Assembly: GCF_014898095.1 (NCBI RefSeq)
Contig: NZ_CP062946.1
Location: 3,162,001-3,226,000 of the forward strand
Direction: 5' to 3'
DNA from: Thalassotalea sp. LPB0316
GTDB lineage: Bacteria; Pseudomonadota; Gammaproteobacteria; Enterobacterales; Alteromonadaceae
DNA length: 64,000 nt
Of this stretch, positions 1 through 64,000 are shown piece by piece. The translations under genes were made by a program, and so were the position numbers. The notes below the pieces were generated by a model that saw nothing but the letters and a program-made list of their open reading frames with translations, had not been told where the DNA came from and did not search any database. Positions within the stretch are counted from its first letter, which is position 1. Each line of letters opens with the position of its first letter.

Positions 1-1401
1 AATACATACAGCGATAAAACCAATCACGATAGCTTGCAGACCAAGCTCAACGTTTTCAGCACCTAACGATGGGCCAACTGTGCGCTCTTCAACAATTTGA
101 ATTGGCGCAATTAACGCACCGGCGCGAAGTAGTAACGCTAAGTCATGCGCTTCTTGTTGAGAGCCCGCACCGGTAATACGGAAACTCTTACCTAAACGCG
201 CTTGAATCGTTGGCGCTGAGATAACTTCTTCGACTTTTTCAAAAATAGTGTTGCCGTCTTTATCAACTCGACCGGTTGGCTTGTATTCAATAAAAACAAC
301 CGCCATTGGTTTACCAATGTTGTTTTTGGTTGCGTTAGAAAACTTGCTACCGCCCGGAGAATCAAGCGTAATATTTACTTGTGGACGAGAGTATTCATCA
401 AAACCCGATTTTGCATCAACAATGTGATCACCGGTTAGCATAACGCGCTTTTTCAATAAGATAGGACGGTTAGTATCACGTTGGTTTAACAACTGAGAGC
501 TTGCCGGTACACGACCATTTAACGCAGCGTTTAAATCACCATCAGTGTCAACCATTCTAAATTCAATGGTTGCCGTTGCGTTTAAGATTTTCTTGGCTTT
601 AGCCGTATCTTGAATACCCGGTAGTTCGATCACAATGTGCTTTTGACCTTGGCGCTGAACCAATGGCTCAGCAACGCCTAGTTCGTTAACACGGTTGCGA
701 ATAATCGTGATGTTTTGCTGTAGCGCATATTCACGAGTCTCTTTTAGCTTTTGCTCGGTCATATTCGCCATTAGGGTTAATTCATCGTCGTTTTCAACAA
801 AGATGAAATCGCGGTAACGGCGTGATAAAAAGCTTTCAGCCGCAGCTAAATCTTCAGCGTTGCGCAGTTTAATTTCAATACCGTTATCGGTGCGCTTAAC
901 ACCGCGGTAACGAATTTTTTCACCGCGTAAATCGGTGCGAAAGTCGCCAACCATACCGTTTTCAGCTTTCAAGATGGCTTCATTCATGTTGACTTCCATC
1001 AAGAAGCTAACACCACCACTTAAGTCTAAACCTAACTTCATCGGCTGCCCGCCAATTGCGGCTAACCACTCTGGTGTTGCCGGTGTCAGGTTCAATGCAA
1101 CTGAGTATTGCTCGCCGATTTTTTCATCGAGTAAATCACGAGCCTTAAGCTGATCTTCAGTGTTGGTGAAGCGAACCAATACTTGGTCTTTTTCAAACTC
1201 CGCGTTCATGTACTTAATTTGGCTTTCTTTTAACGCGCTTTCTACGGTTGCTAATGTCGCTTCATTAGCTTCATACCCGCGCAAGCCAGAAATTTGTACC
1301 GCTGGATCTTCACCATAAAGGTTAGGCGCTGCATACAAAGCACTGATGGCTACGATGAACAGCACCATTAAGGTTTTCCACAATGGATACTTGTTTAACA
1401 C
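1..1401 (-). CDS. secD: Protein-export translocase subunit SecD (3' end outside window)
   Basis: SecD is an inner-membrane component of the Sec translocon that, with SecF, uses the proton motive force to help preproteins cross. My reading of the minus strand gives an open frame from a GTG at 1401 (preceded by AGGA seven bases upstream) beginning MLNKYPLWKTLMVLFIVA, a first membrane segment, followed by the large periplasmic P1 domain with the family signature LDLSGGVSFLMEVN. The frame reaches the window edge just after TVGPSLGAENVELG, where the second membrane segment begins, so the C-terminal membrane half is missing only because the window ends. It follows yajC, the normal order queA-tgt-yajC-secD. 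Identification is secure; the start is inferred from the RBS. Confidence 0.95.
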   Translation of the reverse strand, partial: MLNKYPLWKTLMVLFIVAISALYAAPNLYGEDPAVQISGLRGYEANEATLATVESALKESQIKYMNAEFEKDQVLVRFTNTEDQLKARDLLDEKIGEQYSVALNLTPATPEWLAAIGGQPMKLGLDLSGGVSFLMEVNMNEAILKAENGMVGDFRTDLRGEKIRYRGVKRTDNGIEIKLRNAEDLAAAESFLSRRYRDFIFVENDDELTLMANMTEQKLKETREYALQQNITIIRNRVNELGVAEPLVQRQGQKHIVIELPGIQDTAKAKKILNATATIEFRMVDTDGDLNAALNGRVPASSQLLNQRDTNRPILLKKRVMLTGDHIVDAKSGFDEYSRPQVNITLDSPGGSKFSNATKNNIGKPMAVVFIEYKPTGRVDKDGNTIFEKVEEVISAPTIQARLGKSFRITGAGSQQEAHDLALLLRAGALIAPIQIVEERTVGPSLGAENVELGLQAIVIGFIAVCI

Positions 1402-1424
1402 AATTTAATCCTAAATTATTCTTT

Positions 1425-1454
1425 GAAAAAACAAAAAGCCGCAACAAAGCGGCT
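1425..1454 (-). terminator. Hairpin with U-tract between yajC and secD
   Basis: AGCCGC and GCGGCT form a 6-bp stem with a six-base loop. Read on the minus strand it is followed by an almost unbroken T tract, the form of an intrinsic terminator. It lies after yajC but before secD in the same operon, so it probably attenuates rather than ends transcription. Confidence 0.6.
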
Positions 1455-1460
1455 ATTTGA

Positions 1461-1793
1461 TTATAAGTTTTTCATTGTACCTTTTGGTAAAACAGCAGAT
1501 ACCGCTGCTTTTTGTACTGTCACTTCTGTACCTTCGGCAATCGCTATCACGATAAAGTCTTTTTCGTCAGATACTTTGGCAATTTTACCGACTAAACCGC
1601 CTTGAGTAAGTACTTCATCGCCTTTACCTAGCGCTGACATCAAGCTTTTGTGCTCTTTTACACGCTTAGCTTGTGGGCGGTAAATCATGAAATAAAACAC
1701 TAAACCAAATACAAGCAACATAATAAGCATGTCGATACCTGCGCCTTGTGCTGGAGCAGCCGCGGCATGTGCTTTACTGATAAATAAGTCCAT
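1461..1793 (-). CDS. yajC: Sec translocon accessory protein YajC
   Basis: Small single-pass inner-membrane protein that associates with SecDF. The 110-residue product has an N-terminal stretch followed by one membrane helix (residues about 20-38, LIMLLVFGLVFYFMIYRPQ) and the conserved RPQxKR motif at the membrane edge, then a short SH3-like cytoplasmic domain with GDEVLTQGGLVGKI. Length and motif are typical. It is co-directional with tgt upstream and secD downstream, the standard gammaproteobacterial arrangement. Confidence 0.95.
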   Translation of the reverse strand: MDLFISKAHAAAAPAQGAGIDMLIMLLVFGLVFYFMIYRPQAKRVKEHKSLMSALGKGDEVLTQGGLVGKIAKVSDEKDFIVIAIAEGTEVTVQKAAVSAVLPKGTMKNL

Positions 1794-1857
1794 AGTTTCC
1801 TCTTCTTATACTTCTATGTTTCTAAAATAAATTTAATTCGATAATAAAATGTCTAAA

Positions 1858-3042
<1,185 letters not shown>

Positions 3043-4104
3043 TTACAGCGCGCTTGCCGTTTGGCTGTTGCGCGTTAAAAACATGGCATCGCCATAGCTA
3101 AAAAAGCGATATTGTTCGGCAACCGCTTCTTTGTACGCCGCCATAATATGGTCGTAGCCAGCGAATGCGCTAACTAACATCAACAGGGTTGATTCAGACA
3201 AATGGAAATTAGTGATCAAAGCATCGACTAACTGCCACTCATAACCAGGAGTAATAAAAATACTGGTATCTTGATAATAAGGCTTTAACTCTGTACCAGC
3301 TTGTTTAGCCGCCATCGCGGCACTTTCAAGTGAACGGACCGAAGTTGTGCCTACGGCAACTATCCGGCCACCGCGAGCTTTGGTATTAGCGATTTGATTC
3401 ACCACCTCTTCGCTCACTTCAACATATTCAGCGTGCATGACGTGATCTTTTACCTCATCAACTTTGACCGTTTGAAAGGTGCCAGCACCAACGTGCAAGG
3501 TAACAAAGGCCAGTTCAACGCCTTTGGCTTTAATTTTTTCTAATAGCGCGTCGTCAAAATGCAAACCCGCCGTTGGCGCGGCCACGGCACCGGGTTTTTC
3601 ACTGTAAACGGTTTGATAGCGCTCTTTGTCACTGTCTTCATCTGGGCGGTCAATATATGGCGGCAAAGGCATATGGCCAATGCGCTCTAATATGTTCAAG
3701 ACATTTTCGTCACCGGCAAATTTTAATTCAAACAAGGCATCGTGACGCTCAACCATAGTGGCACTAACCTCGCCTTCAAGAATAATCTCACTACCCGGCT
3801 TTGGTGATTTACTACAACGAATGTGCGCCAATACTCTGTGCTCATCTAAAATGCGCTCAACCAGCACTTCGAGCTTACCACCCGTTGCTTTTTGACCGAA
3901 CATACGCGCTGGGATCACTCGAGTATTATTAAACACGAGTAAATCACCAGCGTTTAAATGTTCAAGGATATCAGGGAATTGTTGATGAGCTATGGCACCA
4001 CTGTTACCGTTTAATACCATCAAACGGCTGGCAGTTCGTTGCTCTTTTGGATAACGAGCAATTAAATGTTCTGGCAAATCAAATGAAAAATCGGCTACAC
4101 GCAT
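3043..4104 (-). CDS. queA: S-adenosylmethionine:tRNA ribosyltransferase-isomerase
   Basis: Transfers and isomerises the ribosyl group of S-adenosylmethionine onto preQ1-tRNA to give epoxyqueuosine. The 353-residue protein begins [19 protein letters not shown] and contains the family motifs [27 protein letters not shown] and [21 protein letters not shown]. Length is normal. It is first in the minus-strand run queA-tgt-yajC-secD; the 233 bp between it and divergent aceK should hold promoters for both, but I did not resolve them. Confidence 0.97.
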
Positions 4105-4337
4105 GTTTATTTATCGGGAATTTTGACAAGTTAAAATCGTGCGCTAGTCTAGTGTTAGCCATAGAGAATATCAAGATAAATGTGTATTTTCGGCGTCTTT
4201 TTAGCCAGTAACAGATAGACAAAATAAACTAAACTTATAGCAACTATTCACTAAATAACTTATCGCCTTGCTCAGCAGTTTAATAGGCTTGAGTTAGAGC
4301 GTGTTGCTCGAGTCTAAACATATTATATTAGGTCGTT

Positions 4338-6065
4338 ATGAATAATTTAGCTTTCGCCATCGCCAAAACCATTCTCAATGGCTTTGAGCGCCATATTTTT
4401 CTTTTCACAGAAATTACCCGTTCTGCTAAGCAGCGTTTTGAACAATGTCAGTGGCAGGAGGTTCACCAAGCGGCGAAGCAGCGCACTGACTTTTACGATA
4501 AACGCGTTACTGAAACCTTAGTCACTTTGAAACAAGACTTTGCAATTGACACCTTAGATTGTGAGCTTTGGCAAGGGGTAAAACAATGCTACGTGCAATT
4601 ACTCGAGACCCATGCACAACCTGATTTAGCCGAGAGTTTTTACAACTCGATTTTCTGCCACTTATTTGAGCGAAAATACTATTTAAACGACTATATTTTT
4701 GTTAAATCAACGGCAAATAAAAACAAATTGGTCGCTCAAGCTCAGCTTTACACTCGCTACCATCCAGCCGAAAAAGGGTTAAAACAAACGATTTGCGATA
4801 TTCTTGCTAAACCGGGATTTGATATCGACTACGAAGATTTAACCCGTGACGTAGACATTCTCGTCGAGCGCTTTTATCAACAATCCGAGAAAACCCGTTT
4901 CACCCCTGAAGAAATGTCATTTGATATTCTCAACTTTGTTTTTTACCGCAATAAAGGCGCTTACATTATCGGTAAGGTAAATTCGCCAGCCGGTGAAACG
5001 CCGTTTATCGTCGCCTTAGTCAATAATGAAAAAGGCGGTATCGTGCTAGATGCCATGCTCAGTGAAAGTGAAGAAATGGCAGTTGTCTTTGGCTTTGCCC
5101 GTGCTTACTTTTTTGTTGATTGCCTGTATCCATGTGCCCTTGTTGAGTTTTTACAAAAACTGATCCCACATAAAACCAAAGCGGAGCTGTACTCTGCCAT
5201 AGGCTTTCACAAACAGGGCAAAACCCAATTTTACCGCGACTTTTTAGATCACCTCGCTAATAGTAACGATGAGTTAATTCTCGCGCCGGGTATTAAAGGT
5301 ATGGTTATGTCGGTATTTACCCTACCCTCTTATCCTTACGTTTTTAAGATCATTAAAGATGAATTTTCGCCATCGAAGAACGTAACCAAAGCCGAGGTCA
5401 AAGAGAAGTATCGCCTAGTCAAGCTCCACGACCGTGTCGGCCGCATGGCTGATACCATGGAATATTCTGAAGTAGCCTTTCCTAAATCGCGCTTTAGCCA
5501 AGCATTACTGGATGAATTATTAAAAGTAGCGCCATCACTCGTTCGCTTTGAAGACGATTTAGTGATCATTGCCCACATGTATATTGAACGTCGGATGACG
5601 CCACTCAACCTGTATTTAGCCGATGCCACACTCGAGCAACAAGAAGACGCGCTATTTGGTTATGGCCAAGCAATTAAACAATTAATTGCTGCTGATATCT
5701 TCCCCGGTGATATGCTGCTCAAGAATTTTGGCGTGACCCGCCACGGCCGCGTAATTTTTTACGATTATGACGAAATCACCTACATGGACGAAGTTAACTT
5801 CCGCACGAAACCAGAGCCTAAAACCGAAGAACAAATTTATGCTTCAGAACCCTGGTACACAGTGAATCCCGGCGATGTCTTCCCTGAAGAACTCGCTGTG
5901 TTTGCCTTGGCAAATCCAACTTATCGCGAGCTATTTAAAAAGCATCACGAGGACTTACTCTCAGCTCAGTATTGGCAAGCTGCCCAGCAAGATGTTGCCA
6001 AGGGCTTGATCGCCGATGTATTCCCGTATCCCAATGAAATTCGCTTTTGCCAATTTTATAACTAA
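4338..6065 (+). CDS. aceK: Isocitrate dehydrogenase kinase/phosphatase
   Basis: Bifunctional enzyme that phosphorylates isocitrate dehydrogenase, diverting carbon to the glyoxylate bypass, and also removes the phosphate. The 575-residue length matches the family. The ATP-binding signature APGIKGMVMSVFTLPSYPYV (residues about 318-337) followed by FKIIKD is clear, as are DRVGRMADTMEYSEVAFPKS and the kinase-like segment DIFPGDMLLKNFGVTRHGRVIFYDYDE (in two parts, residues about 455-480). It stands alone, not beside aceA or aceB, which is common in marine Alteromonadales. A 9-bp inverted repeat lies just downstream. Confidence 0.97.
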   Translation: MNNLAFAIAKTILNGFERHIFLFTEITRSAKQRFEQCQWQEVHQAAKQRTDFYDKRVTETLVTLKQDFAIDTLDCELWQGVKQCYVQLLETHAQPDLAESFYNSIFCHLFERKYYLNDYIFVKSTANKNKLVAQAQLYTRYHPAEKGLKQTICDILAKPGFDIDYEDLTRDVDILVERFYQQSEKTRFTPEEMSFDILNFVFYRNKGAYIIGKVNSPAGETPFIVALVNNEKGGIVLDAMLSESEEMAVVFGFARAYFFVDCLYPCALVEFLQKLIPHKTKAELYSAIGFHKQGKTQFYRDFLDHLANSNDELILAPGIKGMVMSVFTLPSYPYVFKIIKDEFSPSKNVTKAEVKEKYRLVKLHDRVGRMADTMEYSEVAFPKSRFSQALLDELLKVAPSLVRFEDDLVIIAHMYIERRMTPLNLYLADATLEQQEDALFGYGQAIKQLIAADIFPGDMLLKNFGVTRHGRVIFYDYDEITYMDEVNFRTKPEPKTEEQIYASEPWYTVNPGDVFPEELAVFALANPTYRELFKKHHEDLLSAQYWQAAQQDVAKGLIADVFPYPNEIRFCQFYN

Positions 6066-6077
6066 AGCGCGAATAGG

Positions 6078-6131
6078 TTTGGCGAATAAAAACGCTAGCG
6101 TTGGTGATTTATCGCGAAGTTTTTCGCCAAA
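6078..6131 (+). repeat. Inverted repeat after aceK
   Basis: TTTGGCGAA and TTCGCCAAA are perfect 9-base arms separated by 36 bases. Placed just after the aceK stop it could form a long-looped transcript end, but it lacks a following T tract, so a terminator role is uncertain. Confidence 0.3.
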
Positions 6132-6175
6132 ATGAATAGAAAATAAGCGAACAGAAAAAATTCGCAAATTTATGC

Positions 6176-6203
6176 TTTACCTTTTAAAAAGCATACGTAT
6201 AAT
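6176..6203 (+). promoter_or_regulatory. Sigma-70 promoter of tRNA-Trp
   Basis: TTTACC and a perfect TATAAT are separated by 16 bases and lie about 14 bases before the tRNA, followed by a GC-rich discriminator, as expected for a stable-RNA promoter. Confidence 0.75.
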
Positions 6204-6216
6204 GCTCGCTTGTTGC

Positions 6217-6293
6217 AGGGGTATAGTTCCAATTGGTAGAACAGCGGTCTCCAAAACCGACGGTTGGGAGTTCGAATCTCTCTACCCCTGCCA
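6217..6293 (+). tRNA. tRNA-Trp (anticodon CCA)
   Basis: The acceptor arms AGGGGTA and TACCCCT pair over seven bases, the anticodon loop reads CTCCAAA within the stem CGGT/ACCG, the T arm contains GTTCGAATC, and the CCA end is encoded. The anticodon CCA reads UGG (Trp). This is a single isolated tRNA gene; the neighbouring ICE did not use it as an insertion site. Confidence 0.96.
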
Positions 6294-6371
6294 ATTCTTC
6301 CCTCTATTCATACCTAAATTATTTCGTTAGTATATAAACCCTTATTATTACTGATTGTTTGATCATAACTT

Positions 6372-6737
6372 ATGGCGATTTCGCAACGACAATTCGATGT
6401 GCTCAGTGAAATGGGTATCAAACTGTGGCAACGCAAATCCACACCCGTAAACGAAGCTCAAACAACCACTCAAATAGCGCTAACAAGTGACGCCTTTGCT
6501 GATATACAAAACACGGTATTGTTCCAAGATATACTGCTCGCCTTGGCATTAACACCTGATCAAGCGCGATTAATTGACGGGCATATCGATTTGGGGTTGA
6601 TCAACTGGCAATTCGATAACACGGATAGCTGCACATACACTGACTCACAATTAGTTACACCAACGCTCGAGAAAATCACTGAATCAAGCGAGTTAAAACG
6701 CCAACTTTGGCAAGTAATTCAGCATCAGCAAGTATGA
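6372..6737 (+). CDS. holD: DNA polymerase III psi subunit, HolD-like
   Basis: Psi links the chi subunit, and through it SSB, to the clamp loader. The 121-residue product starts MAISQRQFDVLSEMGIKLWQ, which resembles HolD N-termini (short QR..L..MGI.LW motif that binds chi), and has a hydrophobic middle LFQDILLALAL followed by LGLINWQF. HolD is poorly conserved, so the call leans on the N-terminal motif and on position: its stop overlaps the start of rimI (ATGA), and holD-rimI is the enterobacterial pairing. Confidence 0.85.
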   Translation: MAISQRQFDVLSEMGIKLWQRKSTPVNEAQTTTQIALTSDAFADIQNTVLFQDILLALALTPDQARLIDGHIDLGLINWQFDNTDSCTYTDSQLVTPTLEKITESSELKRQLWQVIQHQQV

Positions 6738-7180
6738 AGTTAACGTTTTCACCGATCAGTCAGACAACCGTTGAACGGCTGATGCCTATCGAGCTTGCTT
6801 GCCATTCTCATCCATGGACAGAAAAACTGTTAAGAAGCTGTATTGGCGGCCGATATTTTGGCTCATATGCCGAGCTCGATAATCAAGTTGTCGGTTTTTA
6901 CATTGCGGATAATGTTGTTGGCGAAACGACTTTGATGGATATTTGCGTAGCTCCTGATCATCAAGGCCAAGGTTTCGGCACAAAGATACTACAGCACTAC
7001 TTTGCTCAAGCAAAACAGCGGCAATGTACCACTGGATTTTTAGAAGTTAGAGCAAGTAACCACAGCGCCAAAATGCTGTATATTAATCACGGCTATATCG
7101 AAACAGGCAGACGAACTGGCTATTACCCCAAAGCAGTGGGCTATGAAGATGCCATAGTTATGTGCAAAGAGCTTAGCTAA
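6734..7180 (+). CDS. rimI: Ribosomal protein S18 alanine N-acetyltransferase
   Basis: GNAT-family enzyme that acetylates the N-terminal alanine of ribosomal protein S18. The 148-residue protein starts MKLTFSPISQTTVERLMPIE, has the Trp of the conserved HPWTEKLL, the acetyl-CoA loop QGQGFGTKIL (residues about 79-88), and FLEVRASNHSAKMLY, a RimI hallmark. I chose the ATG at 6734, which overlaps the holD stop by four bases, over an in-frame upstream start at 6707 that lies inside holD. Translational coupling with holD is likely. Confidence 0.93.
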   Translation: MKLTFSPISQTTVERLMPIELACHSHPWTEKLLRSCIGGRYFGSYAELDNQVVGFYIADNVVGETTLMDICVAPDHQGQGFGTKILQHYFAQAKQRQCTTGFLEVRASNHSAKMLYINHGYIETGRRTGYYPKAVGYEDAIVMCKELS

Positions 7181-8212
7181 TTACCTAGCTTGTTTTTTCT
7201 TGCGCGCATACATCTGTTTATCAGCATGATCGATCAGAGCTTCTATTGAGTTGTGCTGTGATTCGTTATAACTCACCATACCATAGGAAAAAGCAATTTC
7301 GTAAGGTTTATCACTGTTGGCATTAAAGGTATCTAGCGCTTGTTGAAAGCGTTCAATCGTTCGCTTAGTTTGGTGGATATTAGCCCCAGTAAACAACACC
7401 GCAAACTCATCACCGCCCAGTCGAGCAAGGATATCTGATTCGCGTAATTCTTTTGATAACAAACAGCTAAAAGCGATCAAAACCTCATCGCCCTCTTGGT
7501 GGCCATAGCTATCATTGATCGCTTTGAATTTATCTAAATCAAAATATACTAATGACAAATTTAGGTGCATTCGGTGGCACATTTGAAAGCTAAATTCAGC
7601 TAAAATGTTAAAACCTCGACGATTAGTGATCCCGGTTAGCTCGTCAAGTGTCGATATTTGCACTGCCTCGAGCTCACGTTCGGCCAAAACAGCTAAATCT
7701 TCAAAGTCTCGCAGATCATTGCCACTGAAGGTTCTCGGCTTATCATCAATAATACAAAACGTGCCTAGCCGTACCCCATTAATGCCTTTTAGCGGATAAC
7801 CAGCGTAAAAACGAATACAAGGTTCATCTAGGACTAGGGGATTATCAGCAAATCGACTATCTTTGGTGGCATCTTCAATCACTAAGCATTCATCCGATAA
7901 AATCGCATGACCGCAAAACGAAACATCGCGGCCGGTTTCTTTGACAGGCAAACCAAAGCACGATTTAAACCATTGTCGATCTTCATCCACCAAGCTCACC
8001 AGGGCTATGGGCACATTAAACAAGCGCCTTGCCATTCGCGTTAACCGATCAAAGCGTTCTTCGGGTTCAGTATCGAGGATTTTCAAGGCGTGCAGTGCTT
8101 GCAAACGTTCAAGTTCGTTATCTGGAATATCGGGGTTTCGCAAAATAGCTCCTTTGCCAACAAAATTTAACGTTGGTCGTGCACTCGACAATGAAACGAT
8201 GGCCTTTAACAA
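7181..8212 (-). CDS. GAF-GGDEF diguanylate cyclase
   Basis: Predicted soluble enzyme making cyclic di-GMP from two GTP. Residues about 35-170 form a GAF domain (ILDTEPEERFDRLTRMA, VSFCGHAIL, FYAGYPLKG, a well-known subtype), and residues about 185-340 a GGDEF domain with an intact GGDEFAVLF active site and an upstream RESD that fits the RxxD product-inhibition site, so both catalysis and feedback seem intact. There is no signal peptide or membrane helix, so the GAF domain probably senses a cytoplasmic signal. The N-terminal 20 residues look unlike the family and the true start may be further in. It is convergent with rimI; no partner gene is evident. Confidence 0.88.
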   Translation of the reverse strand: MLKAIVSLSSARPTLNFVGKGAILRNPDIPDNELERLQALHALKILDTEPEERFDRLTRMARRLFNVPIALVSLVDEDRQWFKSCFGLPVKETGRDVSFCGHAILSDECLVIEDATKDSRFADNPLVLDEPCIRFYAGYPLKGINGVRLGTFCIIDDKPRTFSGNDLRDFEDLAVLAERELEAVQISTLDELTGITNRRGFNILAEFSFQMCHRMHLNLSLVYFDLDKFKAINDSYGHQEGDEVLIAFSCLLSKELRESDILARLGGDEFAVLFTGANIHQTKRTIERFQQALDTFNANSDKPYEIAFSYGMVSYNESQHNSIEALIDHADKQMYARKKKQAR

Positions 8213-8352
8213 GTATAGCTTGCGATCGAAAATTAGAAAAAAAATCAGTCAAATAATATGAGCCCAGCACTAAGCTTAAAAATGGACTGTTTTTTAGCCA
8301 ATAAATCATAAATTTTTATACAATAGTTACTGAATGAATCCAATGTTTTAGG

Positions 8353-8358
8353 TATAAT
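8353..8358 (+). promoter_or_regulatory. Probable -10 element upstream of prfC
   Basis: A perfect TATAAT about 80 bases before the prfC ATG, preceded by a weak -35-like CTGAAT at the right distance. It would drive the prfC remnant and lead into the ICE left end. Confidence 0.45.
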
Positions 8359-8436
8359 GTCGCGCTTTTTAGCGATTGAATTGATTTCGCCATTTCAATC
8401 CTTGTATTTTTCGTATTCGCCCAACAGGTAACTAGC

Positions 8437-8523
8437 ATGTCTGTACAACAGCAAGAAGTCGATATTCGTCGCACCTTCGCTATCATCTCGCACCCTGATG
8501 CCGCCCAGCCTTTCAACGCTTAA
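8437..8523 (+). pseudogene. prfC: 5' stub of prfC (release factor 3) cut by ICE integration
   Basis: The first 22 codons match RF3, the GTPase that recycles RF1 and RF2: the reading MSVQQQEVDIRRTFAIISHP then DA. The intact protein should continue into the P-loop (GKTT), but the sequence changes after base 8503 to unrelated codons and stops, leaving a 28-residue peptide. This is the known outcome of SXT/R391 integration into the 5' end of prfC. The element is known to supply a new promoter and start codon at the other junction, so the host should still make RF3; that junction is outside this window. Confidence 0.93.
8480..8503. other. attL crossover region in prfC
   Basis: RF3 coding identity is kept up to CACCCTGATGCCG and lost immediately after, so strand exchange happened within or just before this stretch. 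The exact core (about 17 bp in this family) cannot be delimited without the opposite junction. Confidence 0.7.
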
Positions 8524-8636
8524 AACCACCTTTCATTGCACACCACAATCACATCTCTACGTACTGAATTTAAAGGCTTTTTGTCTTTTTCTCGTTTCTT
8601 TGCTTTTCAATGATGTTCAAGCGTAACCTCGGAAAG

Positions 8637-8746
8637 TGTGTACAAACTTGAGTACAAATTCCGTTTTAGAGGCCTTTGGCGAAATTTCCATGACACAAAT
8701 CTGGCTGTAGGCCTTGCTGTTACTGGTTTTGATGAAGAAAGTACCT
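8637..8746 (+). repeat. 110-bp imperfect direct repeat, copy 1
   Basis: Starts with GTGTACAAAC, then 42 diverged bases, then a better-kept 58-base block beginning CATGACACAAA and ending AGTACCT. That block shares 41 of 58 positions with copy 2 and has no gap; the spacing between the two parts is identical in both copies. Confidence 0.75.
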
Positions 8747-8874
8747 CCTGCTTTTGGCACTTTGGTTTCGACATTACAAAAGCGGAATAAATGCGATCAT
8801 CTCTAGTTTTTTGTTTATAAGCTTATGAATTTAAAGGGTTCGTCATTGTGGTTTTTGGTGTGTCATCGTTGCGA

Positions 8875-8984
8875 GTGTACAAACAGTGTGTACAAATTTT
8901 TCTCGTTAGGCGTGTTGATTGCTATTCATGACACAAACCGCCTTGTAGCCCTTGTTATTCATAGGTTTGAGCTGAAAAGTACCT
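8875..8984 (+). repeat. 110-bp imperfect direct repeat, copy 2
   Basis: Same layout as copy 1, exactly 238 bases further on: GTGTACAAAC, then CATGACACAAA...TTGTAGCCCTTG...AGTACCT. It ends about 120 bases before the xis start. Confidence 0.75.
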
Positions 8985-9104
8985 AATAGCAACATTTGTG
9001 TTTTGATAAGGCTGATCTTCTGAACAAATCATGCATCTTTCTGACCATCAACAAGTGATGAATCAGGCGATGATAGCTTTACATTGATTTTCAGGAGAAT
9101 GCAG

Positions 9105-9299
9105 ATGACAGCAGTAGCGCACCAGGTAACCCCTTTTCTAACATCTTACGAAGTGATGGCTCGTTACCACATTAGCTATACGACGCTCTGGCGAAGAATA
9201 AAAGATGGCAGCTTGCCGCAACCTCGTATCAACCGAAATACGCGAAATAAGCTGTGGCACATTGAAGACTTGGAGGAGTATGAGAAGAAAGAGGACTGA
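9105..9299 (+). CDS. xis: Excisionase / recombination directionality factor, AlpA-like
   Basis: A small winged-helix protein that bends att DNA and steers integrase toward excision. The 64-residue product has the MerR/AlpA-type pattern TSYEVMARYHISYTTLWRRI followed by a basic wing and RNTRNKLWHIEDLEEYEK. I chose the ATG at 9105, seven bases after AGGAG; in-frame upstream starts (TTG 9084, ATG 9099) are too close to or before that RBS. It is convergent with int across a shared terminator, as in SXT, where SetCD activates xis. Confidence 0.88.
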   Translation: MTAVAHQVTPFLTSYEVMARYHISYTTLWRRIKDGSLPQPRINRNTRNKLWHIEDLEEYEKKED

Positions 9300-9310
9300 G
9301 CCTCTTTCTT
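9285..9310. terminator. Bidirectional terminator between xis and int
   Basis: AAGAAAGAGG and CCTCTTTCTT form a perfect 10-bp stem with a six-base loop. It is flanked by A-rich and T-rich runs, so it can end transcription from both sides; it overlaps the last codons of xis. Confidence 0.8.
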
Positions 9311-10552
9311 TTACTGTCCGAAACGCCAGTTGAACGGAAAGCCTGTCGGCTCGATGATGGTCTCTAGCTGTTGATACCAAACGTCGTAAGCATGACGCAT
9401 TTCATCCAGGTACTGATATTGGTTGTAGATAGCATCCAACCCTTTTTTGCTGTGGCCAATCATCAACTCGGCAACTTCTTGCGTGGTGATGGCTGACATT
9501 CGCGTTCGCATCGTTCTGCGAAGATCATGCATAGACCAGTGTTCCATCTCAACACCAAGCGATCTGCGAGCCCAGATTTTCACATTGTTAGGAATAGTGG
9601 TATCAAAGCCATTTGTGGCAAGCTCTTCTTGTCCGTTCGCGGGAAACAAGTAAGTTGATTTGCTCATCTGCATCGCCAGTTCAATCAGATCGATAGCGGG
9701 TTTAATTAGTGGCCTCATGATCGGCGCTCCAATTTTCTCACCTTGTTTGCGGATCTCTATGGGCACTGTCCACATTGCAGATTGCAAGTCAAAGTGATGC
9801 TTTTCAGCTTGAATGAGTTCGCCCTTGCGCCCTCCCAATAAGAGAAGCAGTTTTATGTAGATGCGATTCTTCTCAGTGATTTTTGACTCATGCAAATAGC
9901 GCCAAAGTATCCTGATTTCGTTGTCGTTTAGCACCCGAGTTCGTTTGCCTTTCTTACCGCCGACCTTTTTTGCAGTGATCCCAGCGGCAGCGTTAATTTC
10001 CAAAATTTGTTCATCAATCAGCCAGTCATAAAACTTATGCAGCACAGACACTAGGCGTTCTGTGTTTGAAGGGGACGACTCCGAAACCTCACGAAGACAG
10101 TTTCTTAAGGACAATTCATTGATGTCAGTTAATGGGTACTTGCCAAGTCGGGGCAGCAAATATATTTCACTGCTGCGTTTTTGGTAGTGCCACGTTTTCT
10201 CCTTTAGCCCTTGCTTACCGGCAGAGTCTATCCAGTCTCGAAAAATCGATTCGAAGCTTTGATTAGCAGAATACTTAGCCCGTTCCTGCTGTAGGTAGAG
10301 CTTGGGGTTTCGACCTTGATCAAGTACTGCCCTTAACCTATCCAGCTCATTCCTGGCTTCAGCAAGCTTCATAAGTGGGTAAGTACCAATGTCTACCCGC
10401 TGTTGCTTGCCATCGAAACGATAACGAAACTGAAAAACAATTTTGCCCTTGGGCGATACCCGAGCACTTAGCCCATCTCGGTCGGCTTTTACTACGGTTT
10501 CTTTTGCTTCTTTATTTAACCTGGCATCGAGCCAGCTAACTGATAACGCCAT
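9311..10552 (-). CDS. int: ICE integrase, tyrosine recombinase
   Basis: Site-specific recombinase that integrates and excises the ICE at prfC. At 413 residues it has the P4-type layout: an N-terminal arm-binding DUF4102-like domain (residues 1-85, DGLSARVSPKGKIVFQFRYR), a SAM-like core-binding domain (about 100-190) and a catalytic domain with Arg in LLGGRKGELI (about 240), HDLRR (about 342), GHSKKG and the Tyr nucleophile in YNQYQYLDEM. All catalytic residues are present. It begins one base after srpR ends, so it can be read through from srpMR as well as from its own promoter. Confidence 0.97.
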   Translation of the reverse strand: MALSVSWLDARLNKEAKETVVKADRDGLSARVSPKGKIVFQFRYRFDGKQQRVDIGTYPLMKLAEARNELDRLRAVLDQGRNPKLYLQQERAKYSANQSFESIFRDWIDSAGKQGLKEKTWHYQKRSSEIYLLPRLGKYPLTDINELSLRNCLREVSESSPSNTERLVSVLHKFYDWLIDEQILEINAAAGITAKKVGGKKGKRTRVLNDNEIRILWRYLHESKITEKNRIYIKLLLLLGGRKGELIQAEKHHFDLQSAMWTVPIEIRKQGEKIGAPIMRPLIKPAIDLIELAMQMSKSTYLFPANGQEELATNGFDTTIPNNVKIWARRSLGVEMEHWSMHDLRRTMRTRMSAITTQEVAELMIGHSKKGLDAIYNQYQYLDEMRHAYDVWYQQLETIIEPTGFPFNWRFGQ

Positions 10553-10553
10553 G

Positions 10554-10823
10554 TTATAAGCCCAGCCCTAGTTTTGATTTTAATGATTGTTTACGTGATT
10601 CTGCTTTGGGTTCTGGCGCTGTACTCATAGAAGTCACTTCACCATCTGGTGCAAAGCCATCCACCTGTACAGATGTCGTGGATAGATTGGGTTGGCTCAT
10701 GTGAATTAACCCAAAGGTGGCCAGCATCCGCAGACGCTCAGCGCGTTCCCGTGGTGGCGTCTTTTCCAATTCTTTGAGCAGTTCAGGGTGGCTCCCTGGG
10801 GGAATGTTGACGACGACTCTCAT
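10554..10823 (-). CDS. srpR: Partition-associated protein SrpR (predicted DNA-binding adaptor)
   Basis: In SXT/R391 ICEs srpM and srpR form an actin-type (type II) partition system that stabilises the excised, replicating element. This 89-residue protein follows srpM with overlap and has an N-terminal MRVVVNIPPGSHPELLKELE strand-helix resembling a ribbon-helix-helix start, a helical middle RERAERLRMLATFGL, and a basic, probably disordered tail ending KQSLKSKLGLGL. I prefer the ATG at 10823; a GTG at 10829 is in frame but leaves too little room for an RBS. The assignment rests on position and size more than on motif. Confidence 0.75.
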   Translation of the reverse strand: MRVVVNIPPGSHPELLKELEKTPPRERAERLRMLATFGLIHMSQPNLSTTSVQVDGFAPDGEVTSMSTAPEPKAESRKQSLKSKLGLGL

Positions 10824-10825
10824 GA

Positions 10826-11800
10826 TCACGCCCCATAAAACCAGAAGCCTCGGACGTTCGCCAAAACAGACTGTTCCGGCACGATGATCTTGCTTCGTGA
10901 AAAAATCTCCTTGGCCGCTTCCTTATAAGCCATGGCTCCACCTCCGGCGATCAATACCAAGTCCGCATTGATGCTTTCGTCACGCATGGATTGGCGCATG
11001 GCTGTAAGAGCAACAGGCGCTACCTTTTTCATGGCAGCATTCAGATAAGGTGAAATATCGACCTTTTCTCCAAACAGCAGGACCTGCAAGTCGCCGGTTC
11101 TCATGGCTTTTTCAAGTCGATCCATTCCGACTTTGGCACCGTGATCTTCTGAAATCAGCTTATCAATGGTTTCCAGTAGCACGGACATTGCCTGAAGACT
11201 GGTTCCTGATGAGCTGTAGCGAATTTCTCCGGCCTCAAGAGCAACCCAGTCAACAGAAAAGAAGCCGGGATCTATGACGACGACGCGACCTTCTTCAATC
11301 AAGCCCAAATCTCCACCAGTTTGAACCAGATCCATATAGGCACCGGCAGGCTGCGGCAGCACTTTGACATCATGAACTGTGATGCTGCGCTTAGGCGTCA
11401 CTTGATGGACACCTTTTAAACGCTGCACAAGGTCAGACTTACGTTGTGGTTCATGAAACTGGGAAACCGGTAATCCAGTGACAACCAAATCGATGGATTC
11501 TGTTTCAGCCATTAACAAGGCGGCATGAAAAAGTGCCTTATAGGTTTTTGTGGTGGGATATTCCGGGTGAAGCTCTCGTTCCCAGCCTTGAAGGCGTCCA
11601 GCAGGAACACCAGCGGCCCAACGCTCATTATCGACTGACACATACAAACAAGTTTCATCATCGCCTCCACCGATACGCTCTGGCATACGATCCGCAGGAC
11701 CGGCACCCGCAGGCAGAATAATGGTTTTCGGTTCACTGCCTGATTGGCCAATTGCCAGCTTCAGGTTCGAGTAACCGATATCTACGCCTAGTACAAACAT
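10826..11800 (-). CDS. srpM: Actin-like ATPase SrpM (ParM family)
   Basis: Filament-forming ATPase that would push sister copies of the excised ICE apart. The 324-residue protein shows the actin/ParM nucleotide-binding motifs: phosphate-1 VLGVDIGYSNLKLAIG at the N-terminus, phosphate-2 VVVIDPGFFSVDW (about residue 160), and adenosine motif LVLIAGGGAMAYKEA (about 285). The ATG at 11800 has AGGAG six bases upstream, better than the longer frame opening at 11821. The repeats just upstream are a candidate centromere. Confidence 0.9.
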   Translation of the reverse strand: MFVLGVDIGYSNLKLAIGQSGSEPKTIILPAGAGPADRMPERIGGGDDETCLYVSVDNERWAAGVPAGRLQGWERELHPEYPTTKTYKALFHAALLMAETESIDLVVTGLPVSQFHEPQRKSDLVQRLKGVHQVTPKRSITVHDVKVLPQPAGAYMDLVQTGGDLGLIEEGRVVVIDPGFFSVDWVALEAGEIRYSSSGTSLQAMSVLLETIDKLISEDHGAKVGMDRLEKAMRTGDLQVLLFGEKVDISPYLNAAMKKVAPVALTAMRQSMRDESINADLVLIAGGGAMAYKEAAKEIFSRSKIIVPEQSVLANVRGFWFYGA

Positions 11801-11821
11801 ACTTATCTCCTGTGCACTCAA

Positions 11822-11928
11822 AGTGCTCTAACGGTTTTCAATCAACCGCGCTGTTCACGCTTGGGCTATTCCAAGTGCTCTGGCGGTTCACTCAAATGTC
11901 ATTATCAGGATTCGGTGCACTGGCGGTG
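11822..11928. repeat. Candidate srpC centromere repeats upstream of srpM
   Basis: Three related 15-base words follow one another: AGTGCTCTAACGGTT (11822), AGTGCTCTGGCGGTT (11874) and GGTGCACTGGCGGTG (11914). Repeats directly upstream of a parM gene are the usual form of a type II centromere, and the partition locus of this family is described as having such a site. The assignment here is inference. Confidence 0.5.
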
Positions 11929-11989
11929 GGCAGAAAGGTGACAAATCCTTTCATCTATCTGCCTATTGCATTTTCGCAAAAGTATGAGA

Positions 11990-12262
11990 ATAGGCTCTGT
12001 TTGGCGGCGGATGACCTAGTCAAAAAAATCGAGACGCCAAACGTCGTTTGCATTCTGGCCTGAACTCGCCAAACGGTTTGTATCTTCATGACGATACGTC
12101 TTTTTAGGCGTTTTTAAGTGAAATCGGGCTGTATCCCTTGTCAGGTATGGGATTGCGCGAGTTGATTTATATCGAGACGCCAAACAGTGATTGTTACGGC
12201 AGTTTCACGTTTGGCGTTTCGATCCAAAAGCCAAACGGATAGTGGTTTTGGCTTTTGAGGTT
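11990..12262. other. oriT region of the ICE
   Basis: In SXT/R391 elements the transfer origin is a roughly 300-bp stretch immediately upstream of mobI. Here that interval contains many copies of the word GCCAAACG in both directions: CAAACGTCGTTTG near 12038-12051, ACGCCAAAC (12177-12185) paired with GTTTGGCGT (12209-12217), and CAAAAGCCAAAC paired with GTTTTGGCTTTTG (one bulged T) ending just before mobI. The nick site cannot be named from sequence. Confidence 0.75.
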
Positions 12263-12264
12263 AA

Positions 12265-12708
12265 TTGGATGGGAAAATTGGTTTGGTAGAAATCGTCAAT
12301 GAACAATGGAAAGCAGAGGTATCAGATTTACTTCAGCAAGAAACGGACAGGCTAAAAGCGCTGGCACGAACTGAAGTTGATGACTTTTGGGTTACCCATT
12401 ACAAGGTTCGAGAGAATGAGCCCTTTAAAGACTGGGGCCTGCTTGGTGTCCGTATCAGAGACTTTAAGTATGGCTTTGGCATAGAGTGGTACATCAACAG
12501 TTTTCACGGTCAACGAGGCAAGCGCGTGGTCTTTAGCAAGGGACTGCGTATTTCAAAGACGAAGCTGAGATACTCATTTTTGGACTGCCAAGGTCTAGCC
12601 AAAGAATGGGAGTTAGCGCTGGCCATGGAGAAAGAAGAATTCTTCAGTGATATTCGACGCCAAGTTGATAAGCTCAACATGCTGCGTCGCAGAGTGAATG
12701 CCTATTGA
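12265..12708 (+). CDS. mobI: Mobilization protein MobI
   Basis: MobI is needed, with the relaxase TraI, for processing at oriT in SXT/R391 and IncC elements. The 147-residue product is hydrophilic, with no membrane segment, and has the family segments DFWVTHYKVRENEPFKDWG, GFGIEWYINSFHG and a basic helical C-terminus. It begins at a TTG four bases after GAGG, since no ATG exists in the first 130 codons; an in-frame TTG at 12283 is the alternative. It follows the oriT hairpins directly, as in SXT. Confidence 0.9.
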   Translation: MDGKIGLVEIVNEQWKAEVSDLLQQETDRLKALARTEVDDFWVTHYKVRENEPFKDWGLLGVRIRDFKYGFGIEWYINSFHGQRGKRVVFSKGLRISKTKLRYSFLDCQGLAKEWELALAMEKEEFFSDIRRQVDKLNMLRRRVNAY

Positions 12709-12718
12709 GTTAACTGCG

Positions 12719-13987
12719 CTACTTCACTCGCGGCAACTGGTCCCAGCGTGTTGTGTAGGCGGGAGACAAATGCTCTCGCTTCATCGACCAATCTTTCTTC
12801 GTTCCTTGTCCAGCAAAGAAAACCTTTCCGGCACCACTTTGGTTAATGGTGTCCAATACAGACATTAACTGTTGGCTATTAGAGCGGGTCGATACGTCAT
12901 CGAATAGTCCTGGTTGAAACATGCCTGGATCGTAAAAGTCAGACAGCATGACGCCCGCTTTGGCATAACGAAAACCATCCTTCCAAATTCGCTTGAGTAA
13001 GTGATTGGCCAGCTCGATAAAATCCCGCGTATCGCAACTGGGGATTAGCAATTCACCCGATGCAGAGTTGCTGTACTGCGGCTCGTTGTCCTTAAAGGGG
13101 CTGGTACGTATAAACACGGTCAGCACTTTGGCTTGCTGCTGTTCTTTGCGAAGCTTCTCAGTGGCGCGGGTTGCGTATTCGCATACGGCTTCACGTAACA
13201 ATTCAAAGTGCGTCACTTTTACGCCAAATGAACGGCTACAGACGATTTGGTTCTTGATTGGCGGGATCTCTTCTAGTTCAATGCACGACTCACCATTGAG
13301 TTCTCTGACGGTTCTTTCTAAAACCACCGAGAACTGGTCTCTGATGGCTCTAGGAGAGGCATTGGCTAGGTCTAAGGCTGTGGTGATACCCAACGCATTT
13401 AAACGCTTAGAAAGCCGTCTACCAACGCCCCAAACATCATCAACCGGGACTAATGCGAGCAATCGACGTTGCCGATCTGGATTGGTCAGGTCTACAACCC
13501 CCTGAGTGGCTGGATATTTTTTGGCGGCATGGTTTGCCAGTTTGGCGAGTGTTTTTGTCGGTGCAATGCCTACACAGACGGTGATCCCAATCCAGTGGCC
13601 TATGCGCTCTCGCACTTGTTGTCCGAACTCGACAAGGGATATGGCAGACTCAATACCGGTTAAATCCAGAAACGCTTCGTCAATGGAGTAGACCTCTACT
13701 CGTGGTGCCATCTCCTCCAAAGTGCGCATCACTCGACTGCTCAAATCTGCGTACAGCGCGTAATTGGACGAGAATGCCAAAATGCCATGGCGCTGCATTT
13801 CAGCTTTGATCTGAAAGACGGGTACGCCCATTTTTATACCGAGTAACTTAGCTTCACGTGAGCGTGCAACCACGCAGCCGTCATTGTTAGACAGCACCAC
13901 AACCGGCGTATCTTTTAAATCAGGACGAAACAGCTTCTCACAACTGGCGTAAAAATTGTTGCAGTCCACCAAGGCAAATACAGGCAT
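12719..13987 (-). CDS. rumB: Error-prone DNA polymerase V subunit RumB (UmuC family)
   Basis: Y-family lesion-bypass polymerase that works with processed RumA. The 422-residue protein starts MPVFALVDCNNFYASCEKLF, with the catalytic Asp, then AREAKLLGIKMG-type palm and YSIDEAFLDLTG with the second acidic pair, a helix-hairpin-helix segment VDDVWGVGRRLSKRLNALG and a UmuC-type C-terminal domain. I start at 13987, the family start, rather than an in-frame 14041 that lies inside rumA. It is intact, unlike SXT itself, where rumB is interrupted by resistance cargo. Confidence 0.95.
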   Translation of the reverse strand: MPVFALVDCNNFYASCEKLFRPDLKDTPVVVLSNNDGCVVARSREAKLLGIKMGVPVFQIKAEMQRHGILAFSSNYALYADLSSRVMRTLEEMAPRVEVYSIDEAFLDLTGIESAISLVEFGQQVRERIGHWIGITVCVGIAPTKTLAKLANHAAKKYPATQGVVDLTNPDRQRRLLALVPVDDVWGVGRRLSKRLNALGITTALDLANASPRAIRDQFSVVLERTVRELNGESCIELEEIPPIKNQIVCSRSFGVKVTHFELLREAVCEYATRATEKLRKEQQQAKVLTVFIRTSPFKDNEPQYSNSASGELLIPSCDTRDFIELANHLLKRIWKDGFRYAKAGVMLSDFYDPGMFQPGLFDDVSTRSNSQQLMSVLDTINQSGAGKVFFAGQGTKKDWSMKREHLSPAYTTRWDQLPRVK

Positions 13988-13994
13988 GGGATAC

Positions 13995-14444
13995 TCACGA
14001 CTTGCGGCGCATGTTTCGCACCACATTGGTGACCACACCAAATATCTCTAACTCTGTCCCTTCAGGAATATGAATGGGCTCATACACCTGGTTTCTTGGG
14101 AGCAGCATGACGCACGGCCTTAGTTGAAGCTCCTTTACCGTGAGTTCACCATGGATACCAGCGATGACAATGTCACCGTGTTCTGCTTGGACAGAGCGAT
14201 CAACCACCAAAATATCATCTGGGTGAATCCCGGCATCAATCATTGAATCACCTTCAACACGCACAAAGAACGTTGCAGCTGGTCGCTTGATGCACAGCTC
14301 GTTGAGGTCGAGCGTTTGCTCAACATAATCCTGCGCTGGGGAGGGAAAACCAGCAGAAACACGTTCCATGAACAATGGAATACGAAGGCGCTTGGCTTTG
14401 ATGAAGGCAAGTGCGCCGCTACGGCCTATCAGCGAGACACTCAT
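13995..14444 (-). CDS. rumA: RumA, UmuD-like self-cleaving SOS protein
   Basis: Peptidase S24 protein that cleaves itself on RecA filaments to activate the RumB polymerase. The 149-residue sequence has the Ala-Gly cleavage site in VSAGFPSP (residues about 30-37), the Ser nucleophile in VEGDSMIDAGI (about 68) and the Lys base in ELTVKELQL (about 104). It lies seven bases before rumB. A perfect LexA box sits upstream, so the pair should be induced by DNA damage, the same signal that induces ICE excision through SetR. Confidence 0.95.
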   Translation of the reverse strand: MSVSLIGRSGALAFIKAKRLRIPLFMERVSAGFPSPAQDYVEQTLDLNELCIKRPAATFFVRVEGDSMIDAGIHPDDILVVDRSVQAEHGDIVIAGIHGELTVKELQLRPCVMLLPRNQVYEPIHIPEGTELEIFGVVTNVVRNMRRKS

Positions 14445-14472
14445 GACGAACCTCGAAAAATCACAATTGATA

Positions 14473-14488
14473 CTGTTTGTTTATACAG
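14473..14488. promoter_or_regulatory. LexA (SOS) box of rumAB
   Basis: CTGTTTGTTTATACAG is an exact CTGT-N8-ACAG LexA operator, placed 29 bases before the rumA start. Confidence 0.92.
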
Positions 14489-14599
14489 TATCTAATGCTA
14501 TGCTGATTTCTACAAGTAAAATTGTAGGTAAAACTGTAGTTGTTCGAGCAAGACGCTGTGTTGTCGGTGATTTATTTTTTGTGTTGAAAAACTAGATGT

Positions 14600-14985
14600 G
14601 GGGGATCGCTCGCCCTCGTCAAAGCCTGCAAGGCTTGGACAATACTGCTTCTGCCTACTGCTCTTGTTTCTGTTACTGATCCTGTTACTGCTACTGGTTA
14701 ACGCATGGGTCAAGTAACCGTCAGACAAGGCTTGTTGAACCCTTTGCAAAGGGTTTAAAAACAGTTAGTAAAATTCTGCTTCGTATTGAATTTACTGGCT
14801 TAAAGCGAAGTTAGGAGCACCATTAAAATGCTCAGTCGAACTCGGTTCAAGCCTTTTGCAACCGTTTGAAAAGGGGTTGGCTAAGCCATACGTAAAGGGT
14901 ATCGGTAAGGGTTACCTAAAGGGTTTAGCTAAGGCTTTCTGAAAGGCTTAGCCAAAGCCTTCATACATGGGTTCACCCAGTAGAA
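14600..14985. repeat. Repeat-rich non-coding stretch with palindromes
   Basis: The space between rumA and the next gene has no credible ORF. It is dense in the related words AAGGGT, AAGGCT and AAGCCT in both directions, forming AAGCCT-GCA-AGGCTT (14622-14636), the perfect 18-base palindrome AACCCTTTGCAAAGGGTT (14738-14755), a GTTACTG-rich tract (about 14672-14697) and AAGGCTT/AAGCCTT near 14944-14962. The role is unknown: protein-binding cluster, origin-like region or structured RNA. Confidence 0.55.
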
Positions 14986-15084
14986 AGATTAAAAAAACGC
15001 TTAGGTATCCAAGGTGCATTTAGAAAAACCTGTGGCACAGTGAAATCACCTAAAGCGAACAATAGAATTGAAGAGGAACCATCA

Positions 15085-15990
15085 ATGACAAGAGCCCCTG
15101 CGCCATTTCCGCTAGAGCGCCTCACGGATATCCCAGAAAGACCAGAAGATTTTAGATTGCTGGAGCGTATTCCATTAACCCGTGAGCCGCAGTCCTGGCC
15201 ACTTGAACTTTCTCCTATGGTCGGTGATGAACAGCCAATGGTGCTGCTCGATACAGAGACAACCGGACTGTCTGCCGATGATGAGTCCATTATTGAGCTT
15301 GGTATGGTTAAGGTGCTTTACAGCCCCTCTGCTCAGCGGATTGTGTCGATTGTTGATGTGATCAGCCTGTATGAAGATCCCGGCAAGCCAATCCCCGAGC
15401 TGATTACCGAGTTAACCGGCATCACCGATGAGATGGTGCAAGGCCAGCGCATTGATGATGCTCTGGTAGCGAGTTGGTTATCCGATGATCCGCTGGTGGT
15501 TGCGCACAATGCACAGTTTGATCGTCCTTTCTTTGAAAAGCGTTTTGCTGCATTAGGACATCTATCTTGGGCCTGTTCAGCCAGTGGAATAGATTGGAAG
15601 GCGCTGGGTTTTGAAAGTCGAAAGCTTGAGTACCTGCTGCTTCGCTTAGGTTGGTTCTATGAAGGACACCGAGCTGCAACCGATTGTTTGGCGATGGCCT
15701 GGTTGTTTCATTTGTTGCCCGAGTCCGTTGCAAACTTGTTGTCTGAAGCAGACAGGCGAACTGTGTTAGTTCGTGCGTTTGGTGCGCCGTTTGACGTAAA
15801 GGACTATTTAAAAGAGCGTGGTTACCGCTGGCATGACGGTGTTAAAGGTGCCAACAAACATTGGTGGCGCGAAATCAGCGAAGACGAGTTGCCGCAGGAA
15901 CAAACTTACCTGGATGATTTGTATCATCGTGGCTCAGAACATGCCCACTATGACTACAAAGATGCCCGCAATCGATTTAAAGCTTTGTAG
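15085..15990 (+). CDS. DEDDh 3'-5' exonuclease (DnaQ-like)
   Basis: Predicted single-strand 3'-5' exonuclease of the DNA polymerase III epsilon superfamily. The 301-residue protein has ExoI VLLDTETTGL (residues about 53-62), the ExoII region VVAHNAQFDRPFFEKRF (about 137-153) and an ExoIII block GHRAATDCLAMAWL (about 195-208) with the His-Asp pair, so the active site is complete. About 65 C-terminal residues (VKDYLKERGYRWHDG...) form a small extra domain often fused to such exonucleases. Start at 15085 is set by AGAGGA seven bases upstream. It is a core-type gene of the family near rumAB; its task in ICE biology is not known to me. Confidence 0.85.
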   Translation: MTRAPAPFPLERLTDIPERPEDFRLLERIPLTREPQSWPLELSPMVGDEQPMVLLDTETTGLSADDESIIELGMVKVLYSPSAQRIVSIVDVISLYEDPGKPIPELITELTGITDEMVQGQRIDDALVASWLSDDPLVVAHNAQFDRPFFEKRFAALGHLSWACSASGIDWKALGFESRKLEYLLLRLGWFYEGHRAATDCLAMAWLFHLLPESVANLLSEADRRTVLVRAFGAPFDVKDYLKERGYRWHDGVKGANKHWWREISEDELPQEQTYLDDLYHRGSEHAHYDYKDARNRFKAL

Positions 15991-16077
15991 CTCTCTACAA
16001 GGCAAGCCTTGCATATTTGAAAACCTCTGGAAAATGGAAAGTGAACTCATGGTTTAACCAACAAGAGGAATCTTTCC

Positions 16078-16377
16078 ATGTACCAAGACACCTACATTGA
16101 ATACTGGGGCGAAATCTTCGTCTCTGCCCGCATCATTGAATTTGGCATCACGTTCGAGCGCTTTCTTAAAGATCCATGGAAGCACTTGATGTCCTGTGGC
16201 CAAGAGTCTGCCCCAGACGCGATTGCTGAAGGAATGCTGCCATTGCTACCAGCCCAGGCAGAAGTTGCTAGGCGTGTTCGGGAAAGTGAGCAACGAGCCC
16301 TGATGTCCACGAACTCGGAAAAAGGGAAGTCTCAAAGCAGTAACATCGTGGTGCCACTGGTTCGGGTAGCGCATTGA
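16078..16377 (+). CDS. Unknown 99-residue ICE protein
   Basis: I do not recognise a family. The product is soluble-looking, starts MYQDTYIEYWGEIFVSARII, and has a helical middle with an alternation typical of small adaptor proteins and a basic C-terminus. AGAGGA lies nine bases before the ATG. The leader can form two crossing pairings (CCTCT 16024-16028 with AGAGG 16064-16068, and TGGAAAG 16035-16041 with CTTTCCA 16072-16078). The gene follows the exonuclease by about 90 bases, and a TGATAGC-GCTATCA palindrome overlaps its stop. Confidence 0.7.
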   Translation: MYQDTYIEYWGEIFVSARIIEFGITFERFLKDPWKHLMSCGQESAPDAIAEGMLPLLPAQAEVARRVRESEQRALMSTNSEKGKSQSSNIVVPLVRVAH

Positions 16378-16498
16378 TAGCGGCTATCAGCAATGACACG
16401 AAACAAGGCCTTCACGCCCATAACTGAGCGGCAATTGCAATCAAGATCAAAAAGTTGCCGCTTAGTCTTCCCTACAAAATAATTTGTGATAGGATGAT

Positions 16499-16519
16499 AC
16501 CTAATAAAATTAATTAGGT
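16499..16519. promoter_or_regulatory. Candidate operator of the WYL regulator
   Basis: ACCTAAT and ATTAGGT are perfect 7-base inverted arms around a 7-base AT spacer, about 175 bases before the regulator gene. WYL proteins of the BrxR/CapW type bind inverted repeats in their own promoters, so this is a reasonable operator, but it is inference. Confidence 0.45.
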
Positions 16520-16694
16520 TGAAGCCTATTCAGTGTTTTATGGCCATCTGTCCAGCTTCAACCGGTAGAGATTGATTAGTCATTGCGGATAAAGAGCAGC
16601 ATTGAGTGACGCTTTTCAATGTGATTACGCGATGTCGGTCCGTATTTTATAAACAGAGTTTTAAGAATCTGGTTGAATTGGATAAACAAGACGC

Positions 16695-17627
16695 ATGACA
16701 AATGATGGTCTGAAACAAACGGTAGTGGCGAAGTCAGATAGGCTTTCGCAGATAGCGCAGTTGCCACAAGCAACCAGGGATCGCATTGCCCACATCGATT
16801 TCACCTTATTGTTTAAGGGCGAAGCGGTGCGGGCGGATTTAGTCGATCGCTTCAGTATAGCCGCCGCACAAGCAACGAAAGACTTCACCATGTACAGAGA
16901 GCTTGCGCCAGGCAACATTGAGTATGACCAAAAGCTCAAGTTGCACAAGCGCGGTGAAGCATTTGAGCCCTTGTTCGACTACGACGTTGTGAGAACGCTG
17001 GCAACCATTAGCCAAGGGTACGGCGATGGCTTTACTGGAAAGGTAAAACCACCTCTTGCGTGTGAAGCGCCTTATCACCTTAACAAGCCGAGCTTATCGA
17101 TAGTAGCGAAAGTCACCGAGGCCATACACAAAGGCAAAGCCTTGCGTATCACCTATGTATCGTTATCGAGCGGTGAAACCACGCGTGAAATTGTGCCGCA
17201 TACGCTGGTAGACAATGGCCTGCGTTGGCACGTTCGTGGTTATGACCGCAAGCATAATGAGTTCCGTGACTTTGTGCTTACCCGAATTAAAGCAGCGGTT
17301 GTGCTTGAGGATTCGAGGTTGTCTGAAACCGAGCTCGAAACCCAAGACCGGCAATGGAACCGATTTGTAGAGCTGGAGTTAGTGCCACACCCACGCATAG
17401 AGCACAGCGAAGCGATAGAGCTGGACTATGGCATGACGGAGGGCGTGATGAAGGTTGAAATCAGAGCAGCAACTGCGGGGTACATGCTTCGGCTTTGGAA
17501 TGTCGATTGCTCCAAAGAGGCTCAGTTAAAAACACCCGAATTCCATTTATGGCTAAAAAATTATCAAACTTTATACGGTGTCGGTAACCTTGCGATTGCG
17601 CCTGGTTTCGATATGGTCACAGAATAG
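16695..17627 (+). CDS. WYL-domain transcriptional regulator (BrxR/CapW-like)
   Basis: Homodimeric repressors of this type control phage-defence operons. The 310-residue protein has an N-terminal winged helix (residues about 15-95, FKGEAVRADLVDRFSIAAAQATKDF), a WYL domain (about 140-215, ALRITYVSLSSGE, IVPHTLVDNGLRWHVRGYD, FRDFVLTRI) and a C-terminal dimerisation region, which is the BrxR/CapW order. The WYL pocket is thought to sense a nucleic-acid-derived ligand. It ends eight bases before hsdM, so it should regulate the restriction operon. Confidence 0.87.
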   Translation: MTNDGLKQTVVAKSDRLSQIAQLPQATRDRIAHIDFTLLFKGEAVRADLVDRFSIAAAQATKDFTMYRELAPGNIEYDQKLKLHKRGEAFEPLFDYDVVRTLATISQGYGDGFTGKVKPPLACEAPYHLNKPSLSIVAKVTEAIHKGKALRITYVSLSSGETTREIVPHTLVDNGLRWHVRGYDRKHNEFRDFVLTRIKAAVVLEDSRLSETELETQDRQWNRFVELELVPHPRIEHSEAIELDYGMTEGVMKVEIRAATAGYMLRLWNVDCSKEAQLKTPEFHLWLKNYQTLYGVGNLAIAPGFDMVTE

Positions 17628-17635
17628 GAAATAAC

Positions 17636-20227
17636 ATGAACAAGCAACAATTAGCCGCAAAAATCTGGGAATCAGCAAACCAGATGCGCTCAAAAATCGA
17701 AGCTAACGAATACAAAGACTACATCTTAGGTTTCATTTTTTACAAGTACCTGAGCGACCAATTAGTTCAGTTTGTCACCAAAGAGGGCATGACACCTGAA
17801 GACATTAATGCCCTAAACGAAGAAGACGCGGACACGGTCAAGTACATTCAAGACAATCTAGGCTATTTCATCGCTTATGATAACTTATTTTCAACATGGA
17901 TTGCTCCAGAGTCCGACTTCGACGAGTCTAACGTGCGCGATGCGCTATCCGCCTTTAGCCGTTTGATTTCTCCTACCTACAAAAAATTGTTTGAAGGTAT
18001 TTTCACCACACTCGAAACGGGTCTTAGCAAACTGGGTGAAAGCGCGGGTAAACGTACTAAAGCCATTAGTGACTTACTTCATTTAATCAAAAGTATCCCA
18101 ATGAACGGTAAGCAAGGCTATGACGTACTGGGTTACATCTATGAATACCTGATTGAGAAATTTGCCGCCAATGCCGGTAAAAAAGCCGGTGAGTTCTATA
18201 CGCCGCATGAAGTCTCGGTACTGATGTCGCACATCATCGCCCACGAATTAAAACACAAAGACACCATCGAGATTTACGACCCAACGTCGGGCTCGGGTTC
18301 GTTACTGATCAATATTGGTGAAGCGGTCGAAAAATACGCCAAAAGCAAAGACAGCATTACCTATTATGCTCAAGAGTTGAAAGCCAATACGTATAACTTG
18401 ACTCGTATGAACCTGATCATGCGCGGGATTAAAGCCAGCAACATCAAAACCCGTAACGGTGACACCTTAGAAGACGATTGGCCATACTTTGATGAAAACG
18501 ATCCGCAAGGTACTTATCATGCGCTGTATGTGGATGCGGTCGTTTCTAACCCGCCTTACTCGCAACCGTGGGACCCAATTTTTAAAGACAGCGACCCACG
18601 TTACTCGCGTTTTGGCTTAGCGCCCAAAACCAAAGCAGACTTTGCCTTTTTGCTGCATGATCTTTATCACCTAAAACCCGATGGCATTATGACCATTGTC
18701 TTGCCCCACGGCGTACTCTTTAGAGGTGGTGAAGAAGGGGAAATTCGCAAGCAATTAATTGAGCAAAACCACATTGATGCCATTATCGGCTTACCAGCTA
18801 ACATCTTTTTTGGTACTGGTATTCCTACCGTTATTTTGGTGCTCAAGCAGAAGCGTGAAAACAATGACGTATTAATTGTGGATGCCTCCAAGCACTTTGT
18901 TAAAGAAGGTAAAAACAATAAACTGCAAGCCAGTGACATCAAGCGCATTGTTGATGCGGTCATTAACCGCGACAGCATCGAAAAATTCTCGCAAGTGGTG
19001 AGTAAGCAAACCCTGCGCGACAATGGCTACAACTTAAACATACCCCGTTATGTAGATGCGTCACCAGCGGCTGAAAGCTGGGATTTACACGCCACTATGC
19101 TCGGCGGTATCCCTAATAGCGAAATTGCGCAGTTACACCAATATTGGCAATCATTCCCGCAATTGCATGATGCGCTGTTTGTGGCCAAGTCTGCCGCCTA
19201 CAGTGAATTAGCTATTGCCAAACGAGACGTTAATGCAACCATTACCCTGCATCCACAAGTCATCGAATTTATCAGTGCTTATAACCAAGCTTTTGCTGGA
19301 TTTGATGACTATTTGAACAATACACTTATTCAAGGCTGGCAAGATGTTAACCGTAACCAGCAAGAGCCTGAATTAAGCACCGAGTTATTCACACGCTTAA
19401 GCAGCGTTGCCCTCATCGACAAGTACCAGGCCTATCAGTTTTTAAACAACCAATGGCAAGTTATCAGTACCGATTTGGAAGTGATGCAAACCGAAGGCTT
19501 CGCCGCCACTAAGCAAGTTGACCCTAATATCGTGGTTAAAAAGGTTAAGGGCAAAGACACCGAAGTACAAGATGGCTGGAAAGGCCACATCATGCCATTT
19601 GATTTAGTACAACAAACCTACTTGAGCGATGACCTAGCGGCACTGGCAAAACAAGAAAACCGCCTTGCCGAAATCGCTAGCACGCTGGACGAAATACTTG
19701 AATCTCTAAGTGAAGAAGACAAAGAGCAAGACACAGTAAAAGAAAGCAAAGACGGCTTTGCCAATGCCGAAGTGGCCAAGGCGGCCAAAGCCTTCTTGAA
19801 AGAACAGAAAGACAGCAAAGTTAAATTTGAAAAGGAAAGCTACGAAGCCAAGATAATTGCGGCGAGTAAACTCATCGACGAAGAGAAGAAGCTGAAAAAA
19901 GCGGTCAAAGAAGCACAAGTCGCCCTGCACTTAAAAACTAAAACCACCATCGAAGGGTTAAGCGATGAGCAAGTGTACGAATTGCTGCACCTAAAATGGA
20001 TCGAGCCATTAAGCCAAGAGCTTGCTGCCATGCCAAGTGTCGTGATTTCAGATTTGACCAACCAAGTACAATCCCTTGCCGATAAATATGCGGTGACCTA
20101 TTCGCAAGTGGCTAATGAGATTAAAACCACCGAACAAGAACTAGCTGACATGATGGGCGAACTCACCGGCAATGAGTTTGATATGCAGGGCTTGAATGAG
20201 CTTACCAGCTTGTTGAAGGGGGCATAG
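17636..20227 (+). CDS. hsdM: Type I restriction-modification methyltransferase HsdM (long form)
   Basis: N6-adenine methyltransferase subunit of a type I system. Residues 1-150 form the HsdM N-terminal helical domain (ESANQMRSKIEANEYKDYIL), the AdoMet motif I is DPTSGSGSLL (about 214) and the catalytic motif IV is NPPY (about 304), followed by QKR...TGIPTVIL. The core ends near residue 470; the remaining ~390 residues are mostly helical with a charged coiled coil (about 680-780), making this 863-residue protein far longer than EcoKI-type HsdM (about 530). Long forms exist in some type I families. It is cotranscribed with hsdS (2-bp gap). Confidence 0.95.
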   Translation: MNKQQLAAKIWESANQMRSKIEANEYKDYILGFIFYKYLSDQLVQFVTKEGMTPEDINALNEEDADTVKYIQDNLGYFIAYDNLFSTWIAPESDFDESNVRDALSAFSRLISPTYKKLFEGIFTTLETGLSKLGESAGKRTKAISDLLHLIKSIPMNGKQGYDVLGYIYEYLIEKFAANAGKKAGEFYTPHEVSVLMSHIIAHELKHKDTIEIYDPTSGSGSLLINIGEAVEKYAKSKDSITYYAQELKANTYNLTRMNLIMRGIKASNIKTRNGDTLEDDWPYFDENDPQGTYHALYVDAVVSNPPYSQPWDPIFKDSDPRYSRFGLAPKTKADFAFLLHDLYHLKPDGIMTIVLPHGVLFRGGEEGEIRKQLIEQNHIDAIIGLPANIFFGTGIPTVILVLKQKRENNDVLIVDASKHFVKEGKNNKLQASDIKRIVDAVINRDSIEKFSQVVSKQTLRDNGYNLNIPRYVDASPAAESWDLHATMLGGIPNSEIAQLHQYWQSFPQLHDALFVAKSAAYSELAIAKRDVNATITLHPQVIEFISAYNQAFAGFDDYLNNTLIQGWQDVNRNQQEPELSTELFTRLSSVALIDKYQAYQFLNNQWQVISTDLEVMQTEGFAATKQVDPNIVVKKVKGKDTEVQDGWKGHIMPFDLVQQTYLSDDLAALAKQENRLAEIASTLDEILESLSEEDKEQDTVKESKDGFANAEVAKAAKAFLKEQKDSKVKFEKESYEAKIIAASKLIDEEKKLKKAVKEAQVALHLKTKTTIEGLSDEQVYELLHLKWIEPLSQELAAMPSVVISDLTNQVQSLADKYAVTYSQVANEIKTTEQELADMMGELTGNEFDMQGLNELTSLLKGA

Positions 20228-20229
20228 GC

Positions 20230-21447
20230 ATGAATGTTGAAAAGAATGTGCCTGTTCTTCGCTTTGAGGGGTTTAGTGATGAATGGGTAGAAAAGCCCCT
20301 AAATCATGAAGTTGAGCTTTTTAGCGGACTTACATACTCACCAAAAGATATTAGAAAAGAGGGGGTTTTTGTAATTCGCTCTTCGAATGTTAAGAATGGA
20401 CAAATTGTTCAGGCCGATAATGTGTATGTGAATCCTGAAGTAGTCAATTGCAGTAATGTGAAAGAAGGTGACATTATTGTTGTTGTTCGTAACGGTTCAA
20501 GAGCTTTAATTGGAAAGCATGCACAAGTTAACTCATTGATGGATAACACCGTTATTGGGGCTTTTATGACTGGGGTGCGAGCCAGTTACCCCGAGTTTAT
20601 TAATGCATTGTTTGATACTGATAAATTTAAAGCGCAAGTTGAGAAAAACTTAGGCGCAACTATTAATCAGATTACCAATGGCGCTTTTAATAGCATGGTA
20701 TTTATGTTCCCTGAGGGACAAGAAAAAACCGCAATCGGCAACACCTTCCAGAAACTCGACAACCTAATCAACCAGCACCAACAAAAGCATGAAAAGCTCA
20801 GCAGCCTTAAAAAGGCCATGCTGGAAAAGATGTTTCCTAAGCAAGGCAAAACGATCCCTGAAATCCGCTTTAAAGGGTTTAGTGGTGAGTGGGAGGTGCG
20901 CAGTTGGCGAGATACGGTTGATATTTCAACAAATATGGTTGATCCAAGGTCTAGCCAGTATGGCGAGCTATTTCATGTCGGCCCAGGGAACATAGAGTCT
21001 TTCACCGGCATGTTTTATAACAATGTCTTAAAAGTAAAAGATAGCAATTTAATAAGCGGGAAATTCCACTTTAATAAGGGTGACATTATTTATGGGAAAA
21101 TCAATCCTCAACTAGCAAAGTATGTTATAGCGCCATTTGAAGGTCTTGCAAGTGCCGACGCATATGTTTTGAGTGCAAAAAATGGAGTGGTTCAGAATTA
21201 TTTATATGCAATTCTGCAAACTGAAGATTTTTACAAATATACGGTGTCTGTTTCATCGCGTACTGGTATGCCAAAAATAAATAGAGATGAGCTGAATATT
21301 TATAGTTACTTGTCACCCGATGAAGCAGAACAAGAAAGAATTGGCAGCTACTTCCAAAAACTTGATGCTCTAATAAATCAACACCAACAACAAATCACCA
21401 AACTTAATAACATCAAGCAAGCCTGCTTGAGCAAAATGTTTGTTTAG
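20230..21447 (+). CDS. hsdS: Type I restriction specificity subunit HsdS
   Basis: Recognises the bipartite DNA target for both methylation and cleavage. The 405-residue protein has two target-recognition domains, each introduced by a similar strand (VLRFEGFSDEWVEKPL and IRFKGFSGEWEVRSW) and followed by a conserved helix (QKLDNLINQHQQKHEKLSSL near residue 177 and QKLDALINQHQQQITKLNNI near 378). The two halves are thus circularly repeated, as in intact HsdS, and both domains look full length. The TRD sequences are AT-rich and variable, as expected. Confidence 0.93.
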   Translation: MNVEKNVPVLRFEGFSDEWVEKPLNHEVELFSGLTYSPKDIRKEGVFVIRSSNVKNGQIVQADNVYVNPEVVNCSNVKEGDIIVVVRNGSRALIGKHAQVNSLMDNTVIGAFMTGVRASYPEFINALFDTDKFKAQVEKNLGATINQITNGAFNSMVFMFPEGQEKTAIGNTFQKLDNLINQHQQKHEKLSSLKKAMLEKMFPKQGKTIPEIRFKGFSGEWEVRSWRDTVDISTNMVDPRSSQYGELFHVGPGNIESFTGMFYNNVLKVKDSNLISGKFHFNKGDIIYGKINPQLAKYVIAPFEGLASADAYVLSAKNGVVQNYLYAILQTEDFYKYTVSVSSRTGMPKINRDELNIYSYLSPDEAEQERIGSYFQKLDALINQHQQQITKLNNIKQACLSKMFV

Positions 21448-21461
21448 CAGGGAGCACCAAC

Positions 21462-24400
21462 ATGACGACGTTTAAAACCGAAGCACAATTTGAGCAGGCA
21501 TTTATCGAGGTGCTTACTCATAAGGGATGGGAGCCTGAGGTACTCAAAAACAAAACCGAAGCGGACTTACTGCAAAACTGGGCGAACATTTTATTTGAAA
21601 ACAATCGCCAGCAAGACCGCTTAAACGACGTGCCACTGACGGCAACGGAAATGCAGCAGATTATTGAACAGATCAAAGAGCTAAAAACACCGCTTAAACT
21701 CAATGGGTTAATTAACGGCAAAACCGTGGCCATTAAGCGCGATAACCCCGCCGATGCCTTGCATCTTGGCAAAGAAGTCAGCCTAAAAATCTATGACCGC
21801 CAAGAAATTGCTGCTGGTCAAAGCCGTTACCAAATCGTCCAGCAGCCGAAATTTGAACGCGGCAGCCCACTGCGTAATGACAGACGTGGTGATGTGTTGT
21901 TACTGATTAACGGTATGCCGGTCATTCATGTTGAACTTAAACGCAGTGGCGTGCCAGTTAGCCAAGCGGTTAACCAAATCGAAAAGTATTCCAAAGAAGG
22001 TATTTTTAGTGGGCTGTTTTCACTCATTCAAGTGTTTGTCGCCATGGAGCCTAATGAGGCCAAATACTTTGCTAACCCAGGGCTAGATGGCAAGTTTAAC
22101 CCAGATTACCAATTCAATTGGGCCGATTTTAACAACGAGCCCATGAACCATTGGAAAGATATTGCCTCGACACTGTTATCCATCCCCATGGCGCACCAGT
22201 TGATTGGCTTTTACACCGTTGCCGATGATACCGATGGTGTGCTTAAAGTGATGCGCAGTTATCAGTATTACGCCGCCAATGCGATATCGGATAAGGTAGC
22301 CAAAACCAACTGGCAACAACTGGGCAGTGCCAATAATAAAGACAGACTGGGTGGATATGTTTGGCATACCACAGGTTCGGGCAAAACCATGACCAGCTTT
22401 AAATCAGCACAGCTCATTGCCCAATCAAAAGATGCCGATAAAGTCATTTTTTTGATGGATCGCATCGAGTTGGGCACCCAGTCGCTGGCGGAATACCGTA
22501 ATTTTGCAGGCGATGGTGAAGATGTACAAGCCACCGAAAATACTCATGTATTGGTAACTAAGCTAAAAAGCACGTCCCCAGCCGATACTCTAATTGTTAG
22601 CTCTATTCAAAAAATGAGTAATATTTTTGAAGAAGTGGATGATGAAGGCACTGCAACAAACTCGGCAGATATTGAAAAAATCCGCGCTAAACGATTGGTA
22701 TTTATTATTGACGAGGCGCACCGTTCAACGTTTGGCGACATGCTGATCATTATTAAACGCACCTTTCCCCGCGCCTTGTTTTTTGGTTTTACTGGCACGC
22801 CTATCCAAGAAGAAAATGAAAAAAACGGCAATACTACCAGTACCGTATTCGGCAACGAGCTGCACCGCTACAGCATAGCCGATGGTATTCGCGATGGTAA
22901 CGTACTCGGCTTTGATCCCTATAAAGTTCCTACTTTTAGGGATGGTGACTTAAGGCAGGCTGTCGCCCTAGAGCAAGCTAAGGCGGGATCTGTAGCGGAA
23001 GCAATGGATAATCCTGTCAAAAAGAAAAAATTTAATTATTTTATGAATGAAGTGCCTATGGCTGGCTACAAAGACGCTACAGGTAAATACCACAAAGGTA
23101 TTGAAGATTACGTACCTAAAAGTCAGTACCTAAGCGAGACTCACCAAGCCAAAGTGGTAGAAGATATTCTGCACAAATGGGATGTGCTAAGCCAAGGCAA
23201 TAAGTTTCATGCGATTTTGGCTACTAACAGTATTGCTGAAGCCATTGATTATTACCGTCTGCTAAAGGCTGCTAAGCCTGATTTAAAAGTATCAGCACTG
23301 TTTGATCCCAACATTGATAATGATGGCAGTGGCGACCGTGGGCCAACGTTTAAAGGTGATGGTTTGGATGAAATTATCCGTGACTATAATGCGCGTTATG
23401 GCCACGATTTTGATTTTGCCCGTCATGCAGCATTTAAGAAAGATCTAGCCGCACGCCTTGCTCACAAAAAACCTTATGAGCGTATTCATACCGATCCTAC
23501 AAAACAGTTGGATTTATTGATTGTTGTAGACCAAATGCTCACCGGTTTTGACTCCAAGTGGCTGAATGTCTTGTATTTAGATAAGGTAATTAAATACCAA
23601 AACATCATCCAAGCCTTCTCTCGTACCAATCGATTGTTTGGCCCCGATAAGCCTCATGGTGTTATCCGTTACTATCGTTACCCGCATACGATGGAGCAAC
23701 ATATTAATGATGCGGTAAAACTATACTCTGGCGACAGACCCATTGGGTTATTTGTTGATAGGCTAGAAAGTAACTTAGAAGCAATGAATGAACTATTCGG
23801 TGATATTACCGAGTTGTTCATTAGTGCCGGTGTGGCGAATTTTGAAAAGCTGCCAGAAGATGTTGAGGCGTGCGCAAAGTTTGCTGAACTATTTAAAGTA
23901 TTTAACCAGCATCTAGAAGCCGCGAAGGTACAAGGTTTACATTGGGAGCAGTCGGTTTATACATTCACGACGGACGCTTCAACAGGCGAAAATGGCACTG
24001 AACATGAGGTTACTCTCGCCATTAATGAACAAACCTACCTGAGCCTTGCGCTGCGTTATAAAGAGCTCGCATCAAAAGGTGATGGTGGTGGTGCGGGTGG
24101 CGGAGATGTGCCTTTTGATATTAGTGGCTATTTGACGGAAATCGACACAGGAAAGATTGATGCCGACTATATGAATAGTCGCTTCGATAAATATTTAAAA
24201 GAGCTAAATCAGCATAATGATCAAGCCAGCATTGAACTTACGCTTAACGAACTGCACAAGTCATTTTCTTCACTGACGCAAGCTGAACAAAAATACGCCA
24301 AGCTTTTCTTACATGATTTACAGCGTGGCGATGCAAAGTTAATAGAAGGCCATACTTTCAGAGATTACATCAACACCTACAAAGACAATGCTGAAAACGC

Positions 24401-24698
24401 CCAGATTAATGCCATTGTTAATGCGTTAGGTTTAGATAAAAGCCAGCTTATTAGCTTATTAAACGATAGTGTCAATGAGAAAAACCTTAATAATTTCGGT
24501 CGCTTTGACGCGCTTAAAGACACTGTTGATAAGGCAAAAGCCAAAGTTTATTTTGAAAAATTAGATGGCCTAAGCATTCCGCCCTTTAAGCTCAATATTC
24601 GCATCGATCAGTTTTTAAAGCAGTTTATTTTTGCTCAGGCTGATGATCTCTTGAATGATGTAGTAGATATGCTTGATGGAGTAATGGAAGAGTCATGA
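21462..24698 (+). CDS. hsdR: Type I restriction endonuclease HsdR
   Basis: Motor and nuclease subunit that translocates DNA and cuts unmodified targets. At 1078 residues it has an N-terminal PD-(D/E)xK nuclease (RRGDVLLLINGMPVIHVELK, catalytic ExK near 156), SF2 helicase motifs TTGSGKTMTS (about 303) and DEAHRS (about 415), FFGFTGTPI, then motif VI-like QAFSRTNRLFG, and a C-terminal helical domain that docks to HsdM. All motifs are intact, so an active system is expected. It follows hsdS by 14 bases. Confidence 0.96.
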   Translation: MTTFKTEAQFEQAFIEVLTHKGWEPEVLKNKTEADLLQNWANILFENNRQQDRLNDVPLTATEMQQIIEQIKELKTPLKLNGLINGKTVAIKRDNPADALHLGKEVSLKIYDRQEIAAGQSRYQIVQQPKFERGSPLRNDRRGDVLLLINGMPVIHVELKRSGVPVSQAVNQIEKYSKEGIFSGLFSLIQVFVAMEPNEAKYFANPGLDGKFNPDYQFNWADFNNEPMNHWKDIASTLLSIPMAHQLIGFYTVADDTDGVLKVMRSYQYYAANAISDKVAKTNWQQLGSANNKDRLGGYVWHTTGSGKTMTSFKSAQLIAQSKDADKVIFLMDRIELGTQSLAEYRNFAGDGEDVQATENTHVLVTKLKSTSPADTLIVSSIQKMSNIFEEVDDEGTATNSADIEKIRAKRLVFIIDEAHRSTFGDMLIIIKRTFPRALFFGFTGTPIQEENEKNGNTTSTVFGNELHRYSIADGIRDGNVLGFDPYKVPTFRDGDLRQAVALEQAKAGSVAEAMDNPVKKKKFNYFMNEVPMAGYKDATGKYHKGIEDYVPKSQYLSETHQAKVVEDILHKWDVLSQGNKFHAILATNSIAEAIDYYRLLKAAKPDLKVSALFDPNIDNDGSGDRGPTFKGDGLDEIIRDYNARYGHDFDFARHAAFKKDLAARLAHKKPYERIHTDPTKQLDLLIVVDQMLTGFDSKWLNVLYLDKVIKYQNIIQAFSRTNRLFGPDKPHGVIRYYRYPHTMEQHINDAVKLYSGDRPIGLFVDRLESNLEAMNELFGDITELFISAGVANFEKLPEDVEACAKFAELFKVFNQHLEAAKVQGLHWEQSVYTFTTDASTGENGTEHEVTLAINEQTYLSLALRYKELASKGDGGGAGGGDVPFDISGYLTEIDTGKIDADYMNSRFDKYLKELNQHNDQASIELTLNELHKSFSSLTQAEQKYAKLFLHDLQRGDAKLIEGHTFRDYINTYKDNAENAQINAIVNALGLDKSQLISLLNDSVNEKNLNNFGRFDALKDTVDKAKAKVYFEKLDGLSIPPFKLNIRIDQFLKQFIFAQADDLLNDVVDMLDGVMEES

Positions 24699-24800
24699 GT
24701 AGCCAATCTCATTCTCTTTGCACTGTTAACTTGGTTAATTCAGCTATCTCAGTGAGAGAGTGGTCGCTGTTTTTACGAAAAAGTATCCAGGAGGAAAATA

Positions 24801-25655
24801 ATGGTCACATTTGATCAGCTTATGCTCCCGCTAATAAAGGCATTAGTTAACCTTGGGGGCTCAGGCAGCATCGACGAGATTTACGAAGAAGTTGTCGAGC
24901 TTGAGAAGTTTGATGAGGGTACTTTGGCTGTTCTGCACAACCCCGAAAAAAGTAGCCAAACAGAGGTTGGATATCGATTAGCTTGGGCTAGAACCTATCT
25001 GAAGAAAGCTGGATACCTTGAAAACTCATCTCGTGGCGTATGGGCACTTACAGATAAAGCTAGACAGGAACCGGAAATTGATAGCAGAGAAATTGTCAAC
25101 TTTGTTAGAGCTCTGGACCGCAAGCCTGAACAGGCTAATGCTACGACATCTACTCCAGAACTGTCGTCAGATGACTCCCCAGAAGAGGCTATGCTTTGGC
25201 GTGAAAAACTGCATCATGTGCTAATTGAAGAAATGAGCCCGGATGCGTTTGAGCGACTAACACAGAGATTATTGAGAGAATCAGGTTTTATCCATGTTGA
25301 AGTGACTGGCCGCACGGGTGATGGTGGTATCGATGGCAAAGGAATTGCCCGAATCAACGGTTTGATGAGCTTTCATATCGCTTTTCAGTGTAAAAAGTAC
25401 AAAGGTTCCGTTGGGGCTCCCGAGATCCGTGATTTTAGGGGCGCAACCGTTGGTAGAGCTGATCGTGGGATGTTTATCACTACAGGTAGCTTTACAAAAG
25501 CTGCCATTGAAGAAGCCAACCGTGATGGCGTTGCTCCGATTGACTTGGTCGATGGTGATCAGTTAGCCGATAAACTTAAGGAACTTAGTTTAGGCGTTAA
25601 AACAGAGTTGGTTGAAAAAGTAACAGTTGATCCTAGCTGGTTTTTAGGCCTTTAA
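24801..25655 (+). CDS. mrr: Mrr-like type IV restriction endonuclease
   Basis: Predicted to cut modified DNA. The 284-residue protein has an Mrr N-terminal winged helix (residues about 5-90, LIKALVNLGGSGSIDEIYEE and GYRLAWARTYLKKAGYLE) and a PD-(D/E)xK-like Mrr catalytic domain (about 145-275) with GDGGIDGKG, the QxK of IAFQCKKYKG, and GRADRGMFITTGSFTKAA. Length and order match E. coli Mrr. It has its own AGGAGG RBS and starts 100 bases after hsdR, so it may be transcribed separately. An Mrr beside type I genes is a common grouping. Confidence 0.92.
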   Translation: MVTFDQLMLPLIKALVNLGGSGSIDEIYEEVVELEKFDEGTLAVLHNPEKSSQTEVGYRLAWARTYLKKAGYLENSSRGVWALTDKARQEPEIDSREIVNFVRALDRKPEQANATTSTPELSSDDSPEEAMLWREKLHHVLIEEMSPDAFERLTQRLLRESGFIHVEVTGRTGDGGIDGKGIARINGLMSFHIAFQCKKYKGSVGAPEIRDFRGATVGRADRGMFITTGSFTKAAIEEANRDGVAPIDLVDGDQLADKLKELSLGVKTELVEKVTVDPSWFLGL

Positions 25656-25748
25656 CTGTTAATAAGCACCAAGAGAACTCCAAAATGCATTTTCAAGTTC
25701 TTGAATATATGCGATTAAATACGGCCACTAACATAACGGGAAGTTAGA

Positions 25749-26030
25749 ATGAATCCTGAAAAATACAATAGAAGTATAAGCTTGCTTTGCCCGACTTGTG
25801 GCTGTTCAGACTTTTCATACGAAGACGGTTGCGATGAAACAATACAAGTAATGACTTGTGCATCTTGTGACCGAGAGTTCAATAAAGATGAGCTTATTCA
25901 AGAGAATAGCGAAAATATTGATGAGCACCTTTCTGAAATCAAGGAAGAAGTTTTAAAAGACGTTCAAGACGAACTACGTAAATCTTTGAAAAAGGCTTTT
26001 TCTGGTAGCAAGAATATAAGGATTAGGTAA
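25749..26030 (+). CDS. Small zinc-ribbon protein, unknown role
   Basis: The 93-residue product carries two CxxC pairs (CPTCGCSDF and CASCDREF, residues about 14-45) that look like a zinc ribbon, followed by an acidic helical tail and a basic end. No family is recognised beyond that. Its stop overlaps the start of the next gene by one base, so the two are probably made together. Its position between mrr and traI marks it as cargo. Confidence 0.7.
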   Translation: MNPEKYNRSISLLCPTCGCSDFSYEDGCDETIQVMTCASCDREFNKDELIQENSENIDEHLSEIKEEVLKDVQDELRKSLKKAFSGSKNIRIR

Positions 26031-26503
26031 TGCCGGTAACTATTGATGTAGGTGATGTGATAGCTGGATTAGCTTTCCTTTTATCTAGCTACGCAACATG
26101 GCAAACGGTCAGCTTTAATAAGAGGCAGAAGTCACTTGTCGAAAGCCAGGAAAAGCTAAACACCATTCTCTTGGAAAAAGAAAATGAAGATGCTCTGAAA
26201 GGAAAGCAAGCTGACCTTGGTGCATCAATTATAAAACTTGGCAGCAGTAAGTATCGGCTTAAGGTTTGGAATAAAGGTTCTGCTACTGCAAGAAACGTCA
26301 GAATTGAGTTCCCCGAAGGTAACGATTTAGTTATTGAATCAGAAGTGACTGACAAATTTCCAATGGAAAGCCTCGAAAAGTATCAAGCCGTTGAGCTAAT
26401 AGCCGCTGTTCATATGCAAACGAAACGAAAGCATGTTGTTCGGCTAGTTTGGGAAGATGATGCCCAGTCTTACAATGAAAAGCTGTCTTACCCCACACTG
26501 TAA
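26030..26503 (+). CDS. Membrane-anchored unknown protein
   Basis: A 157-residue protein with one N-terminal membrane segment (IAGLAFLLSSYATWQTVSF, residues about 10-28), then a coiled-coil-like stretch (KRQKSLVESQEKLNTIL) and a small beta domain (YRLKVWNKGSATARNVRIEF, an Ig-like pattern also seen in other short membrane proteins). I know no function. It forms a pair with the zinc-ribbon gene and ends 120 bases before traI, so it is the last cargo gene at this hotspot. Confidence 0.7.
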   Translation: MPVTIDVGDVIAGLAFLLSSYATWQTVSFNKRQKSLVESQEKLNTILLEKENEDALKGKQADLGASIIKLGSSKYRLKVWNKGSATARNVRIEFPEGNDLVIESEVTDKFPMESLEKYQAVELIAAVHMQTKRKHVVRLVWEDDAQSYNEKLSYPTL

Positions 26504-26590
26504 TGTAACTGTCGGTTTTTTCACTAGAACGAAAACAACTACAGATAAATGCATATTTCTTTCAGCTATCTAACATCTTCAGTTGCTAAA

Positions 26591-26619
26591 GAACCTTCAC
26601 ACTATCGTGACGGAGGTTC
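26591..26619 (+). promoter_or_regulatory. RBS-sequestering hairpin before traI
   Basis: GAACCTTC pairs with GGAGGTTC over eight bases (one U-G) around a 13-base loop; the 3' arm contains the ribosome binding site and ends three bases before the traI ATG. Confidence 0.6.
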
Positions 26620-26622
26620 ATC

Positions 26623-28773
26623 ATGTTCAAAAACCTATTTTTTCAAGCCAAAGCAATACCAGAGCTGTCATCTCAACTGGATGCAGACATTCCACGCTAT
26701 CCGCCATTTCTGAAGGGGTTGCCTGCTGCGTCACCCGAGGATTTGCAGTCCACACAAGACGAGCTAATTGCCAAACTGCGCCAGGTACTTGGCTTCAACC
26801 AGCGTGATTTTCAAAGGTTAATTCAGCCCTGCATTGATCATCTGGCTGCTTATGTCCACTTGCTGCCAGCTTCTGAGCATCATCATCACAGTGGTGCGGG
26901 TGGTTTATTACGTCATTCGTTGGAAGTTGCTTTCTGGGCGGCACAAGCTGCTGAAGGGATCATCTTCGTTGCCAGTGGCACTCCAGTTGAGAAAAAAGAG
27001 CTTGAACCAAGGTGGCGTGTTGCGGCGGCATTAGGCGGTTTGTTCCATGATATTGGTAAGCCTGTTTCAGACTTGTCCATCACAGACGAAGATGGATGCT
27101 ATCAGTGGAACCCATTTTTAGAAACCTTATCCCAGTGGGCCACTAATAACCGCATTGAACGCTATTTCATTCGCTGGCGCGACGGACGGTGCAAGCGGCA
27201 CGAGCAATTTTCAATTCTGGTTTTAAACCGGGTGATGACACCTGAGTTGCTCGCCTGGTTAACCCAACCGGGCCCTGAAATTTTGCAAGCCATGCTGGAA
27301 GCAATTGGCAATACCGATCCAGAGCATGTCCTGTCTAAACTGGTCATTGAAGCTGACCAAACCAGTGTACAGCGAGACCTGAAAGCTCAACGAATTTCCG
27401 TTGACGACAATGCCCTTGGTGTCCCAGTCGAACGCTATCTACTTGATGCTATGAGGCGATTGCTTGCCAGTTCCCAGTGGTTGGTCAATCAGCGAGATGC
27501 CAGAGTTTGGATACGAAAATCGAATCAATCAACCCATCTTTACCTGGTTTGGAAAAGCGCGGCTAAGGAAATCATTGAGCTGTTGGCCAAAGACAAGATA
27601 CCTGGCATTCCAAGAGATCCCGATACCCTTGCGGACATCCTCATTGAGCGAGGATTGGCCACTAAATCCGCCTCAAATGAGCGATATGAAAGCTTTGCCC
27701 CTGAAGTGCTGATCAAAGACGGCAAGCCAATCTGGCTACCCATGCTGCATATATCTGAGGCCGATTTATTGTTCAGCTCGAATGTACCAAGTGGTGTGAC
27801 ACTGTTTAACAAATCTGAGTGGGAAGCAACGCAGCAAACACAAGCAGAACCTCAGAGTCGTTCCAGTGAGCATCCAGACTTACCTGAAGCGTCATCATCA
27901 ATTGAACTCAATAATTCGACTGAGTCGCCATCGACAAAACCGTCCGAACAAGATGATGAACTTCGTCATGCCAGTGATGTTAGTACCCCCCAGGCAACTG
28001 AAAATGCCCCAGGTGATGAATGCGAAAAGCCTAACAATTCATATGATGGCGCTATCTCAAATAACGTAAACCAGCAAGATGCAGAGGCATTGAATCTCCC
28101 TGAATCTTTGGCGTGGTTCCCAGAGGCCAGCAGTGCGTTGATTATGGTTGGTGAACAGCTTCTGATCCGCTATCCCGATGCCGTAAGACCTTGGTGTGCA
28201 CCCCGAAAACTGCTTGCTGAACTCAGTCGGTTAGATTGGCTTGAACTAGATCCGGCAAACCCGACGCGTAAAGCCAGAACTGTGACTACAAATGATGGAG
28301 TTCAGGAGCAAGGGTTACTGCTGAAGGTATCGATTTCTAAAGGGCTAACTGCACTGATAGACCTTTCCAAACAAGACGCAGAATCAGTGACAGCAATTCA
28401 GAACAAAGAGGCTTCACAGCGTCCGAGTCGAATTAATATAACCAATGCCCAAGCAAAAGAGCCCGCCACAAGAGCGGAGCGTAAGCAAAAGCCGATTGCG
28501 GCCAATGCGAACTCAAGTACAGACCCCAAACACGCGCAGCGGCAACAGATGGTTAGTTTTGTGAAAGATTTGCCCATCTTACTGACCGATGGCGATTACC
28601 CAGACGTGGATCATAGTGCCGATGGTATTCGCGTCACGATTCAAACCTTACGCCAAGTCGCCAATGCACATGGCATTCCAGCCGGACAGCTGCTTCGGGG
28701 GATCTCGGCCAGTGACCAATGCCAGTTTGATGAGGGGGAAACGGTTCTGTTTACCGCTCACGCTGAACGTTAA
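26623..28773 (+). CDS. traI: Conjugative relaxase TraI (MOBH)
   Basis: Nicks oriT and leads the transferred strand; in this family it also supports rolling-circle replication of the excised element. The 716-residue protein has the MOBH/TraI_2 N-terminal domain with an HD-type metal site (HHHHSGAGGLLRHSLE near residue 87 and FHDIGKPVSD near 140), a variable acidic, low-complexity linker (about 405-480) and a C-terminal TraI_2_C winged domain. It starts the traI-traD operon and is followed by traD after 48 bases. Confidence 0.96.
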   Translation: MFKNLFFQAKAIPELSSQLDADIPRYPPFLKGLPAASPEDLQSTQDELIAKLRQVLGFNQRDFQRLIQPCIDHLAAYVHLLPASEHHHHSGAGGLLRHSLEVAFWAAQAAEGIIFVASGTPVEKKELEPRWRVAAALGGLFHDIGKPVSDLSITDEDGCYQWNPFLETLSQWATNNRIERYFIRWRDGRCKRHEQFSILVLNRVMTPELLAWLTQPGPEILQAMLEAIGNTDPEHVLSKLVIEADQTSVQRDLKAQRISVDDNALGVPVERYLLDAMRRLLASSQWLVNQRDARVWIRKSNQSTHLYLVWKSAAKEIIELLAKDKIPGIPRDPDTLADILIERGLATKSASNERYESFAPEVLIKDGKPIWLPMLHISEADLLFSSNVPSGVTLFNKSEWEATQQTQAEPQSRSSEHPDLPEASSSIELNNSTESPSTKPSEQDDELRHASDVSTPQATENAPGDECEKPNNSYDGAISNNVNQQDAEALNLPESLAWFPEASSALIMVGEQLLIRYPDAVRPWCAPRKLLAELSRLDWLELDPANPTRKARTVTTNDGVQEQGLLLKVSISKGLTALIDLSKQDAESVTAIQNKEASQRPSRINITNAQAKEPATRAERKQKPIAANANSSTDPKHAQRQQMVSFVKDLPILLTDGDYPDVDHSADGIRVTIQTLRQVANAHGIPAGQLLRGISASDQCQFDEGETVLFTAHAER

Positions 28774-28821
28774 TCCATTTGATATTAATCGGATTGCAAA
28801 CGGTTATTTTGCGGAGCATGA

Positions 28822-30642
28822 ATGAAAGAAAACGCATACGAGATGCCTTGGCGCACGAACTATGAAGCCATGGCAGCAGCAGGTTGGCTGGTCGGAGCAA
28901 CTGGGGCAATTGCCGCAGAAATGCTGACTGAGCTACCACCTGAGCCATTTTGGTGGATGACAGGGATTTCCTCGGGCATGGCGTTGTATCGCCTGCCTGA
29001 GGCTTATCGCCTTTATAAGTTGCAGATGGGGCTAAAAGGCAAACCATTGGCATTTATGGCGCTGTCGCATTTGCAAAAGGTAATGGCAAAACATCCTGAT
29101 GAATTGTGGTTAGGTTATGGCTTTGAGTGGGACCAACGCCATGCCCAACGCGCTTATGAAATCCTAAAGCGGGATAAGCAAACCTTGCTTAACCAAGGTC
29201 ACGGCAAGCAAATGGGTTCGACCTGGATTCATGGTGTCGAGCCCAAAGAAGAAGATGTGTACCAGCCAGTTGGTCACACTGAGGGGCATACCTTAATAGT
29301 TGGTACGACCGGTGCCGGAAAAACCCGATGCTTTGATGCGATGATCACCCAGGCCATTTTGCGCAATGAAGCCGTGATTATTATTGACCCCAAGGGCGAC
29401 AAAGAACTTAAGGATAATGCGCAGCGAGCCTGTATTGCCGCCGGTAGTCCTGAGCGCTTTGTGTATTTTCATCCGGGTTTTCCAGAGCATTCAGTACGTC
29501 TTAATCCCTTGAGGAACTTTAACCGGGGTACTGAAATTGCCAGCCGAATTGCGGCATTAATCCCATCTGAAACCGGTGCTGATCCATTTAAAGCCTTTGG
29601 TCAAATGGCACTGAATAACATAGTGCAAGGTCTGTTGCTTACGTCACAACGTCCTGATCTGAAAACACTGAGACGATTCTTGGAAGGTGGCCCAGAAGGC
29701 TTGGTAGTAAAAGCCGTCACGGCCTGGGGGGAGCAGGTGTATCCGAACTTTAGTGTGGAGATCAAGCGCTTTACCGAAAAGGCCAATACCTTGGCTAAAC
29801 AAGCTATGGCGATGCTGCTTTTCTACTACGAACGCATTCAGCCCGTTGCCGCCAATACTGATTTAGAGGGGCTATTGAGTATGTTTGAGCATGACAGAAC
29901 CCACTATTCAAAGATGGTGGCCTCATTGATGCCGGTGCTCAATATGCTCACATCAAGTGAACTAGGTCCATTGCTATCACCGATTGCAAACGATGTGGAT
30001 GACAGCCGGTTAATTACGGATTCTGGCCGTATTATCAACAATGCCCAAGTGGCCTATATCGGGTTGGATTCATTGACCGACGCCATGGTTGGCAGCGCCA
30101 TTGGTTCGTTGCTTTTATCCGATCTCACCGCCGTGGCCGGTGACCGCTATAACTATGGTGTTGAAAATCGTCCCGTAAATATCTTCATCGATGAGGCGGC
30201 TGAAGTCGTCAACGATCCCTTCATTCAACTGCTCAACAAAGGCCGTGGCGCAAAAATGCGTTGTGTTATTGCTACTCAGACCTTTGCTGACTTTGCAGCT
30301 CGTACAGGCAGTGAAGCTAAGGCTCGCCAGGTGTTAGGTAACATCAACAACTTGATAGCCCTTCGGGTGATGGACGCCGAAACGCAGCAGTACATTACTG
30401 ACAATCTGCCTAAGACTCGGTTGCAGTACATCATGCAAACTCAAGGTATGTCGTCCAACTCGGACAGCCCCGCGTTGTTTACCGGCAATCATGGCGAACG
30501 CTTGATGGAGGAAGAAGGCGATATGTTTCCACCGCAGTTATTAGGCCAGCTTCCCAACCTGGAGTACATCGCCAAGCTTTCAGGTGGCCGCGTGATCAAA
30601 GGCCGCATTCCTATTTTAACCAGCGCTACACAGGCAGCATAA
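28822..30642 (+). CDS. traD: Type IV coupling protein TraD
   Basis: Hexameric inner-membrane ATPase that brings the relaxosome to the mating pore. The 606-residue protein has two N-terminal membrane stretches (residues about 12-55), Walker A GTTGAGKTRCFDAM (about 158-171), Walker B VNIFIDEAAEVV (about 452-463) and the TraG/VirD4 segment GRGAKMRCVIATQTFADFAA. It overlaps no neighbour, and the next gene follows within ten bases. Confidence 0.96.
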   Translation: MKENAYEMPWRTNYEAMAAAGWLVGATGAIAAEMLTELPPEPFWWMTGISSGMALYRLPEAYRLYKLQMGLKGKPLAFMALSHLQKVMAKHPDELWLGYGFEWDQRHAQRAYEILKRDKQTLLNQGHGKQMGSTWIHGVEPKEEDVYQPVGHTEGHTLIVGTTGAGKTRCFDAMITQAILRNEAVIIIDPKGDKELKDNAQRACIAAGSPERFVYFHPGFPEHSVRLNPLRNFNRGTEIASRIAALIPSETGADPFKAFGQMALNNIVQGLLLTSQRPDLKTLRRFLEGGPEGLVVKAVTAWGEQVYPNFSVEIKRFTEKANTLAKQAMAMLLFYYERIQPVAANTDLEGLLSMFEHDRTHYSKMVASLMPVLNMLTSSELGPLLSPIANDVDDSRLITDSGRIINNAQVAYIGLDSLTDAMVGSAIGSLLLSDLTAVAGDRYNYGVENRPVNIFIDEAAEVVNDPFIQLLNKGRGAKMRCVIATQTFADFAARTGSEAKARQVLGNINNLIALRVMDAETQQYITDNLPKTRLQYIMQTQGMSSNSDSPALFTGNHGERLMEEEGDMFPPQLLGQLPNLEYIAKLSGGRVIKGRIPILTSATQAA

Positions 30643-30651
30643 GGAGTCTGT

Positions 30652-31212
30652 ATGCATCATTCTGTCTGTCTGAAAATGACAACACTTACCAGTAAAGAAA
30701 TGCTCGCTCAGTGGCAGCAACATAACCCCCAGTTCAAGGAAACCTTAAGACTGCTTGAAACCGACTGGCCTCATGCTTTGGCCTCGGTGTATTGCTTGGC
30801 GGACTACTTAACGGATGCGTTCACGTTAGATGGCCATTCCATCTTTGATTTGTGTCTTTGTAATGGCTTGGGCAGTTATGAAGAAGTTAGTTGTGATGAT
30901 GACAGTGTACGCCTGTGGCATTTCATTGAGGCGCTGACCTGGACTGCCGCCAGTGCTTTAACGGGGATTCGCCTGCGTGATCCTGACCATTTCGAATGGG
31001 CCGCCGTGGATGGTGTGTATTTCTACTCCTGGATTCGTAATCGTCCAAATCGGATGGCGTATCTGGCTGAAGGACGCATCGATGTGCGTTATGTCAGTGG
31101 TCATACGACGACAAAGCGGCTTCAACAAGTGATTAAAGCCCGGATTATGACGCCAACCGTTGCAGCCATGCTGGCCCGAGTAGAAGAGGATGTTTGGCAT
31201 GAGCAAGCATAA
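30652..31212 (+). CDS. traJ: Conjugation-associated protein after traD (TraJ position)
   Basis: This 186-residue soluble protein lies between traD and the DUF4400 gene, the slot called traJ in SXT/R391 annotations; the symbol rests on that position. Features are a helical N-terminus (MLAQWQQHNPQFKETLRLLE), a Cys- and acid-rich segment (FDLCLCNGLGSYEEVSCDDD) and a basic C-terminal half. The start at 30652 has GGAG six bases upstream. No catalytic motif is visible. Confidence 0.6.
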   Translation: MHHSVCLKMTTLTSKEMLAQWQQHNPQFKETLRLLETDWPHALASVYCLADYLTDAFTLDGHSIFDLCLCNGLGSYEEVSCDDDSVRLWHFIEALTWTAASALTGIRLRDPDHFEWAAVDGVYFYSWIRNRPNRMAYLAEGRIDVRYVSGHTTTKRLQQVIKARIMTPTVAAMLARVEEDVWHEQA

Positions 31213-31834
31213 GTCGGTTTGGCTGCTGTGTCTGGCACTGATGCTGGAGATTATTGCCATTGGCGTGTTAGTGCCCGGTGATTGGACTGGCCGGGTCATT
31301 AGTAAAGAGAAGCAGATGATCCAAAATCAATTGGGCGCACAAACGAGCTATTGGATTGGTCAAACTAGCCATGGCTGGTATCAATCATGGGTTGTGGATA
31401 CGCAGATGGAGCAATCTGTGCGTGATTTTCTAATCCCCACTGAAGAGCAGCGACTGCGCTCTAAAGGGATGGAGAACATGGGAGGCTTTTGGTTTGTCTG
31501 GGTAGAAGACCGTATTCAGGCATTTTTTGATGTGTTGTACCAAGTGTTCACTCGATTTGCTTTACTGATGGTCTGGTTGCCCTTTGCGCTTATTCTCATG
31601 TTACCGGCGTTGTGGGATGGCTTAATGACCTGGAAGATTAAGAAGACAACCTTTGATTTTTCGAGCCCTATCATTCACCGCTACAGCATGATTATCCTGG
31701 GCTCAGGTGTCATTTTGCTGTTTATGGGATTGTTCGCCCCGCTGGCTATTCCTCCTGTGGTGTTACCGTCGATGATCATCGGTTTGGCGTTGATGGCGGG
31801 GTTGGCGTTAAGTCACTTGCAGAAGAAGATATGA
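31199..31834 (+). CDS. DUF4400-type membrane protein (s043 position)
   Basis: A 211-residue integral membrane protein with four predicted helices: residues about 5-25, 105-130, 155-175 and 180-200. DUF4400 proteins are standard members of MOBH-type conjugation systems, sited just after the coupling protein; the function is not established. The start at 31199 has AGAGGA eight bases upstream and overlaps the previous gene by 14 bases. It is the last gene before the insertion hotspot ahead of traL. Confidence 0.75.
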   Translation: MSKHKSVWLLCLALMLEIIAIGVLVPGDWTGRVISKEKQMIQNQLGAQTSYWIGQTSHGWYQSWVVDTQMEQSVRDFLIPTEEQRLRSKGMENMGGFWFVWVEDRIQAFFDVLYQVFTRFALLMVWLPFALILMLPALWDGLMTWKIKKTTFDFSSPIIHRYSMIILGSGVILLFMGLFAPLAIPPVVLPSMIIGLALMAGLALSHLQKKI

Positions 31835-31852
31835 GGCCCATCAGGCCTCATC
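31830..31852 (+). terminator. Hairpin at the end of the traI-traD operon
   Basis: GATGAGGCC and GGCCTCATC are perfect 9-base arms with a five-base loop overlapping the stop codon of the DUF4400 gene. The following T tract is short, so termination may be partial; it also faces the end of the convergent cargo gene. Confidence 0.55.
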
Positions 31853-31860
31853 TTGTAGAG

Positions 31861-32448
31861 CTAAAACCTTACGCCTACGGTATTGCCATTCTCGTCTTCC
31901 GCTGGCAAATGATAAGTATCAATAAGGTGACCTTGAAGCCAAATATATTGCGGCATCCAAAACGAGTACTGTCGTATAAGAGCCAATACTTCTTTCAGCG
32001 GTTTGTTTGCATGAGGCTCGGCAAGACGAAAGTACATGAATGAGCAATAATCTCGAAAATACTCATGAAGCTCTGAATCCGATAGCGTTTCTTTTAGTAG
32101 CCTGTTTTGCTCATCGTCCTCGTCAGGGGAATTGACATAAATTTCAAATAGCTGCTTTTCAGTAAGCATTTCCAAGAAGTGGTCTTCAATTAAAACCCCA
32201 TCACTGGTATCGACATCCATACCATCTTTGACATCAAAAGCCATGACACATCCTGAAGATAATGCCACTTCTGATGGTTTCAGTACGTCATTAGCTTGTA
32301 CAACCTGATTCCAATGATTAAAACCAGCAGTTACTGCAATTTCATCGAGTGCTTGAGTGTGTGGAATAGATTTTTCACGTTTAAGCTTTCGTGCTTTTTG
32401 CTTTAAACGTTCAACCGTGTCAGAGGAAATGATTTTAGTAATTTGCAT
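31861..32448 (-). CDS. Unknown cargo protein between the DUF4400 gene and traL
   Basis: A 195-residue soluble protein transcribed against the transfer genes. Residues 1-60 (MQITKIISSDTVERLKQKAR, then IPHTQALDEIAVTAGFNHWN) resemble a short helical domain found at the start of many plasmid-borne proteins; the rest is acidic with an ELHEYFRDYCSFMYFRLAEP stretch. No function is known to me. The start at 32448 is set by AGGAG five bases upstream; an in-frame 32481 lacks an RBS. It is a lone gene with its own promoter region, in the position where SXT-family elements carry cargo. Confidence 0.7.
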   Translation of the reverse strand: MQITKIISSDTVERLKQKARKLKREKSIPHTQALDEIAVTAGFNHWNQVVQANDVLKPSEVALSSGCVMAFDVKDGMDVDTSDGVLIEDHFLEMLTEKQLFEIYVNSPDEDDEQNRLLKETLSDSELHEYFRDYCSFMYFRLAEPHANKPLKEVLALIRQYSFWMPQYIWLQGHLIDTYHLPAEDENGNTVGVRF

Positions 32449-32736
32449 TGAGTTTCTCCTATTAGCGAATACGGTGCCCACTGCCGAGGTCGCAGAAAAA
32501 ACCTAAGCAAAAAATAAATTTGATATGCATGTCGTCCCGTCCGGGTTTGCTAAAGTGGGCAGCTGGTCTCGACACGACCAATATCCCCATCATATCAACC
32601 GCATCAAAAAGATCAATTGTTAGTATTGTCTGAGTAGAACCCTCAAAACCTTCAAGAATTCGGCATCTAGCTGACCACTGAACCTGCCAATCCCAAGGCA
32701 TCCTTCACTTCTCAATTCAAACAACGAGGAGTGACT
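32449..32736. other. Intergenic region upstream of traL
   Basis: Holds the divergent start regions of the cargo gene and traL. Apart from the traL RBS hairpin I see no gene; the stretch should contain a promoter for the traL operon, reported to be under SetCD control in this family. Confidence 0.5.
32706..32733 (+). promoter_or_regulatory. RBS-sequestering hairpin before traL
   Basis: CACTTCTC pairs with GAGGAGTG over eight bases (one U-G) around a 12-base loop; the 3' arm is the traL ribosome binding site and ends three bases before the ATG. Confidence 0.6.
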
Positions 32737-33018
32737 ATGGAACCTGTGAGTATTCCATCCTATATCGATGACCCGCCGCACTTCCTGCTTTGGAGTGCCG
32801 ATGAGATGGCTCCCATTCTGTTGGGGCTAGTGATCGGCATTTTTACCGGTAATGCCTTGGTTTTATGCCTGTTGGGGTTGGTGACAACCAAGCTCTATCG
32901 GCGTTTTCGTGATGGTCGTCCAGATGGTTTTATTCTTCACGCCATCTACTGGGCTGGACTGTTGCCAACCAAAGCCAAGACGATCCCTAACCCATTTATC
33001 AGGAGCTATCTGCCGTGA
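32737..33018 (+). CDS. traL: Mating-pore protein TraL
   Basis: Small inner-membrane protein of F-type type IV secretion, equivalent to VirB3. The 93-residue product has the TraL signature start (IPSYIDDPPHFLLWSADE) and a hydrophobic hairpin (residues about 25-60). The ATG at 32737 is six bases after GAGGA; an in-frame GTG at 32731 overlaps the RBS. First gene of traL-E-K-B-V-A, overlapping traE by four bases. Confidence 0.95.
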   Translation: MEPVSIPSYIDDPPHFLLWSADEMAPILLGLVIGIFTGNALVLCLLGLVTTKLYRRFRDGRPDGFILHAIYWAGLLPTKAKTIPNPFIRSYLP

Positions 33019-33641
33019 AGTTCGACGTATTTTTAAAATCATGGCAAGGCACGCAATTAGAGAACCGATGGCAACGGTTCCTGATTGCGGTGCTGGTGCT
33101 ATCTAATTTGCTGCTTGCGGTAGCGGCATTTTCTCGCAATACCGTGGTAGCCATTCAACCACCAACTTTGTCTGAACCGGCTGAAGTGTCACGAAACCAA
33201 GCCACTCAACCTTACCTTGAATCCTGGGGACTCTACCTGGCTGAGCTTATGGGTAACGTGACGCCAGGTAATGTGTCTTTCATCCGGGTTGCCATTGAGC
33301 CGCTACTTTCTCCAGCGGTGTACCAGCAAGTGGTCGATGCACTGGAGATTCAGGCAAGACAAATCCGCGAAGACCGGGTCACGCTCAAATTCCAACCCAG
33401 ACAAGTGGAGTATGAGTATGAAACCGGCCATGTCTTTGTGACCGGTTATTCCTTGGTTTCTGGGCCATCTGGAGATGAGCAGCGCCAAACTCGCACCTAT
33501 GAGTTTGACATCGATATTGAGCAATACCGTCCAAAACTTAGCTGGATGGATACGTATGAGGGGCAAGCTAGAACGAAGCGCGTTCGTGAAAAGTTGACCC
33601 AAGAGCAAAACCGGAGGGTGAATGATGCGAACCAAAATTAG
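33015..33641 (+). CDS. traE: Mating-pore protein TraE
   Basis: VirB5-like or inner-membrane pilus assembly factor of F-type systems. The 208-residue product has one N-terminal membrane segment (WQRFLIAVLVLSNLLLAVAA, residues about 16-35) and a periplasmic domain. Starts with GTG, overlaps the traL stop, and its end overlaps traK, indicating translational coupling in the operon. Confidence 0.93.
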   Translation: MKFDVFLKSWQGTQLENRWQRFLIAVLVLSNLLLAVAAFSRNTVVAIQPPTLSEPAEVSRNQATQPYLESWGLYLAELMGNVTPGNVSFIRVAIEPLLSPAVYQQVVDALEIQARQIREDRVTLKFQPRQVEYEYETGHVFVTGYSLVSGPSGDEQRQTRTYEFDIDIEQYRPKLSWMDTYEGQARTKRVREKLTQEQNRRVNDANQN

Positions 33642-34521
33642 TCGATGGATGACACCAAGCTTAATCGCAATGAGCTTGAGTGGCGTCCTTTTATCTCAAG
33701 CGTCGTATGCAGACGTGGAATTGCCGATTGTGCCAGCCAGTGTGATGAAGCAGTCTGCTACTGCAAATCCACCGACTCAAACCAATACGGCTTCAACGGA
33801 TGTGCCAACAACGCTAATGATGACACCGGGGGTTAATGAACTGATCCCTGTAGCACTTGGCCATCTGAATCGGATTGTGACGCCGTTTGAATCGCCTCAG
33901 GTGAGAACAACCAGTGATGCTCAGACGCAAATCAAGGGGAATGTTGTATATGTGGCCACGGACAAAGAATCACCGGTTTCACTTTACATCACTCCGCCTG
34001 GTCAGGAAGCGCCCGCATTATCAGTCACCTTAGTGCCTCGTCGTATTCCACCGCGTGAAATCACCTTAGCTATTGATGGTCAGCAGTGGCCTATTAAGGG
34101 CGTCGTGAACCGAAAAGCCGCCACTTGGGAAACGGCTCAGCCATACGTCGATAGCTTACGTGATTTACTCAGACGCCTTGCACTAAATGAGTTACCACAA
34201 GGCTATGACATCCGTTTGGCTGGCCAAACTGACACAAGCCCGAAATGTTTTCAGCCGGGCTTAAAGTTTGGTTTTAAGCAGGGGCAAATTGTGTCGGGAC
34301 ATTACTTCACCGTCTATGTAGGACTGGTTGAAAGCTTTGCCGATGAGCCGATAGAAGCCAGTGAATTAGCCTGCCATGCACCGGATATAGTGGCAAGCGC
34401 CTACTGGCCTCGCAATATCTTGTTACCGGGTGAAAAGACTGAGTTGTATGTGGTTGTTCGCAATCATCGTGAAGAAGCGGTGGAAAGTCAGCGACCTTCG
34501 CTTCTTGTGGGAGGTGAATAA
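33622..34521 (+). CDS. traK: Mating-pore protein TraK
   Basis: Secreted F-type secretin-like component (VirB9 equivalent) that with TraV and TraB forms the outer-membrane core. The 299-residue precursor has a signal peptide (residues 1-30, ending SQASYA) and a beta-rich mature domain. Two adjacent ATGs at 33622 and 33625 follow GGAGGG; either may start translation. Confidence 0.93.
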   Translation: MMRTKISRWMTPSLIAMSLSGVLLSQASYADVELPIVPASVMKQSATANPPTQTNTASTDVPTTLMMTPGVNELIPVALGHLNRIVTPFESPQVRTTSDAQTQIKGNVVYVATDKESPVSLYITPPGQEAPALSVTLVPRRIPPREITLAIDGQQWPIKGVVNRKAATWETAQPYVDSLRDLLRRLALNELPQGYDIRLAGQTDTSPKCFQPGLKFGFKQGQIVSGHYFTVYVGLVESFADEPIEASELACHAPDIVASAYWPRNILLPGEKTELYVVVRNHREEAVESQRPSLLVGGE

Positions 34522-34523
34522 CG

Positions 34524-35813
34524 ATGAAAGCACAATGGGAACAAATGAGCCCGAACATGAAGCGGGGCCTATCGGTTGCCGGTATTGCTGGTGGTCTCAT
34601 TCTTATGGTGATGGTGTTTTCACCTAATCCTGACGATGGCTCAAGTAGTCGGAACCGACAGGAAACAATTCGGCACATTCTTACGGATACCAATACTCGT
34701 GATGTTGGGGTCGATAGTTTGGCTGCGAACGTAAAACTACTCAGTGAGCGCAATGAACAGTTACGTCGTGAAGTTGAGCGCTTGCGTCGTGACGTCGATT
34801 CAGGACGGCTAAGCCCAGATTCGCCTTCTATACCAAGTGAAGTCAATGCGGAGCTGGCCCGCCTTAGAGCGGAACTTGATGATTTTCACGCTGGAGGTGA
34901 TGCAGCAGTTGAAGGCACAAATAGCCGTTTTGAAGTGCCTTTATCTGCCATGGAATTGCCTAAAGAAGAAAAGCCACTGCCGTCTAACCCAGACGACTAT
35001 TTTGCCAATGCGCCGCTGCCTGATCCGCTCTATCAGCAGCCAGCAAATGGCCAAGGTACACGAGCTCGGGATGTTCCATTGCCGCCAATCACGATTCGTA
35101 TGATTGAGCCTGAAGTGGTTGTCGAACCAGAGGTTGTTGTGCAAGAAGCGCCGCCTTTGTATCTACCGGCGGGCAGCATCATCTCGGGTACTTTGATCAC
35201 AGGTTTGGATGCACCTACTCACGAGTCCGCAAGACGCGAGCCTTTTCCTGCATTGCTGAGGATTCAAAAGGAAGCCATTTTACCCAATCGATTTAGAGCG
35301 GATATCAAAGAGTGTTTCTTGATCGCCGCAGGTTACGGTGATTTGAGCTCTGAGCGTGCTTATTTGCGAGGCGAGACCATTTCATGTGTGAGAGAAGATG
35401 GTGGCGTCATTGAAACACGACTGGATTCTTATGCCGTGGGTGAAGACGGCAAAGCCGGTATTCGTGGCCGATTAGTGTCGAAACAAGGCCAACTGGTGGC
35501 CAAATCAATGATGGCCGGATTCCTTCAGGGTTTGGCAGGCGCATTTGATGTAAATCCTGTGCCGACGATTCAGACGGGTAATGCCGGTGATACTCAGTTG
35601 TACCAGCAAGTCATGAGCCAAGAAGCATTACAGGGCGCTGCGATTAAAGGCACAGGTAAAGCATTGGATCGAGTGGCCAAGTTCTATTTGGACATGGCTG
35701 AAAATATGTTCCCAGTTATAGAGGTAGACGCTGCAAGGAAAATTGAAGTCATAGTCACTCGTGGTGCCTCGTTGTCGTTGGCCACTTCGCAAGGGGGAGG
35801 TGCAAGAAGATGA
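34524..35813 (+). CDS. traB: Mating-pore protein TraB
   Basis: VirB10-like protein spanning inner and outer membranes. The 429-residue sequence has one membrane helix (residues about 12-32), a coiled coil (KLLSERNEQLRREVERLRRD, about 68-90), a Pro-rich linker with PLPDP and PEVVVEPEVVVQ repeats, and a C-terminal VirB10 barrel (AGSIISGTLITGLDAP; FLIAAGYGDLSSERAYLRGE). Intact; overlaps the long frame in front of traV. Confidence 0.95.
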   Translation: MKAQWEQMSPNMKRGLSVAGIAGGLILMVMVFSPNPDDGSSSRNRQETIRHILTDTNTRDVGVDSLAANVKLLSERNEQLRREVERLRRDVDSGRLSPDSPSIPSEVNAELARLRAELDDFHAGGDAAVEGTNSRFEVPLSAMELPKEEKPLPSNPDDYFANAPLPDPLYQQPANGQGTRARDVPLPPITIRMIEPEVVVEPEVVVQEAPPLYLPAGSIISGTLITGLDAPTHESARREPFPALLRIQKEAILPNRFRADIKECFLIAAGYGDLSSERAYLRGETISCVREDGGVIETRLDSYAVGEDGKAGIRGRLVSKQGQLVAKSMMAGFLQGLAGAFDVNPVPTIQTGNAGDTQLYQQVMSQEALQGAAIKGTGKALDRVAKFYLDMAENMFPVIEVDAARKIEVIVTRGASLSLATSQGGGARR

Positions 35814-35887
35814 AAAAATTCTGCATGTTGCTAACCGATCGAAGTCCGTTTCAGACAATAAGATGTGTATCCAGAGGAGAGTTAACC

Positions 35888-36460
35888 ATGACGACATCAA
35901 TGCAGAACAACCCAAAGCACCAGTCAAAACAGTGGTCTAAAGCTGGATTACTTTTATTGGCAGTCGGCTCAACCTTATTGTCTGGCTGTAGTTCATTGGG
36001 TCTTGGGAGTAGTGAATATGGATGCCCAGGTATGCCTGACGGTGTGCGCTGTTTATCCGCTCGTGAAGTCTATGAGCTTACCAGTAATGGCGCTGCACCC
36101 AAGACGATTGATGCTGTGGCGACTCGAATTGGTTCTCCCTCTGGGTATTCACAATCTGATTTAGAGACAGGACTGCTGAGCCATCCAGCATTACCTGAGA
36201 CGCAGCAATCTGCACCTCTTCGCATTCCTTCAAGGGTGATGCGGATTTGGATTGCGCCTTGGGAGGATGACCGTGGAGATCTGAATTTATCCAGCTACGT
36301 GTTTACCGAAATTGAACCGCGCCGGTGGGATATTGGGGTGTCAGCACCTCGAACGGTTTCGCCAGTGCTACGTCCACTTCAGACTCAAAGCGATTCAGCC
36401 TCAGCGGGAGCTGATGGTAAGCGCGATAACTTGAGTATCTACGGAGAAACTAACGAATGA
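35888..36460 (+). CDS. traV: Mating-pore lipoprotein TraV
   Basis: VirB7-like outer-membrane lipoprotein of the core complex. The 190-residue precursor has a lipobox LLSGCSS (Cys near residue 34) after a hydrophobic stretch, and the TraV cysteine motif YGCPGMPDGVRC. I start at 35888 where AGGAG lies 9-10 bases upstream and the signal sequence is normal; an in-frame upstream start at 35810 would add 26 residues inside traB's end. Overlaps traA by four bases. Confidence 0.92.
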   Translation: MTTSMQNNPKHQSKQWSKAGLLLLAVGSTLLSGCSSLGLGSSEYGCPGMPDGVRCLSAREVYELTSNGAAPKTIDAVATRIGSPSGYSQSDLETGLLSHPALPETQQSAPLRIPSRVMRIWIAPWEDDRGDLNLSSYVFTEIEPRRWDIGVSAPRTVSPVLRPLQTQSDSASAGADGKRDNLSIYGETNE

Positions 36461-36843
36461 CAAATGCAGTTCGCAGCATTCAAACTCAGCGCCTAATGAC
36501 CATTGGTGCGCTTGGTTTGATGGCGTTAATGATTTCGGAGCCCTCATTTGCGGGCACCGGTGGTGATGCTTTCTCCGATGTGTGGGATACCCTAAAAGAC
36601 TGGACCCAAGGTACTTTGGGACGGATCGTAGCGGGAGCCATGGTTCTGGTGGGTATTGTGGGCGGTATCGCTCGCCAAAGCTTGATGGCTTTTGCCTTGG
36701 GCATTGGTGGCGGTATGGGTCTCTACAATACGCCAACAGTCGTTGAAAGTGTTATGTCTGCAACCTTACCTGTTGTTGCCAGCACTCAAGAAGTTATTGG
36801 CACAACTGTTCCAGCAATCAGCGCCGTTTTACTGGGCACCTGA
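36457..36843 (+). CDS. traA: Conjugative pilin TraA
   Basis: Pilin precursor of 128 residues with a long leader (cleavage expected after PSFA, residue about 30) and two hydrophobic helices (about 45-70 and 95-120) joined by a Gly-rich loop, the F-pilin pattern: GRIVAGAMVLVGIVGGIAR and LGIGGGMGLY. It ends the traL-A operon; a strong terminator follows. Confidence 0.92.
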   Translation: MTNAVRSIQTQRLMTIGALGLMALMISEPSFAGTGGDAFSDVWDTLKDWTQGTLGRIVAGAMVLVGIVGGIARQSLMAFALGIGGGMGLYNTPTVVESVMSATLPVVASTQEVIGTTVPAISAVLLGT

Positions 36844-36870
36844 TAAACTCTATAGAGACCTTTAAAAGGT

Positions 36871-36909
36871 TTGGGTCTACAAAGTCACTGCTTTGTGGAC
36901 CCAATTTTT
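36871..36909. terminator. Strong terminator after traA
   Basis: GGGTCTACAAAG pairs with CTTTGTGGACCC (one G-U) in a stem of at least 12 bases, with TT/AA extension and a TTTTT tail. It also faces the end of the convergent AbiE toxin gene, so it may serve both directions. Confidence 0.8.
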
Positions 36910-37828
36910 ACATTCTAAATTCATTATTTGTAACGTTGCCTAGTAACTCGTTACTCACAGTTTTAAATAGTTTCGCCAAAGTATTTTGCAGGTAAACTTG
37001 AAACTTATCCTGAGCTAGGGTTCTATCAAATACATCTGTTGGTAAGAAACGTTTCATTTCTGCAATGAACGCTTCACTAGACACAATATCAGGAAGTCGT
37101 TCGAGAAAGTTTTCCAACATTTTGTTGAAGTGCTCAAGTTTATAATCTGACACCTTGTTTTTAACTAAGTCCATATTGAGTGTCGCGCCTTGTTGCTGTA
37201 ACCAAGCTAAATCCCATATATCTCGGTGGCGGACATACCTTGTAGTGGCAGGTAAAGAAATGATTTTATCCGCCATGACCTCATCCAAGCTTTCTGTCAG
37301 AATTAGCGTATCACTGTATCCATCAGGCAAAAAATCGTAGTTTATTTGAAGAGGTTGCGGCTCTCTTGTATAGGCTGGAATGTTTGCCACTTCTACTTTG
37401 ATTTTTTGTTTTGGCAGATCTTTTCTCTCAGGAGAAGTCACTACCGCTATTTGCCACTTATCAATGCTCAATTCAGAATATTTAGGATCTTGCTTTAGAT
37501 CCTTTGGTTCTTTTACTGTCACTTCAAGCCCGTATCGTTCGCCAATGTACTTTTCTATACAATGTTTCATGTCTGCCAACATTGCTGAGCTGAAATCCTT
37601 CCCGCCAGCAAAATCCAGATCTTCGCTGAAACGATTGCCTCCATAACAAAGTCGTAACGACGTGCCACCTTGAAAAGTTAGTTTGTCTAGAAGTCCACCT
37701 TTCTCTAGCGCAAATAAAATATCGTAGTGTAAGAGCTCTTTCTCTATCACTGAACGCATATGAGATACATTTTCAACCTGCATTGCTTTATTCACCAATA
37801 GCGCGAAATTTTCTTGATCAATTTTCAT
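36908..37828 (-). CDS. abiEii: AbiEii-type nucleotidyltransferase toxin
   Basis: Toxin of the AbiE type IV toxin-antitoxin/abortive infection family, a nucleotidyltransferase that inactivates cell targets (tRNA in studied members). The 306-residue sequence shows the catalytic motif GGTSLRL...FSEDLDFAGG (residues about 55-75) and the later conserved Lys-Asp region EVMADKIISL and RDIWDLAWL. I start at 37828, nine bases after AAGGA; an ATG at 37837 is in frame but too close to the RBS. It overlaps the antitoxin gene by about 11 bases. The gene faces away from the transfer genes. Confidence 0.9.
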   Translation of the reverse strand: MKIDQENFALLVNKAMQVENVSHMRSVIEKELLHYDILFALEKGGLLDKLTFQGGTSLRLCYGGNRFSEDLDFAGGKDFSSAMLADMKHCIEKYIGERYGLEVTVKEPKDLKQDPKYSELSIDKWQIAVVTSPERKDLPKQKIKVEVANIPAYTREPQPLQINYDFLPDGYSDTLILTESLDEVMADKIISLPATTRYVRHRDIWDLAWLQQQGATLNMDLVKNKVSDYKLEHFNKMLENFLERLPDIVSSEAFIAEMKRFLPTDVFDRTLAQDKFQVYLQNTLAKLFKTVSNELLGNVTNNEFRM

Positions 37829-38354
37829 ATAGCCCATCCTTGCTTACTAAATGTGTATTTCGGCCAACTCGTTTTAAGTCTCTGTATGCAGTTTGTTTCG
37901 TTGCTAACCTAAGTGGTCTGCCGACTAAACTGGTATTTTCTATAATATCGATTGGATCTCGTTTCGTATGCGTAAATTCAATTGTACCCAAAGGTGTTTT
38001 GAATTCACCGGAACGCCCCGTTGTCATAACCGTTAAGCGATCTACTGGAATTTGCGAAATAACACCGAAATCAGAAAGTGCAGACTCCAGGCTAATGTAG
38101 TTATATTCTCCACGTCGAATAGTTTTAGCAATTTGCTCCAACGTATCGCTGCCTTTCGACTGCGCTAAATTGTATAAATACACACCATTAATGATTCGGG
38201 TGAGTAAGCCATCGTCTTGCAAACGTTTAATTCCCGCACGCAATGCTCGTTCATTATCTTGATGAAAGATTTTCGCCAGATCTGAATTAGTAAAAACACA
38301 GCGACCACGCTTGTCATATTCTAAGAGCTTTTTAATTGCCTCAGCCTTTTTCAC
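37818..38354 (-). CDS. abiEi: AbiEi-type antitoxin and autorepressor
   Basis: Antitoxin of the AbiE pair, which represses its own promoter. The 178-residue protein has an N-terminal winged helix (KAEAIKKLLEYDKRGRCVFT and LAKIFHQDNERALRAGIKRL) and a C-terminal domain (VISQIPVDRLTVMTTGRSGEF) typical of AbiEi. It is first in the operon and overlaps the toxin gene. It lies between traA and dsbC, where SXT carries the mosAT pair, so it may likewise help keep the ICE. Confidence 0.88.
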   Translation of the reverse strand: MKKAEAIKKLLEYDKRGRCVFTNSDLAKIFHQDNERALRAGIKRLQDDGLLTRIINGVYLYNLAQSKGSDTLEQIAKTIRRGEYNYISLESALSDFGVISQIPVDRLTVMTTGRSGEFKTPLGTIEFTHTKRDPIDIIENTSLVGRPLRLATKQTAYRDLKRVGRNTHLVSKDGLYEN

Positions 38355-38379
38355 AATACGCCTCTAGTTATCAAGGATG

Positions 38380-38402
38380 ACACTTAAACATGTCATAAGT
38401 GT
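38380..38402. promoter_or_regulatory. Candidate AbiEi operator
   Basis: ACACTT and AAGTGT form an inverted repeat with an 11-base spacer, 26 bases before the abiEi start codon; AbiEi proteins are known to bind inverted repeats in their promoter. Confidence 0.45.
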
Positions 38403-38701
38403 AGACTTATTTTTTATGGAGCGCAAGTGTACAATAATGACGCTAAAAGCTGTCAAATTTGTCAACTTGACCTCTGGGGGGTATTAAAAGGACTTGGTTA
38501 GTTTACACAGTGATGAATTTTAACACCCAGAGTGTGAAAAAGCGGGTTTAGATAAACTAGATGAATTGGGGGAAGCCTGTAAGGCTGCCAGAATGAAAGC
38601 TATACCTGAACTAATAGTGCGTAACAACAAGTGGCACCCTAGCAAGGCATCCAATTCTTCAATCTATCTAACCGAGTCCACATAGGACAACTGCATAGAC
38701 T

Positions 38702-38731
38702 GGAGCCTCGATTTACATTAACGAGGACTCC
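38702..38731 (+). promoter_or_regulatory. RBS-sequestering hairpin before dsbC
   Basis: GGAGCCTCG pairs with CGAGGACTCC over nine bases with one bulged A; the 3' arm contains the ribosome binding site and ends two bases before the dsbC ATG. Confidence 0.6.
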
Positions 38732-38733
38732 TC

Positions 38734-39426
38734 ATGCGAAAACTATCTCCAATTATTCTGGCGCTTGCGCTGTCTCCATTGGTTCAAGCTGAACCTGTGT
38801 CTGAAGTGTCGCCCGTTGGCAAAATTGACGGCATGGTTTCTTTACCTGTCACTGGTATGAAAGCGGTCGAAAGCAATGGCCGTATTGTTTTCATGTCAGA
38901 CAGTGGCCGGTTCGTCATTGATGGCACGCTCTATGATGCCTGGTCGAAAAAGCCGCTTACTAGCCTCGAAGAAATTCGTGAAGCTGGTAACACGCTGGAC
39001 TTAAGTCGTCTTGGCTTAAAAATGGATGATTTGAACCCACTGACTTTAGGCGAAGGCAAAAAGAAAGTGGTGGTCTTTGTTGACCCCCGGTGCCCGCATT
39101 GCCATGAGCTTTTGAAACAAGCCCTACCGTTAACCAAAGAATACACCTTCCAAATTCTCCCTGTGCCAGTGCTTGGTCCTGATTCAGAGCGTCAGGTTCG
39201 CCAGCTTGGCTGTGCGCGTGACAAGAAAGCAGCCACCGATGCATTGCTCAATGGCCGGATTGGTAACCTAGAACAGGATGATGCCTGCAACTTAGAACCA
39301 ATGCAGCGTACCTTGGTGACGGCTCAAATCCTGGGCATTCAAGGTGTGCCTTTCATCGTTGCCAATGATGGTCGCATCAGCCGAGGCCGTCCTTATGATC
39401 TTTCTGCTTGGTTGGAGGGGCGTTAA
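38734..39426 (+). CDS. dsbC: Disulfide isomerase DsbC-like protein
   Basis: Periplasmic thiol-disulfide enzyme that helps fold the cysteine-rich mating-pore proteins such as TraU and TraN. The 230-residue precursor has a signal peptide (residues 1-19, ending VQA), an N-terminal dimerisation-like domain and a thioredoxin domain with active site CPHC (residues about 130-133) in FVDPRCPHCHELL, plus the cis-Pro segment QGVPFIV. The CPHC dipeptide is DsbA-like; DsbC normally has CGYC. First gene of the dsbC-traC-...-traN operon. Confidence 0.92.
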   Translation: MRKLSPIILALALSPLVQAEPVSEVSPVGKIDGMVSLPVTGMKAVESNGRIVFMSDSGRFVIDGTLYDAWSKKPLTSLEEIREAGNTLDLSRLGLKMDDLNPLTLGEGKKKVVVFVDPRCPHCHELLKQALPLTKEYTFQILPVPVLGPDSERQVRQLGCARDKKAATDALLNGRIGNLEQDDACNLEPMQRTLVTAQILGIQGVPFIVANDGRISRGRPYDLSAWLEGR

Positions 39427-41825
39427 TGAAAGCCTCTCTGTATTCAGGGCAACGCGCTTCAGAGCTCTTGCCAGTATTGGCCTATTCCGACGATGAGCAA
39501 CTGTTTTTCATGGAAGACCAAAGTGTTGGCTTTGGTTTTCTATGTGACCCATTGCCTGGTGGTGATGAGTCTGTTGCAGACAGGGTTAATGTTCTACTTA
39601 ACAACGACTGGCCAAAAGACACTTTGCTGCAATTTGGCCTGTACGCCTCGCCTGATATTCAAACCGACCTTCAGCGCATGATGGGCTTACGCCATCGTCA
39701 ATCCGATCCATTGCTCAGGGCGTCGATACGCAAACGTGCGGACTTCCTCGATGGGGGCACGGTTCAACCGATAGAAGAATCAACCCAAACTCAGGTACGC
39801 AACTTTCAACTGATCGTCACCTGCAAATTGCCTTTGGAAAGTCCTATACCGACGGAGCGTGAGTTGAGTCGAGCATCCGCGCTTCGGGCTTCTTTCTCGC
39901 AAGCGCTGGCAACGGTTGGTTTTCGTGTTACTGAGATGACCGACCGAAATTGGCTCGCAGCATTAAGTGCTCAGCTTAACTGGGGAAAAGATGCTTCCTG
40001 GCGCAATCCATCACCAATCCGCAGTGAGGCTGATAAACCACTTCGAGAGCAAGTGTTGGATTATGACCGAGCTATCAAAGTGGATAGCCAAGGTCTGATG
40101 TTGGGTGATTACCGAGTTAAAACCTTATCGTTTAAGCGCTTGCCTGAACGGATCTGGTTTGGTCATGCCGCAAGTTTTGCGGGCGATATGATGACGGGCA
40201 GTCGCGGTTTACGCGGAAGCTTTTTGCTGAATGTCACCATTCACTTTCCTTCAGCCGAGGCCATGCGATCTCGTCTAGAGACGAAGCGTCAATGGGCGGT
40301 CAATCAGGCCTATGGCCCAATGCTCAAGTTTGTGCCGGTGCTTGCAGCCAAGAAAAAGGGATTTGATGTTCTTTTTGAAGCCTTGCAAGAAGGTGATCGT
40401 CCTATTCGGGCAAATATGACTTTGACGCTGTTTTCACCAACGGAAGAAGCGTCGATCAGCTCTGTTTCAAATGCTCGAACCTATTTCAAAGAACTCGGAT
40501 TTGAACTGATGGAAGATAAGTACTTCTGTTTGCCCATATTCCTGAATGCTTTGCCATTTGGTGCTGATCGCCAGGCGATGAACGACTTGTTTCGATTCAA
40601 GACCATGGCGACACGGCATGTGATCCCTTTGTTGCCTTTGTTTGCAGATTGGAAAGGCACGGGCACGCCAGTGATTAACTTTGTTTCCCGCAATGGCCAG
40701 ATCATGAGTGTGTCCCTTTATGACTCGGGCAGTAATTACAACTGTTGCATAGCGGCGCAATCGGGGTCGGGCAAGTCTTTCCTGGTGAACGAAATCATCT
40801 CCTCCTACTTATCAGAAGGCGGGCAATGCTGGGTGATTGATGTTGGCCGCTCTTATGAAAAGCTGTGTGAAGTCTATGACGGTGAGTTCTTACAGTTCGG
40901 GCGAGACAGTGGCATTTGCTTAAATCCGTTTGAAATCGTTGAGGACTATGACGAAGAAGCGGATGTGTTGGTTGGGTTATTGGCCGCAATGGCCGCACCT
41001 ACGCAGTCATTAACCGATTTTCAGATGGCCAACCTAAAGCGTCAGACCCGTGAACTGTGGGAGAAAAAAGGTCGTGCCATGTTGGTTGATGATGTGGCAG
41101 AGGCCTTAAAAAATCACGAAGACCGACGTGTGCAAGACGTGGGTGAGCAGCTCTATCCGTTTACGACACAGGGCGAATATGGCCGCTTCTTTAATGGTCA
41201 CAACAATATTCGCTTCAAAAACCGTTTCACCGTTCTGGAGTTAGAAGAGCTCAAGGGGCGTAAGCATCTGCAACAAGTGGTGTTGCTTCAGCTTATCTAC
41301 CAAATCCAACAGGAGATGTACTTAGGTGAGCGGGATCGTCGCAAGATTGTGTTCATCGACGAAGCCTGGGATCTGCTGACTCAAGGTGATGTCGGTAAGT
41401 TCATTGAGACGGGTTACCGGCGATTTCGAAAATATGGCGGCAGTGCTGTGACGGTAACGCAGTCGGTCAACGATTTATACGATAGCCCTACAGGTAAAGC
41501 CATCGCTGAAAACTCGGCCAATATGTACCTGCTTGGCCAAAAAGCCGAAACCATCAACGCGCTCAAAAAAGAAGGCCGTTTGCCATTAGGTGAAGGCGGC
41601 TACGAATACCTGAAAACGGTTCATACCGTCACGGGTGTCTATTCCGAAATTTTCTTTATCACCGAAATGGGCACCGGGATCGGCCGCCTCATCGTCGATC
41701 CGTTTCACAAGCTGTTGTACTCGTCCCGTGCAGAAGATGTAAACGCGATTAAACAGTTAACGCGCAAAGGCCTTTCTGTTGCTGATGCCATCTCTCAGTT
41801 GTTGAAGGAGCGAGGCTATGAATAA
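39426..41825 (+). CDS. traC: Type IV secretion ATPase TraC
   Basis: VirB4-like ATPase that powers pilus assembly. The 799-residue protein has an N-terminal TraC domain and an ATPase domain with Walker A AQSGSGKSFLVNE (about residue 445) and Walker B KIVFIDEAWDLL (about 640), then VTVTQSVNDL. I start at 39426 after GGAGGGG; an in-frame 39408 lies inside dsbC. It overlaps the next gene by eight bases. Confidence 0.96.
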   Translation: MKASLYSGQRASELLPVLAYSDDEQLFFMEDQSVGFGFLCDPLPGGDESVADRVNVLLNNDWPKDTLLQFGLYASPDIQTDLQRMMGLRHRQSDPLLRASIRKRADFLDGGTVQPIEESTQTQVRNFQLIVTCKLPLESPIPTERELSRASALRASFSQALATVGFRVTEMTDRNWLAALSAQLNWGKDASWRNPSPIRSEADKPLREQVLDYDRAIKVDSQGLMLGDYRVKTLSFKRLPERIWFGHAASFAGDMMTGSRGLRGSFLLNVTIHFPSAEAMRSRLETKRQWAVNQAYGPMLKFVPVLAAKKKGFDVLFEALQEGDRPIRANMTLTLFSPTEEASISSVSNARTYFKELGFELMEDKYFCLPIFLNALPFGADRQAMNDLFRFKTMATRHVIPLLPLFADWKGTGTPVINFVSRNGQIMSVSLYDSGSNYNCCIAAQSGSGKSFLVNEIISSYLSEGGQCWVIDVGRSYEKLCEVYDGEFLQFGRDSGICLNPFEIVEDYDEEADVLVGLLAAMAAPTQSLTDFQMANLKRQTRELWEKKGRAMLVDDVAEALKNHEDRRVQDVGEQLYPFTTQGEYGRFFNGHNNIRFKNRFTVLELEELKGRKHLQQVVLLQLIYQIQQEMYLGERDRRKIVFIDEAWDLLTQGDVGKFIETGYRRFRKYGGSAVTVTQSVNDLYDSPTGKAIAENSANMYLLGQKAETINALKKEGRLPLGEGGYEYLKTVHTVTGVYSEIFFITEMGTGIGRLIVDPFHKLLYSSRAEDVNAIKQLTRKGLSVADAISQLLKERGYE

Positions 41826-42165
41826 GTCCACGCTTTGGCCATTTATGGCCTCTATTACTTTGTCTATTGCTGGTAGCGGTTTAATGACCAGCTGGCTCTT
41901 AATGAAAACACTCGAACCCATCCACAGCCAGTTGGCGTTAAGTACGCCCATTGCAGTCGTGGATTTTGGGGAGGCGGTGTTGTCACTGGGCCCCAATGCC
42001 AGTGAACAAGACATCGAATCCAGGTTGCTTCAGACCAATCAGCAAATTGAAAAGCTAAAAGCAGCCGGTTTTATCGTGCTGGATGCCCAAGCGGTGGTGG
42101 GTGCTGATGATTCCATATTTGTGCCAGTAGGCTCAAAGGAGGTGTCTCATGCAGATACTCCGTAA
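41818..42165 (+). CDS. TrbI-like mating-pore accessory protein
   Basis: A 115-residue protein with one N-terminal membrane helix (LWPFMASITLSIAGSGLMTS, residues about 5-27) and a small periplasmic domain containing PIAVVDFGEAV. In F-type systems this position (after traC) is held by TrbI, an inner-membrane protein affecting pilus dynamics; similarity here is in size, topology and the VVDF segment. Overlaps both neighbours. Confidence 0.7.
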   Translation: MNKSTLWPFMASITLSIAGSGLMTSWLLMKTLEPIHSQLALSTPIAVVDFGEAVLSLGPNASEQDIESRLLQTNQQIEKLKAAGFIVLDAQAVVGADDSIFVPVGSKEVSHADTP

Positions 42166-42661
42166 AAGAATGCCTTGGCGGCCATATCTCATCCGGTTGG
42201 CCGTTCTTGCGTTAATCATGGCCTTGGTAGGCACCTACGCCATGATGCGCTACCGAATAGGTATTGATACCCAGCAAGAGCGCTGCCTGCCTGATACCAC
42301 GGTGTATCTGATTGACCTATGGAATAAAGAGCCCGTTAAGGATGGTTTGTATGCCTTCCACTCAAAAGGACTTGCTCCGTTATATCACGACGGTACTCGT
42401 ATGCTGAAACGCCTAACAGGGATGCCTGGGGATGAAGTCAAGGTGACGCCTGAACATGTGCTGGTGAACGGTGCTGAAGTCTCAACCGGTATGGCATTAG
42501 CCCAGCGTCTTGGTGTGGCGGAATCACAATTTAGCCGCTCATTGACGCTGCAAGAAAACGAATATTGGTTTTCCGGCGAGGCTGCTACGAGTTTCGACTC
42601 CCGCTATTGGAATGCCGTTAAGCGCGAGCAGATTGTCGGTCGCGCTTGGCCGCTTTGGTAG
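42149..42661 (+). CDS. trhF: S26-type signal peptidase-like protein TrhF
   Basis: Peptidase S26 family, thought to process the pilin in SXT/IncHI-type systems. The 170-residue product has one membrane helix (residues about 13-33), then RCLPDTTVYLI and the family segment RMLKRLTGMPGDEV with the Lys (residue 87) of the catalytic dyad and MPGD box. The usual nucleophile Ser of the SxP motif is Cys46 here (see findings). Overlaps the previous gene by 17 bases. Confidence 0.88.
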   Translation: MQILRKRMPWRPYLIRLAVLALIMALVGTYAMMRYRIGIDTQQERCLPDTTVYLIDLWNKEPVKDGLYAFHSKGLAPLYHDGTRMLKRLTGMPGDEVKVTPEHVLVNGAEVSTGMALAQRLGVAESQFSRSLTLQENEYWFSGEAATSFDSRYWNAVKREQIVGRAWPLW

Positions 42662-42668
42662 GAGGTAG

Positions 42669-43796
42669 ATGATGCAAAGACTATGTCTCTTATTTTTGTT
42701 GGTTGCTCCATTGTCTTGGGTTCAAGTTTCCTGGGCACAAGAGCCTTTTCCGTTGTCTGACGAGGACAAAAAGATCGTCGAAATGAACCGCAGCATTTTA
42801 CAAAGTGCTGTGGATGGTTCATCTGAATTTATCGAGCCTTTTTCACCGATTGAACAACCTGCGTCGCTCAAACACAACGATGAATGGTTGATATTTGCGT
42901 CGTCTTCACTGGGGGATTCCTCACTGAAGCAGCTATTTAAAGAGGCCAGTGCTACCGGCGCTATTGTGTTGTTTCGGGGAATTCCTGAAGGAAAGACCTT
43001 GGGGGCGGCTATCCGTGATTGGCATACGCTGATGAAGGGGCTTGATCCTGTTCCTCAGGTTCGAATAGATCCGAGAGCCTTTGTGCACTGGCGGGTGACT
43101 AGCGTGCCTGCCATTTTCCGCATAGAAGATGACAAGGTGACTGCAAGTGCACTAGGGGTTTACAGCAAGGGCTGGTTGCAGCGTCAAATTGAAACAGGCA
43201 ATACCGGTTCATTGGGTCAACGCGGTCCTATTCATTCGATTTTAGAACCGGATTTGATGCAAGTAGCGATGCAGCGTTTACAGTCGATTGATCTGGGCGC
43301 ATTAAAGAAAAAAGCCATTGAGCGTTTCTGGTCTCGCCAAACTTTCACTGACTTACCCAAAGCCACGCAGTATCGGATAAGAATGGTTGATCCAACCATC
43401 GTCATGCAGCGGCCACTATTGGATGCCAATGGCCGAACATTGATCCCAGCAGGAACGCGTATTAACCCGCTAAAAGCCTTGCCGTTTACTCAGCAGCTTG
43501 TGGTGTTTAATGCGTCGAACGCTGAAGAAGTGGACGCAGTTGCGCATTGGCTTGAGACGCAAGATAGGACACTGCGCCGCATTACGCTTATCACCACGCA
43601 GCTCGACCGTGCCCAAGGCTGGAATCGCCTCAATGCGCTCGAAAAGACATTGGACAGTCCGGTTTACCTTCTCAATGCCTCGCTAAAGCAGCGCTTTGAT
43701 TTGCAAGTCACCCCATCGTTTGTTCAAGCAAAGGGGCTCGCGTTTGAAATAGAAGAAATTCCAGTAAAGGAGCTTGTTCATGAAAAAGCTCAATAA
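42669..43796 (+). CDS. traW: Mating-pore protein TraW (with TrbC-like part)
   Basis: Periplasmic protein needed for F-type pilus assembly. At 375 residues it is longer than F TraW because it joins a TrbC-like half (residues about 60-165, WLIFASSSLGDSSLKQLFKE) to a TraW-like half (about 200-370, with VDPTIVMQRPLLDANG and LPFTQQLVVFNA), as in SXT. A signal peptide covers residues 1-25 (ending SWA). Two ATGs at 42669 and 42672 are possible starts. Confidence 0.92.
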   Translation: MMQRLCLLFLLVAPLSWVQVSWAQEPFPLSDEDKKIVEMNRSILQSAVDGSSEFIEPFSPIEQPASLKHNDEWLIFASSSLGDSSLKQLFKEASATGAIVLFRGIPEGKTLGAAIRDWHTLMKGLDPVPQVRIDPRAFVHWRVTSVPAIFRIEDDKVTASALGVYSKGWLQRQIETGNTGSLGQRGPIHSILEPDLMQVAMQRLQSIDLGALKKKAIERFWSRQTFTDLPKATQYRIRMVDPTIVMQRPLLDANGRTLIPAGTRINPLKALPFTQQLVVFNASNAEEVDAVAHWLETQDRTLRRITLITTQLDRAQGWNRLNALEKTLDSPVYLLNASLKQRFDLQVTPSFVQAKGLAFEIEEIPVKELVHEKAQ

Positions 43797-44808
43797 TACG
43801 TATAGTCTGATACGGACTCTCGTTGTCATGCTTGTCCTGGGCGCATCTATTCCTGCAAAAGCCGAATTGACCTGCCCAGACGCGGGGTTATTGTCCGGCA
43901 AGTTGCTGACGGATGTTTGCTGGTCATGCATTTTTCCTATCCGGGTTGCAGGTCTTCCACTTGGCTCTGGCAGTGTCCCAAGCGGCGCATCAAACAAGTC
44001 ATTTTGCTTATGTGAAGACAACTTAGGTGTGCCAAGGCCAGGTATTGTTACCAGCATGTGGGAGCCAGCGCGTCTGATTGAACTGGTCAGAGCGCCGGGT
44101 TGTTCGCCTTCCCTGGGAGGGATTCGTTTACCGTTAGGTGATAGACGACTGCAAGGTGGTCATGGCGAGGGTGAATACGACACCGGTGATCTCGCTTTCT
44201 ACCATTACCATTATTACGCCTTTCCGCTTTTGGTCATGCTCGATTTGTTCATGGATGGCAATTGCAATGCCGATGGTTACATGGACTTTGACTTGATGTA
44301 TTTGTCGGAATTGGACCCAACATGGCTGAACGATGAACTGGCCTTTTTTACTCAGTCTGAAGCGGCTGCCGTTGCCAATCCATTGGCTATATCTGCTTGT
44401 ACCGCTGACGCTGCCTCATCAACGCTTGGTAAACCCATCGACCAGTTGTTTTGGTGTGCTGGCAGTTGGGGGCATCTCTATCCGTTATCTGGCCATACCT
44501 TAGCCTTTGGCTCATTAGCAGAAAACACCAGCCATTTAGCGGCGCGTGCAATCGCAGCTCAACACAGGCGTGGTCTTGCAAGGCGAACAATGGGGAACAG
44601 TGCGCTATGCCGACCTGTTATCGAACCCATGCTGCCGAAATCCCAATACAAGATGAGTATGTTCTTCCCTGTACCAGAAACTGAAAGTGCGCATGTCATC
44701 GGTGAAAGCACCATGAAATGGGGAGAGTGGCGAACAATCCCAGGTGCCGGTGAAGATGCGCTCTATATTTTGTGGCGCTGGCAAGACTGCTGTAACTCGG
44801 GAGGTTAA
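43780..44808 (+). CDS. traU: Mating-pore protein TraU
   Basis: Periplasmic/outer-membrane-associated protein required for DNA transfer. The 342-residue precursor has a signal peptide (ending PAKA, about residue 27) and the Cys-rich TraU pattern (LTCPDAG, DVCWSCIFPIR, FCLCEDNLGVPRPG, and C-terminal WRWQDCC). The ATG at 43780 lies seven bases after AAGGAG; the gene overlaps traW. Its many cysteines explain the operon's own disulfide isomerase. Confidence 0.95.
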   Translation: MKKLNNTYSLIRTLVVMLVLGASIPAKAELTCPDAGLLSGKLLTDVCWSCIFPIRVAGLPLGSGSVPSGASNKSFCLCEDNLGVPRPGIVTSMWEPARLIELVRAPGCSPSLGGIRLPLGDRRLQGGHGEGEYDTGDLAFYHYHYYAFPLLVMLDLFMDGNCNADGYMDFDLMYLSELDPTWLNDELAFFTQSEAAAVANPLAISACTADAASSTLGKPIDQLFWCAGSWGHLYPLSGHTLAFGSLAENTSHLAARAIAAQHRRGLARRTMGNSALCRPVIEPMLPKSQYKMSMFFPVPETESAHVIGESTMKWGEWRTIPGAGEDALYILWRWQDCCNSGG

Positions 44809-44810
44809 CC

Positions 44811-47800
44811 ATGAAACCAACACTTTTCACCCGAGTGTTAGCGGGTATTTTATCTATCACTATGGCGTGCTTGCCCCTACATGGTGTCGCCGCTGATGTG
44901 CAGCGCCAATCCGGCTTAAGCGGACAACAAGAAGGTAAGCAATTACTGCAAAACTGGACGATGCCCGCACTTAACGGCAATACGTTGTCGGTGCCGAATG
45001 GCAGTGGTAATGAGTCCATTAACTTGCAAGAGCTTTTTCCTGGTATGGATCAGGGCTCATTGGATGTCTTAACGGGCGTTTATGGCTCTGATACCAGCAT
45101 GAATCAATTGGGGACGCAGCGCCAAGAGAGCATGGCATCCGAAAGTGGCGCTACGGGTGAGGCGTTTCGTTCGCTACAGCAAATCAAAGACAGGTCGCGG
45201 CCAGATATGGTCAATGATCCGCTTTGGGCATTAACCGATGCGGTTCAAACTGACCCAAATCTATTAACACAAAGCTTCCCAGGCTGTGAGTCTCAAGGTG
45301 AAGGTAGCCCAAATTACCAGCAATGCGACAGGCTCAATACAGCGGTGAACAGCTGCACTATTACTCACGATTACACGGCAGGCATTATTGAGCATGTTTC
45401 AGGACCAATGAACCTTCGCTCTTGTGGTGAGGGATGTCTTGAAGTTTGGATTGGACGAATTGGCGACAACTACTGGAGTGGCCGTTGTAAAGTGTTTGAA
45501 CAGGCCATCACACTCAAAGTCGTGAATCCCGATGCGATTACCTCAGCCGTACTTGAGTACGCCAAATGGGATGACTACATGCAAGTGTGGCTTGGTGATC
45601 AGAAAGTCTGGTCTGGGCCGAACAATAATTTTCCACCAGAAACGGCAGGTCGCTGCGAGCTTAGTACCAGTTGGGAACGCAATCCTAATACTGACCTCAC
45701 CGCCAAGCTAAAAGCGGTAGAGCCCGGTTTAGAAGTGCCAGTCAAAATTCGCGTATCGGTAACGGGTAGTGGTGAGGGCTATGCACGCATCAAGGTGCGC
45801 TTTGATCCAACCAAGGTGGTGATGAATGATAGTTGGTCACCACAGTCCTGTATCGAACAAGCAGCGGATATCCCGACGAAGTTTTCAGACTACAGCATTC
45901 AATGCACGGATCAGCCGTCTTCAACCAACGGATGTACGGTGGTCAATGGTGTTTCAGTTTGTGAATCCTACTTTGCCCCAAGCCCTGTGGCTGGCATATC
46001 GCCTTTGTGTCGGCGTGTACAAGTTAGTGTGGATGATGAAAGCTATAAGGGGATTGAAAATCAGGCCTGCCAAGTGCTTGAAGCGAATCCTTCCTGTGGA
46101 TTCATGTCGTCAGAATGTGCCGAGACCAATGATAAAGGTGAATGCATTCGTTTTACCGATACCTATGACTGTGGATTACAAACCAGCGATCCAAAGTGCG
46201 TGGTATCCAATCTTATGCCGAGTAGTTTTGAGGCTTGTGAGCCTACTCAGACGATTACGCCATTTACTGAAACCAAGCATGTACCGGATTACCAGGTGTG
46301 CGAGAAGATCAGCACGCTTACTCAGTGTCAGTTAGAGCGACGTGTATCCGCTGAAACCCATCAACAAAGCTGGTCCATTGAGCGCGGTTGCTTTAGCTCT
46401 GAAACCATCAGTTTTGTTCCACAGCACAGCACCACCATGCAAACTGGAAACGCGACACTGAAGATTTTTGATAATCAAAATACTGAGATAAAAATCACCG
46501 AGTCGCCGTCCAAGGCAAATGGTTGGAAAACGACACTCTCACTGACGGGCAACAAGGAAACGGTGACTGAGACGAAACCGTCCATTAAATACCCTGAAAT
46601 GACCTGTCCAAAAGGAACCTTGGTTGGCTCATTGTGTAAAGTTGTCAATGGGTCGATTATTTCGTGGCATGAACCCCAGGAAGTCACTCGTTCCAGATGT
46701 GAGTCTGGCTGGAACAAAGTCGATTTCGACACTTGCAGCCGAGAAGTTCAGAAGTGTTTGGCTCCTGCGAAACTGAGCGCGTCATTGGCCTTCTCCGGCA
46801 AATACTTAGAGCAGGACGTTGTTCATCAATCAAGTGATCCGGGCATAGACCAATGCTTGATGCAAACGGATCAGTTCACTGCGGTGCAGTGGCAGTGTTT
46901 GGATACGGGCACAAAACGAATCGACGGGTTAACGGTTGGTAGTGGCGAGTTGGCCAATCTTGGAAATCTTTATCCGGCTGTTGTTTCGTCTCCTGCTCAT
47001 TTAACCAGTCGCGGCAGTTCTGATGGACTGGGGCTCTCATGCTGGAGGGCAAGAGCGACCTACAATGCTTCGACTGCTCATCCTGAGTTCAACATGGGCA
47101 GCTCAGATAGCTGGGTAGATGCCAATGGTAATACACAAACCATCGTCAATAACGGACAAAACACGACCACCAATACGTGTGCCGCACTGGAGCAAAACCC
47201 AGTCTGTCAGTATGTCAGAACCGAATGCACTGAAGGCGGGGCTGGTCATGAAGGCTTCTGTTATATCCAAAGTTTGGTGTATGACTGCGGACAAAGCGTT
47301 GAAGTGCAAAACGCTCGAATGGAAACTCAATTCAACTGTGAGGGGCCAGTTCGCTGCATGGGCACTGATTGTTTAGAGCCAGAGTCAATCAAGCAGGCTA
47401 ACTTTGCAGAAGCCGCAGCGATGCTTAATGCGGCGCAGTTTATGACCAATGATATGTCATGTACGGGAGCTGATGGCCAAGACAACGTTGAGTGTACGGT
47501 CTTTAAAGGTAATGCTGGCCAGTGCAAGAAAGCCGTTGGCGGCATAGTGGATTGCTGTGAAAAGCCAAGTGGCGTGTCGTTATCGGACTACATCACGATG
47601 ATAGTAGCGGTTAACAAGCTTGATACGGCAGTCATGGCCATGAATCCGTCTTCGGCAATCTATGGTTCGTGGAATACGCTCAGGGAACCAATCACCAGTA
47701 CTTGGAGTGCGGTCAAAGAGCCCTTTGTGTCTGCATGGGACTCTCTCATGGGGGCTGGGCCATCAACGGCTGCTGGCGCGGGAGCGGAGCAAGCTGCGAC

Positions 47801-48503
47801 TGGCTTCATGCAGGTGTTGACCAACAAAACGGCTGAATGGGTAGGTACGACCTTTGGTTCAGGGGCGCAATCGGCACTGTTTAGTAACGTTGGTGGCGCA
47901 GTTGGAGCCGATGGTGTCGTTTCGGGTGGTAACTTTGCGCTGGGTGGCGCTGCGGGCGCGGTTCTGAGTACGGTTATGACGGCCTACATGATTTATTCAG
48001 TCACCATGATCCTCATTCAGCTTATCTGGAAATGTGAGCAGAGTGAGTTTGAAATGAACGCCAAGCGGGTATTGAAGAGTTGCCACTATGTAGGTTCTTA
48101 CTGCAAGTCTAAATTCTTAGGTGCCTGTGTTGAAAAACGGCAGTCATATTGCTGCTTTACTTCGCCGCTTTCACGGATCATTCAAGAACAAGTACGTCCT
48201 CAATTGGGCCTTGGTTGGGGCAGTGCGAAGTCACCAAACTGTGAAGGTTTGACCGCGAGTCAGTTAAACCAGGTAGATTGGAGCCAAGTCAATCTCGATG
48301 AATGGATAGGTATCTTGTCGATAACAGGCAACCTACCCGAAGTACCGTCACTGGATCTGGAAAGACTCACTGGCTCAGGAAGTACGCTAAACGTGGATGG
48401 AAACCGTCAAAGTGCCGCAGACAGAGCCATTGAACGGCTAAACGGAATGGATGCTCAGAAATTACGCCAAGAGGCGACGGAAGAAATTTCGGGGAATAAC
48501 TAG
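44811..48503 (+). CDS. traN: Mating-pair stabilization protein TraN
   Basis: Large outer-membrane adhesin that stabilises contact with the recipient. The 1230-residue precursor has a signal peptide (ending VAA, residue about 28), more than 60 cysteines in TraN-type pairs, repeated CxxxxxC segments such as NPSCGFMSSECAETNDKGEC and NPVCQYVRTECTEGGAGHEG, and a hydrophobic C-terminal segment (residues about 1040-1065). Last transfer gene before the defence hotspot. Confidence 0.95.
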   Translation: MKPTLFTRVLAGILSITMACLPLHGVAADVQRQSGLSGQQEGKQLLQNWTMPALNGNTLSVPNGSGNESINLQELFPGMDQGSLDVLTGVYGSDTSMNQLGTQRQESMASESGATGEAFRSLQQIKDRSRPDMVNDPLWALTDAVQTDPNLLTQSFPGCESQGEGSPNYQQCDRLNTAVNSCTITHDYTAGIIEHVSGPMNLRSCGEGCLEVWIGRIGDNYWSGRCKVFEQAITLKVVNPDAITSAVLEYAKWDDYMQVWLGDQKVWSGPNNNFPPETAGRCELSTSWERNPNTDLTAKLKAVEPGLEVPVKIRVSVTGSGEGYARIKVRFDPTKVVMNDSWSPQSCIEQAADIPTKFSDYSIQCTDQPSSTNGCTVVNGVSVCESYFAPSPVAGISPLCRRVQVSVDDESYKGIENQACQVLEANPSCGFMSSECAETNDKGECIRFTDTYDCGLQTSDPKCVVSNLMPSSFEACEPTQTITPFTETKHVPDYQVCEKISTLTQCQLERRVSAETHQQSWSIERGCFSSETISFVPQHSTTMQTGNATLKIFDNQNTEIKITESPSKANGWKTTLSLTGNKETVTETKPSIKYPEMTCPKGTLVGSLCKVVNGSIISWHEPQEVTRSRCESGWNKVDFDTCSREVQKCLAPAKLSASLAFSGKYLEQDVVHQSSDPGIDQCLMQTDQFTAVQWQCLDTGTKRIDGLTVGSGELANLGNLYPAVVSSPAHLTSRGSSDGLGLSCWRARATYNASTAHPEFNMGSSDSWVDANGNTQTIVNNGQNTTTNTCAALEQNPVCQYVRTECTEGGAGHEGFCYIQSLVYDCGQSVEVQNARMETQFNCEGPVRCMGTDCLEPESIKQANFAEAAAMLNAAQFMTNDMSCTGADGQDNVECTVFKGNAGQCKKAVGGIVDCCEKPSGVSLSDYITMIVAVNKLDTAVMAMNPSSAIYGSWNTLREPITSTWSAVKEPFVSAWDSLMGAGPSTAAGAGAEQAATGFMQVLTNKTAEWVGTTFGSGAQSALFSNVGGAVGADGVVSGGNFALGGAAGAVLSTVMTAYMIYSVTMILIQLIWKCEQSEFEMNAKRVLKSCHYVGSYCKSKFLGACVEKRQSYCCFTSPLSRIIQEQVRPQLGLGWGSAKSPNCEGLTASQLNQVDWSQVNLDEWIGILSITGNLPEVPSLDLERLTGSGSTLNVDGNRQSAADRAIERLNGMDAQKLRQEATEEISGNN

Positions 48504-48518
48504 AAGAAAAAATCTTTG

Positions 48519-48546
48519 TCAGCTCCAGTATATTTTGGAGCTGACA
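48519..48546. terminator. Terminator between traN and gajB
   Basis: GTCAGCTCCA and TGGAGCTGAC form a perfect 10-bp stem with an eight-base loop. On the minus strand it is followed by ATTTTTTCTTC, the tail expected for ending the gajAB transcript; on the plus strand it may weakly end the traN operon. Confidence 0.7.
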
Positions 48547-48625
48547 TCGCGCTAGATGTTGCATTATATGTAGTAAAGGGAACGTTTTTGAGGACGATTT
48601 ATGGCTTTGCAAGTTTAATGACTTT

Positions 48626-50302
48626 TTAAATGTGCGTTAAATCGGTAATAAACTGTGCTGCATATTGAAGGTATTCCTGTTGTGGAGTTCGAATTACATC
48701 CCATCTTTTTGCATAGTTAAGAGGCCTGTCGCGTTGTTTTGCGTATGTAAGAACAAGCCGACGTTTGGCACGGGATACACCAACAAAGAAAGCACACCGA
48801 TTAGCATCTTGATCCCCAAAGAATATTTCGTTCTCAACGGCCATAATTATCGTTGAGTCGAACTCCAATCCTTTGCTCTTATGGATAGTCAGAATACGCA
48901 CAGCCTGATCATCAGAGAAACGAGTCAAGGCTTGAGGCAAATCGGGGGTAAGTTCAAGCAATTCTTCAATGCGTGCTTTGGTATCTCCCACAACTTCACC
49001 TAATCTGGCATGTGACTCATAGTCAGGCGAGAGAGCAACAAGAGTCTCCATTCCTATTTCCTTCAAAAATCCACACACAGAATCCCACCATCCTGAAAAC
49101 GGTTCATCCAACAACTCGGCCATGGCTATGATTTTTCGCTGTTCCTTGAAGAAGCTTTGGAAATTTTGCCTGACGCTAGACTGCACCTCATCATCGGCAA
49201 AGGGAATCAATTGATTCATCAGCCGAATCCAGGCTTTGGGCTCTCGCTGGCCATAGAGACAGGACAAATAGTCAACAACGAGCCTTGCGGCAGGTTCGAC
49301 AGTAATATCCTGCATCTCCTGCTCATTCCGGTACGGTATTCCCCTAACTTCTAATGCCACCATCAGGTGATTGGCGTAAAGATCTAGTTGTTTGGACACT
49401 AATACGGCGATTTCGGATAACGGAACCTGTTCATTTCTTATCCACCCGGCAATCAAATCGGCCAAGTACTCAGCTTCACTCTGGGCATTCTCGAATTGCC
49501 ACGCGAAGACCTCTCCCTCTTCACCAGCAAGTTGGTGATCAGGCATGACGGAAGCCGGATCGAGCACGCGAATTATCTCGTTCTGCATCCGAAGCAGGCG
49601 TGGTTTTGAACGAAAGTTTCGGTACATGTTTAATGGGACCGCTGAAAAATCCCTAGCGAACGTTTGGAAAATTCCGTCCAATGCACCTGCCCATCCCATG
49701 ATTTTCTGCTTGGTATCACCGACAGCAGTGAGACGAATGCTCGTACCTTGGAAGGCTACCTTCACGAGTTCATACTGCTGATCCGTGCAGTCCTGGAATT
49801 CATCCAAGAAAACATCGCTGTAAGTTTGGCGTATGGCATTTCTTGCGACAGTGGAGGCCTTAAGAATTTGAATTGCTAGCGGTACAAGATCATGAAATGT
49901 AATTTGCCTTTTTGTGACTTTTCTTTCGCCAATCGAATAATCCAGATCAAGAGCATCATTACCAGTAAGCACTACTCGGAAACGATCAATAATACGCTTT
50001 GCAAACGCATGAAATGTGTAGCTATCAAAACGGGAAGCCAATTCTTGTCCACAGCGTCGCTGGATTCGCTCCTTCAAGTTTTTGCTGGCGTCAACTTTGA
50101 AAGAGATAGCGAGTATTCTCTTCGGATAACGGCAGGTTCCGGTTCGTAGGAGGAAGTCAGCTCTTTGTGCAAGCATTTCCGTCTTGCCCGCGCCCGGCCC
50201 CGCCGTCAGTGCAAGACAGCGCGCTTGTTCCTTCGCAGCCCGCAGTGCATTGGGTTCAAGCGTTAGCCCATCCGAAGGCAGCCATGCATCTACAGCAATC
50301 AC
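48626..50302 (-). CDS. gajB: Gabija-like helicase GajB (UvrD/Rep family)
   Basis: Second gene of a Gabija-type phage-defence pair; GajB senses or unwinds DNA products and activates the complex. The 558-residue protein is an SF1A helicase with Walker A AGPGAGKT (residues about 34-41), motif Ia-like, motif II LDEFQDC (about 166-172), motif III GDTKQKIMGWAG, motif IV MYRNFRSK, motif V ILTIHKSKGLEFD and motif VI VGVSRAKRRLVL. It is shorter than UvrD, as GajB is. Its start overlaps the gajA stop by four bases. It is somewhat longer than the best-known GajB. Confidence 0.85.
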   Translation of the reverse strand: MIAVDAWLPSDGLTLEPNALRAAKEQARCLALTAGPGAGKTEMLAQRADFLLRTGTCRYPKRILAISFKVDASKNLKERIQRRCGQELASRFDSYTFHAFAKRIIDRFRVVLTGNDALDLDYSIGERKVTKRQITFHDLVPLAIQILKASTVARNAIRQTYSDVFLDEFQDCTDQQYELVKVAFQGTSIRLTAVGDTKQKIMGWAGALDGIFQTFARDFSAVPLNMYRNFRSKPRLLRMQNEIIRVLDPASVMPDHQLAGEEGEVFAWQFENAQSEAEYLADLIAGWIRNEQVPLSEIAVLVSKQLDLYANHLMVALEVRGIPYRNEQEMQDITVEPAARLVVDYLSCLYGQREPKAWIRLMNQLIPFADDEVQSSVRQNFQSFFKEQRKIIAMAELLDEPFSGWWDSVCGFLKEIGMETLVALSPDYESHARLGEVVGDTKARIEELLELTPDLPQALTRFSDDQAVRILTIHKSKGLEFDSTIIMAVENEIFFGDQDANRCAFFVGVSRAKRRLVLTYAKQRDRPLNYAKRWDVIRTPQQEYLQYAAQFITDLTHI

Positions 50303-52224
50303 TCGGGCAGTTCCGCAAGCTTGGCGATCACGGCATCAGTGAGTCGTCCAAATGATTCAGGCATGTTCGCCAGCAAATCCGCGTCGCTTAGTTGAGCGAG
50401 AGCATCGATATGAGCAGCGGGCTTGCTGCCCAGTTTAAAAAGCTTGTGATACGTAGAGAAAAGATTTAACTCGTCATAGCTATATTGGGATGGGTCATGA
50501 TGGCTCTTGCCCAACACGGCTTTAATCGTTGAGTCATCCGGAACTTCCTGTTGAACACCGTAAGCATCTGGGAAAGCAAGGAGCATTGAAAAATCCAAAT
50601 CCATTGGAAATGAGAAAAACACACCACGCATTTCCAGCTCTGCAAATACACTCTTAGTACCGTTTTCAAAGAAATGGTGGGTACGAACAGGTACTTTGTC
50701 ATCATTCCAATCTGATAAAGAAAAAGTATTTGGCAGAACTTTTTCAGGTTGATATAAGCCAAGTTGGTTATTTACATACTTTATTCTTCCCCAGCCCGCT
50801 TGATATCTGCCCACATCTAAATCGAGAAGGGTCAAAAATGGGATTTGCAGTGCTGATAACAGGCGCCAAAAATGGTTGACATGCCTACCTCCAAGCGGAG
50901 CAATCGTAACCGCTGACTCATCAACTGGCGCACCCTTCGCTTGGAAAAGGCGCGGTAGTACAATTTCTTCGCTATCCCCTTCACCCAACACAACCAAACG
51001 TGAGAAGTAGATCTCAGGGAATGCCTGGACAGCCTCGCGTACAAACTTGTGCGCTTCATCGGTTTTAGCGGGTAATTGGATTTTCGTAATTCTTGATTGC
51101 CGGGTTTCGGTAAGTCGAAGATATCGAATATGTTCCGGATCGACACGTCGTAACATTGACGGAGCATGCGTAGCGATTAGGGCCTGAGCATCCTCGTTGC
51201 TCGTCATGGAGTTCAGAGCGCTGACAATCCGCCCCAGATAGTGAGGCGAGAGGCTGTTCTCTGGTTCCTCAAGGGCAATCAAAGTAAAGACTGGCGGACG
51301 CAATTTTTCTGGGTCAAAAGAGCCGTCCTCACCGGCAAGGACAGCACGCCCAATTGCTTGAGATGAAAGAACCAATGACAGATAGAGCATCGACTTCTGG
51401 CCGTCACTGAGTCTGGAAAAATCGACAAGATGTTCATCATGTCCAGGCGAGAATGATACGGACAAATGACGAAGCAACGCCTCGATCTCAGATGCCACAA
51501 AAGTAATCTTGGGATCTGTAAAGTAGCTGCCTTTATGAAGGGTGCCCCATGTTTTCTTCAGGTGGGCACTAAAAGCATTGACCGATGGATTAGCAGCCAA
51601 ACTCTCACTAATCTGGTCGGTGAACCCTTTGACTTCCTCCCGTTCATTTTCCCAGTTCACTGCCCGTAGCAAGCGGCCAAGCAGCGCGTTCGTTCCATAT
51701 GCTATGTGGTCAGTCGGATCTCTTCTTGCGGGCAGATAGTGGACTTGTATGTGATTTCGTTCAGACCTTGGAACCGTTTGAGGATTTAGAGGCGAACCAT
51801 CCGGGCCAGCTTCAAGCACATACACAAAAGTCTCATCAATATCCCCATCCAGGCCCATAGTGGCACTTAGGCGATATCGTACCCTAGGAATTCCGTCAGG
51901 GGCATCAAGGCGCATGTGACTGAAATGGGGAGCAACGGTCGAGTTATCTTCTTCATCCTCCAACTCGGGGAACACGAAGTCCGCCTCAATCCATAACTGC
52001 CTTTCTTCGGGCGCTTCTTGTTCATCGTGCGGGACATGGAAGTCTGAGCGCTGAATACGGCGTAATGATGGATCAAATGCAAACAGTCGGCACAAAGCCT
52101 GGAGTGCAGCAGTCTTGCCTGACCCGTTGGGGCCAATCAGATAGGTAATATTTTCCAGTGTCAGTTCTGTTGGTTCAGCACCAAAACTCTGAAAATTTGA
52201 AACCCGAATACTGTGCAGTTTCAT
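50299..52224 (-). CDS. gajA: Gabija-like OLD-family nuclease GajA
   Basis: ATP-gated nicking nuclease of phage defence. The 641-residue protein starts MKLHSIRVSNFQSFG and has an SMC-like ATPase with Walker A GPNGSGKT (31-38), ABC signature RLSDGQKSMLYLSL (about 265-278) and Walker B IALEEPENSL, then a TOPRIM domain with LVVLGEGDSEE (about 413) and LLDLDVGR (about 468). OLD protein plus following UvrD-like helicase with a 4-base overlap is the Gabija layout. Other OLD-helicase pairs exist, so the name is by architecture. Confidence 0.86.
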   Translation of the reverse strand: MKLHSIRVSNFQSFGAEPTELTLENITYLIGPNGSGKTAALQALCRLFAFDPSLRRIQRSDFHVPHDEQEAPEERQLWIEADFVFPELEDEEDNSTVAPHFSHMRLDAPDGIPRVRYRLSATMGLDGDIDETFVYVLEAGPDGSPLNPQTVPRSERNHIQVHYLPARRDPTDHIAYGTNALLGRLLRAVNWENEREEVKGFTDQISESLAANPSVNAFSAHLKKTWGTLHKGSYFTDPKITFVASEIEALLRHLSVSFSPGHDEHLVDFSRLSDGQKSMLYLSLVLSSQAIGRAVLAGEDGSFDPEKLRPPVFTLIALEEPENSLSPHYLGRIVSALNSMTSNEDAQALIATHAPSMLRRVDPEHIRYLRLTETRQSRITKIQLPAKTDEAHKFVREAVQAFPEIYFSRLVVLGEGDSEEIVLPRLFQAKGAPVDESAVTIAPLGGRHVNHFWRLLSALQIPFLTLLDLDVGRYQAGWGRIKYVNNQLGLYQPEKVLPNTFSLSDWNDDKVPVRTHHFFENGTKSVFAELEMRGVFFSFPMDLDFSMLLAFPDAYGVQQEVPDDSTIKAVLGKSHHDPSQYSYDELNLFSTYHKLFKLGSKPAAHIDALAQLSDADLLANMPESFGRLTDAVIAKLAELPE

Positions 52225-52301
52225 TCTTTTATCCTAATACATATGGCCCGAAAAATTAAATCTTCCCGTTCCATGGGTGATTTATACAGAACAAGAATTC
52301 C

Positions 52302-54680
52302 CTACACTCGAGCCCGTGCACGTTCTCTCGCCTTAAGCTCTATGCGTTGTGATATTTGGCTATATAGCTGGGCTTCCTCATTCTCTCGATCAGTGACAGT
52401 CACAACCAAGGCATAGTCTTCTTGTTCGAAACTCAACGCCTCACCCCAATCTCTATCTTGTCGAGTAATTACAACAAACCACTTTTCAGAAGGCTTCGGC
52501 TGTTTAATCCGCCAAGTTGAAGATTGAACTGTACCTTTACCTCTTAATTCAGCACTTATGTCCCTATTACTTGTAGCATCATCATTTCTGGTTTTAGTTT
52601 CATCCTGAGTACTGTGATTGAAATGCCTTTGAACAGACTCAAGCGACTGATCTTTGACTAACCTAAAAGACATTTTAGTGGCCACATAGTCTATCCTAGT
52701 TGTCCTGACCGCTGGACAATAAGACAGAGTAACTCTAATTTCTCTGGAAGCACGCTGAGACCTTAAAAAATCATCGGGAAGCGGCAGTTCGAAAAAGTGA
52801 TGCGAGTTGTTTTCAATTTTCTCTTCAGCCATTAAGACAACGGCATTTTGTGAAGATCTAAAAAGCTCCCCCTCATCAACAGCACCATAACCAGCTATAT
52901 CTCTAAACGCATCTCGTCCATTTGCGCTCCTATAAGATTTCTTCATATCTTCAGGAAAGCTGCTTTCAATCTCCGACAGCATATTCGCATGATTAACCAG
53001 TAGTGCTCTGAGCAAATTAGCAGAAGCCTTCGGGTAGTTATTCAATAAACGACCTGCAAGATGGGTAATGTAAGGTGCCGCAAAACTTGTTCCGCTAATT
53101 TCGCTAAACAATGTGTTCCCAACGAATCGACTATTACAGGTCAGTACCCCCATGCCTCGCATAACTGCATTGAGTTCGTTGCCTGTTCTTATTGGAGAAG
53201 CCAAGTTTCCACCCATAGCTACCAGCTCGGGTTTAATTGCACCTTTAATAGTGGGACCGTGACGTGTAAATGGGGATGGTTGATTTTCTGTGGCTGGAGC
53301 CAATTGCCCAATTTCAGGATACCGTTGAGCATCGAAAGTCGCATTATGTCGAGCCAAGCTTCCCACCGTTAGAACGTTTAGTGCCGGAGCTGGATCTATG
53401 ATAATACTTTCGTCAGCTAGAAGGTATTCTGGATACTCGTCTCTCCAGCTATGTCTTGGCACATCTGGATCGATAGAGCCTGAGAAGTTCCCAGCAGAAA
53501 CGACAAATAAGATATTGAAGTCCCTAGCCAATTTATCCAAGACATACGCAATTCCTCGAATATGACGATTATCGTAAGGTGCATTGGAATTCCCTAACGA
53601 CAAATTGAAAATTCGACATTGGTGTTCTTCGACAAAATAGGTTACAGCTTCAATGAGAGTTTTTTCGATAGAACTGGAGTCAAACTCCGCATTCTCATCA
53701 AGAATTCTACCATTGAAAATCCAAAGTTCAGGGTGCCAATAATTAGTTGAGTTACACGCTTCCAAGTCACCATACAGAGCTACACCAGCGACAGCAGTGC
53801 CATGACCATTCAAATCCATGCCACCTGTATCACCAATAAAGTCTTCACTTTCCGCAATTGCGGGTGCCAACAGGGGATGGTTAGTATTTACTCCGCTATC
53901 AAGAACACAAACCCTGGCAGCTTGATGAGTAGGGGATAGTATTCCTTCAGGAATTCTATCGATGTCACAATTCAATTGGCTATAGTGAATACCGCTCTTG
54001 GGTGGGAGATCAACCAGCCTAACATCGCTGTGATTCAGCAGTACATTCGCCTGACTAGAGTTAACCTCCAGACGGTACATTATTAAGCTATCAAGGTTAA
54101 CTTTATCTGTTCGCCGTATTCCGTTATGAACTAACCAACGCTCAAATGCATCACAAGTGCTTAACCTCTCAGGATGATAAGCAACAGCCACAGGCCAAAG
54201 TTCCACATCTAAGAGAAATTTTTCTGACCTTGGTAAGCCATTTCTTCTGAGAGCCCAACTCTTCCGATCCTCACTTGTCCAGTTATCGATTCCCTCTATG
54301 GCTTCGAGAATCTGTTTGTACGTCAACTCCGCATCGTCTAAACCTAAACGTTGCAAGTGATCTGCAAACACAGCCATTCCGGTTTCATCAACAAAAACAA
54401 CACACAGATGATTGTCTTCTTGGCTTACAAACTCGATACCATGTTTGTTTAGATGGGTAATATCGAGAAGTCCCGTATAACGAATTTTCAGTACAAAATT
54501 ACCAGGGCGTGACGTTTGTTGACTTTGTGCGAATTTGAATGATTCAGTTAAGTCTCTGGATAATTTTTGACCATGCCCACGAAGATCACCTCGTGGATGT
54601 CTTGGAATATTGATTTTTCTTGTTCTACGTTCATTTTCAAGCAGTTCTCTTTCAATCTTAAGATGTTCATAATTAGCCAT
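52302..54680 (-). CDS. ietS: IetS-like subtilisin-family serine protease
   Basis: Effector half of an ietAS-type pair (AAA ATPase plus subtilase), reported as phage defence and as a plasmid stability/incompatibility locus on Ti plasmids. The 792-residue protein has about 250 N-terminal residues of unknown fold, then an S8 catalytic domain with Asp in ARVCVLDSGVNTNHP (about 256), His in DLNGHGTAVAGV (about 293) and Ser in SGTSFAAPYITHL (about 533), followed by a beta-rich C-terminal part. All three catalytic residues are present. No signal peptide, so it acts in the cytoplasm. Confidence 0.85.
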   Translation of the reverse strand: MANYEHLKIERELLENERRTRKINIPRHPRGDLRGHGQKLSRDLTESFKFAQSQQTSRPGNFVLKIRYTGLLDITHLNKHGIEFVSQEDNHLCVVFVDETGMAVFADHLQRLGLDDAELTYKQILEAIEGIDNWTSEDRKSWALRRNGLPRSEKFLLDVELWPVAVAYHPERLSTCDAFERWLVHNGIRRTDKVNLDSLIMYRLEVNSSQANVLLNHSDVRLVDLPPKSGIHYSQLNCDIDRIPEGILSPTHQAARVCVLDSGVNTNHPLLAPAIAESEDFIGDTGGMDLNGHGTAVAGVALYGDLEACNSTNYWHPELWIFNGRILDENAEFDSSSIEKTLIEAVTYFVEEHQCRIFNLSLGNSNAPYDNRHIRGIAYVLDKLARDFNILFVVSAGNFSGSIDPDVPRHSWRDEYPEYLLADESIIIDPAPALNVLTVGSLARHNATFDAQRYPEIGQLAPATENQPSPFTRHGPTIKGAIKPELVAMGGNLASPIRTGNELNAVMRGMGVLTCNSRFVGNTLFSEISGTSFAAPYITHLAGRLLNNYPKASANLLRALLVNHANMLSEIESSFPEDMKKSYRSANGRDAFRDIAGYGAVDEGELFRSSQNAVVLMAEEKIENNSHHFFELPLPDDFLRSQRASREIRVTLSYCPAVRTTRIDYVATKMSFRLVKDQSLESVQRHFNHSTQDETKTRNDDATSNRDISAELRGKGTVQSSTWRIKQPKPSEKWFVVITRQDRDWGEALSFEQEDYALVVTVTDRENEEAQLYSQISQRIELKARERARARV

Positions 54681-54695
54681 TCCTAGTCCCTTTTT

Positions 54696-55685
54696 TTAAC
54701 TTTCTCGAGAAGCTGCTTGCTTCAAGTCCTTAACGGTCAAAAATTCCTGACTACGTAGGATCATCCTTTTTACTGCTCTACGAACAATACGTTCAATATC
54801 AGCGCCACTCTTTGTAGAAAATATCCCGAGGATAGATTTATCATCTAACTCAAATTGGCGACGTACACCACGCAATTTGAGTGAAAGAATTTGTTGTATT
54901 TGCAGCTCATCAGGTAATGGGAAGTCAATTTTTTCATCGAAGCGTCGCCAGATAGCACTGTCTAAAATGTGCTCATGGTTTGTAGCTGCTAAAATTAGAC
55001 TCTTCCCTTGATAAGCGTCCATCATCTGAAGCACTGCGTTAACGACGCGGCGTAACTCGCCATGTTCGCCTGAGTCAGAACGTTCTTTGCCTATGGCGTC
55101 AAATTCATCAAATAAAACCACCATAGAATGTTCAGCAACAAAATCAAAAACTTTGCGAAGATTCGCGGCTGTTTCACCCAAAAAAGAAGATACCAACGCA
55201 TCGAGACGAACAATTGCAAGAGGTAAATCAAGCTCAAAAGCAATTACCTCAGCTGCTAAGGTTTTCCCGCAACCCGGAGGACCATGAAAAATAATTTTTC
55301 CAGACGGCTTCATTCCAAAACTTCTCAGCACATCGACACGGCGGTGTTCCTCAAGAAGTTCCTCGATGGGTGCGATACTAGATTCAGGTAAAACCATTTC
55401 TTCTATTGGTCGCTGAGCTTGTCGAACATCTAATAGTGGTAGTCCTCGCTCTTTATCTACAGGAGGAGTAGGCAAAGTGTTACGTCCATTTTGTTTAAGC
55501 GGTCTTAAATGCTCACCATACAATATCTGCTCAAGATCATTTGCAAGAAGGTGATGTTGCTTTTGACGCTCATCTTGAATAACAGCTTCTGAAGCAAGCC
55601 GAAAGGCCTCGGAATCACCAATGGTTCCAGCCCTAATCAACTGTCTCAGTATTTTACCGTTAGCCACTATTATTCCCCTTTGCAC
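54696..55685 (-). CDS. ietA: IetA-like AAA ATPase
   Basis: AAA+ partner of the subtilase. The 329-residue protein has a helical N-terminal region (1-100), Walker A FHGPPGCGKTLAAE (about 133-146), Walker B VVLFDEFDAIGKER (about 190-203), a sensor-1-like ILAATNH and arginine finger RRFDEK. It resembles FtsH/spastin-type AAA domains without a protease of its own. It precedes ietS by 15 bases; the two are translated in order from one promoter upstream of 55685. Confidence 0.86.
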   Translation of the reverse strand: MQRGIIVANGKILRQLIRAGTIGDSEAFRLASEAVIQDERQKQHHLLANDLEQILYGEHLRPLKQNGRNTLPTPPVDKERGLPLLDVRQAQRPIEEMVLPESSIAPIEELLEEHRRVDVLRSFGMKPSGKIIFHGPPGCGKTLAAEVIAFELDLPLAIVRLDALVSSFLGETAANLRKVFDFVAEHSMVVLFDEFDAIGKERSDSGEHGELRRVVNAVLQMMDAYQGKSLILAATNHEHILDSAIWRRFDEKIDFPLPDELQIQQILSLKLRGVRRQFELDDKSILGIFSTKSGADIERIVRRAVKRMILRSQEFLTVKDLKQAASRES

Positions 55686-55777
55686 TGTTCATTTATAATC
55701 GAATTACTCAGTCTTTTGTCGTATTAAATACTAATTATTTCATCATATTAATAACGATTTAAAATAATCAGACGTAA

Positions 55778-55957
55778 CTACTTAGTATTATCTGAGGCTA
55801 TGATGGGGCTTAGCCCATTCGATTTTGCATAATCCAAAATTAGTATTTCTATCATAGATGCTTGAGAGCGATGTTCTTTTTCCGCTGCTGCTTTTAGCAA
55901 CAGCTTGATTTCTTTAGATGTTCGTATTGACAAAGTCTCTTCTTTTGAACGCGACAC
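55778..55957 (-). CDS. Small ribbon-helix-helix-like protein
   Basis: A 59-residue product SRSKEETLSIRTSKEIKLLL followed by KAAAEKEHRSQASMIEILIL looks like a ribbon-helix-helix DNA-binding or antitoxin-type domain (strand ETLSIRTS then two helices). The start is a GTG at 55957 with GGAGAA five bases upstream; the longer frame from 56044 has no RBS. It lies just upstream of ietAS in the same direction, about 90 bases away, so it may regulate that operon. Confidence 0.65.
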   Translation of the reverse strand: MSRSKEETLSIRTSKEIKLLLKAAAEKEHRSQASMIEILILDYAKSNGLSPIIASDNTK

Positions 55958-56098
55958 TATGCTTCTCCATGATAAATAAGCAATACAATGTACTGCATTA
56001 TGCGTACATTGTATACTGTTTATTGAACTCATTACGGATAGCATGGATAGCGATATAGAGCCCCTTCGAGAGGGGCTGGTTGATGGGAGCCTAGTTGG

Positions 56099-56701
56099 CT
56101 AGTTGGCGGGGGTATCTGTTTCCTCTTCAGTGATATCGTGATCGGTTGAAGGCACCGCTTGTTCAACTTCTGCTTCTTTACCCTTAGCTTGAGCTGATTT
56201 TCGGGCTCGAATTTCTATATCAATAATGCGCCGAGCCAGTTTGATAATGCGCTGTTGCCATGCGTAGTTGCCATCAACACGTTGCTTATTGCTAAGCACG
56301 CTAGACAACCAGAGAGTGTCCATTGAGATCATCAACGCATCGAGTTTGCGCACTAAGCCGACAAACTGGCCAACCTGTGGCGAGCTTATTTTTGCGTTGA
56401 AGGTTATCGGATCGGTGTAGTCAGGTACTTCATCGATGCCGTTGGACTCCATCAGTTTGTCCAAACGAACTTGTTCGTTGTCTACCGCCTTCGCGCAATC
56501 CTCGATCAGCTGGCTAATGATCTGTTCCACTTCATCAATTTCGTTCTCATCGCCAATGATGCGTAGGATGACATCGATTCCGTAGAGCGCACTGACCGTC
56601 CGTCTAAAAACACGGTCAACGACACGTTGCGCCTGTAAGCTATTAATTGTGAATGATTGTTCAAAGATGGGTTTAGAGTAATTGGGTTTTGCTTGGGCCA
56701 T
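56099..56701 (-). CDS. Conserved ICE protein of the s063 type (DUF1845/AcaB-like)
   Basis: A 200-residue soluble helical protein, found in this position (right boundary of the traN hotspot) in SXT/R391 elements as s063. It resembles the integrating-element family DUF1845 (RRTVSALYGIDVILRIIGDE; LDALMISMDTLWLSSVLSNK), some members of which in IncC plasmids act as regulators (AcaB). The C-terminus is acidic and disordered. It is transcribed away from the ssb operon. Confidence 0.65.
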   Translation of the reverse strand: MAQAKPNYSKPIFEQSFTINSLQAQRVVDRVFRRTVSALYGIDVILRIIGDENEIDEVEQIISQLIEDCAKAVDNEQVRLDKLMESNGIDEVPDYTDPITFNAKISSPQVGQFVGLVRKLDALMISMDTLWLSSVLSNKQRVDGNYAWQQRIIKLARRIIDIEIRARKSAQAKGKEAEVEQAVPSTDHDITEEETDTPAN

Positions 56702-57004
56702 AAGTTTGCTCCTGATATGACAATAATCAGTCCCTAGCCTAATCCTCTGTGAGGTAATGGCCTTTCAGCTAGGTGGAAGAATTGAGCATCTTTCTAACTA
56801 TCCTGTCTGGATAAGACGGTTACACTGACTATCAAATATTGCTGATCTGTTTCAGTGATATCTGCGCCTGAGAGCATGAGCTCAAAGGAAGCCCGCCGCT
56901 GAGTTTTCTCAGTGGTACTAAGAGGTAGCTAGCCTCCTTAAACAAATAGCCTGCATGTTTTTACATGCTCAACCATGCGTTCCTTGCGGTTCGCCTTTTC
57001 ACCA
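56702..57004. other. Divergent regulatory region upstream of the ssb operon
   Basis: No gene. It contains short hairpins including GCATGT-TTTT-ACATGC near 56952-56967 and CTGAG-TTTT-CTCAG near 56911-56924, then runs into the first two-hairpin leader. Promoters for both the s063-like gene and the ssb operon should lie here. Confidence 0.5.
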
Positions 57005-57067
57005 CCCAACTGGGGGAGTTTTCCCCAGTTGGGGGTGACTCCTTCACAACCAAATTAAGGAGTCACC
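57005..57067 (+). promoter_or_regulatory. Two-hairpin leader A (before the 108-residue gene)
   Basis: Hairpin 1: CCCAACTGGGG pairs perfectly with CCCCAGTTGGG (11 bp). Hairpin 2: GGTGACTCCTT (57034-57044) pairs perfectly with AAGGAGTCACC (57057-57067), 11 bp; the latter contains the ribosome binding site and ends one base before the ATG. Confidence 0.8.
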
Positions 57068-57068
57068 A

Positions 57069-57395
57069 ATGGAATATATCTTCGGATTTATTATCCAAAT
57101 CGCAGGCATTATGTTGCTTGCAAAACTGAGCTGGTCGCTTTTGCGATTGCTTGCTCGTCAAAGCGTGCGCCCGTTTCGATTTGTACTTACTCAAATCAAG
57201 CGATTGCTCACACCAACACCAAAACGTCGTCCAATGGCAGTGCCTAAAGCTCCTGGTATGCCCCGTTTGACATCTGCGTTTTACAAAGAGCCACATCAGT
57301 ACGACATGGCTTTACTCGAAATACCAACCTATCTGCGTCGTCAGTCTTCTTTGCCCAGCCGGGTAGAAGCGACTGTGTGCACAGAGTTCAACTAA
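57069..57395 (+). CDS. Unknown small membrane protein ahead of ssb
   Basis: A 108-residue product with one N-terminal membrane helix (IFGFIIQIAGIMLLAKLSWS, residues about 4-23), a basic amphipathic stretch (RLLARQSVRPFRF) and a Pro-rich, positively charged part. I do not recognise it. It starts the ssb-bet-exo transcript and is followed by ssb after 15 bases. Confidence 0.65.
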   Translation: MEYIFGFIIQIAGIMLLAKLSWSLLRLLARQSVRPFRFVLTQIKRLLTPTPKRRPMAVPKAPGMPRLTSAFYKEPHQYDMALLEIPTYLRRQSSLPSRVEATVCTEFN

Positions 57396-57410
57396 GACGA
57401 GGAAAACATC

Positions 57411-57830
57411 ATGAAAAACCAAGTAACACTCATAGGCTACGTTGGCTCTGAGCCAGAGACGCGAGCCTATCCATCAGGTGATTTGGTGACCAGCATTTCG
57501 CTGGCCACTTCTGAGAAATGGCGCGACCGTCAATCCAATGAGCTCAAAGAGCATACGGAATGGCATCGGGTCGTTTTTCGAGATCGTGGTGGATTTAAGT
57601 TAGGGCTAAGAGCAAAAGATTTGATCCAAAAAGGAGCGAAGCTTTTTGTTCAAGGGCCTCAGCGCACGCGCTCATGGGAGAAAGATGGTATTAAGCATCG
57701 ATTGACCGAAGTGGACGCGGACGAGTTTCTGCTTCTTGATAGTGTGAACAAAGCATCTGAGCCATCACCGGCGGATGATGCGAGCTCCCAAGCTAATTGG
57801 GCACAAACATATCCTGAACCAGATTTTTAA
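57411..57830 (+). CDS. ssb: Single-strand DNA-binding protein
   Basis: OB-fold SSB of 139 residues: NQVTLIGYVGSEPETRAYPS, SISLATSEKWRDRQSNELKE and HTEWHRVVFRDR are the standard SSB segments. The C-terminal tail ends WAQTYPEPDF, lacking the usual acidic DDDIPF, so its protein-binding tail may differ from host SSB. It works with Bet and Exo in the ICE recombination module. Confidence 0.95.
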   Translation: MKNQVTLIGYVGSEPETRAYPSGDLVTSISLATSEKWRDRQSNELKEHTEWHRVVFRDRGGFKLGLRAKDLIQKGAKLFVQGPQRTRSWEKDGIKHRLTEVDADEFLLLDSVNKASEPSPADDASSQANWAQTYPEPDF

Positions 57831-57849
57831 CCGAGCAAAAACGCTTTAA

Positions 57850-57905
57850 CCCAGCCGGGAGTACTTTCCCGTCAGGGGCAGACTCCCACTTTGATTGTCG
57901 GAGTC
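57850..57905 (+). promoter_or_regulatory. Two-hairpin leader B (before bet)
   Basis: Hairpin 1: CCCAGCCGGGA with TTCCCGTCAGGG (9 of 11 pairs). Hairpin 2: GACTCC (57881-57886) with GGAGTC (57900-57905), the RBS arm, ending four bases before the Bet ATG. Confidence 0.72.
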
Positions 57906-57909
57906 CACA

Positions 57910-58728
57910 ATGGAAAAACCAAAGCTAATTCAACGCTTTGCTGAGCGCTTTAGTGTCGATCCAAACAAACTGTTCGATACCCTAAAAGCAACAGCATTCA
58001 AGCAACGTGACGGTAGTGCACCGACCAATGAGCAGATGATGGCGCTCTTGGTGGTTGCAGATCAGTACGGCTTGAACCCTTTCACCAAAGAGATTTTTGC
58101 GTTCCCTGATAAACAAGCTGGGATTATTCCAGTGGTAGGTGTCGATGGATGGTCTCGCATCATTAATCAACACGACCAGTTTGATGGCATGGAGTTTAAG
58201 ACTTCAGAAAACAAAGTCTCCCTGGATGGCGCGAAAGAATGCCCGGAATGGATGGAATGCATCATCTACCGGCGCGACCGTTCGCACCCGGTCAAAATCA
58301 CTGAGTATCTGGATGAAGTCTATCGACCACCTTTTGAAGGCAACGGCAAAAATGGCCCTTACCGTGTAGATGGTCCATGGCAGACGCACACTAAGCGAAT
58401 GCTAAGACATAAATCCATGATCCAGTGTTCCCGCATTGCGTTTGGCTTTGTGGGAATTTTCGATCAAGACGAAGCAGAGCGAATTATCGAGGGCCAAGCA
58501 ACACACGTTGTTGAGCCATCGGTGATTCCACCCGAGCAAGTTGATGATCGAACCCGAGGGCTTGTTTACAAGCTTATCGAGCGGGCGGAAGCTTCAAACG
58601 CTTGGAATAGTGCATTGGAATATGCCAATGAACATTTTCAAGGTGTTGAGCTGACGTTTGCGAAACAAGAAATCTTTAATGCACAGCAACAAGCAGCCAA
58701 AGCGCTCACACAGCCTTTAGCTTCTTAG
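57910..58728 (+). CDS. bet: Single-strand annealing protein Bet (RecT family)
   Basis: Anneals complementary single strands; with Exo it lets SXT-type ICEs recombine with each other into hybrids. The 272-residue protein has the RecT/Bet core (GLNPFTKEIFAFPDKQAG, then IIPVVGVDGWSRII, residues about 58-90). I start at the ATG 57910, the family length, not the TTG at 57895. Preceded by its own two-hairpin leader. Confidence 0.95.
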   Translation: MEKPKLIQRFAERFSVDPNKLFDTLKATAFKQRDGSAPTNEQMMALLVVADQYGLNPFTKEIFAFPDKQAGIIPVVGVDGWSRIINQHDQFDGMEFKTSENKVSLDGAKECPEWMECIIYRRDRSHPVKITEYLDEVYRPPFEGNGKNGPYRVDGPWQTHTKRMLRHKSMIQCSRIAFGFVGIFDQDEAERIIEGQATHVVEPSVIPPEQVDDRTRGLVYKLIERAEASNAWNSALEYANEHFQGVELTFAKQEIFNAQQQAAKALTQPLAS

Positions 58729-58750
58729 CGCCACGCATTCATTTTACTAA

Positions 58751-58809
58751 CCCTGGCGGGATTATTCTCCCGTCAGGGGGAAGGTCTCGTCTTTTTTTGG
58801 AGATCTTCC
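58751..58809 (+). promoter_or_regulatory. Two-hairpin leader C (before the 47-residue gene)
   Basis: Hairpin 1: CCCTGGCGGGA with TCCCGTCAGGG (11 pairs, one G-U). Hairpin 2: GGAAGGTCTC (58779-58788) with GAGATCTTCC (58800-58809), 10 pairs with one G-U, ending immediately before the ATG. Confidence 0.78.
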
Positions 58810-58953
58810 ATGACTAAATCAGCCTCACTTTTTCGCTTGGTATTGGTTGTTGCCCTTGTCTTAGGTTCGATTCAAGCCGGTAAAGCGGCAATTGATTCGG
58901 TTCAAGCAAGTGTTGTTCAGCACCAAACAGCGTTAGCACAAGCTGCAAAGTAA
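58810..58953 (+). CDS. 47-residue hydrophobic peptide between bet and exo
   Basis: Reading gives MTKSASLFRLVLVVALVLGS followed by IQAGKAAIDSVQASVVQHQT and ALAQAAK: a signal-anchor-like helix (residues about 7-22) and a short polar tail rich in Ala and Gln. No family is known to me. A dedicated leader of the shared type argues that it is a real gene despite its size. It may be a small membrane or secreted factor. Confidence 0.65.
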   Translation: MTKSASLFRLVLVVALVLGSIQAGKAAIDSVQASVVQHQTALAQAAK

Positions 58954-58961
58954 CCACTTAA

Positions 58962-59010
58962 CCCTGAAGGGGAGTTCTCTCCTTCGGGGGAGTCTCCCCT
59001 CAAAGGAGGC
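58962..59010 (+). promoter_or_regulatory. Two-hairpin leader D (before exo)
   Basis: Hairpin 1: CCCTGAAGGGGA with TCTCCTTCGGGG (12 pairs counting G-U). Hairpin 2: GTCTCC (58992-58997) with GGAGGC (59005-59010), one U-G, containing the RBS, three bases before the ATG. Confidence 0.72.
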
Positions 59011-59013
59011 AAT

Positions 59014-60030
59014 ATGAAGGTTATCGACCTATCACAACGTACTCCTGCATGGCACCAGTGGCGCATTGCAGGGGTTACGGCATCTGAAGCCCCAATTATT
59101 ATGGGGCGTTCACCCTACAAAACACCTTGGCGATTATGGGCAGAAAAAACCGGATTCGTATTACCGGAAGACCTGTCGAATAATCCAAATGTGCTTCGCG
59201 GTATAAGGTTGGAGCCTCAAGCAAGGCGAGCATTTGAGAATGCGCATAATGACTTTCTTCTGCCGTTATGTGCAGAAGCCGATCATAACGCAATCTTTCG
59301 AGCCAGCTTTGATGGCATCAACGATGCGGGCGAACCCGTTGAACTGAAATGTCCTTGCCAGTCAGTTTTTGAGGATGTGCAATCTCACCGAGAACAAAGC
59401 GAGGCGTACCAGTTGTATTGGGTGCAAGTACAGCATCAAATACTGGTCGCCAATAGCACGCGAGGTTGGTTGGTTTTCTATTTTGAGGATCAACTGATTG
59501 AGTTTGAAATACAACGAGACGCGGCGTTCTTAACTGAGTTGCAAGAAACAGCGCTTCAGTTTTGGGAGTTAGTACAGACCAAAAAAGAACCGTCAAAATG
59601 CCCTGAGCAAGATTGTTTTGTTCCCAAGGGTGAAGCCCAATACCGTTGGACATCGCTGTCTCGACAGTATTGCTCAGCACATGCCGAAGTGGTCCGACTG
59701 GAAAATCACATTAAATCTTTGAAAGAGGAAATGCGAGACGCCCAGTCAAAATTGGTCGCCATGATGGGTAACTACGCTCATGCCGACTATGCTGGGGTCA
59801 AACTCAGCCGCTACATGATGGCGGGCACGGTGGACTATAAGCAATTGGCCACCGATAAGTTAGGCGAGCTGGATGAACAGGTTTTAGCCGCTTACCGAAA
59901 AGCGCCACAAGAGCGGTTGCGCATTAGCACCAATAAGCCAGAGCAGCCCGTTGAAACACCAATCAAAATCAGTCTTGAGCAAGATAACTTGGTTCTGCCA
60001 GGTGACTCACCGAGCTCATTTTATTTTTAA
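59014..60030 (+). CDS. exo: Lambda-type exonuclease Exo (YqaJ family)
   Basis: 5'-3' double-strand exonuclease that makes the 3' overhangs Bet anneals. The 338-residue protein has the YqaJ motifs GVTASEAPIIMGRSPYKTPW (residues about 20-39), RGIRLEPQARRAFE, and the catalytic FRASFDGIN and VELKCPC (Asp near 96; Glu-Lys near 108-110). Last residues SSFYF resemble the tails of two other proteins downstream. A terminator follows. Confidence 0.93.
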   Translation: MKVIDLSQRTPAWHQWRIAGVTASEAPIIMGRSPYKTPWRLWAEKTGFVLPEDLSNNPNVLRGIRLEPQARRAFENAHNDFLLPLCAEADHNAIFRASFDGINDAGEPVELKCPCQSVFEDVQSHREQSEAYQLYWVQVQHQILVANSTRGWLVFYFEDQLIEFEIQRDAAFLTELQETALQFWELVQTKKEPSKCPEQDCFVPKGEAQYRWTSLSRQYCSAHAEVVRLENHIKSLKEEMRDAQSKLVAMMGNYAHADYAGVKLSRYMMAGTVDYKQLATDKLGELDEQVLAAYRKAPQERLRISTNKPEQPVETPIKISLEQDNLVLPGDSPSSFYF

Positions 60031-60039
60031 CGTTCACTT

Positions 60040-60062
60040 GGAGCCGATTTCGGCTCCTTTCT
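60040..60062 (+). terminator. Terminator after exo
   Basis: GGAGCCG and CGGCTCC form a perfect 7-bp stem with an ATTT loop and a TTTCTC tail. It separates the ssb-bet-exo transcript from the cobS group. Confidence 0.7.
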
Positions 60063-60177
60063 CATGCGCTTACATCGAGTGCATCAGAAAGCAGTTTCAC
60101 TCGTAGCCAATGCTGGGTACGAATGATAGAGCGAGCTGAACTCTTACATACACAGCCATACCACAATCAACACACCA

Positions 60178-60240
60178 CCCGACGGGGACTTCATTCCCTG
60201 TTGGGCATGGTGCCTCGTCAAAACAGATGAGGTTTACCAT
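60178..60240 (+). promoter_or_regulatory. Two-hairpin leader E (before cobS)
   Basis: Hairpin 1: CCCGACGGGGA with TTCCCTGTTGGG (11 pairs, two G-U). Hairpin 2: ATGGT (60207-60211) plus CCTC (60213-60216) with GAGG (60229-60232) plus ACCAT (60236-60240), covering both the RBS and part of the start codon. Confidence 0.72.
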
Positions 60241-61198
60241 GACTGAACAATCTCCATTTTTGGTTCAAGTGAATCAAGCGTTTAATGTCCCGGCTCCTGA
60301 TGCTTTCGTTCTGGAAGGATTTAGTGCCGACACTACCCATCCAAACATTCCCGTTCGCAAGGACGAGTATGTTTTTAGAAAAGAAGACTTACGTGACGTA
60401 TTGGCGTTTTTGTCTAACCCAGACGGTGACGGTTTGTATATTACAGGCCCCACTGGATGCGGTAAGACCTCGCTAATTTGCCAAGTTGCTTCTCGATTGA
60501 ATTGGCCTGTTCAGCAAATTACTGCGCACGGTCGATTGGAGTTGTCCGATCTTATCGGTCACCACACGCTGGTTAATGGCAACATGACCTTTGTGTATGG
60601 ACCGCTGGCACTGGCTGTAAAGCATGGCCATTTGCTGATCATTAATGAAATGGATCTTGCTGAGCCTGCTGAACTGGCTGGGCTCAATGACATTTTGGAA
60701 GGTGCCCCGTTGGTCATCGCACAAAATGGCGGTGAGATCATCATGCCACATAACAAGTTTCGTTTTATCGCAACCGGCAACAGTGCGGGCAGCGGTGATC
60801 AAACGGGCTTGTATCAAGGCGTGCTTCAACAGAATTTGGCTTTCCTTGATCGCTTTAGAATCATTGAAGCGACCTATGCAGAGCCATCTGTAGAGGAAGC
60901 CATTCTGGAGAACGTTACGCCGGGCTTGCCAGAAGTCTTTCGCCAAAAAATGGTGAAGGTGGCTGGTGACATTCGTCGTCTTTTTATTGGGGGCGCGGAT
61001 GGCGGTGCGGAGCTTAGTATCACCATGTCCACTCGGACCTTGGTGCGCTGGGCAAAGTTAACACTTGCTTTTAAAGGTGCTCCTAACGCAGTGGAGTATG
61101 CACTGGTTCGGTCTTTGACGGCTCGTGCTGAGTTGGAGCAACGAGAAGCCATTCACCGTATTGCCGCTGATGTATTCGGTGATCACTGGGAGGATTGA
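60239..61198 (+). CDS. cobS: CobS/MoxR-type AAA ATPase
   Basis: AAA+ ATPase of the MoxR/CobS clade, annotated cobS in SXT; no cobalamin role is expected. The 319-residue protein has Walker A YITGPTGCGKTSL (about 77-89), Walker B LLIINEMDLAEP (about 135) and the MoxR/CobS segment EGAPLVIAQNGGEII followed by FRFIATGNSAGSGD. Such ATPases act with a VWA protein, here the CobT-like gene 2.4 kb downstream. The ATG 60239 is chosen over 60227, which lies in the hairpin loop and RBS arm. Confidence 0.9.
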   Translation: MTEQSPFLVQVNQAFNVPAPDAFVLEGFSADTTHPNIPVRKDEYVFRKEDLRDVLAFLSNPDGDGLYITGPTGCGKTSLICQVASRLNWPVQQITAHGRLELSDLIGHHTLVNGNMTFVYGPLALAVKHGHLLIINEMDLAEPAELAGLNDILEGAPLVIAQNGGEIIMPHNKFRFIATGNSAGSGDQTGLYQGVLQQNLAFLDRFRIIEATYAEPSVEEAILENVTPGLPEVFRQKMVKVAGDIRRLFIGGADGGAELSITMSTRTLVRWAKLTLAFKGAPNAVEYALVRSLTARAELEQREAIHRIAADVFGDHWED

Positions 61199-61200
61199 TG

Positions 61201-61965
61201 ATGGAAAAGTGCTTTGCTCTTTACCGTTACAGTCATTCTGATGGGACAGCCAAAGAATGGGCCATTTATGTTGGATCAGATAACCAGGAGATTGAAGTTC
61301 GGTTTGGAAAAGCCGGTCAATTGTCGCAGCAGCGATTGATTGACTCGACTGATCCTAACGCTGAAGCAGACCGACGAATCAATGAGAAAATCAACAAGGG
61401 TTATCGATTTGTTGGACAAGTCGGCATTGATCATCAAGGGCGGCCATTTGAACTCTCAAATGCGCTTGATAGCGTAGCGTGCGCCAATAACGTCAGTTGG
61501 GAGTTTCGTACTCGCAAGGACGTCAATGGCCAAATCTCGCTGGCGCAAAAAGCGTTGTTCGATATGGCAAAGCTGCTTGAAGCCTATGGCTTGGCTGTTA
61601 TTGATGATAACCAGGTCAGGATTGGAGAATGGTCATTAGGGTTTTGCAAAAGCGGATTACCTAGTACCAATCAAATCAGCATGGTGTCAGGTGAAGGCGC
61701 TGGCATTGTTAACACGGATGATGGCCCGTGGCCATTGTTGCTGTTGCTGGCTTTTAAGCGTCAATTACCACCTCTGTGTTCGCTCACAGTAGCGAGTCCT
61801 GAAGGGATAGAAGTATCCGACCAACTGAAGTTGGAAAAAGATGTATTGCGGTTGCTAGGCAGTGATTTAGAGCGGGTTCGCCCGATAGCTGAAGCACTGG
61901 ACTTAATGCCTGCGAAAATCGATCTCAACCAATCGTCGCCTGATTCGCAAAATTACTATTTCTGA
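61201..61965 (+). CDS. WGR-domain-like protein
   Basis: A 254-residue protein whose first 80 residues resemble a WGR domain (FALYRYSHSDGTAKEWAIYV, then EVRFGKAGQLSQQRLID), a fold that in PARPs and MolR-type proteins binds nucleic acid. The remainder (GQISLAQKALFDMAKLLEAY, LKLEKDVLRLLGSDLERVR) is helical. It ends SQNYYF. It overlaps the end of cobS (TGATGATG), so translational coupling replaces the leader found at other genes here. The family is not established. Confidence 0.65.
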   Translation: MEKCFALYRYSHSDGTAKEWAIYVGSDNQEIEVRFGKAGQLSQQRLIDSTDPNAEADRRINEKINKGYRFVGQVGIDHQGRPFELSNALDSVACANNVSWEFRTRKDVNGQISLAQKALFDMAKLLEAYGLAVIDDNQVRIGEWSLGFCKSGLPSTNQISMVSGEGAGIVNTDDGPWPLLLLLAFKRQLPPLCSLTVASPEGIEVSDQLKLEKDVLRLLGSDLERVRPIAEALDLMPAKIDLNQSSPDSQNYYF

Positions 61966-62000
61966 TAGTGGTGTTGCCATTAGCGCGTCAATTACTACCA

Positions 62001-62062
62001 CCCAAACGGGGGCCATTGCTCCTGTTGGGAGTGGTGCGTCCCCATCTCGCATGAGGATGCAC
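62001..62062 (+). promoter_or_regulatory. Two-hairpin leader F (before the DUF3150 gene)
   Basis: Hairpin 1: CCCAA(A)CGGGGG with CTCCTGTTGGG (11 pairs, one bulge). Hairpin 2: GTGCGTCC (62034-62041) with GGATGCAC (62055-62062), eight pairs with one G-U; the 3' arm includes the RBS and ends one base before the ATG. Confidence 0.75.
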
Positions 62063-62063
62063 T

Positions 62064-63017
62064 ATGAGTATTCAAACCCTCGACAAACTTTTGATTTGTC
62101 ACATCGACTGTTCCATCTGGAGCGGTAGAAAAAAACTAAGGCCTGAAGATTTCAGACTAGCCAATGGCAGCCAACTTCCACCGAAGGATGTTGCCAGCTT
62201 AGGGAGTAAAAAAATTTGCGACCCTGAGGCATTGGCGAACTTTGAAAGGCTTAAGAAAGAAGCGCAGCGCTTGTGTGAGCAAGTCGGTGTGCGGTTTTTA
62301 GGTGGCTATGCCGTCCCTGAAGACCGAATTGATCAGATTGTTCCAGAGCTTGACCGTATAGGTCTGGAGTTTGCGCAGTGCAAGCAGTTGTTCTTGGACA
62401 ACTATGATCAGGTGACGTTTGACTGGGTTGCAAAACACCCGGAATTTGCAGATGCAATCCGGCGTGCGCTGTCACCCATCGAAGACGTGGAACAACGGCT
62501 TCAGTTCGATTATGCCATTTATCGAATGCAACCAGCTGAACAAGCTGGTGGCTTAGATGACAAGGTCAATGGTATGGGACACACCCTCTTTAGGGAGGTG
62601 GCTCGTGATGCCAATGAACTGTTTGAGCGTTCCGTTGCAGGTAAGAATCAAATCAGCCAGCGAGCCCTTAATCCTCTCAAGCGATTAAGAGACAAGTTGG
62701 ATGGTTTGTCATTCCTGGATCATCGAGTTCAGCCGATGGTTGAAGCGATGGACAATTTATTTGTTCGTCTGCCGAAGACCGGCCCTGTGACAGACAATCT
62801 CTATCACGAACTGATGGCGACCATTTTAATTTTGTCTGATCCAGACAAGATGAGAATGCACGGTGAAGGTCAATTGGATATCAGACAACTGATGCCCAAA
62901 CCTGAACCTAAACCCGCACAGCCAGTATCTGCTCAGGCAGATAACTTACGTGCAATACCACAACCAACCGTCAGACCAAACCTTGGTTCGACTGTACCAA
63001 ACTCATTTTATTTCTAA
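62064..63017 (+). CDS. DUF3150-family protein
   Basis: A 317-residue protein, soluble, matching the DUF3150 pattern (TLDKLLICHIDCSIWSGRKK; VGVRFLGGYAVPEDRIDQIV). Members sit beside cobS and cobT-like genes in ICEs and plasmids, and the role is not known to me. The middle is helical, the C-terminal 50 residues Pro-rich and probably disordered (PKPEPKPAQPVSAQADN), and the end is NSFYF, like Exo and the WGR protein. Confidence 0.8.
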   Translation: MSIQTLDKLLICHIDCSIWSGRKKLRPEDFRLANGSQLPPKDVASLGSKKICDPEALANFERLKKEAQRLCEQVGVRFLGGYAVPEDRIDQIVPELDRIGLEFAQCKQLFLDNYDQVTFDWVAKHPEFADAIRRALSPIEDVEQRLQFDYAIYRMQPAEQAGGLDDKVNGMGHTLFREVARDANELFERSVAGKNQISQRALNPLKRLRDKLDGLSFLDHRVQPMVEAMDNLFVRLPKTGPVTDNLYHELMATILILSDPDKMRMHGEGQLDIRQLMPKPEPKPAQPVSAQADNLRAIPQPTVRPNLGSTVPNSFYF

Positions 63018-63019
63018 CG

Positions 63020-63074
63020 TCCTTGAGGGCATGTTGCCCTGAAGGGCGCATGTCCTCTGAACTATGTAAGAGGA
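63020..63074 (+). promoter_or_regulatory. Two-hairpin leader G (before the 146-residue gene)
   Basis: Hairpin 1: CCTTGAGGGC with GCCCTGAAGG (9 of 10 pairs). Hairpin 2: TCCTCT (63053-63058) with AGAGGA (63069-63074), six perfect pairs; the 3' arm is the RBS, four bases before the ATG. Confidence 0.72.
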
Positions 63075-63078
63075 AATT

Positions 63079-63519
63079 ATGCAATCAACCATCCATAACC
63101 CCAGCCAACTGAACCAGTTTGAACCGCATTTTCGTGGTGTGACTGATGCTGTTGAAAGTGAATTGATACCAGAAGTGGCGTGTTGTCGAACGTTAGTACA
63201 ACGGTCGTACTCAACACATAGTGTCGTGATCCCTAAGAACCCTGTGCTGATCGCAGATGCGGACGCACAAGGTGTTTGGTTATCAGCCATGGTATTTGTT
63301 CCAAACATGGCATTGCAGCAAGCCGCTCATGAGCGGGACTGGCTGCAATATCAACACGAGGTGTCTACTCAGTTACAAGACCAGTACGGTCTGACATTGG
63401 ATGACATCCTGAGTTTAGACCAGCTTAAAACGTCATTTGAACAGCACGAGAGTCCTGCTCAATTGGTGCCTTGGTTAGGTCAAAAATACGACCTGGATAA
63501 GCTAAAAGCACAGGTTTAA
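63079..63519 (+). CDS. Unknown 146-residue protein of the cobS group
   Basis: Soluble, beginning MQSTIHNPSQLNQFEPHFRG with a middle VLIADADAQGVWLSAMVF and a charged helical C-terminal half. I do not recognise a family. It sits between the DUF3150 and CobT-like genes under its own leader, so it is probably part of the same functional set. Confidence 0.65.
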   Translation: MQSTIHNPSQLNQFEPHFRGVTDAVESELIPEVACCRTLVQRSYSTHSVVIPKNPVLIADADAQGVWLSAMVFVPNMALQQAAHERDWLQYQHEVSTQLQDQYGLTLDDILSLDQLKTSFEQHESPAQLVPWLGQKYDLDKLKAQV

Positions 63520-63532
63520 ACATCCACATTCC

Positions 63533-63588
63533 CAGCGGGGAAACGCTCCCGCTGAGGGAGTATTCCCCCTAATGATTAGGAGACTCCC
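63533..63588 (+). promoter_or_regulatory. Two-hairpin leader H (before the CobT-like gene)
   Basis: Hairpin 1: CAGCGGGG with CTCCCGCTG plus outer TCC/GGA. Hairpin 2: GGGAGT (63556-63561) with ACTCCC (63583-63588) and CCTAA (63568-63572) with TTAGG (63576-63580); the RBS TAGGAG lies in the 3' side and the arm touches the ATG. Confidence 0.75.
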
Positions 63589-64000
63589 ATGAATCATCCA
63601 TTAAAAAACGCACTGCCAATCGTTGCCGCCGCTTATGGCGAAAAGTTTGGTGTGAAGGTGCTTATTCAAGGACAAGATGCGTTTACCGATGGTGAGCGGA
63701 TTGTGATCCCAACAGCAAACCCAGACGACCCACACTATCAACAGATAGCTTGGGGTTATCTGGCTCATGAAGCAGCGCATATTCGGCATACTAATTTTGA
63801 CATGGTGCAGAAGGCGTCGTCCAAGCCGATCCGTAAGGCACTTCTCAATATCATTGAGGATGTTCGCATTGAAAACGAATTGGCAAAGGATTACCCCGGA
63901 ACCCGGCGCAGTATTTCGCAAGTGATTGAGTACATGGTGGACACACAGCAAATGTGTGTACCTGAACAGCTTGAGCCTGCATCTAACTTGCAAGCATGGT
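63589..64000 (+). CDS. cobT: CobT-like protein (3' end outside window)
   Basis: Open from the ATG 63589 (TAGGAG six bases upstream) to the window end, 137 codons. The reading begins MNHPLKNALPIVAAAYGEKF and includes GYLAHEAAHIRHTNFDMV and ALLNIIEDVRIENELAKDYP, the metallopeptidase-like HExxH-type helix and Glu segment typical of CobT/VWA proteins of MoxR systems. A C-terminal VWA domain is expected beyond the window. Partner of the CobS-like ATPase. Confidence 0.8.
   Translation, partial: MNHPLKNALPIVAAAYGEKFGVKVLIQGQDAFTDGERIVIPTANPDDPHYQQIAWGYLAHEAAHIRHTNFDMVQKASSKPIRKALLNIIEDVRIENELAKDYPGTRRSISQVIEYMVDTQQMCVPEQLEPASNLQAW

Follow-up and report, generated by a model that had tools for sequence, protein, structure and literature searches.

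A recurrent family of two-hairpin RNA leaders with a covarying third helix, probably acting as translational gates on mobile-element genes

Why should eight start codons within a single stretch of bacterial DNA be preceded by the same arrangement of two RNA hairpins? The stretch, called the window here, is the 64,000 nucleotides of Thalassotalea sp. LPB0316 that were analysed, and the original prediction held that eight leaders within it share a two-hairpin architecture with the ribosome binding site (RBS) in the second. On folding, all eight form two adjoining hairpins, H1 and H2, with the RBS within the 3' arm of H2 (Table 1), and the covariance model described below finds them. We number the strands of H1 as 1 and 2, and those of H2 as 3 and 4. 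The gap between the hairpins is 0-4 nt, and the 3' end of H2 lies 0-4 nt upstream of the ATG. H2 does run into the ATG at leader E as had been noted, but this is not the sole case, leader F doing likewise. Similarly, the 8 bp stem quoted for leader F at 62034-62062 is real, but is only part of a longer stem. Measured against 200 mononucleotide shuffles per leader, the MFE z-scores range from -3.0 for leader B, the weakest, to -9.4 for leader A, the strongest. The architecture is absent from both genes that stand second in a tight pair, in agreement with the prediction; at the second of these, which had been called a WGR gene, the check used a start that was one base off. A Pfam search of that gene gave no match, while RecT was assigned to the gene after leader B and CobT to that after leader H. 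Inspection of the sequence by eye revealed no U-tract directly 3' of the window hairpins, and intrinsic terminators were rejected as their identity for that reason.

Table 1. Leaders of the window and the two genes without one. The third helix is formed between strands 1 and 3; R1 is the covariance model.
Feature	Position	Strand	Gene and hairpins	Third helix	Length and R1 match
Leader A	57005..57067	+	before 108-aa ORF at 57069; H1 57005-57033, H2 57034-57067	57011-57020 x 57037-57046	10 bp; R1 match 57000-57071, E 9e-8
Leader B	57850..57905	+	before bet/RecT at 57910; H1 57850-57877, H2 57881-57905	57857-57862 x 57882-57887	6 bp; R1 match E 9e-8
Leader C	58751..58809	+	before 47-aa ORF at 58810; H1 58751-58778, H2 58779-58809	58755-58763 x 58783-58791	9 bp; R1 match E 7e-9
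Leader D	58962..59010	+	before YqaJ/exo at 59014; H1 58962-58989, H2 58992-59010	58968-58974 x 58994-59000	7 bp; R1 match E 3e-4
Leader E	60178..60241	+	CobS-like AAA ATPase, start 60239; H1 60178-60205, H2 60206-60241	60181-60187 x 60213-60219	7 bp; R1 match E 4e-11 (training member of R1)
Leader F	62001..62065	+	DUF3150, start 62064; H1 62001-62029, H2 62031-62065	62008-62013 x 62038-62043	6 bp; R1 match E 4e-9
Leader G	63018..63074	+	before 146-aa ORF at 63079; H1 63018-63048, H2 63053-63074	63025-63034 x 63048-63057	10 bp by eye, 5 by script confined to H2; R1 match E 2e-3
Leader H	63533..63588	+	before CobT-type gene at 63589; H1 63533-63554, H2 63556-63588	63537-63542 x 63563-63568	6 bp; R1 match E 5e-4
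ssb	57411..57830	+	no leader; second member of tight gene pair		
Gene after CobS-like ATPase	61198..61965	+	no leader; second member of tight gene pair		

The covariance model R1 was built from 24 leaders, one of which (leader E) comes from the window. RNAalifold gave just 3 pairs on a plain MAFFT alignment of 51 leaders (A2), because the registers of H1 and H2 differ between leaders; the structure was therefore given by hand on the 24-row alignment A3 from which R1 derives. No 1:3 pairs were included. R1 recovers the seven window leaders outside its training set with E ≤ 0.0018, and this excludes a chance origin; at E ≤ 1 it finds nothing besides the eight leaders on the + strand of the 64 kb. 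The minus strand has four matches, palindrome shadows of leaders A, C, E and F, which they overlap. Both hairpins covary across the leaders, bearing out the claim that pairing is kept by compensatory change, and at the level of sequence the comparison shows the two hairpins and the location of the RBS in strand 4. The results support a recurrent family of RNA leaders, cis-acting and with a single copy for each translation unit; in the window they stand before nearly every gene in the recombination block of a mobile element. In assembling the leader sets, a first loose detector that passed about half of all ORFs was dropped, and one early set containing false leaders was replaced by the later sets (n = 74, A4/A5, 113 and 88).

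The family extends well past the window, a spread that the original prediction missed. A ninth leader of the element lies just beyond it (G000:C1:3227258-3227330), in the position of the radC leader in the near-identical element L003, so that the count of eight is an effect of the window. Leaders are also present in IncA/IncC plasmids, a search of which had been suggested. Plasmid pRA1 has 26 R1 matches in one block and none among its tra genes, the leaders being confined to one gene block. Most of the pRA1 minus-strand matches overlap + strand leaders, the exceptions being L079 47555-47647 (E 0.17) and L080 43138-43206 (E 0.85). Within the class to which the window belongs, 39 of 369 genomes contain R1 matches. 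The genes following leaders across elements include ssb, bet, exo, radC, antirestriction and methylase genes. A survey of 205 leaders gave an H1-H2 spacing of 0-8 nt, with a G-poor stretch of about 11 nt preceding H1. Few columns are conserved beyond the CCC/GGG, GGG/CCC core, the SD and the ATG.

What the original prediction overlooked is a third helix, and this is the strongest mechanistic clue. The 5' arm and apical loop of H1 are complementary to the 5' arm of H2, the strand that hides the RBS, so that the RBS strand is in effect duplicated within H1. In 195/205 leaders the 1:3 helix takes in one or more bases of the H1 loop, and the SD core lies inside strand 4 in 194/205.

The main test of this helix was permutation of H1-H2 partners within loci. 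Among 74 leaders the longest 1:3 helix averages 8.50 bp against 6.53 bp on permutation (z 10; 0/2,000), with a 1:4 control of z 2.3 to 2.6 in size; this set omits three near-identical loci and leaders missed by the filter, and keeps five of the eight window leaders. Set A4, from the best 150 of 209 matches, gives a z of 13.8 for 1:3 length (n = 102; 0/5,000). Of its 150 matches 106 were kept, the rest being 31 rows of six near-duplicate or fragment loci, 6 weak, 3 on the minor strand, 2 not forming two hairpins and 2 without a start. Set A5, the best 150 of 151 matches, covers 20 loci in 17 genomes outside the construction of R1. We retained 99 of these, removing 24 on the minor strand, 10 not forming two simple hairpins, 9 weak, 6 duplicates and 2 without a start codon, and obtained 1:3 z values of 7.5 by length and -9.8 by energy (n = 99; 0/5,000). 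Removal of leaders more than 85% alike (88 of the 99 remaining) gives z values of 7.0 and 9.5 (0/5,000).

A further comparison swapped partners between leaders of homologous genes, taking in 113 of 188 leaders from 19 protein families. The 1:3 helix gives z 10.1 to 11.6, compared with 10.5 to 14.0 for H1 and 9.4 to 14.4 for H2, so that the third helix covaries about as strongly as the hairpins. The 2:4 control is at z 0.3 to 0.4 here, and there is no 2:4 signal in A4/A5 or in the 88 leaders of reduced A5 either. When only the G- and C-runs are used to anchor an alignment, of 187 of the 205 leaders, the antiparallel diagonal is raised along its whole length, with z 7.1, 3.8, 5.2, 4.1, 3.4, 2.0, 2.7 and 3.4, and one off-diagonal cell is also at z 3.4. 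None of these z values is an exact probability, because related leaders are not independent. For the eight window leaders by themselves the exact permutation p for 1:3 is 0.0007 by energy and 0.012 by length, with the 2:4 control also at p 0.038 by energy; in leaders B, F and H the third helix is just 6 bp long. As judged by comparison of sequences, the covariation shows that the 1:3 helix is under selection.

We consider it fairly probable that every leader gates translation in cis as a bistable element in which three helices compete, and that its open form is a pseudoknot. In the rest state strand 1 would pair with strand 2 in H1, and strand 3 with the RBS-bearing strand 4 in H2, shutting the start site. 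Strand 1, comprising the upper 5' arm and apical loop of H1, would act as the copy of the RBS strand. In the alternative state strand 1 would pair with strand 3, while the basal CCC:GGG stem of H1 could remain, giving an H-type pseudoknot that leaves the RBS free. The 3:4 and 1:3 helices are mutually exclusive because strand 3 is shared, and they are matched in strength, with means of -14.1 and -15.8 kcal/mol respectively. Folding predicts a gate shut at rest, and such a state would be consistent with the attenuator reported at bet.

Equilibrium folding without pseudoknots, on 200 of the 205 leaders (196 with a swap partner), gives a mean probability of the SD being unpaired of 0.18 for the intact leader, 0.23 with strand 2 blocked and 0.17 with H1 blocked. 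With strand 2 blocked it exceeds 0.5 in 13/200 leaders. Since the RBS is shut at the computed equilibrium even with strand 2 blocked, thermodynamics alone is not enough for 1:3 pairing to open the gate, and the idea that losing strand 2 would open it in this way was rejected as unsupported. When strand 4 is made unavailable, the rough energy of the pseudoknot relative to H1 averages -0.7 or +1.9 kcal/mol (penalty 7.0 or 9.6). We infer a kinetic or ribosome-held route. The open state would form while strand 4 is untranscribed or is held by the 30S subunit, which might wait on the G-poor stretch before H1, with 1:3 acting as a latch or delay.

Could the leaders be simpler than this? They might be static attenuators, in which H2 imposes a constant reduction on initiation, H1 serves for spacing or stability and nothing switches. 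This would accord with an RBS that is shut in nearly all states at equilibrium, with a search for a trigger that gave none, and with the bet leader being described only as an attenuator in the cited part of PMC4542580. It leaves unexplained why the apex of H1 tracks strand 3 base by base, including loop bases that have no role in H1, and we regard it as unlikely. Somewhat unlikely, in our estimation, is a trans-acting partner (an RNA-binding protein of host or element, ribosomal protein S1 or an antisense RNA) by which H1 is opened or held, with the joint release of many cistrons, such as on arrival in a new host. In part this is the same as the gate explanation, and it would name the trigger of the gate. 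The same gate on many DNA-handling or antirestriction genes favors it, the G-poor stretch, about 11 nt long, might serve for landing, and tisB provides a precedent of a single-stranded standby with an S1-bound pseudoknot, in the material cited from PMC7708055. Yet none of five plasmid records (0/5) encodes a protein of the ProQ or CsrA family, which removes plasmid-encoded ProQ or CsrA as gate factor and leaves the one element-encoded opening factor originally proposed without support so far; host copies are present in both of the whole genomes searched alongside them. A single antisense RNA is unlikely because the strands vary in sequence from leader to leader.

Coupling to the upstream cistron, whereby a terminating ribosome opens H1 and strand 1 then captures strand 3, seems to us quite improbable. 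An upstream ORF of at least 50 aa ends within reach of 153/205 leaders, and its stop falls 0-29 nt before H1 in 80/153, a point in favor. However, the distance is broad, being 0-59 nt in 115/153 and 60-149 nt in 30/153, with the stop inside or past H1 in 8/153, and coupling at a fixed distance was rejected for this reason. Moreover, 147 nt separate the exo stop from leader E, leader A has no + strand ORF of 50 aa or more ending shortly upstream of it, and a terminating ribosome would cover strand 1 rather than free it. Template switching occurs in DNA with close inverted repeats, which strands 1-4 are, and might have made strands 1 and 3 alike with no selection. Such an artefact should also produce 2:4 likeness, which is absent from A4/A5, the homologous-gene swaps and the reduced A5, and the 1:3 signal persists over 19 protein families; it was already disfavored and is very improbable. 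The occurrence of leaders on DNA-handling genes of conjugative elements might suggest single-stranded DNA hairpins serving transfer or recombination, a role also weighed for the STAXI motif in the cited part of PMC2864571. We find this hardly credible for leaders that end at start codons and contain the SD, and that in pRA1 are restricted to one gene block outside the tra genes.

Are the leaders an RNA already described? That no named motif applies stands for Rfam: none of its 4227 families matched a leader at gathering thresholds (window and 11 loci) or in lax mode (7.1 kb of the window and six loci). It does not stand for the bet leader, which occupies a reported site. According to the cited passage of the review PMC4542580, SXT has a strong translational attenuator upstream of bet that hinders bet/exo expression despite high transcription, and that is also present, untested, in IncA/C plasmids. 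Leader B lies directly upstream of bet, in the same place, and the gate idea is therefore not new for one of the eight. The attenuator is given there for one site, whereas leaders number nine in the element, belong to a wide family and have a third helix. The radC RNA (RF01754), which presumably precedes mobile-element genes of the same kind as the leaders do, differs from them in structure and has 149 positions. It is described in the relevant part of PMC2864571 as a cis-regulatory RNA of Proteobacteria. Its model (gathering score 40) had no match at gathering in the window or in 11 loci, and none on a leader in lax mode in 7.1 kb of the window and six loci. A direct search of 11 genomes or records with RF01754 gave no match, its controls also matching nowhere; the model does match in genome G318, where radC RNAs form modules of their own immediately 5' of leaders. 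STAXI (RF01728), as outlined in PMC2864571, is a repeated pseudoknot near ssb, topoisomerase, antirestriction and integrase genes. It comprises two or three repeats side by side in contrast to the single copy of a leader per start codon, and had no covariance match in any scanned stretch.

In mechanism, the proposed gate resembles the pseudoknot switch of repZ in the IncI-alpha plasmid ColIb-P9. There a hairpin loop pairs with the strand hiding the RBS, the same logic as a hairpin apex complementary to that strand in the leaders. The repZ switch, which includes a leader peptide, serves one gene and employs this peptide and an antisense RNA, whereas the leaders occur in dozens of copies with their hairpins adjoining. 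The portion of PMC7708055 on tisB describes a sequestered RBS, a single-stranded landing region and a pseudoknot needed for binding of 30S and S1. All three have a counterpart, seen or proposed, in the leaders, but the tisB landing region is about 100 nt from the RBS, and a single gene is served rather than many.

More tentatively, it is possible that the leaders constitute a ribosome-set RNA latch throughout these mobile elements, a three-strand switch at each start codon whose pseudoknot forms with strand 4 ribosome-held or untranscribed. If so, translation of dozens of establishment and DNA-handling genes in one element could be limited to bursts, while transcription is active or once a new host has been entered, the genes being kept shut at other times. 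ICEs of the SXT/R391 type and IncA/IncC and IncHI2 plasmids spread resistance widely. The cited parts of reviews on these elements deal with their regulation mainly as transcriptional; if most genes of a block have a gate whose alternative helix covaries, the whole set would be under translational control. The family also offers a large natural data set on RNA strand exchange setting access to a start site.

When a single IncC leader was compared by BLASTN with phage records, 78 records matched at E ≤ 10. Among the listed matches one, to the 127,710-base Salmonella record AB571791 that is filed with the phages, spans 80% or more of the query, the other nine listed being weak with E of 2 or more. 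A search of viral contigs gave two short ones, L076 and L077.

The window, part of a chromosome of 3.55 Mb, contains a recombination/cobS block (56900-64000) in which each of eight genes starts with a leader of ~60 nt. These leaders, A to H, are formed of two hairpins (H1 and H2) with a spacing of 0-4 nt. In most of them the stem of H1 has CCC at its start and GGG at its end, and the Shine-Dalgarno (SD) sequence lies within the 3' arm of H2, which ends 0-4 nt 5' of the ATG, except at E and F, where it runs into the ATG. Compared with 200 mononucleotide shuffles, the minimum free energy (MFE) folds have z-scores of -3.0 to -9.4. No leader was found at ssb or at the gene after the ATPase (the WGR gene) on folding the gene starts of the window; each is the second of a tight pair, as the original prediction had it. 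A ninth leader lies just beyond the window end. The block, 7.1 kb long, shares 97-98% identity with blocks in records of Proteus mirabilis and Vibrio alginolyticus, and we take the element to be an ICE of the SXT/R391 type. That label agrees with the ssb-bet-exo gene order described for SXT (part of PMC3118119). Between exo and the ATPase leader a 7-bp stem (ggagccg..cggctcc) is followed by T-rich sequence, and looks like an intrinsic terminator within the block.

A covariance model (R1) was built on 24 leaders, alignment A3, one of them from the window. Over 208 kb comprising the window and the whole IncA plasmid pRA1 (144 kb), R1 recovered the window's eight leaders, each at E ≤ 0.0018, and gave no further + strand match in the window at E ≤ 1. 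Folds, shuffle z-scores and this recovery confirm the predicted eight two-hairpin leaders with the ribosome binding site (RBS) in the second stem, and the architecture is more than chance. In one part of pRA1 (L079) there are 26 + strand matches (E up to 0.05), all within a single 26-kb stretch downstream of traN. For 21 the 3' end coincides with an annotated start codon, and for three with an alternative start, in frame, of an annotated gene; the other two lie before an unannotated 33-aa ORF and a 4-codon frame. R1 gave no match in front of the pRA1 tra genes, and one weak + strand match elsewhere in the plasmid (E 0.02), before an annotated gene. The positions suggest that three annotated starts in L079 are misplaced, an ATG in the same frame leading to the same stop in each case, and that the 33-aa ORF has been missed. 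The fifth match at odds with the annotation, 5' of the bet leader and ending at TTG, could be spurious or a relic.

The leader can be divided into four strands: the 5' arm and apical loop of H1 (1), its 3' arm (2), the 5' arm of H2 (3) and its 3' arm with the RBS (4). Strand 1 is complementary to strand 3, which hides the RBS. Strand 3 is complementary to both strands 1 and 4, and strand 1 therefore duplicates the RBS strand. A Parasutterella leader has a striking 1:3 helix of 11 bp. None of the 1:3 pairs is encoded in R1.

We have tested this third helix by setting each H1 against its own H2 and against those from the element's other leaders. With 74 filtered leaders (16 loci), the longest 1:3 helix came to 8.50 bp, where 6.53 bp would be expected (z 10; 0 of 2,000 permutations). 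Two sets taken with R1 and then filtered gave, by length and by energy, z 13.8 and -14.1 (A4, n=102, from the best 150 of 209 matches), and 7.5 and -9.8 (A5, n=99, from the best 150 of 151 matches; 20 loci from 17 genomes, none in the R1 training), with 0 of 5,000 permutations in each, while the control pairings 2:4, 1:4 and 2:3 stayed within |z| 1.8. Removal from A5 of leaders more than 85% alike (n=88) left z at 7.0 and 9.5, with the 2:4 control at -0.9 and 0.2. Two more stringent tests point the same way. Swaps between leaders of homologous genes (113 leaders, 19 families) gave z 10.1 to 11.6 for 1:3 and 0.3 to 0.4 for 2:4, the hairpins themselves reaching 10.5 to 14.0 (H1) and 9.4 to 14.4 (H2). 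An alignment whose only anchors were the H1 G-run and the strand 3 C-run gave z of 7.1, 3.8, 5.2, 4.1, 3.4, 2.0, 2.7 and 3.4 along the antiparallel diagonal; off-diagonal cells lay between -2.6 and 2.2, with a single exception of 3.4. When the test was confined to the window's eight leaders, with all 40,320 permutations, p was 0.0007 (energy) and 0.012 (length) for 1:3, and 0.038 and 0.39 for 2:4. We judge the three-helix anatomy to be close to certain.

Averaged over 205 leaders, H1 has an energy of -19.6, H2 of -14.1 and the 1:3 duplex of -15.8 kcal/mol, and the 1:3 helix is 9.9 bp long; these are best-fit and so somewhat flattered helix figures, swapped pairs averaging -11 to -14. In 194 of the leaders strand 4 holds the SD core. 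The 3:4 and 1:3 helices are of similar strength and would compete for strand 3. In 195 of the 205, one or more bases of the H1 loop take part in the 1:3 helix, and in 159 at least three 5' bases of H1 are left for a basal stem. Since that CCC:GGG stem could persist beside 1:3, the open form would be an H-type pseudoknot. In the MFE fold of an IncHI2A leader the 5' region of H1 and strand 3 are already joined in a long helix, and the MFE fold of an IncC bet leader is the alternative pairing, not the two hairpins.

In nested partition functions the RBS stays shut in all states tested, with a mean probability of an unpaired SD of 0.18 for the intact leader; blocking strand 2 gives 0.23, and blocking H1 gives 0.17. 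A leader's own strand 1 does better than a swapped one in 138 of 196 cases, an effect on SD exposure that is real but small. With strand 4 unavailable, the pseudoknot is by a rough estimate no more than 3 kcal/mol worse than H1 in 163 (penalty 7.0) or 136 (penalty 9.6) of 205 leaders. Taking these together, we infer that the open form would matter while strand 4 is still untranscribed or is held by the 30S subunit. The leaders are likely to act as gates; the earlier interpretation, of switches giving each cistron its own translational gate, is supported in part, and is extended by the third helix and the wide family. Among the 153 of 205 leaders that follow a nearby ORF of 50 aa or more, the distance from its stop codon is not fixed, and neither ProQ nor CsrA is encoded on five plasmid records searched. 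G is strongly depleted in the 11 nt 5' of H1 (at most 14% per position, 0-7% in the last eight; 205 leaders), a possible landing stretch for a ribosome or protein. It often ends A-A ahead of CCC.

Across 24 sources, the window included and most retrieved through the ATPase, there are 209 R1 matches at E ≤ 0.1, counting both strands. Among 369 genomes sampled from the window's class (presumably Gammaproteobacteria), 39, the window's own included, have matches at E ≤ 0.001, up to 11 per genome; in a phylum sample the figure is 15 of 398 at E ≤ 1e-4. Leaders are present on an IncHI2 plasmid (the IncHI2A pEc21617-310, at several genes) and on Shewanella, Pseudomonas and Paraburkholderia plasmids. 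The Citrobacter plasmid pNFYY361-1 is a natural counter-example. At 4650-14979 it has the gene set of the IncC block (ssb, recT, exo, MoxR ATPase, DUF3150, VWA) with AT-rich intergenic regions; R1 gives no match at E ≤ 1, and none of the eight starts examined folds as two hairpins. The leader is therefore not a by-product of the genes. Among 77 leader-preceded proteins scanned (73 of 87 family representatives and four more), the families listed (25 of 30; 25 of 36) include RecT, YqaJ exonuclease, SSB, RadC, ArdC, antirestriction protein, DNA methylase, DUF3275, DUF3577 and STY4534; many of the proteins have no family.

Coordinates of leaders and associated features
Feature	Record	Position	Strand
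Leader A, 108-aa ORF	window	from 57005	
Leader B, bet (RecT)	window		
Leader C, 47-aa ORF	window		
Leader D, exo (YqaJ)	window		
Leader E, CobS-like AAA ATPase	window		
Leader F, DUF3150 protein	window		
Leader G, 146-aa ORF	window		
Leader H, CobT-type protein	window	from 63533	
Stem and T-rich sequence	window	60040-60066	
R1 match at odds with annotation	pRA1, L079	37092-37155	+
R1 match at odds with annotation	pRA1, L079	37353-37414	+
R1 match at odds with annotation	pRA1, L079	37894-37961	+
R1 match at odds with annotation	pRA1, L079	24141-24208	+
R1 match at odds with annotation	pRA1, L079	26709-26777	+
Weak R1 match	pRA1, L080	6363-6442	+
Leader with long-helix MFE fold	IncHI2A, L135	gene at 8849	
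bet leader with alternative MFE fold	IncC, L006	11316-11397	
radC RNA and leader	genome G318, L128 (also L137-L140)	5480-5725	-
radC RNA and leader	genome G318, L128 (also L137-L140)	7085-7237	-
radC RNA and leader	genome G318, L128 (also L137-L140)	8830-8975	-
Group II intron (RF02012)	L122	773-922	-

A strong translational attenuator, originally reported in Garriss 2013, is described at SXT bet (part of PMC4542580), and leader B sits at that site; the kind, a cis-acting translational attenuator, is already known for this one site. The leader family, its spread and its third helix were not found in a full-text search of one open library, and Rfam gave no match on a leader in the stretches scanned. 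The repZ pseudoknot of ColIb-P9 is the nearest case in logic (part of PMC8383071), and STAXI has only gene context in common with the leaders (part of PMC2864571). The radC RNA (RF01754), of 149 positions, is a different element, unlike the leaders. It occurs in four copies in G318, the sole genome with a match among 274. Three of these have an R1 match (E ≤ 0.01) 14-25 nt downstream or overlapping the 3' end of the model, and the fourth has a weak one (E 0.88). This looks like two regulatory RNA modules in series ahead of a single gene. Elsewhere a group II intron adjoins a leader array.
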